Assembly (NCBI GenBank): GCA_021836125.1
Contig: JAKBJF010000005.1
Location: forward strand, 1 to 43,996
Reading direction: 5' to 3'
DNA: 43,996 nucleotides
Source: Nanobdellota archaeon
GTDB taxonomy: Archaea > Nanobdellota > Nanobdellia > Parvarchaeales > Parvarchaeaceae
Part shown: positions 1 through 43,996 of the stretch, piece by piece
Layout: each line of letters starts with the position of its first letter
Position numbering within the stretch: position 1 is the first letter of the stretch
The notes under the pieces: generated by a model
Database searches by the model: none
Told to the model about the DNA's origin: nothing
What the model saw: the letters and a program-made list of their open reading frames with translations, nothing else
Position numbers and translations under genes: made by a program

Positions 1-138
1 TATCAATGGCGTACTGGTAACGCTTACAGAGGGATTGAATATACCAAAGGAGAACAATATTGCAGCTATAAGGACTATTATCAAGATTGCCCAGCCATAA
101 GTCATCATGTATTCTAATGCTGATTGAGACTTGGACAT
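1..138 (-). CDS. Pilin-like class III signal protein, N-terminal part only
   Basis: The reading frame starts with ATG at 138-136 and runs open for 46 codons off the left edge; it is shorter than usual ORF cut-offs. The translation begins MSKSQSALEYMMTYGWAI and continues as one hydrophobic helix ending in FGIFNPS. A short basic N-terminus, then a small residue and Q-S-A-L-E-Y followed by about 20 hydrophobic residues, is the pattern of archaeal type IV prepilin (class III) signals, which are cut by a prepilin peptidase before the Gln. This exact style (QSALEYMMTYGWAILI) is one I associate with Micrarchaeota/ARMAN surface proteins. The mature protein lies outside the window, so its role (pilin or merely pilin-like surface protein) cannot be judged. 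A TATA-like element sits about 39 bp upstream. Confidence 0.8.
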   Translation of the reverse strand, partial: MSKSQSALEYMMTYGWAILIIVLIAAILFSFGIFNPSVSVTSTPLI

Positions 139-172
139 ACGACTCTACTATATTACCTTATTAATTTATGTC

Positions 173-182
173 GTTTATAAAC
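173..182 (-). promoter_or_regulatory. TATA-like box of the pilin-like gene
   Basis: GTTTATAAAC, a perfect 10-bp palindrome, lies between the aminotransferase stop and the pilin-like start. Its centre is about 39 bp upstream of the ATG at 138, so transcription would start near 150 and leave a leader of about 12 nt. Being palindromic, it could in principle work in both directions. Confidence 0.5.
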
Positions 183-195
183 CTTGTTAAACTTA

Positions 196-1377
196 TTACA
201 GTATCCTAGAAAGTCGTTTTATTCCTTCGTATATCTGCTCCTGTGACGGAAAACTAAAGTTAAGCCGCATCGTATTCTTTGGCTTTCTATCGAAGAAAAA
301 GTCCTCGCCGGGAACGTAAGCTACCCCGTTTTCTATGGCTTTAGGCAGCAAGTCGGTAGCGTTTATTTTTTTATCCAGCCATGCGAAAATGAACATTCCT
401 CCGCTTGGCCTAGTAAAAGTTACACTCTTTGGAAAATTTTCTTCTATAGCTTCTGTCATACTATCGCGTTTTTTCTTGTATCTTTCTCTTATGGCCGGCA
501 GGTTTCTCTCTATTGTGCCGTTCTTCAGCAGTTCCAAAGCAATCGACTGATTGAAGGTCGGTGTGTGCATATCGACGCTCTGTTTCATGATATCTATCTT
601 GCGCGAAATGGTCTTTTCAGCGGCTACCCACCCTATACGAAAACCAGGCGAGAGTATCTTGCTGAATGAAGAAGTATAGATTACCCGCTCTTCTTTGTCC
701 ATGGATTTTATGGAATCCGGAGCGTTCCTATCGAAAGAAAGGAGGCCGTACGCATCGTCTTCCAATATCAACGTATCATATTCTGATGCTAGTTCAAGCA
801 GTCTTTTTCTTTTGTCCGTGCTCATAGTTACTCCCGTAGGGTTATGCGAACAAGGTATCGTGTATATTAATTTTGCTTTTTTGCCTTTCCTTTTAAGATT
901 CTTCAGTGTCCTTTCGAGCAAAACAACATCCATTCCGTCTTCCTGTAAAGGTATACCATGAAAAACCGGTCTCCTTAGCACCATTGCGTCCAGTGTCGCG
1001 ATATATGTAGGATATTCCACTATCACGTCGTCACCGGGGTTTATCAACAGAAATGACAAGATATATAATGCCTCCTGGCTTCCAGTAGTCACGGTCACAT
1101 TGTCTGTGCTTAAGTCTTTAATGCCTCGCATCTTGGCAAAATCAGGCAGTTTTTCCCTGAATTCTATCATCCCCGGTGAAGACCCGTACTGCAAGGCTTT
1201 TGAAAGATCCAGGCTGTCTACAGCGCGTTTGATTTCCACAGCGGGAAACGTCGCAGGGTCCGGCATGCCTCCAGCAAAACTTATTATGCCCGATTTTTCT
1301 ATGAGTTTAAAGGCTTCCCTTATCGGGGACGGCACTAAGTTATCCGCGTCTTTAGAGAAAAACTTATCCGTATCCAT
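196..1377 (-). CDS. PLP-dependent aminotransferase, class I/II (2-aminoadipate / MocR-catalytic-domain type)
   Basis: A cytosolic fold-type I aminotransferase of 393 residues, the usual length. The PLP-binding Lys is K240 in SSFSKILSPGFRIGW (motif S-x-S-K-x-x-x-P-G-x-R-x-G). The conserved Asn-Pro pair is in CSHNPTGVTM (about 176-185) and the Asp that contacts the pyridine ring is in LEDDAYG (about 205-211). The spacing and SFSKI.SPG signature fit the LysN/2-aminoadipate and aromatic aminotransferase group seen in archaea; the amino donor cannot be fixed from sequence. The start at 1377 is supported by an A/T-rich TATA-like element (ATATAATTATTAATC, 1397-1411) about 27 bp upstream, which implies a leaderless mRNA. 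It follows the Rieske gene by 37 bp on the same strand. A link to the amino-acid cluster at 38-44 kb is possible but unproven. Confidence 0.88.
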   Translation of the reverse strand: MDTDKFFSKDADNLVPSPIREAFKLIEKSGIISFAGGMPDPATFPAVEIKRAVDSLDLSKALQYGSSPGMIEFREKLPDFAKMRGIKDLSTDNVTVTTGSQEALYILSFLLINPGDDVIVEYPTYIATLDAMVLRRPVFHGIPLQEDGMDVVLLERTLKNLKRKGKKAKLIYTIPCSHNPTGVTMSTDKRKRLLELASEYDTLILEDDAYGLLSFDRNAPDSIKSMDKEERVIYTSSFSKILSPGFRIGWVAAEKTISRKIDIMKQSVDMHTPTFNQSIALELLKNGTIERNLPAIRERYKKKRDSMTEAIEENFPKSVTFTRPSGGMFIFAWLDKKINATDLLPKAIENGVAYVPGEDFFFDRKPKNTMRLNFSFPSQEQIYEGIKRLSRIL

Positions 1378-1414
1378 AGCAGTATATATCAGAAGATTAA
1401 TAATTATATCCGGT

Positions 1415-1723
1415 TTATACCTTTACGAAGATGTCATCGCCTTCTACTTTCAAATCAAATTTCTGTATCTCTTTTTTCGCGGGGCCATTAATTACCGCGC
1501 CTGTTGTTACATCGAATTTTGAGTCGTGCCATGGACAAGTTACGACTGTCTTCTCGAGAGTGCCTTTATCAAGAGGCCCTTTAACGTGGGTGCATTCTGA
1601 GCTAACAGCATATAATTTGCCGTTTATATTGGCAACGAGAATTTTTCTGCCAGAAACTACGAAACCCTTCATCTTACCGGTAGGTACGTCGTTTAATGTT
1701 GATACCTTTACAAAGTCTGCCAT
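1415..1723 (-). CDS. Rieske [2Fe-2S] ferredoxin
   Basis: A 102-residue stand-alone Rieske protein with no membrane segment or catalytic domain, so a soluble electron carrier of the NirD/BphF type. The cluster ligands are visible: C44-T-H46 in SSECTHVKGPLDKG and C63-P-W-H66 in VVTCPWHDSKFD. The spacing of 16 residues between the two halves is normal. The surrounding pattern (VANINGKLYAVSSEC, FDVTTGAVINGPA) is typical for the family. It is transcribed away from the Ni superoxide dismutase gene, with 102 bp between the two start codons. A TATA-like GTTTAAATAAC (1743-1753) lies about 25 bp upstream of the ATG, so it is probably leaderless. Its redox partner is not in the window; the divergent pairing with a superoxide dismutase may hint at oxidative stress, but this is inference. 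Confidence 0.93.
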   Translation of the reverse strand: MADFVKVSTLNDVPTGKMKGFVVSGRKILVANINGKLYAVSSECTHVKGPLDKGTLEKTVVTCPWHDSKFDVTTGAVINGPAKKEIQKFDLKVEGDDIFVKV

Positions 1724-1742
1724 ATGATTACTTATTGTTCGA

Positions 1743-1753
1743 GTTATTTAAAC
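1743..1753 (-). promoter_or_regulatory. TATA-like box of the Rieske gene
   Basis: GTTTAAATAAC read on the minus strand, centred about 25 bp before the ATG at 1723. This distance places the transcription start at or beside the start codon. A small palindrome CGAGCTCG (1755-1762) follows directly and lies between the two divergent promoters; whether it binds a regulator is unknown. Confidence 0.55.
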
Positions 1754-1776
1754 GTCGAGCTCGTGTGCAAATGCCG

Positions 1777-1790
1777 TAAAATTTAAAAAC
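1777..1790 (+). promoter_or_regulatory. TATA-like box of the nickel SOD gene
   Basis: TAAAATTTAAAAAC, centred about 42 bp before the sodN start codon. Transcription would start near 1808-1810, just ahead of the strong ribosome binding site at 1811-1819. Confidence 0.5.
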
Positions 1791-1810
1791 GAACAGTGTG
1801 TTTTATATTC

Positions 1811-1819
1811 AAAGGAGGT
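1811..1819 (+). promoter_or_regulatory. Strong Shine-Dalgarno of sodN
   Basis: AAAGGAGGT ends 6 nt before the ATG at 1826. It decides the start: a second ATG at 1822 is out of frame, and the chosen start gives a 22-residue propeptide ending just before the His-Cys nickel hook. Such a clear site stands out here, because many other genes in the window look leaderless. Confidence 0.8.
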
Positions 1820-1825
1820 TGATGT

Positions 1826-2329
1826 ATGGAGTTTTTTAGGAATTCTGTGAAAAAAGTTCTTAATATTTTAAACGTGCAGAACGTATACGCCCACTGCGAT
1901 ATTCCGTGCGGTATATACGATCCACATTTAGCGCTTGTCGCTGCGCACACCGTTCTAAGAATGGATATGCTAATACAAGATCTCAGTAAAAATGCAAAGG
2001 ACAATTTGGATTACAATCACAAATTGTCAAGGTATTCCGATGTGAAAGAAAAGCACGCAGAGCTGTGTAAACAGGAGGTGCGTATAATATGGGGGGACTA
2101 TTTCAAACCGGAACACTTACAAAAATTCCCTGAGATTCACGAACTTGTGTGGAACGTAATGAAGACCGCTTCTAAAGCCAGACAAAGTACTGATATTAAT
2201 GATGCCAAAGCACTGCTTGAATCGGTTAATAAGTTTACAGAGATATTTTGGAAGACTAAGGGCGTGGACAGTATAAGAGTTAAAGCGCCATATCCTACGG
2301 AAGCTGAGATGGTAGTGCCTAAAGCATAA
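1826..2329 (+). CDS. sodN: Nickel-containing superoxide dismutase precursor
   Basis: Converts superoxide to oxygen and hydrogen peroxide using nickel held by an N-terminal hook. The family signature HCDxPCGxY is present as HCDIPCGIYDP at residues 23-33. H23 would be the axial ligand and new N-terminus after cleavage; C24 and C28 are the thiolate ligands; Y31 is the conserved second-shell Tyr. Residues 1-22 (ending VQNVYA) form the propeptide, which must be removed for the hook to bind Ni. Total length is 167 residues and the mature enzyme 145, somewhat longer than the actinobacterial form. The rest is predicted helical, as expected for the four-helix bundle. The next gene, 4 nt downstream, encodes the matching maturation protease, which strongly supports the call. 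NiSOD is best known from Streptomyces and marine cyanobacteria and is not the usual SOD of archaea (Fe/Mn type). Confidence 0.95.
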   Translation: MEFFRNSVKKVLNILNVQNVYAHCDIPCGIYDPHLALVAAHTVLRMDMLIQDLSKNAKDNLDYNHKLSRYSDVKEKHAELCKQEVRIIWGDYFKPEHLQKFPEIHELVWNVMKTASKARQSTDINDAKALLESVNKFTEIFWKTKGVDSIRVKAPYPTEAEMVVPKA

Positions 2330-2333
2330 AGCG

Positions 2334-2633
2334 ATGCAATTTCCTTTTGCAGTATTTAGAGTAAAAGAGGAGAGCATGCTACCGGCAGTAAAGCCGGGTG
2401 ATTATGTGCTTGTTAATGGATGGTGCTATAAGTTTAGGGTCCCTAAACCTGGCGAAATAATAATATTAAAACACCCTAACAGCGACTTAGTTATAATAAA
2501 AAGAATTAAGTCTGTCCTTAACGATAAAAAGCTATACGTAACCGGTGATAACTCATCTGCAAGCGAAGACAGCCGAAAATTTGGTCCAATTGATTCAAAA
2601 GACGTAATTGGAAAAGTTATATTGATAATATAA
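2334..2633 (+). CDS. sodX: Nickel SOD maturation protease, S26 signal-peptidase family
   Basis: A 99-residue serine protease of the signal peptidase I (S26/LexA-like) fold, predicted to cut the propeptide of the adjacent NiSOD between A22 and H23. The catalytic Ser is S14 in KEESMLPAVKPGD and the general-base Lys is K56 in LVIIKRIKSV. The S26 box E motif appears as VTGDNSSASEDSRKFGPI (about 70-87). There is no transmembrane segment, which separates it from true signal peptidases and fits a cytosolic maturase. It starts 4 nt after the sodN stop codon and is surely co-transcribed. Its stop codon lies one base from the 3' end of the convergent tRNA-Ser gene. Confidence 0.92.
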   Translation: MQFPFAVFRVKEESMLPAVKPGDYVLVNGWCYKFRVPKPGEIIILKHPNSDLVIIKRIKSVLNDKKLYVTGDNSSASEDSRKFGPIDSKDVIGKVILII

Positions 2634-2634
2634 T

Positions 2635-2718
2635 CGCTGGGTGCAGGATTCGAACCTACGCAGGAGAAACTCCAACTGGCTCTCAAGGCCAGCGCTTTAA
2701 CCGCTCAGCCAACCCAGC
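2635..2718 (-). tRNA. tRNA-Ser (anticodon UGA)
   Basis: Read on the minus strand, the acceptor arms GCTGGGT and ACCCAGC pair fully, with discriminator G73 and no encoded CCA. The anticodon stem is CTGGC/GCCAG around the loop CTTGAGA, giving anticodon TGA. A long variable arm (GGAG...CTCC) and the T-loop GTTCGAATCC confirm a class II serine tRNA. No intron is seen. Confidence 0.95.
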
Positions 2719-2742
2719 TCATTTATTAATTTAACATATTAA

Positions 2743-2753
2743 GATATAAAGAT
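2743..2753 (-). promoter_or_regulatory. TATA-like box of tRNA-Ser
   Basis: ATCTTTATATC on the minus strand, centred about 30 bp before the tRNA 5' end. The same A/T-rich 45-bp spacer must also hold the promoter of the plus-strand gene at 2764, for which a TATA-like stretch lies around 2731-2742. Confidence 0.5.
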
Positions 2754-2763
2754 AAAATATAGC

Positions 2764-3555
2764 ATGAACCTCCGCATAGTCGCTGGCATTGTAATAATAA
2801 TATTAATGATCGTTGCCGTCGTGATCCTGCTGTCATTAAAACAAACGCCTTTCAAGCCTCAATTCGCTGATATCTTAAATCTTAGCGGTGTAAACAATAG
2901 CAACCAGCTATTGAATCAGATAGGCATAGGTGTAAAAAACAACACTGATTTTAACATTACTTATCAAGTATACGCAATATTTCCATCTAACCCGCTTTAT
3001 AGCGGGCTGCGCTACTCCGCAAACGCTTCCATTTCCAGGGCCGAAAATCTGCTTTACGTGTCCATGTCTACACAAAACCCCTCTTCGATATTTAATAATC
3101 AGCAAAACGGCGGTCTATATGTATCTTCATCTGAATATAATGGCAGCGGATTTGCGCTTTGTTACGGGAGTAATTCCGGATGTCAATTCAATAAAGCGAA
3201 ACAAAACGCGAATTTTGCGGGCGAGATAGCTTCGGCTTTTTCAAATCTCTTCAATGGTAAATTCTTGAGCTCGCCTTATCTCAGCATTATGAACAGTAAC
3301 TATTCTGTTTCAAACGGGAGCGAATTTTCACTATTATACCTAAGCCAACAGGTGTATGGGGGGAACGGCTGTGCTTACATGCAGGTGTCTTCTACAAATG
3401 CATTTTATGTGTCTACCGGTGCGACCGTCTCCGGCTATGCATGTTTTTCGGAAGCGCTCGGGGTGCCATTATACGCGAAGTTAATCGTTACGTATGGTTC
3501 TACAAGTTTTGATATTGATATAAGCTCTTCATTGACGAACAAAACAAGCATTTGA
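2764..3555 (+). CDS. Secreted or membrane-anchored protein of unknown function
   Basis: A 263-residue protein that I do not recognise. Residues about 4-26 (IVAGIVIIILMIVAVVILLS) form a single hydrophobic helix, followed by an extracellular-looking domain rich in Ser, Asn, Gly and Tyr with many N-x-S/T sequons. Four Cys (in ALCYGSNSGCQF and in NGCAYMQ...GYACF) could form two disulfides. There is no C-terminal membrane segment, so it is probably anchored by its N-terminus and exposed outside. The composition resembles the other surface proteins of the window, but it lacks the GLP module and propeller repeats. Its 3' end is 2 bp from the convergent gene at 3558. Confidence 0.8.
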   Translation: MNLRIVAGIVIIILMIVAVVILLSLKQTPFKPQFADILNLSGVNNSNQLLNQIGIGVKNNTDFNITYQVYAIFPSNPLYSGLRYSANASISRAENLLYVSMSTQNPSSIFNNQQNGGLYVSSSEYNGSGFALCYGSNSGCQFNKAKQNANFAGEIASAFSNLFNGKFLSSPYLSIMNSNYSVSNGSEFSLLYLSQQVYGGNGCAYMQVSSTNAFYVSTGATVSGYACFSEALGVPLYAKLIVTYGSTSFDIDISSSLTNKTSI

Positions 3556-3557
3556 TT

Positions 3558-3935
3558 TTATGCGATAATGCTCGATTCATCTATGACATTTCCCTTTAAT
3601 CTTATCCCATCGGCTGTCAGCTTTTTCGCCTTAAGCTTCACGGTCTTAGAATCATTTTTACCATTGTGGGTATAGCCCCCTATTTTCCCGTCTGATCTTA
3701 TGACTTTGTAACAGGGGTATATTTCCGGATGATCGTTCATGCTCATTATCCTGCCGACATTACGCGGACTTTCGGAGAATAATTCCGCTATGTGTTTGTA
3801 GGTGACCACTTTCCCTTTTGGTATCTTAAGAAGATACTCGTAAATTCTCTGTCTCTTTATACCAGCGATTCGTCTATTTTTCGTATTATTTCCTCCGTTT
3901 TTACAATATCTTTGTAACCCAGTCTGGTAAACCAC
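3558..3935 (-). CDS. O6-alkylguanine-DNA alkyltransferase-like protein (MGMT/ATL family)
   Basis: The C-terminal DNA-binding and active-site domain of the alkylguanine transferase family is clear: IYEYLLKIPKGKVVTYKHIA (31-50) is the helix-turn-helix entry, NVGRIMSMND (59-68) carries the Arg-finger region, and P74-C75-Y-K-V holds the acceptor Cys. The usual PCHRV has become PCYKV, so the Cys is kept but the His of the catalytic relay is Tyr. It could repair alkylated bases or only bind them, as ATL proteins do. The N-terminal domain of long Ogt proteins is absent. The start is uncertain: the ATG at 3935 gives a 79-bp overlap with the RIO kinase gene, while the family domain needs only the part from about residue 23. 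A good GGAGGA (3891-3896) lies within the overlap but no ATG, GTG or TTG follows in frame. Confidence 0.8.
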   Translation of the reverse strand: MVYQTGLQRYCKNGGNNTKNRRIAGIKRQRIYEYLLKIPKGKVVTYKHIAELFSESPRNVGRIMSMNDHPEIYPCYKVIRSDGKIGGYTHNGKNDSKTVKLKAKKLTADGIRLKGNVIDESSIIA

Positions 3936-4552
3936 GTGTTTATGTTGTTTATGTCCCTTACAAGAAAGTTTAGCGTGCTGGCTGAGAGAGATAGCGCCTG
4001 TGAAAAATCTATAAGAAACGGTTTGCGATTGAAATTCATAATGTTATATGGGCTAAGATCTCCATGTATCATCCTGCTTTTGCCCATATTGATTATAGCA
4101 TCGATTATTTTTGAATACCACTCTGCTGTATCAAAATCTGTATCATTTACGGCAAGACGTGCAGACTTTCCTTCTGTTCCTAAAAATTGCATGGTGATTA
4201 TATTGCCGTAATTGCGGTACGGTTCCGCAGAGTTTACCCCTATCTTAAACGCTTTAACCATAAACTTAAACTCGTATCTGGTCCAGTCGTCTATTGTCTT
4301 AAGAAAACCACCGGATTTTGTGCCCCTTAACCTTAAATAAGCGGGTATCTTCCGAAAAGAATCTATATTGTGCCTGTGAATCTTTACTGCAACTTCTCTC
4401 CTGTGATCGTCGACGGCATAAAAAACGTATGACTCCTTTCCGCTGCCTATTGCACCAAACATCTGTTTTATAAGTCCGCTACTCTCAAGTTTAGCGAGGT
4501 TCTTAAAGGTGTCCTGGTCGAAAACGTGCGCGTATGTCTTAAGAATTGACAT
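3857..4552 (-). CDS. RIO-family serine/threonine protein kinase
   Basis: An atypical protein kinase of 231 residues. Seen in order: nucleotide loop [15 protein letters not shown] (32-46), Lys K57 in VAVKIHR, catalytic loop H163-G-D-L-S-P-Y-N170, and metal-binding D182 in LIDFSQA. RIO kinases act in late maturation of the small ribosomal subunit in archaea and eukaryotes. The ATP loop GxGKES is RIO2-like, but the winged-helix domain that precedes RIO2 is reduced to about 30 residues ([20 protein letters not shown]), and HGDLSPYN...IDFSQA is closer to RIO1, so I do not assign a subgroup. It overlaps the end of lonB by 14 bp and is translated with it. The alkyltransferase-like gene follows, overlapping its 3' end. 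Confidence 0.9.
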
Positions 4553-6467
4553 AGTGCTCTTTGAAGGATTTTCTGATCGAGCGCATCAAGCGGTTCTTGT
4601 TCCTTGTGTTCTCGAGTGCATATCTTATTACTTCGACAATATTGCTTACTGGAATTACTTTCACAGAGTGCGGATTCGAAAGTACTACGTCTTTCATGTT
4701 AGACGCGGGTACTATGACCTCTTTTACGCCGGCGTTTATGGCTGCTTCTATTTTGTAAGTTACCCCACCGACCGGAAGCACTTCTCCTAAAATTGATAAA
4801 GATCCTGTCATTGCAACGGATTGTTTTATTGGTACTCCACTCAGTGCCGATAATATCGCCAGAGCTACACTTACGCTAGCGCTGTCTCCTTCTACACCCG
4901 AATGTGCCTGTAAGAACTGTATATGTATATCATAGTCACTAAGTGGCTGTTTTGAATACAATTTTACTATAGCAGATACGTTCTTAACTGCTTCTTGGGC
5001 TATTTCACCGAGTTTACCTGTGGCTATTATCTCTCCTGCTCCTTTTCTCATGCTTTTTGTAACTATTGCTTCTATTGGAAGCATTAATCCCGAATCTGAA
5101 TTTTCTATGACGGCTAGTCCGTTAACTCTACCGACTCTTGCTCCGTCAACTTGTATTATATCATATTCTTTCTTTTCCTTTATGAATCTCGCAGCGATCT
5201 GCTGCTCAAATGAACGTGCATAGCTCTTAGCATTTATAACGTCCTCTGCAAGGACTACGTGATGTTTGTTTTCTTTTGCTATGTCGCCAGCTACACGTAC
5301 CAGGCCGCCAAGTTCTCTTAGTTTAAGAGTAAGAGAACTTTTTCTGTTCGATTTTCTTTTAGCTTCGTTTACTATCTCATTAACTGCTTCTCTAGAAAAC
5401 GGAGGTATTTTACTGTCCTTTTTTATTTCCTGCGCTACGAAGCGGGCTATTTTATCTCTATTTTCCACGGTATCTTCCATTGTGTCGTTCATGAATATCT
5501 CGTACCCGTAGCCTCTTATCCTAGACCTTAAAGCGACGTTCATGTTTGATATAGATGCTGGATTACCTGCACCTACAAGTACGAAATCGCAAGGCGCAGG
5601 TTCGGTCTTTACCATTGCTCCTGCGCTTCTTTCGCTTCTACCGGTTATCGCAAGTTTCTTTTCTTGCATCGCAGTAAGAAGTTGTATCTGCATCTCGGGA
5701 GAAATGTTTGCTATTTCATCTATGAATAATACGCCACCGTTGGCTTTGTGTATGTCCCCAAGCACCACTCTCTCATGAGGTGGAGTGCCCAGACCTCCCG
5801 ACTGAAACGGGTCGTGAAGAACGTCTCCTAAAAGCGCACCTTCATGTGCGCCAGATGCGTCGACGAAAGGGGCGTGCTTTGAATTTGAGTTGTCCAATAA
5901 AAGTTTTGGAGTAGAAACTGTAACTCTTGTCTTCCCAAGACGATACATCAACATTATTATAAGGAAACCTATCAACATAGTTATTATGAAAAGCGTGCCT
6001 GATATCTGGTCCGCAGCTGCGAGAATATCGTCTTTCTGTACGTTAACTATCATGCTGACGATATAACTAGCAATAAAGAAAGCGACAAGTATGCCCAGGA
6101 ATATTATTACACTGTTTCCGTTGTTAAGCGACGACATGCCTGCTGATTTGGCCTGCGAAACCACTCTGCGCCCTTCTCCGGCCGGCATTGTCTTTATTAC
6201 TGGTTCGTTTTCGTCTTTTGGATTGGCATAAGCTATTATATCGACTAATTTTTCAGAGGGTAATAGTTCAGACAGTGCCTGTCCAAGCATGCTTTTACCA
6301 GTGCCTGGTTCGCCTACTAATAGAACGTTCCTTCTTTGTATCGCCGCTTTCCTTATAAGTTCTACTGCATCTTCCTGTCCGATAACTTGATCTATGGTTC
6401 TATTTGGTATCTTTATATCATTCGTAGTATCAAACTGTATATTGAAAGTGTTCTTTTCCACGACCAT
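4539..6467 (-). CDS. lonB: Archaeal membrane-anchored ATP-dependent protease LonB
   Basis: A 642-residue AAA+ protease of the archaeal LonB type, the main membrane-bound regulatory protease of archaea. Walker A is GEPGTGKS (52-59); the insertion typical of LonB follows, with two transmembrane helices at about 119-141 and 157-176; Walker B is GGVLFIDE (244-251). The C-terminal S16 protease domain has catalytic S529 in [10 protein letters not shown] and K572 in [10 protein letters not shown]. All key residues are intact and the length is normal. It sits 43 bp downstream of the PRC-barrel gene and overlaps the RIO kinase gene by 14 bp, so these are probably one operon of housekeeping and quality-control genes. 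The start at 6467 is the only Met that leaves the region before the ATPase complete. Confidence 0.96.
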
Positions 6468-6510
6468 ATCTAGACATGCTGCAGGTAAATAATTTGTCTA
6501 CAGACCTCAC

Positions 6511-6795
6511 TTACTCTGATTCCGTCTGCTGGCTTGAAGCTTCGGAAGGTGATGCAACGACGCTGGATATTATAAAAATATCGTCTATCGCCCTTACTAA
6601 GCTGTGAGGTATAATAGCGCCTTTCGCTCCACTTATCGTCTTTGAAAAGTGCGATGAAGGGCCTGCCTTTACCTTCCACCCGACTATCCTGTTGTCCTGT
6701 ATTATTGCTTCATCTATATCTCCAAAGTACGCACCACTGTCGGTGTATACCTTAAGACCGTAAGTACTTGATGTGCTCTTTAATTTCAATGCCAT
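6511..6795 (-). CDS. PRC-barrel domain protein
   Basis: A 94-residue protein whose first 80 residues match the PRC-barrel pattern: GLKVYTDSGAYFGDIDEAII (13-32), then the strand DNRIVGWKVKAG and the end GAKGAIIPHSLVRAIDDIFII. The tail SEASSQQTESE is polar and probably disordered. PRC-barrels occur in RNA processing (RimM) and photosynthetic reaction centre H subunits; small archaeal versions are common and of unknown role. It is the first gene of the probable PRC-lonB-RIO operon. A TATA-like element (6817-6825) 26 bp before the ATG predicts a leaderless mRNA. Confidence 0.88.
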   Translation of the reverse strand: MALKLKSTSSTYGLKVYTDSGAYFGDIDEAIIQDNRIVGWKVKAGPSSHFSKTISGAKGAIIPHSLVRAIDDIFIISSVVASPSEASSQQTESE

Positions 6796-6816
6796 AACTA
6801 AATTTCGTATCCTTTG

Positions 6817-6825
6817 TTTAAATAT
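6817..6825 (-). promoter_or_regulatory. TATA-like box of the PRC-barrel/lonB operon
   Basis: ATATTTAAA on the minus strand, centred 26 bp before the ATG at 6795, so the transcript should begin at the start codon. Confidence 0.55.
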
Positions 6826-6870
6826 GTTGCTCTTAAGGTATATTTATAAAGCAAATTAGCACCGCTTTGT

Positions 6871-9800
6871 TCAGCAATGCGCGCCTTGTGTAAAGTTAAA
6901 GTATTTTACTGCACCAGCCTTAAGCGTGCCGTTATAGATGCTCGGCACATAATAAGTGCCGTTAAAGGCCGGGTAACAGACTTTCGGGACCTCGAAGTTA
7001 TACTCACCGCTGTTTGTAGCAAAATGCATCGCCGTGCTGTTTGAAGACCCATTTAAACTGTCGAACGTGACTCTCCAATTCGCATATGCCGGCATGCCGG
7101 ATTCGATAAAGGACGTCGTGCATCTGGTCGAAGCGGAGAAGTTTATATTTTTAGACGAACCTGCGAACGAATAACCCGAAGACGGTCTAGGAGTATATGT
7201 GCTGGTGCAGTTATTTGATGCGTTGGTTAAAATAGGTATTGAATACGCATAATTCCAGCCGGCAATTACCGTGAAGGATATGGATGAAGAATAATAACAT
7301 TTGCCAAAACATCGCATTCCCGCGTTCTCCGTAGTCCCATTATAAGTGACTGACCACGTGCGTGTAGACGGCAGGCCTATCTGCACGAAAGTCGAAACGC
7401 ACGAACCAGTAAAGATTATAGACTGAGAACCACCTGTGCTAAGAGTTCCTGACGCTGGTGAAGGAGAATACGTGCAGTTCGACACGATTGGTGAAGAAAC
7501 TGAGAAATTATATATGCTTGAGACGATGGATGAAAAAACGATTTTCGAAAGCGATGACGATACCGTAGAGCCCCCATACGTAACTGACCATGATGTATTA
7601 GAAGGAAGGCCAGATTCGGTGAAAGCAGCAGTACATGACATTGATTTGTTAAAGTTTATTACGGTGTACGTACCGGTTGCTGTGCTGCCACTTGCTGGTG
7701 ACGGATGATACGTTGTTATACATCCTTGAGAAGAATTGGATGGAGGTGTTACTGAGTAGGCGTACGTACCTGGGTAAGTAGAAAATACAACGTCAGATGG
7801 TGCGTCTGCTGATTTGGTTATTCCGTTATATTTAACACTCCAGACTAGTCCGACAGATAATCCTGTATCAGAGAATGTGGTATTTACCAATTTCGTTACG
7901 TTGTTGCGAATAAATGAAACGTACACTGTCGAACTTGCATTTATAAGACCATGCAACGGTGATGGCGCGTACGTAAAGTTCCCGTTACTGACATTATAAA
8001 CTATGAACCCATAAGAGCTGCCCACAGGAGTATTAAAGCTGATCGTATCGGTTTTGGATTCATTTGTGATTGTAGTTATGACTATCATGCAATGATACTT
8101 ACCTACCCATGATATGGCGCATACTGGGGATAGTAGACTGGCGTTCCATAAAACACCGGACGGAAGGCCGGACTCGATAATCTTTGTCGTTGTATAGTTT
8201 GTGACATTGTGCGCAGTAAAGACTACATTGACGCTGGAACTGGAGTTAATCAATCCGCGGGAAGGGGACGGAACATAAGTCTCACTGCCAATACTGACAT
8301 TATAAACTATGAAGCCGTACTCAGTTGCGTTTTGCGTAGTGAAAGTTACTACGTTCGTATTGGAGCTATTGGTCATTATATGAAGGGCGATCATACAGTG
8401 ATACGTACCTATCCATTGTATTGCACAAACCGGGTACAAAAGACTGGCGTTCCATAGCGTCCCAAGAGGAAGCCCATTCTCTTTAATGTTGGTCGTTATG
8501 GTCTTAAGCACCGAAAAATGGACAGAGTATGCGGATCCCAGACTAAGGTTACCGGCGGATGGGGACGATACATAAGTCGAATTTGCGTATACAACGTTTG
8601 GAATATAGAATGTATAATGGTATATTGTCGAATTCGTGGCACTGAAAGTTATGTTGGCGTCTGCAGAAGAATTAGTTATTGATAACCCTGCGATTTCGCA
8701 GTGCGGACCAGTGCCAAGTGCACACTTCGGCGTGCCGATAATCTGCACTGACCAAGTAACGCCACTTGGGAGTCCCGACTCGGTGAAGCTAGTGATTTGT
8801 GGTCTAGACACGTTTTTACTATAATATACATAGTTTAGTGAACCTGCACGAACGGTTCCGGACGTGTTTGCCGGAATATATAAGCTTTTGTTCACAGACA
8901 CGGGATACGACACAAAAGAGTATACGTTTGGATGCTCAGAAAATTTGATTTTACTTGAGTTGGAACTCATGTTGGTGCCTGCCAGCGAAATCACCCAAAT
9001 GTTTCCTGGAGGAAGGCCTGCTTCCATGAAATAAGTGTCACAATTCCACGACGATTGACTTGATGTGTTTATTACACTGCCAGTGTTCGCGCTGCTTATT
9101 GCGAAGGAGCAGTAAAGAATAATATTGTTGTTATAAAACACTGCTCCCCCGTTATACTGTAAAGAAGAGTTAGAAAATGACGAGTTAAATGAAAATATCA
9201 AATTGTTGCCAAGTGTAGCTGAAGAATTATCCGGTCCATAGTCTATCCACCATATTCCTGAATATTTATAACCTGGAAATGTGGACGGAGACGGCGAGAC
9301 GAATGTTGTAATCGTGCAGGAATGAGAAAAACTAATAAGTTGACTAGAACCAGCAACTGCTACACCTGACGCAGGACTTGCATAGAATATGCATGACGAG
9401 GTGTTTATATCTGATGCTGTAAACGAAAAATTGCCTTGCAGCGTGTAGAATCCTATCTTGTCATAGGATGAAGAACTGTATATTCCATCATATATTACGT
9501 CCCACATAGCCCCCTGAGGGAGTCCGCTTTCAACAAAAGTAGTAAGGTACGTGGCGTTTGAAGAATTCGTATAATTTCCCGTGTGTGATATCATTCCAAG
9601 CACATCGGTCTTTCTCGCAGTCACATTACCAGACGCATAAAGGTTGGAATCGGATCCATTTAATGAATATGATAGATACACGCCAAAATTGGTACCGTTG
9701 ATTGCAGACACGTTGCTAATCCTGCATATAGCGCTGTTATCGGGGGTTATAGATCTATGATTACACAAGATATTCGAAGACAAAGAATTCGAGCGTGCTA

Positions 9801-10158
9801 CTGTACCATAATTTATGTTTATTGTGTTGTTGCCGGTATTTCTTATAACGAACTCTACAGTATCGAAACTATAGTTGATCGAAGATACGTTCAAACCGCT
9901 CCCAGAGAAACTATTGGAAACTAGTTTAGCGGTTCCCTGGCTTGGCGTCGGGCCCTGCGACGTAGACACAAATGGAATTGAAAAACTTAAAATTCCTGTC
10001 AGAAACAAGGAAGACACGATTAAAACTGCAACTATCACTGTCGCCAGTATAAAACTGGCCCGTACTTTAGACGGTCCTGTCTCCGATTTCATTACTTTTA
10101 CACTCAAGCTGCTCTGGGGTGTAGGTAATTTAGGCGGCGGCACGTTGAAGTTAGACAT
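6871..10158 (-). CDS. Large surface protein of nine GLP modules
   Basis: A 1095-residue protein with a cytosolic Pro/Ser-rich head, one transmembrane helix at about 34-58 (ASFILATVIVAVLIVSSLFL), and an outside part. Residues about 60-200 form a non-repeated domain; from about 205 to the end I count nine modules. Each starts with F-x-E-S-G-L-P-x-G-x-x-W-x-V (for example SFTESGLPSGVTWSV) and ends 60-75 residues later with Y-x-P-S-P-A-S-G-x-x-x-x-G-S followed by a beta strand ending in F. Modules vary in length, and some have a Cys pair. N-x-S/T sequons are very dense, suggesting heavy N-glycosylation. This module occurs widely in surface proteins of Thermoplasmata and ARMAN-type archaea; its function is unknown. 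There is no C-terminal anchor. Adhesion or an envelope role is inference. Confidence 0.88.
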   Translation of the reverse strand: MSNFNVPPPKLPTPQSSLSVKVMKSETGPSKVRASFILATVIVAVLIVSSLFLTGILSFSIPFVSTSQGPTPSQGTAKLVSNSFSGSGLNVSSINYSFDTVEFVIRNTGNNTININYGTVARSNSLSSNILCNHRSITPDNSAICRISNVSAINGTNFGVYLSYSLNGSDSNLYASGNVTARKTDVLGMISHTGNYTNSSNATYLTTFVESGLPQGAMWDVIYDGIYSSSSYDKIGFYTLQGNFSFTASDINTSSCIFYASPASGVAVAGSSQLISFSHSCTITTFVSPSPSTFPGYKYSGIWWIDYGPDNSSATLGNNLIFSFNSSFSNSSLQYNGGAVFYNNNIILYCSFAISSANTGSVINTSSQSSWNCDTYFMEAGLPPGNIWVISLAGTNMSSNSSKIKFSEHPNVYSFVSYPVSVNKSLYIPANTSGTVRAGSLNYVYYSKNVSRPQITSFTESGLPSGVTWSVQIIGTPKCALGTGPHCEIAGLSITNSSADANITFSATNSTIYHYTFYIPNVVYANSTYVSSPSAGNLSLGSAYSVHFSVLKTITTNIKENGLPLGTLWNASLLYPVCAIQWIGTYHCMIALHIMTNSSNTNVVTFTTQNATEYGFIVYNVSIGSETYVPSPSRGLINSSSSVNVVFTAHNVTNYTTTKIIESGLPSGVLWNASLLSPVCAISWVGKYHCMIVITTITNESKTDTISFNTPVGSSYGFIVYNVSNGNFTYAPSPLHGLINASSTVYVSFIRNNVTKLVNTTFSDTGLSVGLVWSVKYNGITKSADAPSDVVFSTYPGTYAYSVTPPSNSSQGCITTYHPSPASGSTATGTYTVINFNKSMSCTAAFTESGLPSNTSWSVTYGGSTVSSSLSKIVFSSIVSSIYNFSVSSPIVSNCTYSPSPASGTLSTGGSQSIIFTGSCVSTFVQIGLPSTRTWSVTYNGTTENAGMRCFGKCYYSSSISFTVIAGWNYAYSIPILTNASNNCTSTYTPRPSSGYSFAGSSKNINFSASTRCTTSFIESGMPAYANWRVTFDSLNGSSNSTAMHFATNSGEYNFEVPKVCYPAFNGTYYVPSIYNGTLKAGAVKYFNFTQGAHC
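7843..8454 (-). repeat. Tandem pair of 306-bp repeats (102-residue GLP modules)
   Basis: Two adjacent modules are much closer to each other than to the other seven. They run from W569 and from W671, each beginning WNASLL, then PVCAIxWxGxYHCMI, later YGFIVYNVS, YxPSP and GLIN. The spacing is exactly 102 residues (306 bp). This is best explained by a recent in-frame duplication inside the gene. Each copy keeps a C-x(10)-C pair. Confidence 0.8.
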
Positions 10159-10189
10159 ACGTTTTGCACATACTATAAATCAAACATAT

Positions 10190-10200
10190 GCATAAATACG
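10190..10200 (-). promoter_or_regulatory. Possible TATA box of the 1095-residue surface protein gene
   Basis: CGTATTTATGC on the minus strand, about 37 bp before the ATG at 10158, would give a leader of about 12 nt. A second candidate, GATTTATAG (10173-10181), is only 19 bp from the ATG and would start transcription inside the gene, so the distal one is preferred. Confidence 0.35.
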
Positions 10201-10233
10201 TGACTTAACGGTGTTTATTTGGAATAGGAGGCA

Positions 10234-10749
10234 CTATACGGCTGCAGATAATTTTCTTCTCAGCGTGAGATAAAAGACGAAAGTTATCACTCCTGCGGCA
10301 AGCATCGCGACCGATACAAGCGATCCAAGATAGTCGGTTATAAATCCCTGCTGTGGTGATTGCGCCCCGCTGATCGGACTTGCACTTGCAACGGTGTTAC
10401 TTGGCTGTTGAATTAGATTAGAGAAAATCATCGCGACGGATATTAATATCAAAACTATGGCCATTGGAAATATTATCGTTATTTTTTTGGATCGCTCGAA
10501 TATGGACTTCCCTTTTTCCGACAGTGTATAAAAAACGTATTTCCTGTCGCTTGCAGACAACTTTACAACAAATCCGTTCAGCATCAGCAAATTCAGATGT
10601 TCTATGATCGTAGGTGTGCTCTTACGCAGTTCAACCGCTATATCAGAAGGTGTTTTTGGCTTATGGGCTATGGACCTTATTATTTTAAGGCGCTGAGAGC
10701 CTGAAAGTGCCTTCAAGTCATTTTCAGAAAGGGATATCACGTCTTCCAT
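10234..10749 (-). CDS. Membrane-bound winged-helix transcriptional regulator
   Basis: A 171-residue one-component regulator. Residues about 12-88 form an ArsR/MarR-like winged helix: LSGSQRLKIIRSIAHKPKTP leads into the recognition region SDIAVELRKSTPTIIEHLNLL (35-55), and the wing is LSASDRKYVFYTLSEKG. Two transmembrane helices follow, at about 90-111 and 141-163, separated by a roughly 30-residue loop rich in Ser, Pro and Gln that would lie outside the cell. The DNA-binding domain is therefore tethered to the membrane and could sense something at the envelope. It has its own TATA-like element (AGAAATAAAAATC, 10771-10783) 28 bp before the ATG. It lies between two surface-protein genes on the same strand; control of one of them is a reasonable guess but not shown. 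Confidence 0.85.
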   Translation of the reverse strand: MEDVISLSENDLKALSGSQRLKIIRSIAHKPKTPSDIAVELRKSTPTIIEHLNLLMLNGFVVKLSASDRKYVFYTLSEKGKSIFERSKKITIIFPMAIVLILISVAMIFSNLIQQPSNTVASASPISGAQSPQQGFITDYLGSLVSVAMLAAGVITFVFYLTLRRKLSAAV

Positions 10750-10782
10750 TTAGCTATTATACGCGGCAACGATTTTTATTTC

Positions 10783-12075
10783 TCATGCAAATCTTACTAT
10801 GTTTAAGCTACCGTTATAAGGTGCGCTTCCAATGGTTAGAAGTGCATAATATTGATATGAACAAGGGAACTGTCCGGAAACTTTAGGGTATATCCAGTAA
10901 GTTCCCTCGGTAGCGTTCGCAGTTGTGTTAAAAGTCGTATTAAAAGTTGAGGATTGGTTCACTGATAGCTCGCTCGATTCAGGTTCGACTGATGTTGTCA
11001 CACCCGGGTGCAGGATATAAATCGGTAATCCAAGCAAAAATGTGGCGTTTACTGTTCCGGAACTGTTGAGCACACTGGAAATCGATACATTCATTCCGCT
11101 TTGGTCCTTTAAAAATTCTGATATGTTGCTGGGAATTCCTCCACTGAAGTTCACGATTATCGGCATTTGCCTAGTAGCTGCAAGGGCAGGTATCATCAAT
11201 TTCGATTCGAAACCGTTAAAAGTATACGAAGGCGTAACACCCTTTATTTCGCCGGACGAAAGGGAGGTGAGGTTTGATCCTATCAAACTGTAATTTATCG
11301 AGGCGTAGAACGTATAATTTTTCGTGCTACCTCCACATGCATTGCCTGTAAAGGAAACTTGTTCAATTTCACCCGGATATAACGTCTTATTGGATAAAGA
11401 TGACAGGATAAGATCTGATCTTATTAATGAGCCATTCTTCTCAGTCAAATAGACATAAGCAGTAAGATTGTTTAGTTTCACCGTTGTGCTTAAAGAATCA
11501 CCGAGAGATATATTAAACGTTCCTCGACCACAGCTTGCTTGTATAGGACCAATCTCCGAAAACCCGATGATTACGGGCCCCGCTATATTACACGCGCTGC
11601 CCGAACCGCTGACGCAATAATTTCCGGTAACGTTGGTTATGTCGGGATATGGTATCAAAGTATCATAAACGTTTTCAGGGATCGTCTGGGCACTAGCAGA
11701 ATACAACCCAAAACCCCCAGTGTCCGTTATATTCATTAGAGAGGTGTTCGTGTACTGGTTTGCTGTTCCGCCTACGATCTCTCTTGTGACATCTACTGTG
11801 ATTGAGCCTGATCTGCCAGGAGGTATGACATAGTCCCTGTATCCTGAAACATTGTATACACTGAATCCTGAAGTAGAAAAAGTGCTTATAACCGAATCTA
11901 CTTCTCCATTAATGAGCGCCGGACATGCTGAAGAACTGTACGAAATGTTACCTGGCGATACTCTCATTGCCGGATGGATCACCGTCGTTTTGGGCGGTAT
12001 AAAAAGATACAATGCGACGCTTACCGCGGCTATCGCGACTATCACCGATATTGCTATAAGCATTGGACTGTTCAT
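10783..12075 (-). CDS. N-terminally anchored extracellular protein of unknown function
   Basis: A 430-residue protein that I cannot assign to a family. One transmembrane helix at about 5-27 (MLIAISVIVAIAAVSVALYLF) is followed by a beta-rich domain full of N-x-S/T sequons with scattered Cys (ACPAL, NYCVSGSGSAC, ASCGRG, NACGGS, FPCSY). Segments such as YVIPPGRSGSITVDVTREI, LYPGEIEQVSFTG and SVEPESSELSVNQSSTFNTT look like immunoglobulin-like or NEW3-type strands found in archaeal surface proteins. It is 33 bp upstream of the membrane-bound regulator gene, same strand. It has a clear TATA-like box 27 bp before its ATG and a perfect 16-bp palindrome just beyond it, so it may be regulated. Confidence 0.82.
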   Translation of the reverse strand: MNSPMLIAISVIVAIAAVSVALYLFIPPKTTVIHPAMRVSPGNISYSSSACPALINGEVDSVISTFSTSGFSVYNVSGYRDYVIPPGRSGSITVDVTREIVGGTANQYTNTSLMNITDTGGFGLYSASAQTIPENVYDTLIPYPDITNVTGNYCVSGSGSACNIAGPVIIGFSEIGPIQASCGRGTFNISLGDSLSTTVKLNNLTAYVYLTEKNGSLIRSDLILSSLSNKTLYPGEIEQVSFTGNACGGSTKNYTFYASINYSLIGSNLTSLSSGEIKGVTPSYTFNGFESKLMIPALAATRQMPIIVNFSGGIPSNISEFLKDQSGMNVSISSVLNSSGTVNATFLLGLPIYILHPGVTTSVEPESSELSVNQSSTFNTTFNTTANATEGTYWIYPKVSGQFPCSYQYYALLTIGSAPYNGSLNIVRFA

Positions 12076-12096
12076 GGTTAGCTTATACAGAAGCAG

Positions 12097-12107
12097 TAAT
12101 ATATAAC
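12097..12107 (-). promoter_or_regulatory. TATA-like box of the 430-residue surface protein gene
   Basis: GTTATATATTA on the minus strand, centred 27 bp before the ATG at 12075, implying a leaderless mRNA. Confidence 0.6.
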
Positions 12108-12118
12108 TTGTGTTTTTG

Positions 12119-12134
12119 TTAGGAAATTTCCTAA
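12119..12134. promoter_or_regulatory. Perfect 16-bp palindrome, candidate operator
   Basis: TTAGGAAATTTCCTAA is exactly symmetrical. It lies 44-59 bp upstream of the ATG at 12075, directly behind the TATA/BRE position, where an archaeal activator or repressor would sit. I did not find a second copy in the other promoter regions I inspected. A dimeric winged-helix protein such as the one encoded at 10234-10749 is a plausible ligand; this is inference. Confidence 0.45.
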
Positions 12135-12313
12135 TGTTAAAATTAAGAATCCTTTATTTTTTTATTTCATTCTTTAAAATCTACGAGTGTATGCTGTTTC
12201 TAGCATCGATTCTACAGCTATTCCTTTTAGAAATTACATTAGATTTATAAGGGGCGTATAACAGCGTAGTTTCTGTATAAAATGTGCGCCGAGTGTCTTT
12301 TTTACAAGCATTT
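12135..12313. other. A/T-rich intergenic stretch without a clear gene
   Basis: Between the palindrome and the nuclease-family gene there is no reading frame I would support. The 10-mer TTCTACAGCT occurs twice (12210-12219 and 12312-12321), and a small inverted repeat ATGCT/AGCAT lies around 12191-12206. A TATA-like TTTATAA near 12245 on the plus strand could drive a short transcript; nothing else supports one. Confidence 0.4.
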
Positions 12314-12748
12314 CTACAGCTTTATCTCTTCCCATTCTATTCTCTTTCCCTTTACTGCATCTCTTACTAATTCTTCGCTTTTACTAAGGCTGGCTTCTCC
12401 GGTTTTTACTTCCATCAGTTTTATCTCTATGTCAGTTATTTTCCCTTCACGTGCATCTGATAGTCCTTTAAAATAGATATAATCAATAGGGTCTCCTATA
12501 AACCTCAAATCAGACAGATTTCCTATCTTATTCGAAAGTAAAGGAAATATTTGTTCGCTTATCTTACCCTTTATTATAGGTCTTTGAGTGCCCAAAGCTC
12601 TTTGTATCTCTTTAGCAAGTTCTAATTCCTTCCACTTATCAAAAATTCTACGTGCGAATAACTTCACAAAGTACCGACCAAAAATAAAAGCTAAAACTGT
12701 GGCTATCAATGCGCCTAGTATTAAACCTTCCAAAAGAGAGCTGTCCAT
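12314..12748 (-). CDS. Membrane-tethered Holliday-junction-resolvase-related endonuclease
   Basis: A 144-residue protein matching the archaeal endonuclease family distantly related to Holliday junction resolvases (Pfam Endonuc_Holl, by motif recall). After an N-terminal transmembrane helix (about 7-29, EGLILGALIATVLAFIFGRYF) comes the family core: RPIIKGKISEQIFPLL (56-71), LRFIGDPIDYIYF (81-93) and IEIKLMEVKTGEASLS (107-122), ending in RIEWEEIK. D86/D89 with E113-x-K115 form the expected PD-(D/E)xK active site. Members of this family usually carry such a hydrophobic N-terminus; the substrate is not known, and resolvase activity is not established. A TATA-like AGATTTATTG (12769-12778) sits 25 bp before the ATG. 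Confidence 0.85.
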   Translation of the reverse strand: MDSSLLEGLILGALIATVLAFIFGRYFVKLFARRIFDKWKELELAKEIQRALGTQRPIIKGKISEQIFPLLSNKIGNLSDLRFIGDPIDYIYFKGLSDAREGKITDIEIKLMEVKTGEASLSKSEELVRDAVKGKRIEWEEIKL

Positions 12749-12815
12749 ACTAATGATAGCAGATTAAACAATAAATCTGTGGCTTCTGGTTTTTATTAGG
12801 CTTTTCCTACCTGCT

Positions 12816-12887
12816 TGTCGGGGGTGAGATTTGAACTCACGACCTTCGCCTCATGAGGGCGACGTACTACCGCTGTACTACCCCGAC
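12816..12887 (-). tRNA. tRNA-Met (anticodon CAU), elongator type
   Basis: On the minus strand GTCGGGG pairs with CCCCGAC, discriminator A, no encoded CCA. The anticodon stem TCGCC/GGCGA closes the loop CTCATGA, giving CAT; the T-loop is TTCAAAT between GTGAG and CTCAC. The anticodon stem lacks the three G-C pairs expected of an initiator, and pair 1-72 is G-C, so it is an elongator Met tRNA or, less likely, the Ile tRNA that reads AUA after modification. Its 5' end touches the stop codon of the upstream gene with no spacer. Confidence 0.92.
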
Positions 12888-13379
12888 TTATCTTTTATAA
12901 CCTATGTCCCTAAGAAATTTATGTCTTTTGATTTTATCGGCGTCGCCTTCTATCCCTAGTGGTTTCTTTCCGTCTATGACACCAAGTATACCCCTGCCAT
13001 CTTCTCCATCGTCATAAATTATGACTTTTAGGGGGTTTGATGTTGCTGCGTATATACTCACTACTTCATCTAGCGATTTTAGGCGATTCAATACGCTTAT
13101 CGGGTAAATATTTTTTAATAACACAATGAAACAGTGTCCACATCCGATATCCTTCATCATTTTTATGCTTGCGTCCATTAGCTCCTTGTCGTTTCCGTCG
13201 TATCTGATCAGTCTGTCTCCCGAAGCCTCATTGAACGCCAAACCGAATCTTATCGAAGTCGATGACGAAACCAGAGTCTCATACATGTCGTCTATGCTCT
13301 TTATGAAGTGTGATTGCCCAAGCACTACATTCACGTCCTTAATCTGGGGCAGATTTACAGAAATTATATTTAAACTCAT
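12888..13379 (-). CDS. Adenosine-specific kinase family protein
   Basis: A 163-residue protein that matches the small archaeal adenosine-specific kinase family (PF04008) along its whole length: IRFGLAFNEASGDRLIRYDG, NDKELMDASIKMMKDIGCGH, CFIVLLKNIYPISVLNRLK, SIYAATSNPLKVIIYD and GRGILGVIDGKKPLGIE. The family was described as binding adenosine and nucleotide phosphates; the physiological role is not well settled. The TATA-like CTTAAATATATT (13402-13413) lies 28 bp before the ATG, so the mRNA is probably leaderless. The tRNA-Met gene begins directly after its stop codon, so both may be on one transcript. Confidence 0.93.
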   Translation of the reverse strand: MSLNIISVNLPQIKDVNVVLGQSHFIKSIDDMYETLVSSSTSIRFGLAFNEASGDRLIRYDGNDKELMDASIKMMKDIGCGHCFIVLLKNIYPISVLNRLKSLDEVVSIYAATSNPLKVIIYDDGEDGRGILGVIDGKKPLGIEGDADKIKRHKFLRDIGYKR

Positions 13380-13401
13380 ATTATCTTACTGTACGCCACA
13401 C

Positions 13402-13413
13402 AATATATTTAAG
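13402..13413 (-). promoter_or_regulatory. TATA-like box of the adenosine-specific kinase / tRNA-Met unit
   Basis: CTTAAATATATT on the minus strand, centred 28 bp before the ATG at 13379. No separate TATA box is seen at a proper distance before the tRNA. Confidence 0.55.
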
Positions 13414-13424
13414 TTTATCATTGT

Positions 13425-13564
13425 AGTTTTGCTAGTAGCCGTGAGTCTGCTAGTTTGGAACGGCGAGCGTTGTCTGCAGTATCTCCTGTTTTGCACGTAA
13501 GATTTTTTAGCAGAACGACGGCAGCGAAGCGCCTACTAAGAACTGAGGGTTTAGGGCGACACTA
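13425..13564. other. Unassigned, relatively G/C-rich intergenic stretch
   Basis: This 140-bp piece between the kinase promoter and the end of the giant gene has no convincing ORF. It looks richer in G and C than other spacers here, and it contains short inverted repeats, for example GCCGT (13438-13442) with ACGGC (13460-13464), and a run of six T on the plus strand near 13503-13508. It could be the 3' untranslated region of the giant operon, or a small RNA on the plus strand. I cannot decide, and no known RNA family is recognised. Confidence 0.3.
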
Positions 13565-16500
13565 TTAATCGATTGGGGCGCCATTATTATAACTTGTTGC
13601 GACTCCAAATAGATTATCTGAACAAAATAATCCGAAGCACGTTCCGACCAATAAATTTTTATTTTCAACGATACTGTTTGTAGAAGTGTCTATTATCGAC
13701 AAGTTTTCGATTAGTTTATTTCCAGATACGACTTGGTGGGTTAAGACATAAATGTATTGCCCATTGGGAGATTCGGCTAATCCTTCGGGAGTAGCACCGA
13801 GGGATATATTCGAAATTACGTTAGTCGAAAACGATGATGTAGAGATGACAGAAACAGTCTTGTTAAATGGATTTGAAATATAAAGATTTCCATTCTGTGA
13901 ACCTACAATCGCATAGTAGTCTGGAGAGTTAGGATTAAATGCGGTGCCGACTGCAAAACCAGGGACTACTGTGTTATCTGAAGTGTTTATTACATTTACT
14001 CTGTTATATAAGGCGTTTGTAACATAAAGATAGTCCAATTCTTTAATCCCATTGCCGTAATAACCAAATGCCATCTTAGCTGGTGCTGATCCGACGGATA
14101 TATTTTTTATAATAGTGTTTGTAGCGGTACTAACGACAGAAATCTGGTTCATCCCGTAATCCGAAATATACAGGTAATTCCCGTTCGGACTTAAAGTAAC
14201 GCCATATGCGCCTAATTCGCCAAAAGTCCAACCGACATGTATGTGCGCGACTACTGTGTTTGTTAAAGTGGATATCACTGAAACCTCATTTCCTTCGGTA
14301 GCGACATAAGCATATTGCCCATTTGGTGTTATCGCTATGTCAATTGGATCAACGGCTACATTTATAGTTGAAACAACCGTATTCGTGGCCGTGTCTATTA
14401 CCGATACGGTATTCGAGTTACTATTTGCTACATAAACATAATTTCCGCCTGGAGTCATTGCTAGGCCTTCAGGAGATTTGCCAACGGGTATTGTAGAGAC
14501 TATATTATAAGTTGAATTATCTACAACCAAAACTTTATCTGCTAAACTATCCGTTATGTAAATACATCCTTTCGGAGTAAGGGCAAAATTTATAGGATTC
14601 GTCGAACCCAGCGATTCTGTACCCGAGTAAGGCGACGCTGTATATGGGCAATGCACACCCGTGGATGGACCGCCTATCGAAAACGGATAAGATGATGGTG
14701 TCGTAACAGATGTAATAAATTGTATAATCGATGATGTAGAAGTAACTGTCGAGCCATCATAAGTAACACTCCAAGCTGCCCCCGAAGGAAGACCTGACTC
14801 TGTGAATGCAGTTATACACTTTTGTTGTTCCGTAAAGCTTATTGTTTCTGTAGAACCTGCCTGTACATAGCCATCACTTGGAGTCGGTGCGTATACAGCA
14901 GAACAACCACTCAAGCCTGCGGAGCCTACGGTCGGAACTGTAAACCCGTAATTTTCATTTGCTGTCAAGAAATGTATCGGTCTAGGAGTCAGCGCGCTTT
15001 GGGATACGCCATTGTAGGTCACGGTCCAACTGGTGAAATTCGGAAGCCCGGTCTCTATAAATGCTGTCGAGACATTGAATGAAAGTATAGGGTTGCTTGT
15101 CCAATTTATATCGTTTATCTGTACGGGTATTATGTTGTATGTTTTAGGCGAAACAAGCAGCGTGTAGCTTATGCTCCATACCGTCGGCAGATTGTATGCC
15201 ATATAATACTGGGATAAAGGTGCATAGGTAAGATTCCCTGGTGATTGGAGCATACAGTTAACGATGTATCCATAAAGCACATTGTTAATAGGATTGCATT
15301 CTTCGTCCTGGCTTATATTGAACTCCCATGTCTTTCCGCCTTTGTAGGTCGACGTGAATACTGGTGTCGACCCGCCAGCGCAGGCCCCATTAAGGACGAA
15401 AGCTTTTCCGACGCTGTCGTACACATTGACCTGCGGTGCTGAGGTGGTACCAGTTTCGCTAATGCTGTAAAATTCTAATGAGTGCACTCCCAAATTGAGC
15501 ATGCCTAAAGGAACGTAAGTCCCTGCTGAGTAAAGACTCGGAGGTTGCGTTCCGGAGCAAAGCTGTCCGTTTCCGAAAAGATAGGTCGGATTAATATTTC
15601 CAACACAGTTCCTTGACGTACCGCCAGTGAAGAAACTTAAAGCATAATCGAACATACTGCCGTTAACGAAATTGGACAGTCCACTTATGCCAAAGTAAGG
15701 ATTCTGGAGAGTTATGATGTTCAACATATCAAAGGGATAGATAGACGACTTAAACAGTGCTTCTGATTCTAGGTATGAAGAAAAGAGATCTGTCGGATAA
15801 ATCTGGTTGTACAATGTCTGCGCTTCATATTGAGACACCGTCAATCCGCTCATATAATCATCCTTTATCTGGTTCTGAGCGTTGCTAGGCGCCATGGAAA
15901 CGTTCGTCGGATACGGCCCGACAAGGACGCCTATGCCTATCCCTACAACGCTTGAACCCGTGCCTGTAGACTGTAATACGAACGAATCGTTCTGAGATGA
16001 TTGAGTAATCTGAGCGTACGCAACGCACGAAGGTGGTTGGGGCGTTGTATAACCGGGTAGCGCGCTATTGCACGATTCACAAACTGCGCCGTAAGCCGAA
16101 CCTGGAGGTGTACCTGGCGGAGGTATAATTTTATTTTGTATGAAAGTAAAGTTGTATTTAGTGTATGACGCACTTGGGCAAGTTGAACTATAACTTACGG
16201 ATTCGTTGGAAATTGCCGTATTTGATATACTTGAACCGCTTCCGCTCGCGGCGCTTGAACACGCCTGTATCGTGCCAGAATAACCTGAAGGACAATTATA
16301 TGTCTCCTGCCATCCTCCGCTTACACTGGCATTCGTTATGGTCGGCTGTGTTATGTTGAAAGTCGTCCTGCACGCTTCGCATCCTCCGACAAGAAGTATA
16401 CTATAAGTCGAAGAGCTATACGGGTTTGGTACAGAAGGATTTGTGAACGCAGACCAAGACCAGGAAGGCCCTGTCAGGCCATTGTCAATAGTTGCTGAGA

Positions 16501-19500
16501 TACCCTGGTCAGTCGGCACGGCACTTGATTGATTCTCGCATATGAAAGAGTTTCCTAAGCCCGTTTTTTCGGTCACATTCGTCCATGCATTAAATTTGGC
16601 CAAAGTTATACCTGCGTTGGTCACTATCCAACCGCTGCTTTTATTTATAGCCGTGAATGCGCTGTTCGTCAGGTCTGAAGTCTCGGAACAGTTAGCAGAA
16701 ATGCCGGTGCTGGACGGCGTCACGCTCAAAGTCGGCTTGGAGTTTACCGTTCGGCAGGCGTTTCCAGGCGTCTTATAACAGAGTTGAACGTTTCCTGTGC
16801 AGGATATTGAGCTGTTGTAATTCGGATTGTATACTTGGACTAGGTTAGCAGTATTCATGTTTATGGACTCTGTTATGCTGTATCTGGAAGGGGAAGGTTG
16901 TGTGTAAGAATTTGGATCATATACTGTGAGGTTTCCGCTGGTCGGAGCACACGAGTATGTCTTACCGTTTAGCGAGCCGACAAGGCAACCGCCCCCTACC
17001 GGGAAAACGGACGTATTTATACCTGATGTTTCTGCTGGTTCGCTGTGCGGTGCGCACTCTATAGAATTGTAGCTGCCCTGCTGCGGATACAAAGACTGCT
17101 GAACCTCCGGTGCTGCGCACAGGGTGTACATCGATACGGTCGTATTTACGGGGCACGTAGAGACGCCTATTACTCCACTGTTCCCATGATCCGGCAAGGC
17201 TATGGTTATTGGTGGATAATTGTTACCAGCTGGCAGCCCGCTGTATTCGGTTATATTTGATTCTAGTTGATTGCTTGGTAGATAGTTACTCCAGCTTCCA
17301 CCAACATAGAATTGGGGTTGTTTTACGACTGCGACTCCGGAAGTGGTAACGTTTTTAGAAAACTGACATGCATCGAAAACAGAATAGCTGCCAGATCCCA
17401 GTGTGATATTTAAAATGCCGGGTTCATAAGCCAACCCTATGTTCTGGCCATTATAAACGATCTCGTTACCGGAAGATGCGACAGAAAAATTCGAATCATA
17501 GCTTCCCAAATACAACGGCATGCAGTACAGTTGAGCACCTGTGTTGGATAAAGTGTTCGCGCTTACCGGTGTGCCCTCTGGCAGGCTAAATGTTCCTGCA
17601 CTAACAGAAGAACTCTGCGAAACGTCTACACATGAATTCTGGAGATATGTCCCGGCATTAACGGTTACGGGGTTGTCTTGTATGCTATTCGATAGGTATG
17701 AAGAATAGCTAGAACAGCCTGTATATTCCGGACCCAATACCGAAAACGCATCGTTGTTATTACTCAAGGCTGCGTTAAAACTTGATGCGAGTGAGTTAGA
17801 TACATTGAAGCTTATGGGCGAGCCTGCCCCGGATAAAGTGTCTGTAACGACCGGCGCGCCATTGTAGAAGCAATAAGTGCTAGTTATCGTCTGAGACGGG
17901 TTAGTCACTTGATAAAGCTTGTTCGAATAGCTTATGCCGCCGACAGATTCTGGCCAGACTACTTGCTGCGAAGCCGTGTAAGACACTCCGAAACAATCCA
18001 CTACTGGTCCCTCAGCAAGAATAGACAGTGAATTTGATGTGGCGGATACGTTGTTGAACAAAAGATCACCCAAAGACGGGTTTGAAGGCATTGAAAAGTT
18101 GCTGACGCATGGACCGTATGCTGGCTTGCAATATGCAAGAATATCGGCAGAATAATTGTTGGTTTTGAGCGATGCTGAATACGCGGTTTGAGATACGTTC
18201 ATCCAGTTGTTAACGTACACTGGCTGCTGGGTTATCCCGTACAGTATTTGATACTGGTGCGTTCCTGTGGAGAGGGGCGTGGCTACGAAAATATATGAAC
18301 ATGATCCTCCTGTTATTGAAGGTATCATTTGTGAAGGCACCTCAGCATAAGGATATGGCGAATCTTGAGTGATCTTTATGTTGCTACAAGAAGTACTTGA
18401 CTGCGGCATGGAAAAAATTACTGGAACGGGAACGGTATTGTCCAAATTAAGCGATAGGTTATATATTGCTGAAGCACTGTCTCCATAAACTTCTGGACTA
18501 AATCCGTCTATCTTTCCCTCTGAAGTCCCGGTTCCAAGAGTAAGATTCTGAATTATTATAGATTTGTTAACCTTCACATTGCCGATGTTGTCTGTAAATA
18601 CCAACGTATAATTACCTTTCGAACTTAACTGGCAATTTGCCGGCGATGATGGCAAAGTAACGTTCCCGTCTTGGGCATTTAATGTGCCACATATACTAAT
18701 ATTCATAGCCGGTAGCGAACCTGAACTCGTAACCGAAACACTATATATCGTAACATTCTGAGATGTCACTGGCAAACCGTCGTAAGTCAAATAAAGCGAG
18801 CCTAACCTGTTTGATGAGGAAAAGTAACCTTGTACTGCCGGGCCGGTCCCAATGTCTGCACTACCAATGTATTGATTATTGGACGCATTGATTGCGACTA
18901 CACGTAGTTCTGGGATCGCAGAATCCAAATAACACGTGACGCTGCCGGCGCTGGAAACGTATTCTCCCGCATGTATCTGAGTAATAGAGCTATTGACACA
19001 AGAAAAGGGAGTATCGTTAAGATAATACATATAGAAGTTCACGCTGTTCCCTTTTGGTACATAAGTAGCAGATGCATATGTGAAAACAAACGATGCCTGC
19101 GTTATCGTCGGGTAAGTAGTCCTATTGATGAGTAACTGTGCTACATATCTGCCGTTTACCGGGTTAACCAAGGAAAAGTTAGCTGACACGGGTATTACTT
19201 TTCCAGGATAAGAAGTGTTTGAAACGTTGAGGTTGGAAGTGTTGTACATTATGACATTGAACGGCCCTATTGCAGATGAGACGTTTATTACGAAGTTGCC
19301 GCCGTTCGGGAAACATGATCCAAACGAAGTACTGTTCAGCGAAGTAACGCCGCTGCCCAATCCCGTAGATACTGTTATATTGGATTTTGGACAGTTGCCA
19401 TTTGGAAGTGAGAATTGGATCTTTTGCCCCGAAAAGTTAGAGTAATTATAAGCCTGTTTTATCATCTGGATTCTTAGAAGATTTGGACTTGCTTCGGTAT

Positions 19501-22500
19501 AAGGTACGCCCCCTACATTGTACTGATATGTACCATTATAAGGCAAAGCAGAAGCTGCTATCGTGAACCCTGCCACAGCGGAAGGGAAGGAGGTTATATT
19601 CCCAATACTAAGATAGCTGTTAGTGTCGTTCAAAAACGAGTATACCTGATTTAAGCTGTTAATAAGTGAAGACTGGCTGCCCGAACCAAAGAAGGCTACT
19701 GCTTCGCTCGAAAGAGACGAAACCTGAGGATTAAGCTGTGGTTTCTCGATTGTCATCGACACGCTTGATCTATACAGCAGAGGCATGTTATTGTAATTCA
19801 ATGCAACCACATCAGAATAAGGCATAAATAGCAGACCTCTCCAGCGGTTTATTACAGTTACCTGAGACGGACTTGGCGGTTCAAAGAAAGCCTGTGTAGC
19901 ATAGTTTATGCTGCTGGGACTGACCGGTTGTATGGACCAGAAAACGCTGAAGTCCCTTATATTGTCAGGAGAAGCGAAGCATGATATCGTCGTACCTACC
20001 GGTGCAGGCGGTGCAGTCGCCGGCGGCTTGTTTCCAGTAGACACACATCCAAGAAGCGCACCTAACAAAGACAATTGGCCGCACTTCGCCATCTGATAAT
20101 TTCCGGTTAGATTGTATATTCCAGTCCCATTCTGTAATATCATATCCGTTTGCGCGCTTACGTTCAATTCTGTTTGAGTGTTATTTGTTGCTGAAACACT
20201 GAAATTAAAGTTATCAGTATACACTGATGTGCTTGCGAATGGTGACTTCGGAAAGGAGAATTTGACGCCAGGTACTACGTCCCATATGCCAGTGGGAATT
20301 GAAAATTCATATGATGCCATGTATTGAGACAGCGGTGACTGGGGCAGTGAGGACTGTGATGCGGATGAAGTTATATATTCATTGTTATAATCTGTAAAGC
20401 TGTTGTTTATACCTGCCTGCACAAGTGAGTCTACGCTGTAGCCGTGTAACATACTGAACGAGGGGCTCAATGAACCTGGGCTGCTCGTATACCATGAGAC
20501 ATTGAACATGTTACCAAAGTAAACACTTAACTGGAATTCTCCGGCAAGAAGTTTTTTGAATAGAGGCATCGGTATCTCAACGGTAAACGTTGCATTTTGG
20601 CCCGGGCCTATCATAGGATCTTGCTGTGATGTTACCGGTTGCTGCACGTTTAAATCGGAACTATTGACACTCTGGAGAAAAGTGTTAGCTGTCCTTATTA
20701 CCATGCTATTTGACGTGCCGCCGCTTGTTGCAGTGACTGTACCTGTGTTAGCGTACATCCACATGCCGAGCAGAGAATCGTTAAATGGCCCATTAGAATA
20801 TAGAGTGCTTTGAGAGAACAGCTGCTGTATTGGTACCGGATTAAACGGGTGGCCGGGCATAGTGACGAACATGTCTGTGAAACTTCCTGAGAACGAATTG
20901 TTGTATCTAACTTGTATAACTCCAGTAGTAGGAGCCATAGCCTGAAGGAAAGTGTTATAAAGCGCGTATTTATTGCCCGCATTATCAGGATTCGGTGCTG
21001 CAACAGAAAACATTTGACTTATGTTATTGTCATTGAATAGCGCGACAAAGTACGGATTTGTTATGTTTGAAGTACCCACGTTTCTTACTGTCACTACGAG
21101 AGGTACTACTGCCGTATTGTTTGCGTTAAAGGATGGACAATCGGCAACAGCCGAGGCGAATATCGTATTTGATGCCTGTGGGTTGGCTGGATTCTTCATC
21201 CCGTTAAACTCGCCGCAGTACTGTCCTGCATTGTTGGCTATGTAGACGGACGTTATCCATGCATCATATATTTTACCTACATTTATACCGTTTGGCGTAC
21301 ATGCAATATTTGTTGCATAAATCCCTTGGTTAAAATTCATATAATTATTGCTGAAGCTCGAATTGAAGCAGTCTGAACTTGGGAAGAACGAGTTGCACTG
21401 TCCTATAGCTACAGAATAATTCTCTAAATAATCAGGTGCAAGGACATCTGTGAAATTCGGAGGCGTATAGAATCCTGACGCCGTATTGAAGTTTTCACCG
21501 TAGAAACAGAAACTACTGAGCGCTTTCTGGGTAAAATTGTTTAATGAAAAAGCAAGATCATTGCCTGGGTTCTGTGGGCCTATGTCTTCCATATTGAAAA
21601 AAGTTTGCGGCCAGATCGTCTCAAGTGAACTTGGAAAAGGACTAAACAAAGGATTACCCAATACATACTGTCCTACCGGCCATTTACTTGACACGTCATA
21701 ACTCCCCGGAATTACTTGATCCCAAAAAAGAGTCGGTGATATCGTATTTACGCTGGAACTTTGTTCAAACGTGCAATTCCCTTTTCCAGGGGAATAAAGA
21801 CCGGGTATCTGGCTGCAAATCGGGTATACGCCGTCAAATGCAAAGGAATCGTACGCATAAGGGTACAGTCCGGAAAAATGGTGCGTTATCCCGAGCATAG
21901 CCAATTGGTACGGTGCAGTTATTATATCTATCGCAGTAGCAAAGTTTGTATTCCCTATGCCTGGATAATATTCCATCTGCAGGTTCGGTATCTTATATAT
22001 CGATGAATATGTCCCGTCTAAAATACTTTGTAAGTCTAATGGGGGGAGGGCTGCTGAAAGCTGATTTTCATAATAAGCGATCACAAACGCAGGATTGTTA
22101 GACTGTGAAAATACTGAAGTCATTGACGGCGGAGCCCCGTCCACGAAGATCCTAACGAATCCAGACCCGACATCGCCCGGTGCGGATCCTGTGAAGTAGG
22201 TATCGTTTATTTCGGTGGCAAAAGTCTGCGGAACGTCCAAGTATCTTTTCATCGTCTGAGCTGCTTTTGACCCCTTAAAGTCCGCGTAGTTTATGTGCGG
22301 GTCTGAAAAATTCACATCGGATGGAATAGTATCGAGTAGTCCCTGAAATTGCCATGGAGAAGTCGAACCGTCCTCAAGATACATTGTAGACAAAGATTGA
22401 TCAAGACCTATACTATTCGCAAGCCCGACGGACGGCGTAAAGCCGGTAAGATCATATATCGGGTAAAAGGATCTACCTAACACGTCAAAATAAGTATGGC

Positions 22501-23473
22501 TGTCTATGAAAGTTGAACCACAGGATATGGAAGGTATTATAAGTTCCGCATTATTAGGTATTCCGTTATCATTTGGCAGCGAGAATTGTTGGGTGTTGCT
22601 GTCGAAGACGGCATAGTAATAGCTTGCCTGGGAATTTGTTGGATCCGTACCTGTGTATTTCTGTATGACTCCTAAGCCTAGACTAGATTTATTATATCCT
22701 GTCACGACTGGACCAGGGGGGTTATCCTGCTGTATAGAACCTAGATAGTTCTGCGGCTGTACCTGTCCAGACCCATCTCCTATACAATATCCCATATCAA
22801 ATGGATCAAAAGGATAATCTGGAAAGGCAGAGAATAGTTGCGGTGCCTGGCTTACCTGGCAGGCTGGATATGGCGAACCGCCTCCTTCTGCAGCTTGAGT
22901 CGTTGAGGGGAACCCGAAGAACCCTGTGAACTGTTCCCATTTTCCAGCATTAGAATCTGACACGCTACCTACGTAATTGGCAGTCGCCCAAGTAATAGAA
23001 CTAGTAAGGCTAGGAAACCACCCATTCCATGTTACTGAAAAATGTGAAGGAGTTATTGTGCCAGTTTCGTTACAGTAAAATTGGCCGTTGCTAAAACTAA
23101 AAACTCGCCCTGGAATAAATTTCTCGTTATAGTTCGAATCGCTCTGTGCCGAGCCAACACCCTGGAAATTTGAATACCAATTCCAATAATTTGATGAGTT
23201 GGCGCTTATCTCCGAATTTATCACTGCTGGATTTATATTATTGGAAGATGACAACGTGGATTGAGGGGGCAGACCTCCTCCGATGTTATTATCTGTACTT
23301 GTATTTGTGGACGTGCTAAATATAGAAGCATCCTGCTGCTGCGTTGTAGTGGTGAAATTACCGTAAACCCTGGCGGAAAACGCGAAAATAAGCGCAAAGA
23401 GCACCACTACGAGCATATAATATCTTCCGCGCGAATACGCTGGTTTTATTTTAAATTTGCTATGTTGTTTCAT
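13565..23473 (-). CDS. Giant 3302-residue surface protein with C-terminal beta-propeller
   Basis: The last gene of a five-gene block. The N-terminus is basic, then hydrophobic at about 20-37 (MLVVVLFALIFAFSARVYGN): a signal peptide or N-terminal anchor. About 2760 residues of Ser/Asn/Tyr-rich, beta-type, sequon-dense sequence follow, with many Cys, some in clusters (CPVNTTVSMYTLC, ECAPHS, CESCNS). Two GLP modules occupy about 2800-2969 (FIETGLPNFTSWTV, FTESGLPSGAAWSV). Residues 2970-3302 form a beta-propeller of YVTN type, which I read as seven blades with units such as VYVANSNSNTVSVIDTATN and SPNGNYLYISD. The protein ends freely after the propeller with no C-terminal anchor. It starts 9 bp after the preceding gene. 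Role unknown; a long outward-reaching adhesin or stalk is the likeliest reading. Confidence 0.88.
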   Translation of the reverse strand: MKQHSKFKIKPAYSRGRYYMLVVVLFALIFAFSARVYGNFTTTTQQQDASIFSTSTNTSTDNNIGGGLPPQSTLSSSNNINPAVINSEISANSSNYWNWYSNFQGVGSAQSDSNYNEKFIPGRVFSFSNGQFYCNETGTITPSHFSVTWNGWFPSLTSSITWATANYVGSVSDSNAGKWEQFTGFFGFPSTTQAAEGGGSPYPACQVSQAPQLFSAFPDYPFDPFDMGYCIGDGSGQVQPQNYLGSIQQDNPPGPVVTGYNKSSLGLGVIQKYTGTDPTNSQASYYYAVFDSNTQQFSLPNDNGIPNNAELIIPSISCGSTFIDSHTYFDVLGRSFYPIYDLTGFTPSVGLANSIGLDQSLSTMYLEDGSTSPWQFQGLLDTIPSDVNFSDPHINYADFKGSKAAQTMKRYLDVPQTFATEINDTYFTGSAPGDVGSGFVRIFVDGAPPSMTSVFSQSNNPAFVIAYYENQLSAALPPLDLQSILDGTYSSIYKIPNLQMEYYPGIGNTNFATAIDIITAPYQLAMLGITHHFSGLYPYAYDSFAFDGVYPICSQIPGLYSPGKGNCTFEQSSSVNTISPTLFWDQVIPGSYDVSSKWPVGQYVLGNPLFSPFPSSLETIWPQTFFNMEDIGPQNPGNDLAFSLNNFTQKALSSFCFYGENFNTASGFYTPPNFTDVLAPDYLENYSVAIGQCNSFFPSSDCFNSSFSNNYMNFNQGIYATNIACTPNGINVGKIYDAWITSVYIANNAGQYCGEFNGMKNPANPQASNTIFASAVADCPSFNANNTAVVPLVVTVRNVGTSNITNPYFVALFNDNNISQMFSVAAPNPDNAGNKYALYNTFLQAMAPTTGVIQVRYNNSFSGSFTDMFVTMPGHPFNPVPIQQLFSQSTLYSNGPFNDSLLGMWMYANTGTVTATSGGTSNSMVIRTANTFLQSVNSSDLNVQQPVTSQQDPMIGPGQNATFTVEIPMPLFKKLLAGEFQLSVYFGNMFNVSWYTSSPGSLSPSFSMLHGYSVDSLVQAGINNSFTDYNNEYITSSASQSSLPQSPLSQYMASYEFSIPTGIWDVVPGVKFSFPKSPFASTSVYTDNFNFSVSATNNTQTELNVSAQTDMILQNGTGIYNLTGNYQMAKCGQLSLLGALLGCVSTGNKPPATAPPAPVGTTISCFASPDNIRDFSVFWSIQPVSPSSINYATQAFFEPPSPSQVTVINRWRGLLFMPYSDVVALNYNNMPLLYRSSVSMTIEKPQLNPQVSSLSSEAVAFFGSGSQSSLINSLNQVYSFLNDTNSYLSIGNITSFPSAVAGFTIAASALPYNGTYQYNVGGVPYTEASPNLLRIQMIKQAYNYSNFSGQKIQFSLPNGNCPKSNITVSTGLGSGVTSLNSTSFGSCFPNGGNFVINVSSAIGPFNVIMYNTSNLNVSNTSYPGKVIPVSANFSLVNPVNGRYVAQLLINRTTYPTITQASFVFTYASATYVPKGNSVNFYMYYLNDTPFSCVNSSITQIHAGEYVSSAGSVTCYLDSAIPELRVVAINASNNQYIGSADIGTGPAVQGYFSSSNRLGSLYLTYDGLPVTSQNVTIYSVSVTSSGSLPAMNISICGTLNAQDGNVTLPSSPANCQLSSKGNYTLVFTDNIGNVKVNKSIIIQNLTLGTGTSEGKIDGFSPEVYGDSASAIYNLSLNLDNTVPVPVIFSMPQSSTSCSNIKITQDSPYPYAEVPSQMIPSITGGSCSYIFVATPLSTGTHQYQILYGITQQPVYVNNWMNVSQTAYSASLKTNNYSADILAYCKPAYGPCVSNFSMPSNPSLGDLLFNNVSATSNSLSILAEGPVVDCFGVSYTASQQVVWPESVGGISYSNKLYQVTNPSQTITSTYCFYNGAPVVTDTLSGAGSPISFNVSNSLASSFNAALSNNNDAFSVLGPEYTGCSSYSSYLSNSIQDNPVTVNAGTYLQNSCVDVSQSSSVSAGTFSLPEGTPVSANTLSNTGAQLYCMPLYLGSYDSNFSVASSGNEIVYNGQNIGLAYEPGILNITLGSGSYSVFDACQFSKNVTTSGVAVVKQPQFYVGGSWSNYLPSNQLESNITEYSGLPAGNNYPPITIALPDHGNSGVIGVSTCPVNTTVSMYTLCAAPEVQQSLYPQQGSYNSIECAPHSEPAETSGINTSVFPVGGGCLVGSLNGKTYSCAPTSGNLTVYDPNSYTQPSPSRYSITESINMNTANLVQVYNPNYNSSISCTGNVQLCYKTPGNACRTVNSKPTLSVTPSSTGISANCSETSDLTNSAFTAINKSSGWIVTNAGITLAKFNAWTNVTEKTGLGNSFICENQSSAVPTDQGISATIDNGLTGPSWSWSAFTNPSVPNPYSSSTYSILLVGGCEACRTTFNITQPTITNASVSGGWQETYNCPSGYSGTIQACSSAASGSGSSISNTAISNESVSYSSTCPSASYTKYNFTFIQNKIIPPPGTPPGSAYGAVCESCNSALPGYTTPQPPSCVAYAQITQSSQNDSFVLQSTGTGSSVVGIGIGVLVGPYPTNVSMAPSNAQNQIKDDYMSGLTVSQYEAQTLYNQIYPTDLFSSYLESEALFKSSIYPFDMLNIITLQNPYFGISGLSNFVNGSMFDYALSFFTGGTSRNCVGNINPTYLFGNGQLCSGTQPPSLYSAGTYVPLGMLNLGVHSLEFYSISETGTTSAPQVNVYDSVGKAFVLNGACAGGSTPVFTSTYKGGKTWEFNISQDEECNPINNVLYGYIVNCMLQSPGNLTYAPLSQYYMAYNLPTVWSISYTLLVSPKTYNIIPVQINDINWTSNPILSFNVSTAFIETGLPNFTSWTVTYNGVSQSALTPRPIHFLTANENYGFTVPTVGSAGLSGCSAVYAPTPSDGYVQAGSTETISFTEQQKCITAFTESGLPSGAAWSVTYDGSTVTSTSSIIQFITSVTTPSSYPFSIGGPSTGVHCPYTASPYSGTESLGSTNPINFALTPKGCIYITDSLADKVLVVDNSTYNIVSTIPVGKSPEGLAMTPGGNYVYVANSNSNTVSVIDTATNTVVSTINVAVDPIDIAITPNGQYAYVATEGNEVSVISTLTNTVVAHIHVGWTFGELGAYGVTLSPNGNYLYISDYGMNQISVVSTATNTIIKNISVGSAPAKMAFGYYGNGIKELDYLYVTNALYNRVNVINTSDNTVVPGFAVGTAFNPNSPDYYAIVGSQNGNLYISNPFNKTVSVISTSSFSTNVISNISLGATPEGLAESPNGQYIYVLTHQVVSGNKLIENLSIIDTSTNSIVENKNLLVGTCFGLFCSDNLFGVATSYNNGAPID
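13568..14566 (-). repeat. Seven-blade YVTN beta-propeller coding repeat
   Basis: Residues 2970-3302 consist of about 40-50-residue units with the pattern [VI]-Y-V-x-N-x-x-x-N-x-[VI]-x-V-I-x-T-x-T-N followed by V-x-x-I-x-V-G-x-x-P and x-x-P-N-G-x-Y. I count seven: they begin near YITDSLADK, YVYVANSNS, YAYVATEGN, YLYISDYGM, YLYVTNALY, LYISNPFNK and YIYVLTHQV. Seven is the commonest closed propeller number. Such propellers occur in archaeal surface-layer and adhesion proteins. Confidence 0.85.
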
Positions 23474-23482
23474 AGACCCTTA

Positions 23483-26400
23483 TCAAGTCCAGCCCGTGTA
23501 CTTCTGAAGCGGCCATGTAGCGACAAGATCAGGGTACAAGGGATTATATATCCCATACAAGTTGCCGATATTTATCTGTTGGGAAGGTATAGAATATGTA
23601 GCATTGAACATTATTATTTTTCCCACCTGTGACGGGTTTGTCTGGCTCTTATAAACACACGCAAATTCACTCGAAAACGTAGATTGAGTGGAAGAATAAA
23701 TAAATGGGACAATAGGATATTGAGATGTCAGTTTTAAGGTGCCTGAAGTCGCCGTCGCTGAACCGGAATTATAATTAACGTAATTGAATTTGTCCGAAGC
23801 TGAAGAATTTGAATAAAACATGGGGAAGACGGCGGCCCCGTTATTTTGGTACTTGTCTCTATTTGATGCGCCCAGCCCATAAAGAATATATATTGAGCTC
23901 GGCATGCTGTTTGTTACGTTTACCCAAATCACGCCTCCCGGCTGTATTTGAGTCTGATTCCACCAATAAAGCTCCTTAGTGATGGTGCCTAAAATCTTAC
24001 TGCCGAAAATTCCAACTATCTTAACGGAAGTAACTGGATTTAATCCGTCTGCCGCGAACACTGAGGAGTTAAAGTCAGCACCGAGAATAAGTTCTACTTG
24101 ATAATCCTGCGAAAGAGATACAGATGTGTTCATCACATACTGGTTGAAATATGTGTCATTGTAAGTAGACAAAACACTGCTTATTTTATTATTCAAAAGA
24201 AAAGCTGGTTTCTCTTGTGCTGCAAATCTCACGGCGTTGTATCCATTTATGTAATATCTAGCGAACGCGTAGGACACTGAATCGTTTGATGGATACTGGT
24301 CAGTAGAGAAACCTATAAACTGCGGTGAACTTCCGAAAGTGCTAAGAAAACCGGGTGATGCTGAATACTGCAGGTCTTTCTTGCCGTTTAACGATGATTT
24401 CAAGTAGCATGTTCCGCCAGAGCAATAGTTGTCGATTTCTATATTATCAAGTATGTTTGGAGTCGTTTCTGAAGATGATTGAGACAGCAAATTTCCAGAA
24501 TAGTTATACAACCCATTGTTGTCATTATAACCATTGAATTGTACGTATTCGAATTTTTCGCCTCCCAATATAATGCTATTGGAAGATAATATGACATTCA
24601 TCATAGGAGCAGGACCAGCCAAATATATGCCGGCATCCAAAGCAAAGTCAGAAGGCAAATTTAACTTCCCGCTAAAGGCGCCTATGCTCCAGTTATATGG
24701 ATTATCCGCAGAGACTATCGCACCGCCCCCAATATCAGAAATCATTTGGTAGAAGTTAGGGGAAGACTGTCCGTTGCCAACACTGAATTTGTATCCTCCG
24801 ACTGTTATATTTGAAGGACACGAGTTACTTTGCGTCAACCAGCGCAGGTATTCGGATGGTTGATTGAAAACATTGAAAGAGTATGTGCAATTGTAATATG
24901 TGTTTGAACCGACTGTCTTTGTCGTACACTGTCCGCCGTTTGAAGTTATCGCACTTTCTGCACCAGCATTGTTTGTAAACAGGTCAGCTGTGCATGTTGT
25001 ATTCAATAACGGGCGCGGTATTATCGAATTACAGCAGGCAAATGTGTAGTTTTGTGCAACTAAAACGTTAGAAAACCCGGGGTAACATGTATTATAGATT
25101 GAATTCTGCATACCACAAGTTTCTGTTGGAAGTAAATCCAATGAATTTTGATAACCGAAGTTAAGCGAAACTGGGACTCCCAACGTTTCGGAGCCTCCCT
25201 GCGCTGATTCATTTGGCATGACTACAAGGCTGCCGTAAGGACTTGTACCATACAACTTTACATTGAAAAGCTTTTGATTGTCGTATGTGTCTATCACCGT
25301 TACGTTTTTGTTAACTAATGCTATATACAAAAGGCTTCCATCGGGAGATACTCCCATATTGTTAGAACCGCCTGGAAAACCTGGAGGGTATAAGTGGGTA
25401 AACGTGTTACGCAGATATGACGTGTTCGGAGGGAGATAAATAGAATCGAAATTCGTGAAATTGTACAGACTTATTATAGATATAAAACTTGACAGGTTCG
25501 TTTTAAGGTTGGGATTTCCTTGTACATAATATAAAGGCATGGCGGAATAAACGTACAAACGATTAAGCTGTACATTTAGTGTCATGCTCATTGCTGTTGG
25601 TGCGGTCGGCACTACGCCTGAAGGCACCGCACTTATATTAGCTATGACCAAACCGGAAGACATGTTTAATACAAAAACGTCGTTATTCCAATCACAGATA
25701 TCTCCAAGGAGGTAAAGGAATTTTCCATCTGATGAAATTAACACTTGATTTATATACGCGTATGGCTGATTACATGTAAGCCCGTTTACGCTAAGTCCTG
25801 CAACGTTTATCTTAGAGATAATCGAGTTTGAATATGTGCTTATAACGTCTATCCCGTTCTGTGTACTATTAATCACATAGACTTTTGTGCCATTTGAATT
25901 TACGACCGCACCATCGGGTGTGAAAGCACCGTATATCGTAGTAATGTAAGCGCCACCCGTGGCATTAAAGACCTGTATTCCGGTTCCGTTTACAACGTAT
26001 ATGTACTTGTAAGGATTCCCCAATACACTTTGTGATACATAATAAGCGCTATCCGAATAACTTGTGCTTAAGCTATAAACCTGCGAGTTTATAGTACCGT
26101 CTATTATAGACAGATTAGAATTATAATTTGGATTGTGCGTTGCATACACATAATCTATGTTCGATGCGCCTGCTAGCGAATATGAATTGTTTATACTCGT
26201 GATATTCTTTGCGAATTCCCCATTTGCGGATAAAAGCATCGCACCGTGGCTTCCTTCACTCACGTAAACTTCGTAGTGCGATTGTTGAGCAGGAGTGTAT
26301 GCGTAATAAGAGTCTATGCTGTAATTCTGTGCGGATATTGGTGAACCGGTGTTATTGGAGTAATAAGCCGGACAAGAGGTGTCTTCACGCGCATTTATAG

Positions 26401-28195
26401 ATAGATTTAATACGTTGACATCGAAAGGCGTAGCTGCCAGGAAACTGACTTCTGTCGGGATCTGGTAATTGAAGAGATTCTGTATATTTGACTGTAACGC
26501 GTTAGTCAATACGCTTCTGCAAGTATTAAGGCATGATGGAGTCTTACCGCAGTTATAAATCGTAGTTCCAAAATAAGGTGTCGCTGCGCAACTTATCTGA
26601 TTTATTAAGGATGCTGTGCCTTGCGTGATTGAACCGAATGCAAGTATCATAGCGGAGTACCAGTCATACTTTGGCTTTCCTGCTACAGATACAGTCTTGA
26701 GATTTACCGCATGTGATGTGTACATTATGTAATTGTATATCGCGTACTGCGGGAAGCCCTGTATTTTTTGGGAACTTATAGGGAAACTCTGATTTACAAA
26801 AGCTATCGCCAACTGGAGAAGATTACTCAGATAATCCTGTGCGCCTATACTTGTAGTGAGACTCAAACAATTTTGTACAGTAAATTGTATTTCGTTCTCA
26901 GAAACACACACTTGCGGATAGTAGAGGGGGAACAATGCTAATGATACGTGGAGTATATTCCCATTAGGGAAAAGCAGGTTCTGCGGTCCACTGAGATCAA
27001 AGCGGTTTATTATATATTTATAATAAACGAACTGGGGCTGTATGCCTATAATCACAGAGCCGACTGGCACAAGAGTGGCTATTGGATTAGAAGTACCAAA
27101 AAAAGTGGAATTGAATTGCATGCCATCAAAGGAGAATACTGTATTGTTTTGGAGGGGAATTATCTGACCGGCTTGTGAACAAGAATACCCTACTCCGGTT
27201 GCTCCACTGACCGGTGTGCATGTGTCCCCATTTATTTGTGTCACACTAAAAAATGATGTGCCTCCGGAAGCTCCATATATATTGTCTGCGGAAGGATTAA
27301 CTATTGGAATCAGATAAAAGTCCTTTGAACTCGGTAGAGGATTATATAATATTATCGCATCCTGGCCGCTTGGCATAGTCACTACCGAATATTGTGCACT
27401 GCCAGATAGCGCAAGCCCAAAGGAGGAAAAAGTACTAAAAAAGCTTGTGTCCGCAAATTGGTTCAATACGCTATCTACAACGTTTTGTTCTGCACCAAAA
27501 CTAAAACTATAGCCTTCTAATGAGAATTGTTGTCCCAAGGTGCCGTTTAAAATAGAACCGCCTGGTGTCACTGTAAGACTGCCGTTGATATTATAAATCG
27601 TAATTATATTGTCAGAAGAATTGAATTGGAATTTGTACCAATCCTTAAGATATGGTGCACTAAAGTTTGCGAAATAAAGCTGTTTGCATGAACCTGTACA
27701 TGTAGAAGGCTGTGTGAAGTTAAAGTCTAAAATAGAAGTTATACCTGAAGAATTTTGCAGAGTTGAATACTGCGGCTGATCCAACAAGTTTAATAACCCT
27801 GCTTCAAGCTCTTGATTGTTGGGAAGGCACGTATCTCCGGCGAGGTTTCTCCAGTAATAAATATGTGGCACTGGGAAAAACGAAAGAGTATTGCTTGTGT
27901 TTATATAGCCACAATTCAAAGTCGGAACGAACTGCCCAGATGGAGTTATGCCTCCACTGGGTCGCAAAAGAAAACCGTCCATTAGTTGGGCTTTATCAAA
28001 GTCATATGCCAATTGCTGCGTGGCATAGTCTTTAGCTGCAAGAGTCTGATATATGCTGTTCTCCGCGGTTACATATATCTTTGAGCTTAGTCCAACGCTG
28101 TTTATGTAGGCGAACGCGTTCATTATCGCAAGTATCGTGGCTACTATCATGCCTATTGCTGCAATTATGTTCGCCTGTCCTCTACTCGATATCAT
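23483..28195 (-). CDS. 1570-residue surface protein with class III signal, propeller and DUF2341-like domain
   Basis: The N-terminus MISSRGQANIIAAIGMIVAT has a basic R-G-Q followed by a long hydrophobic helix, the form of an archaeal prepilin (class III) signal with cleavage between G and Q. The following stretch (SSKIYVTAENSIYQTLAAKD) is helical, as in pilins. Residues about 640-1000 contain propeller-type repeats (YIYVVNGTGIQVFNATGG, KVYVINSTQNGIDVISTYSN, SLLYIALVNKNVTVIDTYDN). Near 1360-1460 the sequence GGVIWVNVTNSMPSSIYILY and GLGASNRDKYQNNGAAVF resembles the DUF2341 domain common in archaeal surface proteins. Cys and N-x-S/T sequons are frequent. It begins 1 bp after the 191-residue gene ends and is followed after 9 bp by the giant gene. 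I infer an N-terminally anchored component of the same surface assembly. Confidence 0.86.
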   Translation of the reverse strand: MISSRGQANIIAAIGMIVATILAIMNAFAYINSVGLSSKIYVTAENSIYQTLAAKDYATQQLAYDFDKAQLMDGFLLRPSGGITPSGQFVPTLNCGYINTSNTLSFFPVPHIYYWRNLAGDTCLPNNQELEAGLLNLLDQPQYSTLQNSSGITSILDFNFTQPSTCTGSCKQLYFANFSAPYLKDWYKFQFNSSDNIITIYNINGSLTVTPGGSILNGTLGQQFSLEGYSFSFGAEQNVVDSVLNQFADTSFFSTFSSFGLALSGSAQYSVVTMPSGQDAIILYNPLPSSKDFYLIPIVNPSADNIYGASGGTSFFSVTQINGDTCTPVSGATGVGYSCSQAGQIIPLQNNTVFSFDGMQFNSTFFGTSNPIATLVPVGSVIIGIQPQFVYYKYIINRFDLSGPQNLLFPNGNILHVSLALFPLYYPQVCVSENEIQFTVQNCLSLTTSIGAQDYLSNLLQLAIAFVNQSFPISSQKIQGFPQYAIYNYIMYTSHAVNLKTVSVAGKPKYDWYSAMILAFGSITQGTASLINQISCAATPYFGTTIYNCGKTPSCLNTCRSVLTNALQSNIQNLFNYQIPTEVSFLAATPFDVNVLNLSINAREDTSCPAYYSNNTGSPISAQNYSIDSYYAYTPAQQSHYEVYVSEGSHGAMLLSANGEFAKNITSINNSYSLAGASNIDYVYATHNPNYNSNLSIIDGTINSQVYSLSTSYSDSAYYVSQSVLGNPYKYIYVVNGTGIQVFNATGGAYITTIYGAFTPDGAVVNSNGTKVYVINSTQNGIDVISTYSNSIISKINVAGLSVNGLTCNQPYAYINQVLISSDGKFLYLLGDICDWNNDVFVLNMSSGLVIANISAVPSGVVPTAPTAMSMTLNVQLNRLYVYSAMPLYYVQGNPNLKTNLSSFISIISLYNFTNFDSIYLPPNTSYLRNTFTHLYPPGFPGGSNNMGVSPDGSLLYIALVNKNVTVIDTYDNQKLFNVKLYGTSPYGSLVVMPNESAQGGSETLGVPVSLNFGYQNSLDLLPTETCGMQNSIYNTCYPGFSNVLVAQNYTFACCNSIIPRPLLNTTCTADLFTNNAGAESAITSNGGQCTTKTVGSNTYYNCTYSFNVFNQPSEYLRWLTQSNSCPSNITVGGYKFSVGNGQSSPNFYQMISDIGGGAIVSADNPYNWSIGAFSGKLNLPSDFALDAGIYLAGPAPMMNVILSSNSIILGGEKFEYVQFNGYNDNNGLYNYSGNLLSQSSSETTPNILDNIEIDNYCSGGTCYLKSSLNGKKDLQYSASPGFLSTFGSSPQFIGFSTDQYPSNDSVSYAFARYYINGYNAVRFAAQEKPAFLLNNKISSVLSTYNDTYFNQYVMNTSVSLSQDYQVELILGADFNSSVFAADGLNPVTSVKIVGIFGSKILGTITKELYWWNQTQIQPGGVIWVNVTNSMPSSIYILYGLGASNRDKYQNNGAAVFPMFYSNSSASDKFNYVNYNSGSATATSGTLKLTSQYPIVPFIYSSTQSTFSSEFACVYKSQTNPSQVGKIIMFNATYSIPSQQINIGNLYGIYNPLYPDLVATWPLQKYTGWT

Positions 28196-28196
28196 A

Positions 28197-28772
28197 TCAA
28201 CTCACGGTACCGTAAACTGTATACGGCTCCGAAGGATTTTGTGGATTGTACACCGGCAGACTACACACAGTTGTAGCCGGGAATCCTGAGGGTATCTGGT
28301 TCATGTAAACAGACATTCCTAGAGTAGATAGTTCCAATCTGTCATCTGCTGTTGTAAGATTGAACACGCTGAGAGAGAACGAGGCGAAGTAATTTATGAA
28401 GTTTACATAGATAGAACCTGAGCTAGTAAGAGAAGTCGGTATTGTCGTAAAGCCAATCTGACAGCTGCTACCACAGTTAGCTACTTGCTCCTGAAACGCT
28501 TCAGCTGTCGCAGCGGAGTATTGATTAGGATGAAATTCCTGCAGATATTTCAGCGTGGCCTGAGTGTGCACATAGTATTGACTGAATATATTGTCAATAG
28601 CAAGGTTGCATGATTCTGAGAGAGGCTCCAATGCGACCATATTGGTTATATTTGCAGTCGTGTTTGTGATAAAGAAAGCCGAGACTACAGACAGTACTAT
28701 CGCAAGCACAGGTATCAAAATTATATCAAGTATAGTTACTTGTCCTCTTCTTCTGGGAGTAAGTTTAAACAT
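28197..28772 (-). CDS. Small pilin-like membrane protein (191 residues)
   Basis: Begins MFKLTPRRRGQVTILDIILI: three Arg and G-Q, then a 22-residue hydrophobic helix (VLAIVLSVVSAFFI). This is a good class III, prepilin-like signal. The remaining 150 residues are outside-facing, with four Cys, two of them close together in NCGSSCQIG, and a third helical stretch SQYYVHTQATLKYLQEFH. No enzymatic motif is seen. The start overlaps the preceding gene by 8 bp, and its stop is 1 bp from the next start, so all five genes of the block must be translated from one transcript. It could be a minor pilin or pseudopilin subunit; I do not recognise a named family. Confidence 0.82.
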   Translation of the reverse strand: MFKLTPRRRGQVTILDIILIPVLAIVLSVVSAFFITNTTANITNMVALEPLSESCNLAIDNIFSQYYVHTQATLKYLQEFHPNQYSAATAEAFQEQVANCGSSCQIGFTTIPTSLTSSGSIYVNFINYFASFSLSVFNLTTADDRLELSTLGMSVYMNQIPSGFPATTVCSLPVYNPQNPSEPYTVYGTVS

Positions 28773-29574
28773 ATGTACCTTGTGGCGCTACTAAGTAATG
28801 TATTGTCACATACATAACGCCGCTGTCTTGATACAACGGATTGTGGTTCGCATCTGTGAACTGCAATATTACCGGAAACGACTCTGTATATGTATCTTCG
28901 GAATAAAATATAGACGATGAAGCATATTGCGGGTTTATGCTATTATAGTTGTTCGAGCCGACTGCAAATATCAGACTACCGCTGAATATACCGGGCGGTA
29001 TCGCCTGAACTCCTATACTTAAGGGTATGCTTATAAGAAACGCTGCATACTCTGCTATTTGAGCGTCCTGCGCTATTACCTGCTCCGTACCTGTAAAGGC
29101 ACTGCCATAATTGAGCTGGTTGAAGTTTGATACTGAAACTGCGCCGCCGGGAGATAAATCCATGGGATTCTGAGTATCGACTATCGTTGCTGACACACCG
29201 GCAAATGCAGGTACTAAATCCTGAGAAAAGGGGACCTGTGAAGCGCCTGGCGAGTAATCATACTGCACGCATGATAAAAATGACGATTCGGCCATCTTTG
29301 AAACGTCTATAACGCCAGGTTCGGTGTTGCTCTCTGTCATTATCGTCTGTTTCCCTGCAATGTTTGTCATATAATTGTCTGTCTGCTGATAAGCAAAACA
29401 ATTTGGAGAGGTTATAAGACGACTACCGATAGCGGAAGCGACTGCCTGAGCATTTGCGAATACGCTTACGCTGTTTACGTTGGATATGCTAAATGACAAC
29501 ACTATTAATAACAAAGCGAACGACAGTATCAAGACTGCCGAGTTCGTGAATGACATCAGTTCCGCTAATGGCAT
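28765..29574 (-). CDS. Pilin-like membrane protein (269 residues)
   Basis: One N-terminal hydrophobic helix at about 11-32 (SAVLILSFALLLIVLSFSIS) is followed by a helical continuation (NSVSVFANAQAVASAIGSRL), the layout of a type IV pilin-like subunit, although no basic residues or RGQ precede the helix. The outside domain has Cys in SPNCFAYQQ and LSCVQYD, and an aliphatic stretch (AEYAAFLISIPLSIGVQAIP, about 178-197) that may be a second, weaker hydrophobic segment. It ends in beta strands (VMYVTIHYLVAPQG). Function unknown. It starts 1 bp after the end of the 850-residue gene and overlaps the next by 8 bp. Confidence 0.8.
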   Translation of the reverse strand: MPLAELMSFTNSAVLILSFALLLIVLSFSISNVNSVSVFANAQAVASAIGSRLITSPNCFAYQQTDNYMTNIAGKQTIMTESNTEPGVIDVSKMAESSFLSCVQYDYSPGASQVPFSQDLVPAFAGVSATIVDTQNPMDLSPGGAVSVSNFNQLNYGSAFTGTEQVIAQDAQIAEYAAFLISIPLSIGVQAIPPGIFSGSLIFAVGSNNYNSINPQYASSSIFYSEDTYTESFPVILQFTDANHNPLYQDSGVMYVTIHYLVAPQGTYV

Positions 29575-29575
29575 A

Positions 29576-32128
29576 TTATCTCACCGTTGGTGTGTACACG
29601 CCTCCTGCTTGCGTCTGCACCAGGCTTAATCCTCCGTCTAATGCTAGTGTATTATAATTATAGCCTAATAAAGTAGTGGAGGGCGTGTTCGGATCCACGC
29701 CGAAGACGTTGTTGTTCGATAAAAATGTCAGCGTAAAATCACTGCCAGAGCTAGTAACCTGAAAAGTAATGTTTGAATATTCTGTCGGATAGAATGACTC
29801 GCTTGGACCTGACGGGAATGCAAACCCATTATATAGAGATGTAAAGGCATTTGTCTGTATATGGCTGTTTATAAAATTGGTTACTGTGTTGGCACCAGGT
29901 ATATTGCTTAAACCTGGAAGCACCTCCACGCCTACTATTGACCTTTGTATATCTGGCGGACCTGGTATATAATTAGAGTCCGATGAAAGCGGAGATGAGA
30001 AGTCTAGGATAGAATTATTATTTATATAATATTGCGGATAGGCTGTTGTTGCCGAGCTATAATATGGATTGATAAGTTTTATACTGTTTTTGCCTCCAGT
30101 CATGTTTGTCAGGTTAATACATGATATGGCTGTGCCGAACTCTGTTATATTATTCTGCGTGACGGCGTTGACAAAGGCGCCGCTCACTTGTGAGGAGGTA
30201 GTGTATATCGGTGCGCCGTTATCGTCTGTTATAAGGTTATAAATACAAAGTGCAGAATAACTGCCACCTGGAGGGGAATAAATTCCTAGACCTAAATAAG
30301 AGGGAAGAAGTATACTTACATTTTTAGAAGAACTTGTGCTTAGGATCTCATTCACAAAATAAGCAAGTGTATGAGGGAACAGTAAGTTATTCTCTGGACA
30401 CTCCGTATTGAAAAGTCCTTGAGATATTGCAAAAGACAGTGAACCATTGCCTTCGGGTAAAAGTAAGGATTTGAGCGTGTTTCCTGGAGGGGGGGTGGTT
30501 TCAGCTTGAGTACATATATCCGCCAGATCGGTTATTACCGGCGTCGAAGCCACAGTGGCTCTTCCATTTGCTTGTCCTTCTAGATAAACTTCTCCGCCAT
30601 ATCCGATAAAATACGAGCCGAGAGGCTGAACTGCGTTCTGCTTAAAGTATACATCAAATAATGTAGTAAGCGCTCCATATTCTGAAAGTGCGCCCATTGC
30701 AAGATTACTGCCAGAAGAAGTGAGCGAAGACGCCGTCGGAAGATCTCCTAAACATGTAGCTGTACGTGCTGCGACCATAAGGCCTGTGCGTCCCACAAGC
30801 GCAACTGTAGAAAGAAGCGGGTCTCCTATCCCGTTGACGGGGATATTGTTTATGAAAGCGCTGTTTGACGACAAAGTATTGGATTTTACAGAAACGCCGC
30901 TTTGAGGCGTGGAATAAGGATTGTAGGAGGTGCTGCTATTCGAAAACTCTCCGAGAAGATCCTGGCTAAGCTGTGCACTTTGCACGGCCGTATTTATCTG
31001 GTCCTGTGCGTAGTATGACTGTCCAAGGTTGCTGTACTGGCCAGACAGGTTTGCCTGCTGAACGTAATGATCGAGCTCTAAATCGAAGGCGGTTAATTGC
31101 GGTGGAAGAGGTTGCTGATTCTGGTATGAAGAAACTACCTCCAAGCCGTTCGAAAGGGAATTCCCAGACAGCGGCGTTACGTATTGGTCGAAATGAAAAC
31201 CGTTTGTCAAAGAATTGACGACTGTCGCCGCTGATAAAAACGCCACCGAAAATGTTATGCCTTTCAATCCGAAACGGATAGCGGATTTCACTATAGATTG
31301 CTTAAAATTGTTCTTGACGTTATTGGCGACATACTTTATATACGCAAGAACCCCGTTTCCTCTCGCTCTTGCCATCTGGAGAAGGCTGTTTGGCACATCT
31401 ACCGTTATTGTTTCTGCGTTCTTCAGTCTGTTTTCCACTTCGGTGGAAGAAAGTATTTTACCTGTAGTCGCATCGCGCCATACTCCTTTTTTCACTGCAG
31501 GAGACAATGCACCTATGAACTGATCGTTCGATTCCACGTAGTCTGCACTAGTAAACCTTGTCGAAGCGATTTCATTCTTGCCAAGCTTGCCGGCTTTCAT
31601 AGCATATGCCCCATCTTGGGTTATAAAACTGTCGCTCTGCTCCACTGCGCTTCCTTTAAGATTTTCGACTTCGGGTAGAGTATCAGCAAGGACTTTATCG
31701 CTCGCTGATAAGGTCATTCTCTCCGCGTCTGTACCGACGCTTATGGGCCCAGGTTTTGACTTGGGACCTACACTAAGCATGAAACATATCGCAAAACTGT
31801 ATTCTGCCGTGCCAACATCCAGCGTTGGACCGCTTGCATAAGATATATTCCTTATGTCAGAACCGCCTGCACAATTGTATTTATCCGTCGCTGCAGACCA
31901 CTGACAGAGGGAATTATTGCCGCTAAGTGTTATTCTCATCGATGATGGTGCAGAATATAGGGCATTCTGTATAGCGCCTAGATTAGCGCCGAAAATTGAA
32001 ATTGAATCTGCTCCGTTCTGCAGGAAAACGCCCTGCAACTGGGCAAAATAGATTCCTACAAGGAGAAAAGCGGCTGCAAGTATGATTACCGCGATACCTA
32101 TGACTACCTGAGCATTTCTACTCAACAT
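29576..32128 (-). CDS. 850-residue anchored protein, first gene of the surface block
   Basis: First gene of the five-gene block. The N-terminus MLSRNAQVVIGIAVIILAAA continues to about residue 30 as one hydrophobic helix; the R-N-A-Q before it is a weaker variant of the class III signal. Residues about 130-285 are unusually charged and Lys-rich (for example GKLGKNEIASTRFTSADYVE, RLKNAETITVDVPNSLLQMA, YIKYVANNVKNNFKQSIVK), unlike the neutral Ser/Asn-rich rest. A second hydrophobic segment lies at about 287-309 (FGLKGITFSVAFLSAATVV), so the charged part might face the cytosol if both segments span the membrane. The C-terminal 500 residues look extracellular, with several Cys. No known domain is recognised. 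A TATA-like element 33 bp before the ATG starts the whole operon. Confidence 0.82.
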   Translation of the reverse strand: MLSRNAQVVIGIAVIILAAAFLLVGIYFAQLQGVFLQNGADSISIFGANLGAIQNALYSAPSSMRITLSGNNSLCQWSAATDKYNCAGGSDIRNISYASGPTLDVGTAEYSFAICFMLSVGPKSKPGPISVGTDAERMTLSASDKVLADTLPEVENLKGSAVEQSDSFITQDGAYAMKAGKLGKNEIASTRFTSADYVESNDQFIGALSPAVKKGVWRDATTGKILSSTEVENRLKNAETITVDVPNSLLQMARARGNGVLAYIKYVANNVKNNFKQSIVKSAIRFGLKGITFSVAFLSAATVVNSLTNGFHFDQYVTPLSGNSLSNGLEVVSSYQNQQPLPPQLTAFDLELDHYVQQANLSGQYSNLGQSYYAQDQINTAVQSAQLSQDLLGEFSNSSTSYNPYSTPQSGVSVKSNTLSSNSAFINNIPVNGIGDPLLSTVALVGRTGLMVAARTATCLGDLPTASSLTSSGSNLAMGALSEYGALTTLFDVYFKQNAVQPLGSYFIGYGGEVYLEGQANGRATVASTPVITDLADICTQAETTPPPGNTLKSLLLPEGNGSLSFAISQGLFNTECPENNLLFPHTLAYFVNEILSTSSSKNVSILLPSYLGLGIYSPPGGSYSALCIYNLITDDNGAPIYTTSSQVSGAFVNAVTQNNITEFGTAISCINLTNMTGGKNSIKLINPYYSSATTAYPQYYINNNSILDFSSPLSSDSNYIPGPPDIQRSIVGVEVLPGLSNIPGANTVTNFINSHIQTNAFTSLYNGFAFPSGPSESFYPTEYSNITFQVTSSGSDFTLTFLSNNNVFGVDPNTPSTTLLGYNYNTLALDGGLSLVQTQAGGVYTPTVR

Positions 32129-32153
32129 AACTCACTAGATTTATTAAATCCGG

Positions 32154-32168
32154 GATATTAATAATTTA
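32154..32168 (-). promoter_or_regulatory. Promoter of the five-gene surface operon
   Basis: TAAATTATTAATATC on the minus strand, centred about 33 bp before the ATG at 32128, followed by a second A/T-rich TTTAATAAATC (32139-32149). It is the only spacer in the block long enough for a promoter; the four internal junctions are overlaps or gaps of 1-9 bp. Confidence 0.5.
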
Positions 32169-32196
32169 GTCGCATTCTGTTAACTAATCAATAAAT

Positions 32197-32208
32197 TTTT
32201 ATTTAAAC
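32197..32208 (+). promoter_or_regulatory. TATA-like box of the aminopeptidase gene
   Basis: TTTTATTTAAAC, centred about 23 bp before the ATG at 32225, so the mRNA is probably leaderless. It sits back to back with the promoter of the surface operon. Confidence 0.55.
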
Positions 32209-32224
32209 CCTGATAACCAAAGGA

Positions 32225-34573
32225 ATGAAGGTGGATTCATATGACTTGCTATTTGATATAGATTTTAACGAGCTTACATTCAAAGGAACGGATAAAATAA
32301 GAATAAAAGCCATTGGAAGCATAAAGCTTAACTGTGTAGATTTGACTGTAAAAAACGTAAAAAAACAGGGAAAGAACGTAAAATTCAGATTAAACAGGGA
32401 TATTCTAATTATACCTGGGACTTTTGATGGCATTGTTGAAATAGAATTCAGCGGAAAAATAAATGACACGCTGACCGGGCTATACCGCGCCGGGTATGGG
32501 AACAATTACATGTTATCCTCGTTCCTTTCGTCTACAAATGCAAGAAAACTTTTCCCTTGTATCGATGATCCGGCGTACAAAGCTACTTTTAAATTAGCTG
32601 TACGAGTGGATAAGGCCCTTGATTGCATATCAAACATGCCTGTAAAAAGTGTTGATGCTGAAAAACACAAAAAAACTGTGAAATTCATACGGACTCCGAA
32701 GATGTCCACTTATCTATTATACATAGGAATTGGTAAACTCGACAGGATTTCGGAAAACGTTAGCGGGAAAAAGGTATCCGTAATAGCCACAGAAGGTAAA
32801 TCTAGATATGGTAATTTTGCACTCGATATAGCGAGACGCTCAATAGATTTCTTCGAAAGGTTCTTTGGGCATGTATATCCTCTGCCTAAACTTGATCTTC
32901 TATCGATACCGGAATTCTCGGTTGGCGGGATGGAGAATTGGGGTGCAATAACTTTCAGAGAAAGCAGTCTGATAGTCAGTCCAAAAAGCACCGTAATCAC
33001 GAAACTAAACGCTGCCGATACTGTGGCGCACGAAATAGCACATCAGTGGTTCGGGGATCTGGTAACAACGAAAGACTGGAGCGACATATGGTTAAACGAG
33101 AGTTTCGCCACTTTAATGAGTTATAAATTTCTGAGCAAGGAATTTGCGGGATGGAAACCGATGTATGATTTCTTCGAGTTAAGATTTACAAGTGCATTGC
33201 TCTTGGACTCTCTTGATAGCTCACACCCTGTGATAATACCCGTAAAAACTAACGAGGAAGCAAATGAGGTTTATGACAACATAAGCAGCTATGGCAAGAG
33301 CGTAGTTGTGCTTCGCATGATCGAATCTTTTATCGGTGAGAAGACGTTCGAATACGCCGTAAGATCCTTTGTAAAGAAACACAAGTTCGCAAATGCAGTA
33401 AGCGATGATCTGTGGTCAGCGTTCGAAGCCGAATCGAAAAAACCTATAAAAAAGATTATGCACGGTTTTATCGAAAGGCAAGGTTACCCGTTGTTAACTG
33501 TAAGAAAGGATAAAAACGGAATAATCATAACCCAGGAAACTTTCAAATTGAACGGTAAAAAGAACAACGACGTGTGGTATGTGCCGATGACTATAAGGAT
33601 AAATGGTAAAAAGACTGTTTTTATGTTAAAGTCGAAAAACTCCAAATTAAACTTAAAAGATATATCTTCAATAGAAATAAACGATGGCAATGTTGGTTTT
33701 TACAGGACTAGATATGAAGGGCTTGAAAAGGAATTCTGGGAATCGGGGCCTTCTGCTTTTGAAAGATGGGGTTTCATTTCGGATAAATTTGCGCTGTTGA
33801 CTGCAGGGAGGCTGAGATTCGAAGATTATATTAAAACCGTCGAGCTTTTCCAAAATGAAAACGAGAACCTTCCTGCGTCAGAAGTATTAAGTGAACTCAT
33901 GCTTTTATGGAGAATTAATGGGGCGTTGTGCAAGGATGCTACATTGAAATTTATAAACGGCCAGATTGGAAGAGTAGACAAAAGCGATGTTGACACTGAC
34001 AAGATTTTGAGGGGAAGATTATATGTTGCACGTTCTATGCTAGACTGGAATTTTGCGCATTATTTAGCACAGAAATTTGCTAATTTTGACAATGAAGATC
34101 CAAATATAAAAACTGCGATAGCGGTGGCTTATTCACTTACAGAAAACAATATAGATGAATTAAAAAAGCGCCTTGAAGCCTCAACAATGGACGAGGAAAG
34201 ACAGTATATGATAGCTGCGCTTAGCATGTTAAAGGGAGAAAACGTTGAAAAAGTGCTTAAGTACGTGCTTTCCGGGCAGTTAAGAAAGCAGGAATCTGCT
34301 GCATTGATAGTCACTATGGCCCTAAACAAGGATGCCGCTCCAAAGATGTGGGATTGGCTGAAACTAAACCACAAAATTATATATTCTATATATAAGGATT
34401 CGCTGATGTTTTCGACGATATTGCAAAGGACACTCCCTCTGCTTTGGTTTTGTGATAGCAAAGAAGTCTCTTCTTTCCTTAAATCAAATGGTTATCTTAA
34501 AAACAACAGGGCTGCAAGAATCGGCCTTGAGCTTTTGGTAATACATAAGAAATTAAAGGAAAGGCTAGGTTGA
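32225..34573 (+). CDS. M1-family zinc aminopeptidase (tricorn-interacting-factor type)
   Basis: A 782-residue metallopeptidase that removes N-terminal residues from peptides in the cytosol. The exopeptidase motif is G234-G-M-E-N238 in FSVGGMENWGAITF. Zinc ligands are H269 and H273 in AHEIAHQWFGD and E292 in WLNESFAT, with the correct 18-residue gap; E270 is the catalytic base. The N-terminal beta domain (1-190) and the C-terminal helical ERAP1-like domain (about 450-782) are both present, and the length equals that of archaeal tricorn factors F2/F3. No signal peptide. It would finish the degradation of peptides from the proteasome or LonB, or of imported peptides, feeding amino acids to the enzymes encoded nearby. 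The amidohydrolase gene follows after one base. Confidence 0.95.
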   Translation: MKVDSYDLLFDIDFNELTFKGTDKIRIKAIGSIKLNCVDLTVKNVKKQGKNVKFRLNRDILIIPGTFDGIVEIEFSGKINDTLTGLYRAGYGNNYMLSSFLSSTNARKLFPCIDDPAYKATFKLAVRVDKALDCISNMPVKSVDAEKHKKTVKFIRTPKMSTYLLYIGIGKLDRISENVSGKKVSVIATEGKSRYGNFALDIARRSIDFFERFFGHVYPLPKLDLLSIPEFSVGGMENWGAITFRESSLIVSPKSTVITKLNAADTVAHEIAHQWFGDLVTTKDWSDIWLNESFATLMSYKFLSKEFAGWKPMYDFFELRFTSALLLDSLDSSHPVIIPVKTNEEANEVYDNISSYGKSVVVLRMIESFIGEKTFEYAVRSFVKKHKFANAVSDDLWSAFEAESKKPIKKIMHGFIERQGYPLLTVRKDKNGIIITQETFKLNGKKNNDVWYVPMTIRINGKKTVFMLKSKNSKLNLKDISSIEINDGNVGFYRTRYEGLEKEFWESGPSAFERWGFISDKFALLTAGRLRFEDYIKTVELFQNENENLPASEVLSELMLLWRINGALCKDATLKFINGQIGRVDKSDVDTDKILRGRLYVARSMLDWNFAHYLAQKFANFDNEDPNIKTAIAVAYSLTENNIDELKKRLEASTMDEERQYMIAALSMLKGENVEKVLKYVLSGQLRKQESAALIVTMALNKDAAPKMWDWLKLNHKIIYSIYKDSLMFSTILQRTLPLLWFCDSKEVSSFLKSNGYLKNNRAARIGLELLVIHKKLKERLG

Positions 34574-34574
34574 A

Positions 34575-35390
34575 ATGGAAGTGTTTGACTGCCATACGCA
34601 CCCCACATTCAACTCTAGCATGTTTTCTGATGCAGCTAAATCGAATAATATAGATTACTCAGAAAGCGGTCTGCTGCGCGAGATGGAAAAAAACGGTGTA
34701 GCCGGTTGCATGGCTATCGGACTTGATGAATCTTCTAACCGCTGTGTAGCCGAACTTGCGAATAGAAATAGGAATATCCTGCCTATTTATGGTGTCGAAA
34801 CGCAGACTATTGAGAAAAGTTACGCTGGCTTAAAGAAATTGGCAGCGTCTGGAGTATTCAGAGGCATAAAATTGTACTTAGGCTACGAAAACGTATATCC
34901 TTTTTCAAAAAGACTGGATAAATTTTATCGCTTGGCAGAGAACAATGATATGACTGTAATATTCCATACCGGCGATACTTGGCAGTCTATAAAGAGATCA
35001 AAACAAGGTTCTATGGTAAAATATTCTCATCCGCTAAATATAGATGAGGTAGCGACAACACATCCGGAAATGAAGATAATAATAGCCCATTCTGGGAATC
35101 CGTGGACAGAAGACACGGCAGAAATAGTTTACAAGAATAAAAACTGCTATGCTGACATTTCAGGATGGTTCCTCGGTAAGCCGCAAAACGACAGTATGGA
35201 TTTAATGAAAGACAAATTGAAATTTTTGGTGCGGTTCGGGGGAAAGGACAAGATTCTTTTCGGCACTGATTGGCCCTTGGCCGGCATGCACGATTATATA
35301 AATTTCGTATCAGAATGCGGATTAACATCAAATGAGATTGAACATGTACTATACAAAAACGCTAAGAGATTGTTTTTTCAAAATAGCTGA
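34575..35390 (+). CDS. Amidohydrolase-family TIM-barrel protein (amidohydrolase 2 type)
   Basis: A 271-residue metal-dependent hydrolase. Seen in order: D5-C-H7-T-H9-P at the first strand (metal ligands), IKLYLGYENVYPFSKRLDKF, a third-strand VIFHTGDTW, IIIAHSGNPWTEDTAEIV with a further ligand His, and the final ILFGTDWPLAG with the catalytic Asp. This layout is that of amidohydrolase family 2 (PF04909), which includes decarboxylases and lactonases; TatD nucleases are related but have other motifs. The substrate cannot be predicted. It starts one base after the aminopeptidase stop codon, so the two are co-translated. Confidence 0.85.
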   Translation: MEVFDCHTHPTFNSSMFSDAAKSNNIDYSESGLLREMEKNGVAGCMAIGLDESSNRCVAELANRNRNILPIYGVETQTIEKSYAGLKKLAASGVFRGIKLYLGYENVYPFSKRLDKFYRLAENNDMTVIFHTGDTWQSIKRSKQGSMVKYSHPLNIDEVATTHPEMKIIIAHSGNPWTEDTAEIVYKNKNCYADISGWFLGKPQNDSMDLMKDKLKFLVRFGGKDKILFGTDWPLAGMHDYINFVSECGLTSNEIEHVLYKNAKRLFFQNS

Positions 35391-35403
35391 ATTTTTAAAA
35401 ATT
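35390..35403. terminator. Palindromic A/T element at the amidohydrolase stop
   Basis: AATTTTTAAAAATT is a perfect 14-bp palindrome beginning at the last base of the stop codon. With the T-rich flank it is a plausible shared termination zone of two convergent genes. Archaeal terminators are mostly simple T-runs, so the symmetry itself may not matter. Confidence 0.4.
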
Positions 35404-35413
35404 GAAAATACTA

Positions 35414-35428
35414 GAATTTTATAAATTC
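35414..35428. terminator. Second inverted repeat between convergent genes
   Basis: GAATTT and AAATTC separated by TAT, a 6-bp inverted repeat in the 44-bp spacer between the convergent amidohydrolase and phosphatase genes. Together with the preceding palindrome it probably ends transcription from both sides. Confidence 0.35.
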
Positions 35429-35434
35429 CAATAA

Positions 35435-35905
35435 TCAATCTACAAATTTCCTGTCGCCGCCAAGTATTATGTACTTTATACCAAGCCGTCTTGCCATTTC
35501 GCCCTCTATGTCATCCCTGTCTCCTACAACTATTGAATTTTTAAGATCAATGTTGTAATCATTTACGGCCATTTCTATAAGCCCGGTTTTTGGTTTCCTG
35601 CAATTGCAATTATCTTCAGGTATGTGTGGACAATGATATACGTTGTCGATTACTGCGCCGTTATCGGAAAGCCTGTGAGACAACTCCTTATTGAACGTTA
35701 TGCAATCTTTCTCTGTGAAATATTTTCTGCCTATCCCAGATTGGTTTGTTACTATTATTATAATGTAGCCAAGTGATTTGTAATTTTTAATCATGTTCTG
35801 TGCGTCTGCATATATCTTTATTTTGTCTGGTTCGTGTATGTATCCTGAATCATAATTTATCGTGCCGTCCCTATCTATAAACAATGCCTTCCTTTTGTCA
35901 CTCAT
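35435..35905 (-). CDS. GmhB-like HAD phosphatase (heptose bisphosphate phosphatase family)
   Basis: A 156-residue HAD hydrolase of the histidinol-phosphatase/GmhB family. The nucleophile pair is D11-R-D13-G-T in LFIDRDGTIN; motif II is IVTNQSGIGRKYF; the zinc site is C-P-H...C-N-C in YHCPHIPEDNCNCRKPKTG; motif III/IV is VVGDRDDIEGEMARRLGIK. In bacteria GmhB removes one phosphate from heptose 1,7-bisphosphate during ADP/GDP-heptose synthesis. Here the sugar could be any phosphorylated sugar used for surface glycans, which would suit the many sequon-rich proteins; this is inference. The preceding gene, 33 bp upstream, encodes a small P-loop kinase and is probably in the same operon. Confidence 0.88.
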   Translation of the reverse strand: MSDKRKALFIDRDGTINYDSGYIHEPDKIKIYADAQNMIKNYKSLGYIIIIVTNQSGIGRKYFTEKDCITFNKELSHRLSDNGAVIDNVYHCPHIPEDNCNCRKPKTGLIEMAVNDYNIDLKNSIVVGDRDDIEGEMARRLGIKYIILGGDRKFVD

Positions 35906-35938
35906 ATGTTAGCGTAATAAGCTTTTTTCTATATAAGC

Positions 35939-36454
35939 TCAAATTTGACGTATCCTTCCAATAACCAAGCTTAAGACTTGCGAAATTGGTTTGTCAGTCG
36001 TATCTATGATAGTTTCGCCTTTCTCTTTGGAATCAATGGCTAAATTGTAGAATTTCGATACGGCTCTTAAGGATATCTTTCGCCTTTTCTTTTCTCTTCT
36101 TTTTAGCTCTCCCAACGATGCCGTGAAAAAAAACCTTTTGACTGGCACTTTATATTTTCTTGCAGTCGTAATAAATTCATCTGAATACAGATTGCCCTTC
36201 TTATTTTTAAACAACAACGTCCCCTCGATAATTACTGTATATTTGTTTTTCAGATAATTGTCGAGTATCCTTTTTGTATTTTCCATAGCAATTTCGGGTG
36301 CGTCTCCATCTACGATTTCATGATAAAAAACTGAAGTGTGTATTATTGCCGTTTTGCTCTTTGGAAAGAACGTTCTTAACTTTTCCGCGATCGTCGATTT
36401 GCCAGAACCTGCGGCTCCTCGTATAATGATCAATTTGTTCCTTGTTGTCTCCAT
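35939..36454 (-). CDS. Small P-loop kinase (AAA_33/zeta-like nucleotide-binding fold)
   Basis: A 171-residue protein with Walker A G13-A-A-G-S-G-K-S-T21 and the strand YTVIIEGTLLFKN (about 73-85), which has the position of a kinase Walker B. The Arg/Lys-rich segment LGELKRREKKRRKISL (about 114-129) resembles the LID region of small-molecule kinases. A phosphotransferase acting on a small metabolite or nucleotide is likely; the substrate is unknown. There is no antitoxin gene next to it, so a toxin role is not favoured. Its neighbour is a sugar-phosphate phosphatase, and joint action on a sugar is conceivable. Confidence 0.72.
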   Translation of the reverse strand: METTRNKLIIIRGAAGSGKSTIAEKLRTFFPKSKTAIIHTSVFYHEIVDGDAPEIAMENTKRILDNYLKNKYTVIIEGTLLFKNKKGNLYSDEFITTARKYKVPVKRFFFTASLGELKRREKKRRKISLRAVSKFYNLAIDSKEKGETIIDTTDKPISQVLSLVIGRIRQI

Positions 36455-36487
36455 TTGTTTATTTCCTATTTTTAACGCTAAAATTCT

Positions 36488-38104
36488 TTATTTGTCAACT
36501 TTTCCGCTATGTTCAAGCAGTTTATTTATTGCGGCAACGGCCTTTATTATATCCTTTGGCGGTCTTGCAAGTGCAACTCTAACATTGTCATGGATTCCGG
36601 GTGCTTCAAAATTATAATAATAAGAAACCGGGATAACGGCGACTTTGTAGAAATTTCTCAGGTTTTCAGCAAACTCTAAATCGTTCATACCTGTTTTACT
36701 GACATCTAGCATGCAAACCGATGAACCCTCAAGCGGATGCAAGGACACTTCTGGGTCTATATTCGCTTTTATGTAATTGTAATTTTCCGCAACGATATCA
36801 TTAAGGTGTTTTAGGTAACCGATAAATCTTTTGTCGGTGAGAACGCTCGAAAGCAAGCATAAATCATATTTATTCAATTGAAAAAACATGTTATCAATTC
36901 TGTGTTGCAGTCTATCTTCAATGTCTTTTGAATAGGCTATGCATCCAAATTTTGAGCCGTCCAAACCAAGTATCTTGCCAGTATCACCTATAATCATATA
37001 AGAAGGTTTATGCGGCAGCTTCAAACGCGTAAGCATAGGCACGTTTATCTTAAATGGCGTAATTTGGGCGAACACACAATCCAATATTAACAATCTTTTC
37101 CCATCACAAAGTTTAGCTATCTCTTCTATGGTTTTCTGTCCATGTATCTTGCCTAGCGGGTTCTCAGGTATAGTCAGTACTACTGCAACTGTCCTATTTG
37201 TGATTTTCTTTTGTAAGTCTTCAATATCGGGGGTGAAATCCTTATGCCTCTTCGCATAAATTACGTTGCCCCCCAAAGACCTGATTATATTTGGATATGC
37301 ATCATAACCTGGTTCAAACATTATTACTTCGTCACCCGGAGTAATTATTGCATAATCTATTGCAATGAGAAGCGCATAAGTGGCAGTCTGGATAAGTTTG
37401 ATATTGTCCGTTTTAAAGACGTTAGAAAAAAACCCTTTAATGTTATTTATCAGTTTGTTGTTGTCCATTTTGATGAATTTTGACGCGATGCTTTTTCTAT
37501 AACTCTCAATCCAATTCGGATTTATACCGGATGGGTAGCTAGCAGTTAAGTTTACAATATCGCCTGGATTTGTGTACAGCTCCCGTTCAAGCGCCGTCTC
37601 TTTGGAAGTTCTTGGACCGAAGAACAATGGCTCTTCAAGAGCGACATTCCAAATAACATCAAAAAATTGCTTGTATAGCTGATAGACGGTTGGGTTATCT
37701 AAAACCGTTGTCTTTATTTTATTATTCTCAAACGAGCATACTCCTACTTTACCGTCCCACAGATAAAAATCACAATCTACGTTCACTAAATGTTCAGGGA
37801 TGAACCTGGCTGTGAAATGATCTATCCACTTTGGATTGCTAAAATGACTATGAACTACCTCGATATTTTCAGGCGTGTCCGTAGCTATAAAACTATCGTG
37901 TCTACCTTTCTCCGCTATTTTATTTCTATACTCAATAACTATCTCCTTGAAAGCGGGATGCATTTTTTTCTTTATGTTTACATACCCAAAGGTATCGCTT
38001 TTTCCAGCTGCCACCAATTTAAGTAAGTCGCCATAAATAGCGGTGTCTCTCTCCGAGATTGTATCTTCCTTTTTTATTCTTACCATGCTTGAATATATCT
38101 TCAT
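36488..38104 (-). CDS. PLP aminotransferase with an N-terminal TrmB-effector-like domain
   Basis: A 538-residue two-part protein. Residues about 165-538 are a class I aminotransferase: ring-Asp region LLILDCVFAQ (338-347), the Asn-Pro site as IPENPLGKI (312-320), and PLP Lys K377 in GDTGKILGLDGSKFG. The usual phosphate-binding Arg is Lys here (K385). Residues about 30-160 do not belong to aminotransferases; SFIATDTPENIEVV, DHFTARFIPEHL, FYLWDGKVGVCSFENN and the end TVYQLYKQFFDVIWNVA resemble the effector (phospholipase-D-like) domain of TrmB-type sugar regulators, but no helix-turn-helix is present. The length also matches aspartate 4-decarboxylase (about 530 residues), a rival reading. It lies downstream of tRNA-Glu and has a TATA-like CTTTAATAAAA region (38133-38143). 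Confidence 0.78.
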   Translation of the reverse strand: MKIYSSMVRIKKEDTISERDTAIYGDLLKLVAAGKSDTFGYVNIKKKMHPAFKEIVIEYRNKIAEKGRHDSFIATDTPENIEVVHSHFSNPKWIDHFTARFIPEHLVNVDCDFYLWDGKVGVCSFENNKIKTTVLDNPTVYQLYKQFFDVIWNVALEEPLFFGPRTSKETALERELYTNPGDIVNLTASYPSGINPNWIESYRKSIASKFIKMDNNKLINNIKGFFSNVFKTDNIKLIQTATYALLIAIDYAIITPGDEVIMFEPGYDAYPNIIRSLGGNVIYAKRHKDFTPDIEDLQKKITNRTVAVVLTIPENPLGKIHGQKTIEEIAKLCDGKRLLILDCVFAQITPFKINVPMLTRLKLPHKPSYMIIGDTGKILGLDGSKFGCIAYSKDIEDRLQHRIDNMFFQLNKYDLCLLSSVLTDKRFIGYLKHLNDIVAENYNYIKANIDPEVSLHPLEGSSVCMLDVSKTGMNDLEFAENLRNFYKVAVIPVSYYYNFEAPGIHDNVRVALARPPKDIIKAVAAINKLLEHSGKVDK

Positions 38105-38251
38105 AACTTAAAATATATTGCTTACTCCAGTTCTTTAATAAAAAATAATTTCTCAAAGAAAAATTATAGTAAACGTCTGGATTTTAAACCAACTACGACA
38201 GATTGAAGACACCTAATCAGTGCTTTGACGACGAAACGTTACAAAAAATAG

Positions 38252-38324
38252 TGCTCCCACCGGGATTTGAACCCGGGTCTGTGACTCGAGAGGCCACTGT
38301 CCTTGGCCGCTAGACTATGGGAGC
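38252..38324 (-). tRNA. tRNA-Glu (anticodon CUC)
   Basis: On the minus strand GCTCCCA pairs with TGGGAGC, discriminator A, no CCA. The anticodon stem GTGGC/GTCAC (one G-U pair) closes loop CTCTCGA, giving CTC. The T-arm CCGGG TTCAAAT CCCGG and the D-arm are normal. No intron is seen. A TATA-like TTAAATAAAA (38351-38360) is centred 32 bp upstream. Confidence 0.95.
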
Positions 38325-38350
38325 AGATATAATCTATGTATTAGAATGGC

Positions 38351-38360
38351 TTTTATTTAA
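38351..38360 (-). promoter_or_regulatory. TATA-like box of tRNA-Glu
   Basis: TTAAATAAAA on the minus strand, centred about 32 bp before the tRNA 5' end and lying in the 57-bp spacer after the dehydrogenase gene. Confidence 0.5.
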
Positions 38361-38381
38361 AGACAAACTGCCGACGAAAAC

Positions 38382-39539
38382 TTATTTTGCTGCAAGGAAT
38401 ATTTTCATATCCCTTTTTTCCAGTTCCTTAAAAAATGGCTCCGGATTAACGGCTATTTCCGGCGGAACGACACCCTTTTCAGTTATTACACCTTCCAATA
38501 TCATCTGTGCGACTACCGATGGTGCCACGCCTGTATTCCATGAACCGGCCGGTATGTTCCATTTTTTGTTCGTGAAGCTTTCACAATAAGCAACAATGTT
38601 CTTTTTCTTTCCTTTTTGTTTTCCGATAACTTCGACCCTTAGGAACTCCAAATCATTTATCTTTGTAGATTCGGTTGGTATGAACTTTTCAGTCATTTTA
38701 ACTATAATGTCCCTGGGCGACACCGTTTGCCCGCCTGGAAGCCTTATGTCATCTTTTGCTGAGAAACCCACATCTATGAGAAACTTCATCTTATCGACCA
38801 GTACCGGATCGAACCCGCCTCTAAACCAGCAATTCTTTACGCCAGGGATTGATTCGGCGAGCGTAGCCGCTTCCGAGTGCAAAGTGTAGAAGCATTTCGC
38901 ACTGTTTAATGGCTTGGGAAATTTTTTGTCTTCCATGCCGGTAAGCGGCTCTATTGTCTCAAACCTGCCGTTTCTGAATATTACTGGTTTGTATCCGAAT
39001 TCTTCAAATAGTGTAAGTATGGTATAAGGGAGTACTATCGGCGTATCATATTTTGTGTAATCCTTGTCCGCGAAGCTGACGTCTATCGTTTCCGGTTTAC
39101 TGAGTTTCTTTGCTGCATAAGCTGCAAGCACATTAGTGATACCTGGTGACGACCCCATACCAGGGATTGCAATCAGCCCTTTATTTTTGAATTCGCTGTT
39201 CATTTCCAATTGCTTTCTCGTAGTGTGAAACATCCCTCCTAAATCCAGATAATTAACTCCTGCCTCCAAGCACGCAGACATTACATCGACGTTGAAGTAA
39301 TAGTTTACTGCGTTTACAAGAACTGAACAATGCGATTCCTTAATAGCAGCAACCAACGCGGCTTTGTCCCTAATGTCTATCGACATAGTTCTCACTTTCC
39401 TTTCGAGATATCTCTTTGTCAGGTTGTTCGCTCTGTCTAGTTCCCTGTCCGCGAATACAAGTTCGCCATCGTATCTTTCCATCAGGTCCGTTCCTATTAC
39501 ACGGCCCATTTCTCCGCATCCTAAAAGAAATATTCCCAT
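38382..39539 (-). CDS. Saccharopine dehydrogenase / lysine 6-dehydrogenase-like oxidoreductase
   Basis: A 385-residue NAD(P)-dependent enzyme of the saccharopine dehydrogenase family. The Rossmann start is FLLGCGEMGRVIGTDL (4-19) with G-x-G-x-x-G, an Asp ends the second strand (VFADREL), then VLVNAVNYYFN, GVNYLDLGGMF and IPGMGSSPGITNVLAAYAAK, a glycine/proline turn typical of this family. The C-terminal substrate domain contains SFADKDYTKYDTPIVLPYTI and GGFDPV. Length and layout are near lysine 6-dehydrogenase, which makes aminoadipate semialdehyde; carboxynorspermidine-type enzymes are an alternative. It lies 32 bp downstream of the aminomutase-like gene and is probably the last gene of the semialdehyde cluster. 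Confidence 0.82.
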   Translation of the reverse strand: MGIFLLGCGEMGRVIGTDLMERYDGELVFADRELDRANNLTKRYLERKVRTMSIDIRDKAALVAAIKESHCSVLVNAVNYYFNVDVMSACLEAGVNYLDLGGMFHTTRKQLEMNSEFKNKGLIAIPGMGSSPGITNVLAAYAAKKLSKPETIDVSFADKDYTKYDTPIVLPYTILTLFEEFGYKPVIFRNGRFETIEPLTGMEDKKFPKPLNSAKCFYTLHSEAATLAESIPGVKNCWFRGGFDPVLVDKMKFLIDVGFSAKDDIRLPGGQTVSPRDIIVKMTEKFIPTESTKINDLEFLRVEVIGKQKGKKKNIVAYCESFTNKKWNIPAGSWNTGVAPSVVAQMILEGVITEKGVVPPEIAVNPEPFFKELEKRDMKIFLAAK

Positions 39540-39571
39540 ACGCTATTTTTGCGTTCGTTTAATATATAATT

Positions 39572-40957
39572 TTATCCTAGCTCGCCGTAAGGTCTTACTT
39601 CATATTCAGATTTTGCCGCCTTGTCCATGGAATTTCTGAATGCGTTCAGCGTCCGTTTAAGGTCGTTGTTACTGTGCGAGTAGCACGTGTATATGCACTC
39701 CTGGTTGTCTGCATCTATCAGTACTCCCTCCTTCATAAGCTCGTACTGTACCTTGACATAGAAGTCTGTTATGGAGTTTCTTATATCGTCATAATTGTTT
39801 ATTTCGTCCCGTTCTGTATAGAATATCTGGAACATCCCGGGTACTCCGCTTATTTTTACCGGTATCTTCAGTTCATCGGCCATCTTCTCTATTCCGCTCA
39901 TCAGCTTTTGATTATATGACTTTAGATATTTGAACACTTTGCCGTCACTTAACAATTTTATAGTCTGGTTCACAGCCGTCATGCACAATGGGTTGGAATT
40001 AAATGTCCCAGCATGTACTGCCTGGCCTGCATCCGGACCGAATGAAGCCATCACTTCTCTTTCTCCGGCTATCGCAGATATAGGATGGCCGTTTGCCATT
40101 GCCTTTGCGTAAGTGCTTATGTGAGGTTTGACTCCGTACAGTTCCTGTGCGCCGCCCAAGGCTACCCTGAATCCCGTTTTTACTTCGTCAAATATAAGAA
40201 GTATGTCGTATCTGTCGCAAAGTTCCCTTAAGAACTGAAGAAAGCCCGGCTTCGGAGGTATTGCGCCTGCATTTCCCATTATAGGTTCAAGTATTATGGC
40301 AGCTATCTCGTTATACCTTGCTTTGACAGCTTTTTCAACGGCTTCAAAGTCGTTGAACGGCACAACTATTACAAGCCTGCCAATATCAGACGGTATACCT
40401 GCAGACTGAAAGTGTGGCTGGTCGTGGGGCCATGTATAAGGAGGGTGTGTCGAGAATAGAAGATAATCGTTCGTACCGTGATAGTGTCCTTCAAACTTCA
40501 ATATTACGTTTCTCCCAGTATAAGCGCGAGCAAGTCGAACGGCGTGCATTGTCGCCTCGGTTCCGGTGGATGAGAATTTTACGGATTCTGCGGAAGGCAC
40601 GGCCTTATGGAATCGTTCTGCTACTTCTAGTTCAAGTTCATGGCCGAAACCATATATCGTACCGTTCTTCTTTATTTGATCACAGACCTTGTTCTCAACA
40701 GCCGGATAGCTGTGACCGAGTATTATCGGGCCTAACGCAAGCCTGTAATCAATATATTCATTACCGTCGACATCCCAAGCATGCGACCCGTATGCTCTCT
40801 TGAGGAACAGACTTGCTGCCGCAGCCGGACCTACATAGCAAAATCTCGGATTTCTCCATAGCCTGGCGTTTGAGCTTACGCCTTCTGGCATGTATTTTAA
40901 CGCCTTAGTATAATACTTACACGAATTTTTCAGCGAAAAAGATTTTTTCTTTGCCAT
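39572..40957 (-). CDS. Class III aminotransferase, glutamate-1-semialdehyde aminomutase-like
   Basis: A 461-residue PLP enzyme. Motifs: PEGVSSNARLWRNPRF (24-39) and WDVDGNEYIDYRLALGPIIL typical of GSA-aminomutase-like proteins; SSTGTEATMHAVRLAR (129-144) for PLP phosphate; EGHYHGTNDYLL (156-167); IFDEVKTGFR (255-264) with the ring Asp D257; and the PLP Lys K285 in TYAKAMANGHPISAI. Compared with true HemL (about 430 residues) it is longer, and no other heme genes are nearby. Its position 3 bp after an aldehyde dehydrogenase suggests that it works on an amino-aldehyde or omega-amino acid rather than in tetrapyrrole synthesis. Confidence 0.85.
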   Translation of the reverse strand: MAKKKSFSLKNSCKYYTKALKYMPEGVSSNARLWRNPRFCYVGPAAAASLFLKRAYGSHAWDVDGNEYIDYRLALGPIILGHSYPAVENKVCDQIKKNGTIYGFGHELELEVAERFHKAVPSAESVKFSSTGTEATMHAVRLARAYTGRNVILKFEGHYHGTNDYLLFSTHPPYTWPHDQPHFQSAGIPSDIGRLVIVVPFNDFEAVEKAVKARYNEIAAIILEPIMGNAGAIPPKPGFLQFLRELCDRYDILLIFDEVKTGFRVALGGAQELYGVKPHISTYAKAMANGHPISAIAGEREVMASFGPDAGQAVHAGTFNSNPLCMTAVNQTIKLLSDGKVFKYLKSYNQKLMSGIEKMADELKIPVKISGVPGMFQIFYTERDEINNYDDIRNSITDFYVKVQYELMKEGVLIDADNQECIYTCYSHSNNDLKRTLNAFRNSMDKAAKSEYEVRPYGELG

Positions 40958-40960
40958 TTT

Positions 40961-42331
40961 TCACTCTGTATTTATTACGATAGATTTTACGTTAACGAAT
41001 TCCAAAAGACCATATCTTGAAAGTTCTCTTCCTATGCCGCTGTCCTTTATGCCTCCGAACGGAAGACGAGGGTCTGATTTTACCGTGTCATTAACATATA
41101 CGAGCCCTTCCTCCATCCTTCTTGCAAACTGCTCCCCCTTTTCCAAGTCTTTTGTCCACACGCTACCACCAAGGCCGAAGCTTGTGGAGTTCGCTACTGA
41201 TAAGGCTTCCTCTTCGTTATCTACTTCTATTATCGGAGCGATGGGTCCAAAGACTTCTTCTCTAGCGACCACCATATCTTCTTTTATACAAGTTATTACA
41301 GTTGGTTCGAAGAAATAACCGATTCTGTCAAGTCTTTTCCCTCCTAATAATATTTTTGCCCCTTTGTTGACTGCGTCTTCCATCTGGGCCGAGAGCTTAT
41401 CCAATTGCTGGCGGTTAACCATTGGCCCCACCATCGTATCATTGTCCATAGGGTCTCCGACTTTTGCAGCTTTCATGAACTCAACAAACTTTTGCGTAAA
41501 TTCCTTTGCTTTTTTCTTTGTGACTATGAATCTTTTCGCGGCGATACATGTCTGGCCCCCGTTTATCAGTCTTGCGTTCGCTGCGTTGCTGCACGTTAAC
41601 ACTATGTCCGCATCGTCAAGCACGATAAATGGGTCTGATCCACCCAGTTCCAAGACGCACTTCTTCATATTTTCTCCTGCAAGTGCAGCTATGTGCTTTC
41701 CAACTTCTATACTGCCAGTAACTGATACTCCATCCATGAATTTGCTGCGTATAAGATGATCTACGGTTTCGTGATCCGTAATCACAGTACGAAAAGTATT
41801 CTTCGGGAATCCTGCTTCAGAAAATGCCTCTTCTATTGCTAAGGCACACATTGGTACGACGTTTGAATGCCTAAGAAGACAAACATTGCCTGCAGCCATC
41901 GCCGGTACCGCACACCTTATTAACTGCCAAAACGGATAGTTCCACGGCATTACGCACAATATTTCACCTAACGGCTCGAAAGCGATGAAAGCTTTTCTTC
42001 TGTCTATCTGAACCTGTTCGTCTTCAAGCCATTTTTCCGCGTTTTCTGCGAAAAACTCGGCGGCCCATGAGCACTTCTCGACCTCTGCAACGGCTGATTT
42101 GAGTGGTTTCCCCATCTCGCGTGTTATTATCTCCCCATATTTACGTGAATTTTTCTTTAGAACAACAGCAAGTTTTTGGAGATAAGATGCTCTTTCTTTT
42201 ACACTCAAATTTTTCCATGAGTTAAAGGATGATTTTACGTCACTGGCTACGGCGAGTGCTTCCTCCTTTGTAAGAGTATCAAAGACCCCATTTGCTTTCT
42301 CTGTAGATGGATTAAACGATGTGATCTTCAT
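40961..42331 (-). CDS. Aldehyde dehydrogenase, succinate-semialdehyde dehydrogenase-like
   Basis: A 456-residue NAD(P)-dependent aldehyde dehydrogenase, oxidising an aldehyde to the acid in the cytosol. The oxyanion Asn is in MPWNYPFWQL (128-137), the general base E228 in CVLELGGSDPFIV, and the nucleophile C262 in NGGQTCIAAKRFIV. These motifs (GGQTCIAAKR) and the short length match the YneI/Sad and GabD-like succinate-semialdehyde group. All catalytic residues are intact. Its ATG overlaps the stop codon of the upstream aldehyde dehydrogenase by one base (TAATG), so translation is coupled. Confidence 0.92.
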   Translation of the reverse strand: MKITSFNPSTEKANGVFDTLTKEEALAVASDVKSSFNSWKNLSVKERASYLQKLAVVLKKNSRKYGEIITREMGKPLKSAVAEVEKCSWAAEFFAENAEKWLEDEQVQIDRRKAFIAFEPLGEILCVMPWNYPFWQLIRCAVPAMAAGNVCLLRHSNVVPMCALAIEEAFSEAGFPKNTFRTVITDHETVDHLIRSKFMDGVSVTGSIEVGKHIAALAGENMKKCVLELGGSDPFIVLDDADIVLTCSNAANARLINGGQTCIAAKRFIVTKKKAKEFTQKFVEFMKAAKVGDPMDNDTMVGPMVNRQQLDKLSAQMEDAVNKGAKILLGGKRLDRIGYFFEPTVITCIKEDMVVAREEVFGPIAPIIEVDNEEEALSVANSTSFGLGGSVWTKDLEKGEQFARRMEEGLVYVNDTVKSDPRLPFGGIKDSGIGRELSRYGLLEFVNVKSIVINTE

Positions 42332-43821
42332 TACTCATCACCAAACACAGTATTATACCAAGGTTTCCTTACTAGTCCAGTCTGGTCTATGTAGATGTGT
42401 TTTATCTGTGTGTAATCCTCCAAGGAATAAAGCGAAAGGTCCTTTCCGAATCCACTCTGCTTGAAACCGCCATGTGGCATTTCCGAAGTAAGTATGCCGT
42501 GGTCATTTATCCAAACTTCTCCGAATTTTAGAGAGTTCGCGACTTTCATTAGAACGGTTATGTCTTTTCCCCATACGGAAGAACCCAGCCCATATTCTAC
42601 ATCGTTGGCTTTCTGTATGGCTTCATCTACGGAAGAATATTTCATAACTGCGAGCACAGGTGCAAAGACCTCTTCCCTGCAGAGTCTAGAATCCTGCTTA
42701 ACGTCTGCGAATATAGTCGGTTCCAGGAAGAAACCGTGTTTGAAGCCAGTTTTCCTATGTCCGCCTAATAATAATCTTGCACCGTCCTTTAATGCCGAGT
42801 CTATATAACTTTCTGCTTTTTCTAACTGCGATTTGGATATCAATGGTCCTATGTCCGTCTTCTTGTCCATTGGATCTCCAACCTTCAATTTCTTCACTTT
42901 TTTTGTAAGTGTCTTCAAAAATTCTTCGTATATCGATTCGTGAACGTACACTCTTGTAGTTGCCGTGCAGTCCTCTGCATTATTCCAGAATGCACTGACT
43001 ACCGTGCCTTCCGTCGCCGCATCTATAGACGCATCAGACAGTACTATAAGCGGCGCTTTTCCGCTTAACTGCATATTAAGTCTTTTTAGAGTCTTCGATG
43101 CTAGCTCAGCTATACGTCTTCCAGTTACTGTATCGCCGGTCACCGCGACCATGTCGACTTTTTTGTTCATCGCGATTTCCTCGCCTATTGTTTCTCCCGG
43201 CCCGGTCACGACATTTAGCACGCCTGCAGGAAGTATCTTCTCGGCTAATTTAGCAAATTCAAGCACACTAAGAGGAGTCCTGCTCGACGGCTTCACGACT
43301 ACCGTATTGCCTGCCGCCAATGCCGGGGCGAGCTTCCATATCGCTATAAAAAGAGGATAGTTCCACGGTATTATCGCACCGACTACTCCTATCGGTTCTC
43401 TCCTAATTATACTTGTGCCTATCCCTGCGTATTCTCCAGCAGATTTTCCTTCAAGCATTCTAGCAGCCCCCGAGAAAAATTTTAGATTATCAATCGCAAA
43501 CGGCAAATCGTTTTCTCTCGCATACTTGATGGTCTTTCCCACTGTCATCGATTCTAGCTTTGACAGTTTATCGATATCTGACTCAACGGCTTCGGCCAAT
43601 TTCCATAATAACTGCGCTCTTTCAGCCGGAGTTTTTTTGGACCACACTCCGCTGTCAAACGCTTGTCTTGCGGAATCTATCGCTTTCTGTGCGTCTTTCT
43701 TAGTGCCCTTAGGCACCCGTGCTATTGTCTCCTCTGTCGCTGGATTGATGACATCAAAAATTTCTTTGGATTCGGAGTCTGCCCATTTTCCGCCTATAAA
43801 CATCCTATAGTTCTCTACCAT
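42331..43821 (-). CDS. Aldehyde dehydrogenase with Gln at the general-base position
   Basis: A 496-residue aldehyde dehydrogenase resembling gamma-aminobutyraldehyde/betaine-aldehyde types. The oxyanion Asn is in IPWNYPLFIAIW (151-162), the NAD-binding VKPSSRTPLS (176-185) is present, and nucleophile C285 lies in NNAEDCTATTRVYV. The usual catalytic-base motif E-L-G-G-K reads Q251-L-S-G-K in LNMQLSGKAPLIV; the codon is CAG, so the Glu is really replaced. This may slow hydrolysis of the thioester or favour another reaction. The start is fixed by GGAGGA (43825-43830). It heads the pair of coupled aldehyde dehydrogenases; 71 bp separate it from the aminotransferase gene at the window edge. Confidence 0.92.
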   Translation of the reverse strand: MVENYRMFIGGKWADSESKEIFDVINPATEETIARVPKGTKKDAQKAIDSARQAFDSGVWSKKTPAERAQLLWKLAEAVESDIDKLSKLESMTVGKTIKYARENDLPFAIDNLKFFSGAARMLEGKSAGEYAGIGTSIIRREPIGVVGAIIPWNYPLFIAIWKLAPALAAGNTVVVKPSSRTPLSVLEFAKLAEKILPAGVLNVVTGPGETIGEEIAMNKKVDMVAVTGDTVTGRRIAELASKTLKRLNMQLSGKAPLIVLSDASIDAATEGTVVSAFWNNAEDCTATTRVYVHESIYEEFLKTLTKKVKKLKVGDPMDKKTDIGPLISKSQLEKAESYIDSALKDGARLLLGGHRKTGFKHGFFLEPTIFADVKQDSRLCREEVFAPVLAVMKYSSVDEAIQKANDVEYGLGSSVWGKDITVLMKVANSLKFGEVWINDHGILTSEMPHGGFKQSGFGKDLSLYSLEDYTQIKHIYIDQTGLVRKPWYNTVFGDE

Positions 43822-43824
43822 GGT

Positions 43825-43830
43825 TCCTCC
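43825..43830 (-). promoter_or_regulatory. Ribosome binding site of the upstream aldehyde dehydrogenase gene
   Basis: GGAGGA followed by ACC and the ATG at 43821-43819, a short but clear Shine-Dalgarno. Its presence argues for a transcript with a leader, or for read-through from the aminotransferase gene upstream. Confidence 0.6.
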
Positions 43831-43878
43831 ATCATTATATTTTAGACGTCAAAATTAATAAGCTTATGACCGTTATTA

Positions 43879-43897
43879 TGTGAATTTATTATTCACA
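43879..43897. other. Inverted repeat around the aminotransferase stop codon
   Basis: TGTGAAT and ATTCACA flank the loop TTATT, a 7-bp perfect stem that includes the stop codon of the edge gene. It may be a weak terminator, an mRNA-stabilising hairpin or an operator for the downstream aldehyde dehydrogenase genes. Confidence 0.4.
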
Positions 43898-43996
43898 GTT
43901 TCTTGTCGGCTATCATTTCCTTCAATGTCTTATCAAGTATCTCTGTAGCGTCGTTGACGTGTTTCTCTTCTGCTATCAGCGCCGGTCTGAACCTTA
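43893..43996 (-). CDS. Class III aminotransferase, C-terminal end only
   Basis: The reading frame enters from the right edge and ends with TGA at 43895-43893. The visible 33 residues begin RFRPALIAEEKHVNDATEI and end in IADKKL. The R-F-x-P-x-L-x-x-x-E...D/E-x-I-x-x-x-L pattern is the C-terminus of class III (acetylornithine, GABA or ornithine type) aminotransferases. The rest lies outside the window. It would supply the aldehyde substrate of the two following aldehyde dehydrogenases, from which it is separated by 71 bp. Confidence 0.78.
   Translation of the reverse strand, partial: RFRPALIAEEKHVNDATEILDKTLKEMIADKKL

Follow-up and report, generated by a model that had tools for sequence, protein, structure and literature searches.

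A conserved five-gene operon of a Parvarchaeales-type archaeon encodes prepilin-like and giant surface proteins and is probably part of an archaeal type IV filament system

A five-gene operon of 18.5 kb, located at 13565-32128 on the - strand of the window (the whole 43,996-nucleotide stretch of DNA analysed here), probably codes for that half of an archaeal type IV filament system which consists of pilin-like and giant proteins. The system would be of a kind typical of Nanoarchaeota, and in its own family the operon has most likely become detached from the motor. The source genome (G000; 0.8 Mb, 66% complete) belongs to a Parvarchaeales-type DPANN archaeon, which is tiny and probably host-dependent. 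We confirmed five same-strand ORFs of 850, 269, 191, 1570 and 3302 aa, named A, B, C, D and E in the order of transcription, with junctions of +1, -8, +1 and +9 bp. Gene order, lengths, strand and spacing are exactly as claimed in a preliminary description of this DNA.

Gene A (29576..32128) encodes a protein with an N-terminal helix and a weak class III start (SRNA^Q), in which the first ~130 residues are conserved, the middle is variable and the ectodomain is large. The product of gene B (28765..29574) also has an N-terminal helix, carries the motif SPNCFAY...PGVID..K....C and has no basic class III start in its own genus. Gene C (28197..28772) encodes a small, prepilin-like protein with an RRG^QVTILD start and four conserved Cys residues, and gene D (23483..28195) encodes a giant that is also prepilin-like (SRG^QANII start), with a conserved core (residues 1-~630 and 1002-1570) and a propeller-like stretch at ~634-1002 that is an insertion missing from relatives. 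Gene E (13565..23473) encodes a giant surface protein whose N-terminus is of the Sec or anchor type; the protein has 84 N-glycosylation sequons, a pair of ESGLP-type repeats near residues 2800-2970 and a C-terminal YVTN/YncE-like propeller at ~2955-3302. A divergent intergenic region of 96 bp (32129..32224) separates gene A from an M1 aminopeptidase gene and, going by its position, is the probable operon promoter.

All five products begin with a hydrophobic helix (Kyte-Doolittle peaks of 2.2-3.2), which bears out the earlier claim, and the two RGQ starts and one weaker start that had been described are likewise found, in the 191-aa C and 1570-aa D and, as SRNAQ, in the 850-aa A, respectively. 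We scored as a class III start the pattern basic-x-[GATS]-Q with a hydrophobic helix behind it; by this measure, such starts occur among relatives in 18/20 A proteins, 17/17 C proteins and 17/17 D proteins, and are rare in B (2/19) and E (2/13). The picture of a surface operon with prepilin-like starts and small subunits encoded ahead of the giants is supported; the class III starts belong to A, C and D, and B and E as a rule have none in this genus. E looks like a Sec-exported or anchored protein, not a prepilin. Some small B relatives in other families start with KKAQ or KKGQ, and because a polar stretch precedes the helix in these proteins, the processing of B is uncertain. The encoded proteins are very large, low in charge (8-11%) and rich in Asn, Ser and Thr, and N-glycosylation sequons are numerous in D and E.

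The operon is conserved within the genus. A is present in 20 of the 22 same-genus genomes, and the A-B-C-D-E order is kept wherever contigs are long enough, with genes that overlap or nearly touch. The arrangement is not due to chance: about 20 relatives share the order, with protein identities of 33-52%. The most conserved member is B (46-52% identity in the genus), followed by C, D and A; E homologues occupy the same place beside D, with lengths of 2552-4016 aa and 33-37% identity (one homologue cut by a contig end was left out). Conservation of the five-gene order had been named beforehand as a point on which the proposal would stand or fall; the proposal passes, with the order kept in the genus and, in smaller versions of the proteins, in further families of the class. 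Two same-genus genomes, G015 and G016 (the latter listed as 100% complete), keep the motor and are without B and D matches, from which it follows that the motor must have other clients. An adenosine-specific kinase gene lies near the E end of the operon, and in G229, from another genus of the same family, adenosine-specific kinase, endonuclease, LonB-like and PRC genes likewise follow E. We found only a fragment of the kinase gene in G015 and none in G016. The pattern in these two genomes suggests loss of the whole segment.

To follow the module through the phylum, we relied on B, for which a profile was extended step by step; B was found in 70 of 237 phylum genomes, with a core motif of S-x-x-C-F-A-Y, then P-G-V-I-D, K-F and C. 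Homology of B through its hydrophobic N-terminus only was rejected, because B is still found, in 13 regions outside the family, after deletion of the first 45 residues; A, C and D pass the same N-terminal masking only for the one or two nearest families. The module is recognisable in other families (G034, G033, G027, G025, G171 and G030) and in G229 of the same family, and is rearranged in G023, with the order C-D-E-E'-A-B. Outside the family, profiles for A, C and D built from genus sequences only placed A before B in G034, G027 and, weakly, G171. C matches follow B in G034, G249 and, weakly, G033, and D matches lie downstream of C in G034, G249 and, weakly, G171 and G027. Several lineages carry miniature sets, in which an A-position protein of 114-136 aa and a B of 154-167 aa are followed by two small membrane-anchored proteins, with A, C and D in these sets assigned by position only. 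Between families, E proteins were assigned by their position and not by sequence, and those at the E position in other families are unrelated, Cys-rich and variable in size. One lineage has enlarged a set of a few small proteins into an 18.5-kb operon with giants.

B relatives were also seen within clusters of 6-10 small N-terminal-helix proteins in families f23 and f45 (L086:10105-20000 and L085:7329-13208). These clusters contain many KK(A/G)-type starts and a recurring short protein with an SLNVIV-like helix, and they look like unannotated Nanoarchaeota pilin gene clusters.

An assembly ATPase, a platform protein and a prepilin peptidase are absent from the window, and the preliminary description had held that they would have to be borrowed. 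These parts are indeed present elsewhere in G000 (C7, C22 and C24) and, in other families, just upstream at the same locus. C7 encodes a T2SSE ATPase (8466-10706, 746 aa) and a platform (10685-12775, 696 aa), which is itself without a Pfam match and was assigned by similarity to B-linked platforms. C22 encodes a TadA/B/C set, that is, a Tad-type ATPase and two platform genes (TadB and TadC, by PF00482), with no adjoining pilin genes, and a prepilin peptidase of the Peptidase_A24 family (PF01478) is found at G000:C24:50996-51331 (E 2.6e-14).

An ATPase of ~760 aa, represented in G000 by the C7 ATPase, has its best relatives in a plasmid collection among haloarchaea; it is present in 228 of the 237 phylum genomes, and B is repeatedly linked to it. 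Among 34 genomes listed with both B and this ATPase, 13 have both on one contig, and in 11 of these 13 B lies 6-27 kb downstream of the ATPase on the same strand; in the remaining two B and the ATPase are far apart, and many of the other assemblies are fragmented. The 11 genomes (G033, G027, G030, G031, G249, G023, G199, G167, G122, G189 and G202) represent nine other families, and the linkage has a binomial p of ~2e-12 under a rough 1.5% chance model that treats genomes as independent. In all 11, B sits towards the 3' end of a long locus whose genes are mostly on one strand. Small membrane proteins, two or three in number, open the locus; a coiled-coil-type gene on the opposite strand, the ~760-aa T2SSE ATPase and a ~700-aa platform come next. 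Proteins that are secreted or have class III starts follow, then small pilin-like genes of class III, the A-B-C-D block and, frequently, a large secreted protein. An ATPase that is almost universal in Nanoarchaeota is thereby tied to a defined prepilin-like set, with B (motif SPxCFAY...PGVID..KF....C) as its recognisable anchor. In the window's own family the operon is not adjacent to the motor.

Most of the loci that we read, for example G034:C1:59671-62292 (L165), have two or three small multi-helix membrane proteins with the ATPase, and in most a coiled-coil-type protein and a second small protein accompany it on the opposite strand. All of these accompanying proteins appear to be unnamed parts of the machine.

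Searches of Pfam, NCBIfam and PDB sequences gave no credible match for A, B or C, and none of A to D has an above-threshold relation to a named family. The closest approach is a sub-threshold DUF2341 match at residues 1410-1464 of D (17.2 bits versus a cut-off of 23.4); such sub-threshold matches occur in 7 of 15 D proteins, with a best E of 0.0039. We used AlphaFold to model a minimal B homologue of 155 aa from 48 diverse sequences, and obtained a pLDDT of 93 and a pTM of 0.73; the window B, modelled with genus-level relatives only, had a pLDDT of 35. The minimal model has helices at residues 3-41 (39 residues), 46-59 and, in a short stretch, 86-92, and strands at 65-67, 74-80, 101-107, 126-136 and 139-151, a predicted layout that suits a pilin-like subunit. 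A Foldseek search of this model against the PDB and BFVD, run without a pilin positive control, gave no significant match (best E 0.36).

The propellers that had been put forward for both giants are present in our sequences, as strong repeats in E (~2955-3302; TIGR02276, 3e-34, YncE-like) and as a weak match in D (~634-1002; TIGR03866, 1.7e-4). Both stretches are missing from relatives, and we rejected the propellers as the defining feature of the system. In D homologues, the alignment to the window D covers residues 1-~630 and 1002-1570 and leaves out the propeller-like stretch that separates them; neither the three E homologues searched nor the D homologues matched a propeller family, and counting a simple motif gave the same picture. 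The propellers of D and E are insertions added in their own species and not part of the core.

The motor, platform, peptidase and class III features described above make it likely that the operon belongs among archaeal type IV filament systems, with A-E as the minor, tip and exposed surface parts. In the proposed mechanism, Sec would insert A, C and D into the membrane and the C24 prepilin peptidase would cut them at G/A^Q, and their N-terminal helices would then be the means of filament assembly. The C7 T2SSE ATPase and T2SSF-like platform may pull A, B, C and D into a short filament or pseudopilus; a less likely puller is the C22 TadA/B/C set. D and A would carry large ectodomains outward, with D probably at the tip, and E, as a Sec-exported giant, may bind or cap the complex. 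The propellers added to D and E in their own species probably changed what is bound. Such a structure would be likely to serve for adhesion to another archaeal cell or for contact with it.

Three other readings have to be weighed against this one, and the first of these changes only the motor. In this variant, the module is served by the Tad-type machine of C22, and not by the 746-aa ATPase and 696-aa platform of C7. In G151, a B relative belongs to a cluster of pilin genes that lies no more than about 8 kb from TadA-TadB-TadC, and the C22 set of G000 has no pilin genes of its own beside it; however, B is linked to the other ATPase in 11 genomes from nine families, and we consider service by the Tad machine rather unlikely. 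A greater departure is a membrane-anchored surface or S-layer-like complex, in which the pilin-like helices are only anchors and the proteins form a static coat or adhesin patch with no filament. The size, low charge and Asn/Ser/Thr-rich composition of the proteins and the many sequons in D and E are in keeping with such a coat, as are the separation of operon and motor in the genus and the two relatives that keep the motor without the operon. Mia14, a further archaeon of the ARMAN type, has large PKD and YVTN-propeller surface proteins, some of them linked to T4P loci (PMC5498576). Against a coat of anchored proteins stand the class III starts that are conserved in A, C and D and the finding that, across nine other families, the module is repeatedly linked to an ATPase, a platform and genes for small pilin-like proteins, and we regard it as unlikely.

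The third reading, a pseudopilus secretion device in which A-D form a short piston and E is an exported substrate or retained exoprotein, takes its appeal from the arrangement of several prepilin-like genes with one large Sec-signal gene last, and from the E-position proteins of other families, which differ from one another as cargo might. Nevertheless, E keeps its place beside D across the genus as a long and conserved protein, and such archaeal cells are not known to possess an outer membrane across which a device of this sort would pump. Secretion of this sort therefore seems decidedly improbable, and an archaeal type IV filament system, with the C7 motor, is the reading that we prefer.

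Among described systems, the clade 1 archaeal T4P of Methanococci, Methanobacteria and Thermococci combine an ATPase, a TadC-like platform and many class III minor pilins (PMC4858521), and have two large DUF2341 proteins that were proposed as PilY-like tip adhesins (Makarova, Koonin and Albers 2016, PMC4858521). The module resembles them in its large locus and in the sub-threshold DUF2341 traces of D, but the B-linked platform is one ~700-aa protein versus two TadC genes. The same 2016 census described a clade 4F nanoarchaeal ATPase without identifiable cognate pilins; clade 4F ATPases often have an extra N-terminal domain, and their loci can hold a coiled-coil protein (PMC4858521). The ~760-aa ATPase, a possible member of that clade, is similar in being long, in having a coiled-coil-type gene beside it in other families and in its haloarchaeal relatives, whereas clade 4F pilins are of the PilA family and A-D are not recognised as PilA. 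A-D are candidates for the cognate pilins of the nanoarchaeal secretion ATPase class of that census. Subunit families that are not recognised, proteins that reach giant sizes in its own genus and the split from the motor set the operon apart from known systems, and none of the papers that we found describes the A-E module.

In the bacterial minor pilin/PilY1 tip complex, small pilin-like genes accompany a giant with a C-terminal propeller that is proposed to sit at the tip. The likeness to the operon is one of architecture only, in that small pilin-like genes are followed by a giant with a C-terminal propeller; the propeller is absent in the relatives examined and there is no sequence relation. 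We rejected PilY1-type membership, since no conserved C-terminal beta-propeller was found in the giant-protein homologues examined.

If the cell surface displays A-E, these proteins are concrete candidates for DPANN host recognition that can be tested in existing co-cultures, and the operon is a testable candidate for how host-dependent archaea build host-touching structures. In Saccharibacteria, which are ultrasmall and host-dependent, T4P drive episymbiosis (PMC12206443); this is a functional parallel from a bacterial system. Nanobdellota have an attachment organelle that has been imaged by cryo-tomography, and according to two papers its proteins are unknown or have yet to be determined (PMC11104419, PMC11420986). 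The organelle belongs to the same phylum-level group and has the same presumed task. The single-contig genomes G028 and G152 carry the ATPase, platform and coiled coil, and no A-E module was found beside the motor within the ~40 kb read. That A-E and the ~760-aa ATPase motor form the core of a Nanoarchaeota host-contact filament or attachment organelle is a speculative link, to which we would give very little credence.

Several other genes of G000 and of the window are of note. G000:C7:3318-12775 (L089) contains, just upstream of the motor, the third propeller protein in G000, which is 874 aa long and combines YVTN-type propeller repeats with a textbook pilin start of the archaeal type (SQSALEYMMTYGWAIL). 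Next to it, and directly upstream of the ATPase (746 aa) and platform (696 aa), comes a secreted protein of 808 aa that gave a weak subtilase-type match and that holds the same position by the motor in relatives. Within the window, a 1095-aa surface-type protein (6871-10158, - strand) has about six ESGLP-type repeats, and beside it lies the gene of a small HTH protein of the ArsR type whose C-terminal helices are hydrophobic (10234-10749, - strand); the same repeat is found near the E C-terminus, with 0-5 copies among E homologues. Finally, four adjoining genes at 38382-43821 (- strand) resemble genes of amino-acid catabolism, with translations judged by eye to be saccharopine-dehydrogenase-like, class III aminotransferase-like and, in two cases, aldehyde-dehydrogenase-like, a set that is unusual for so reduced a genome.
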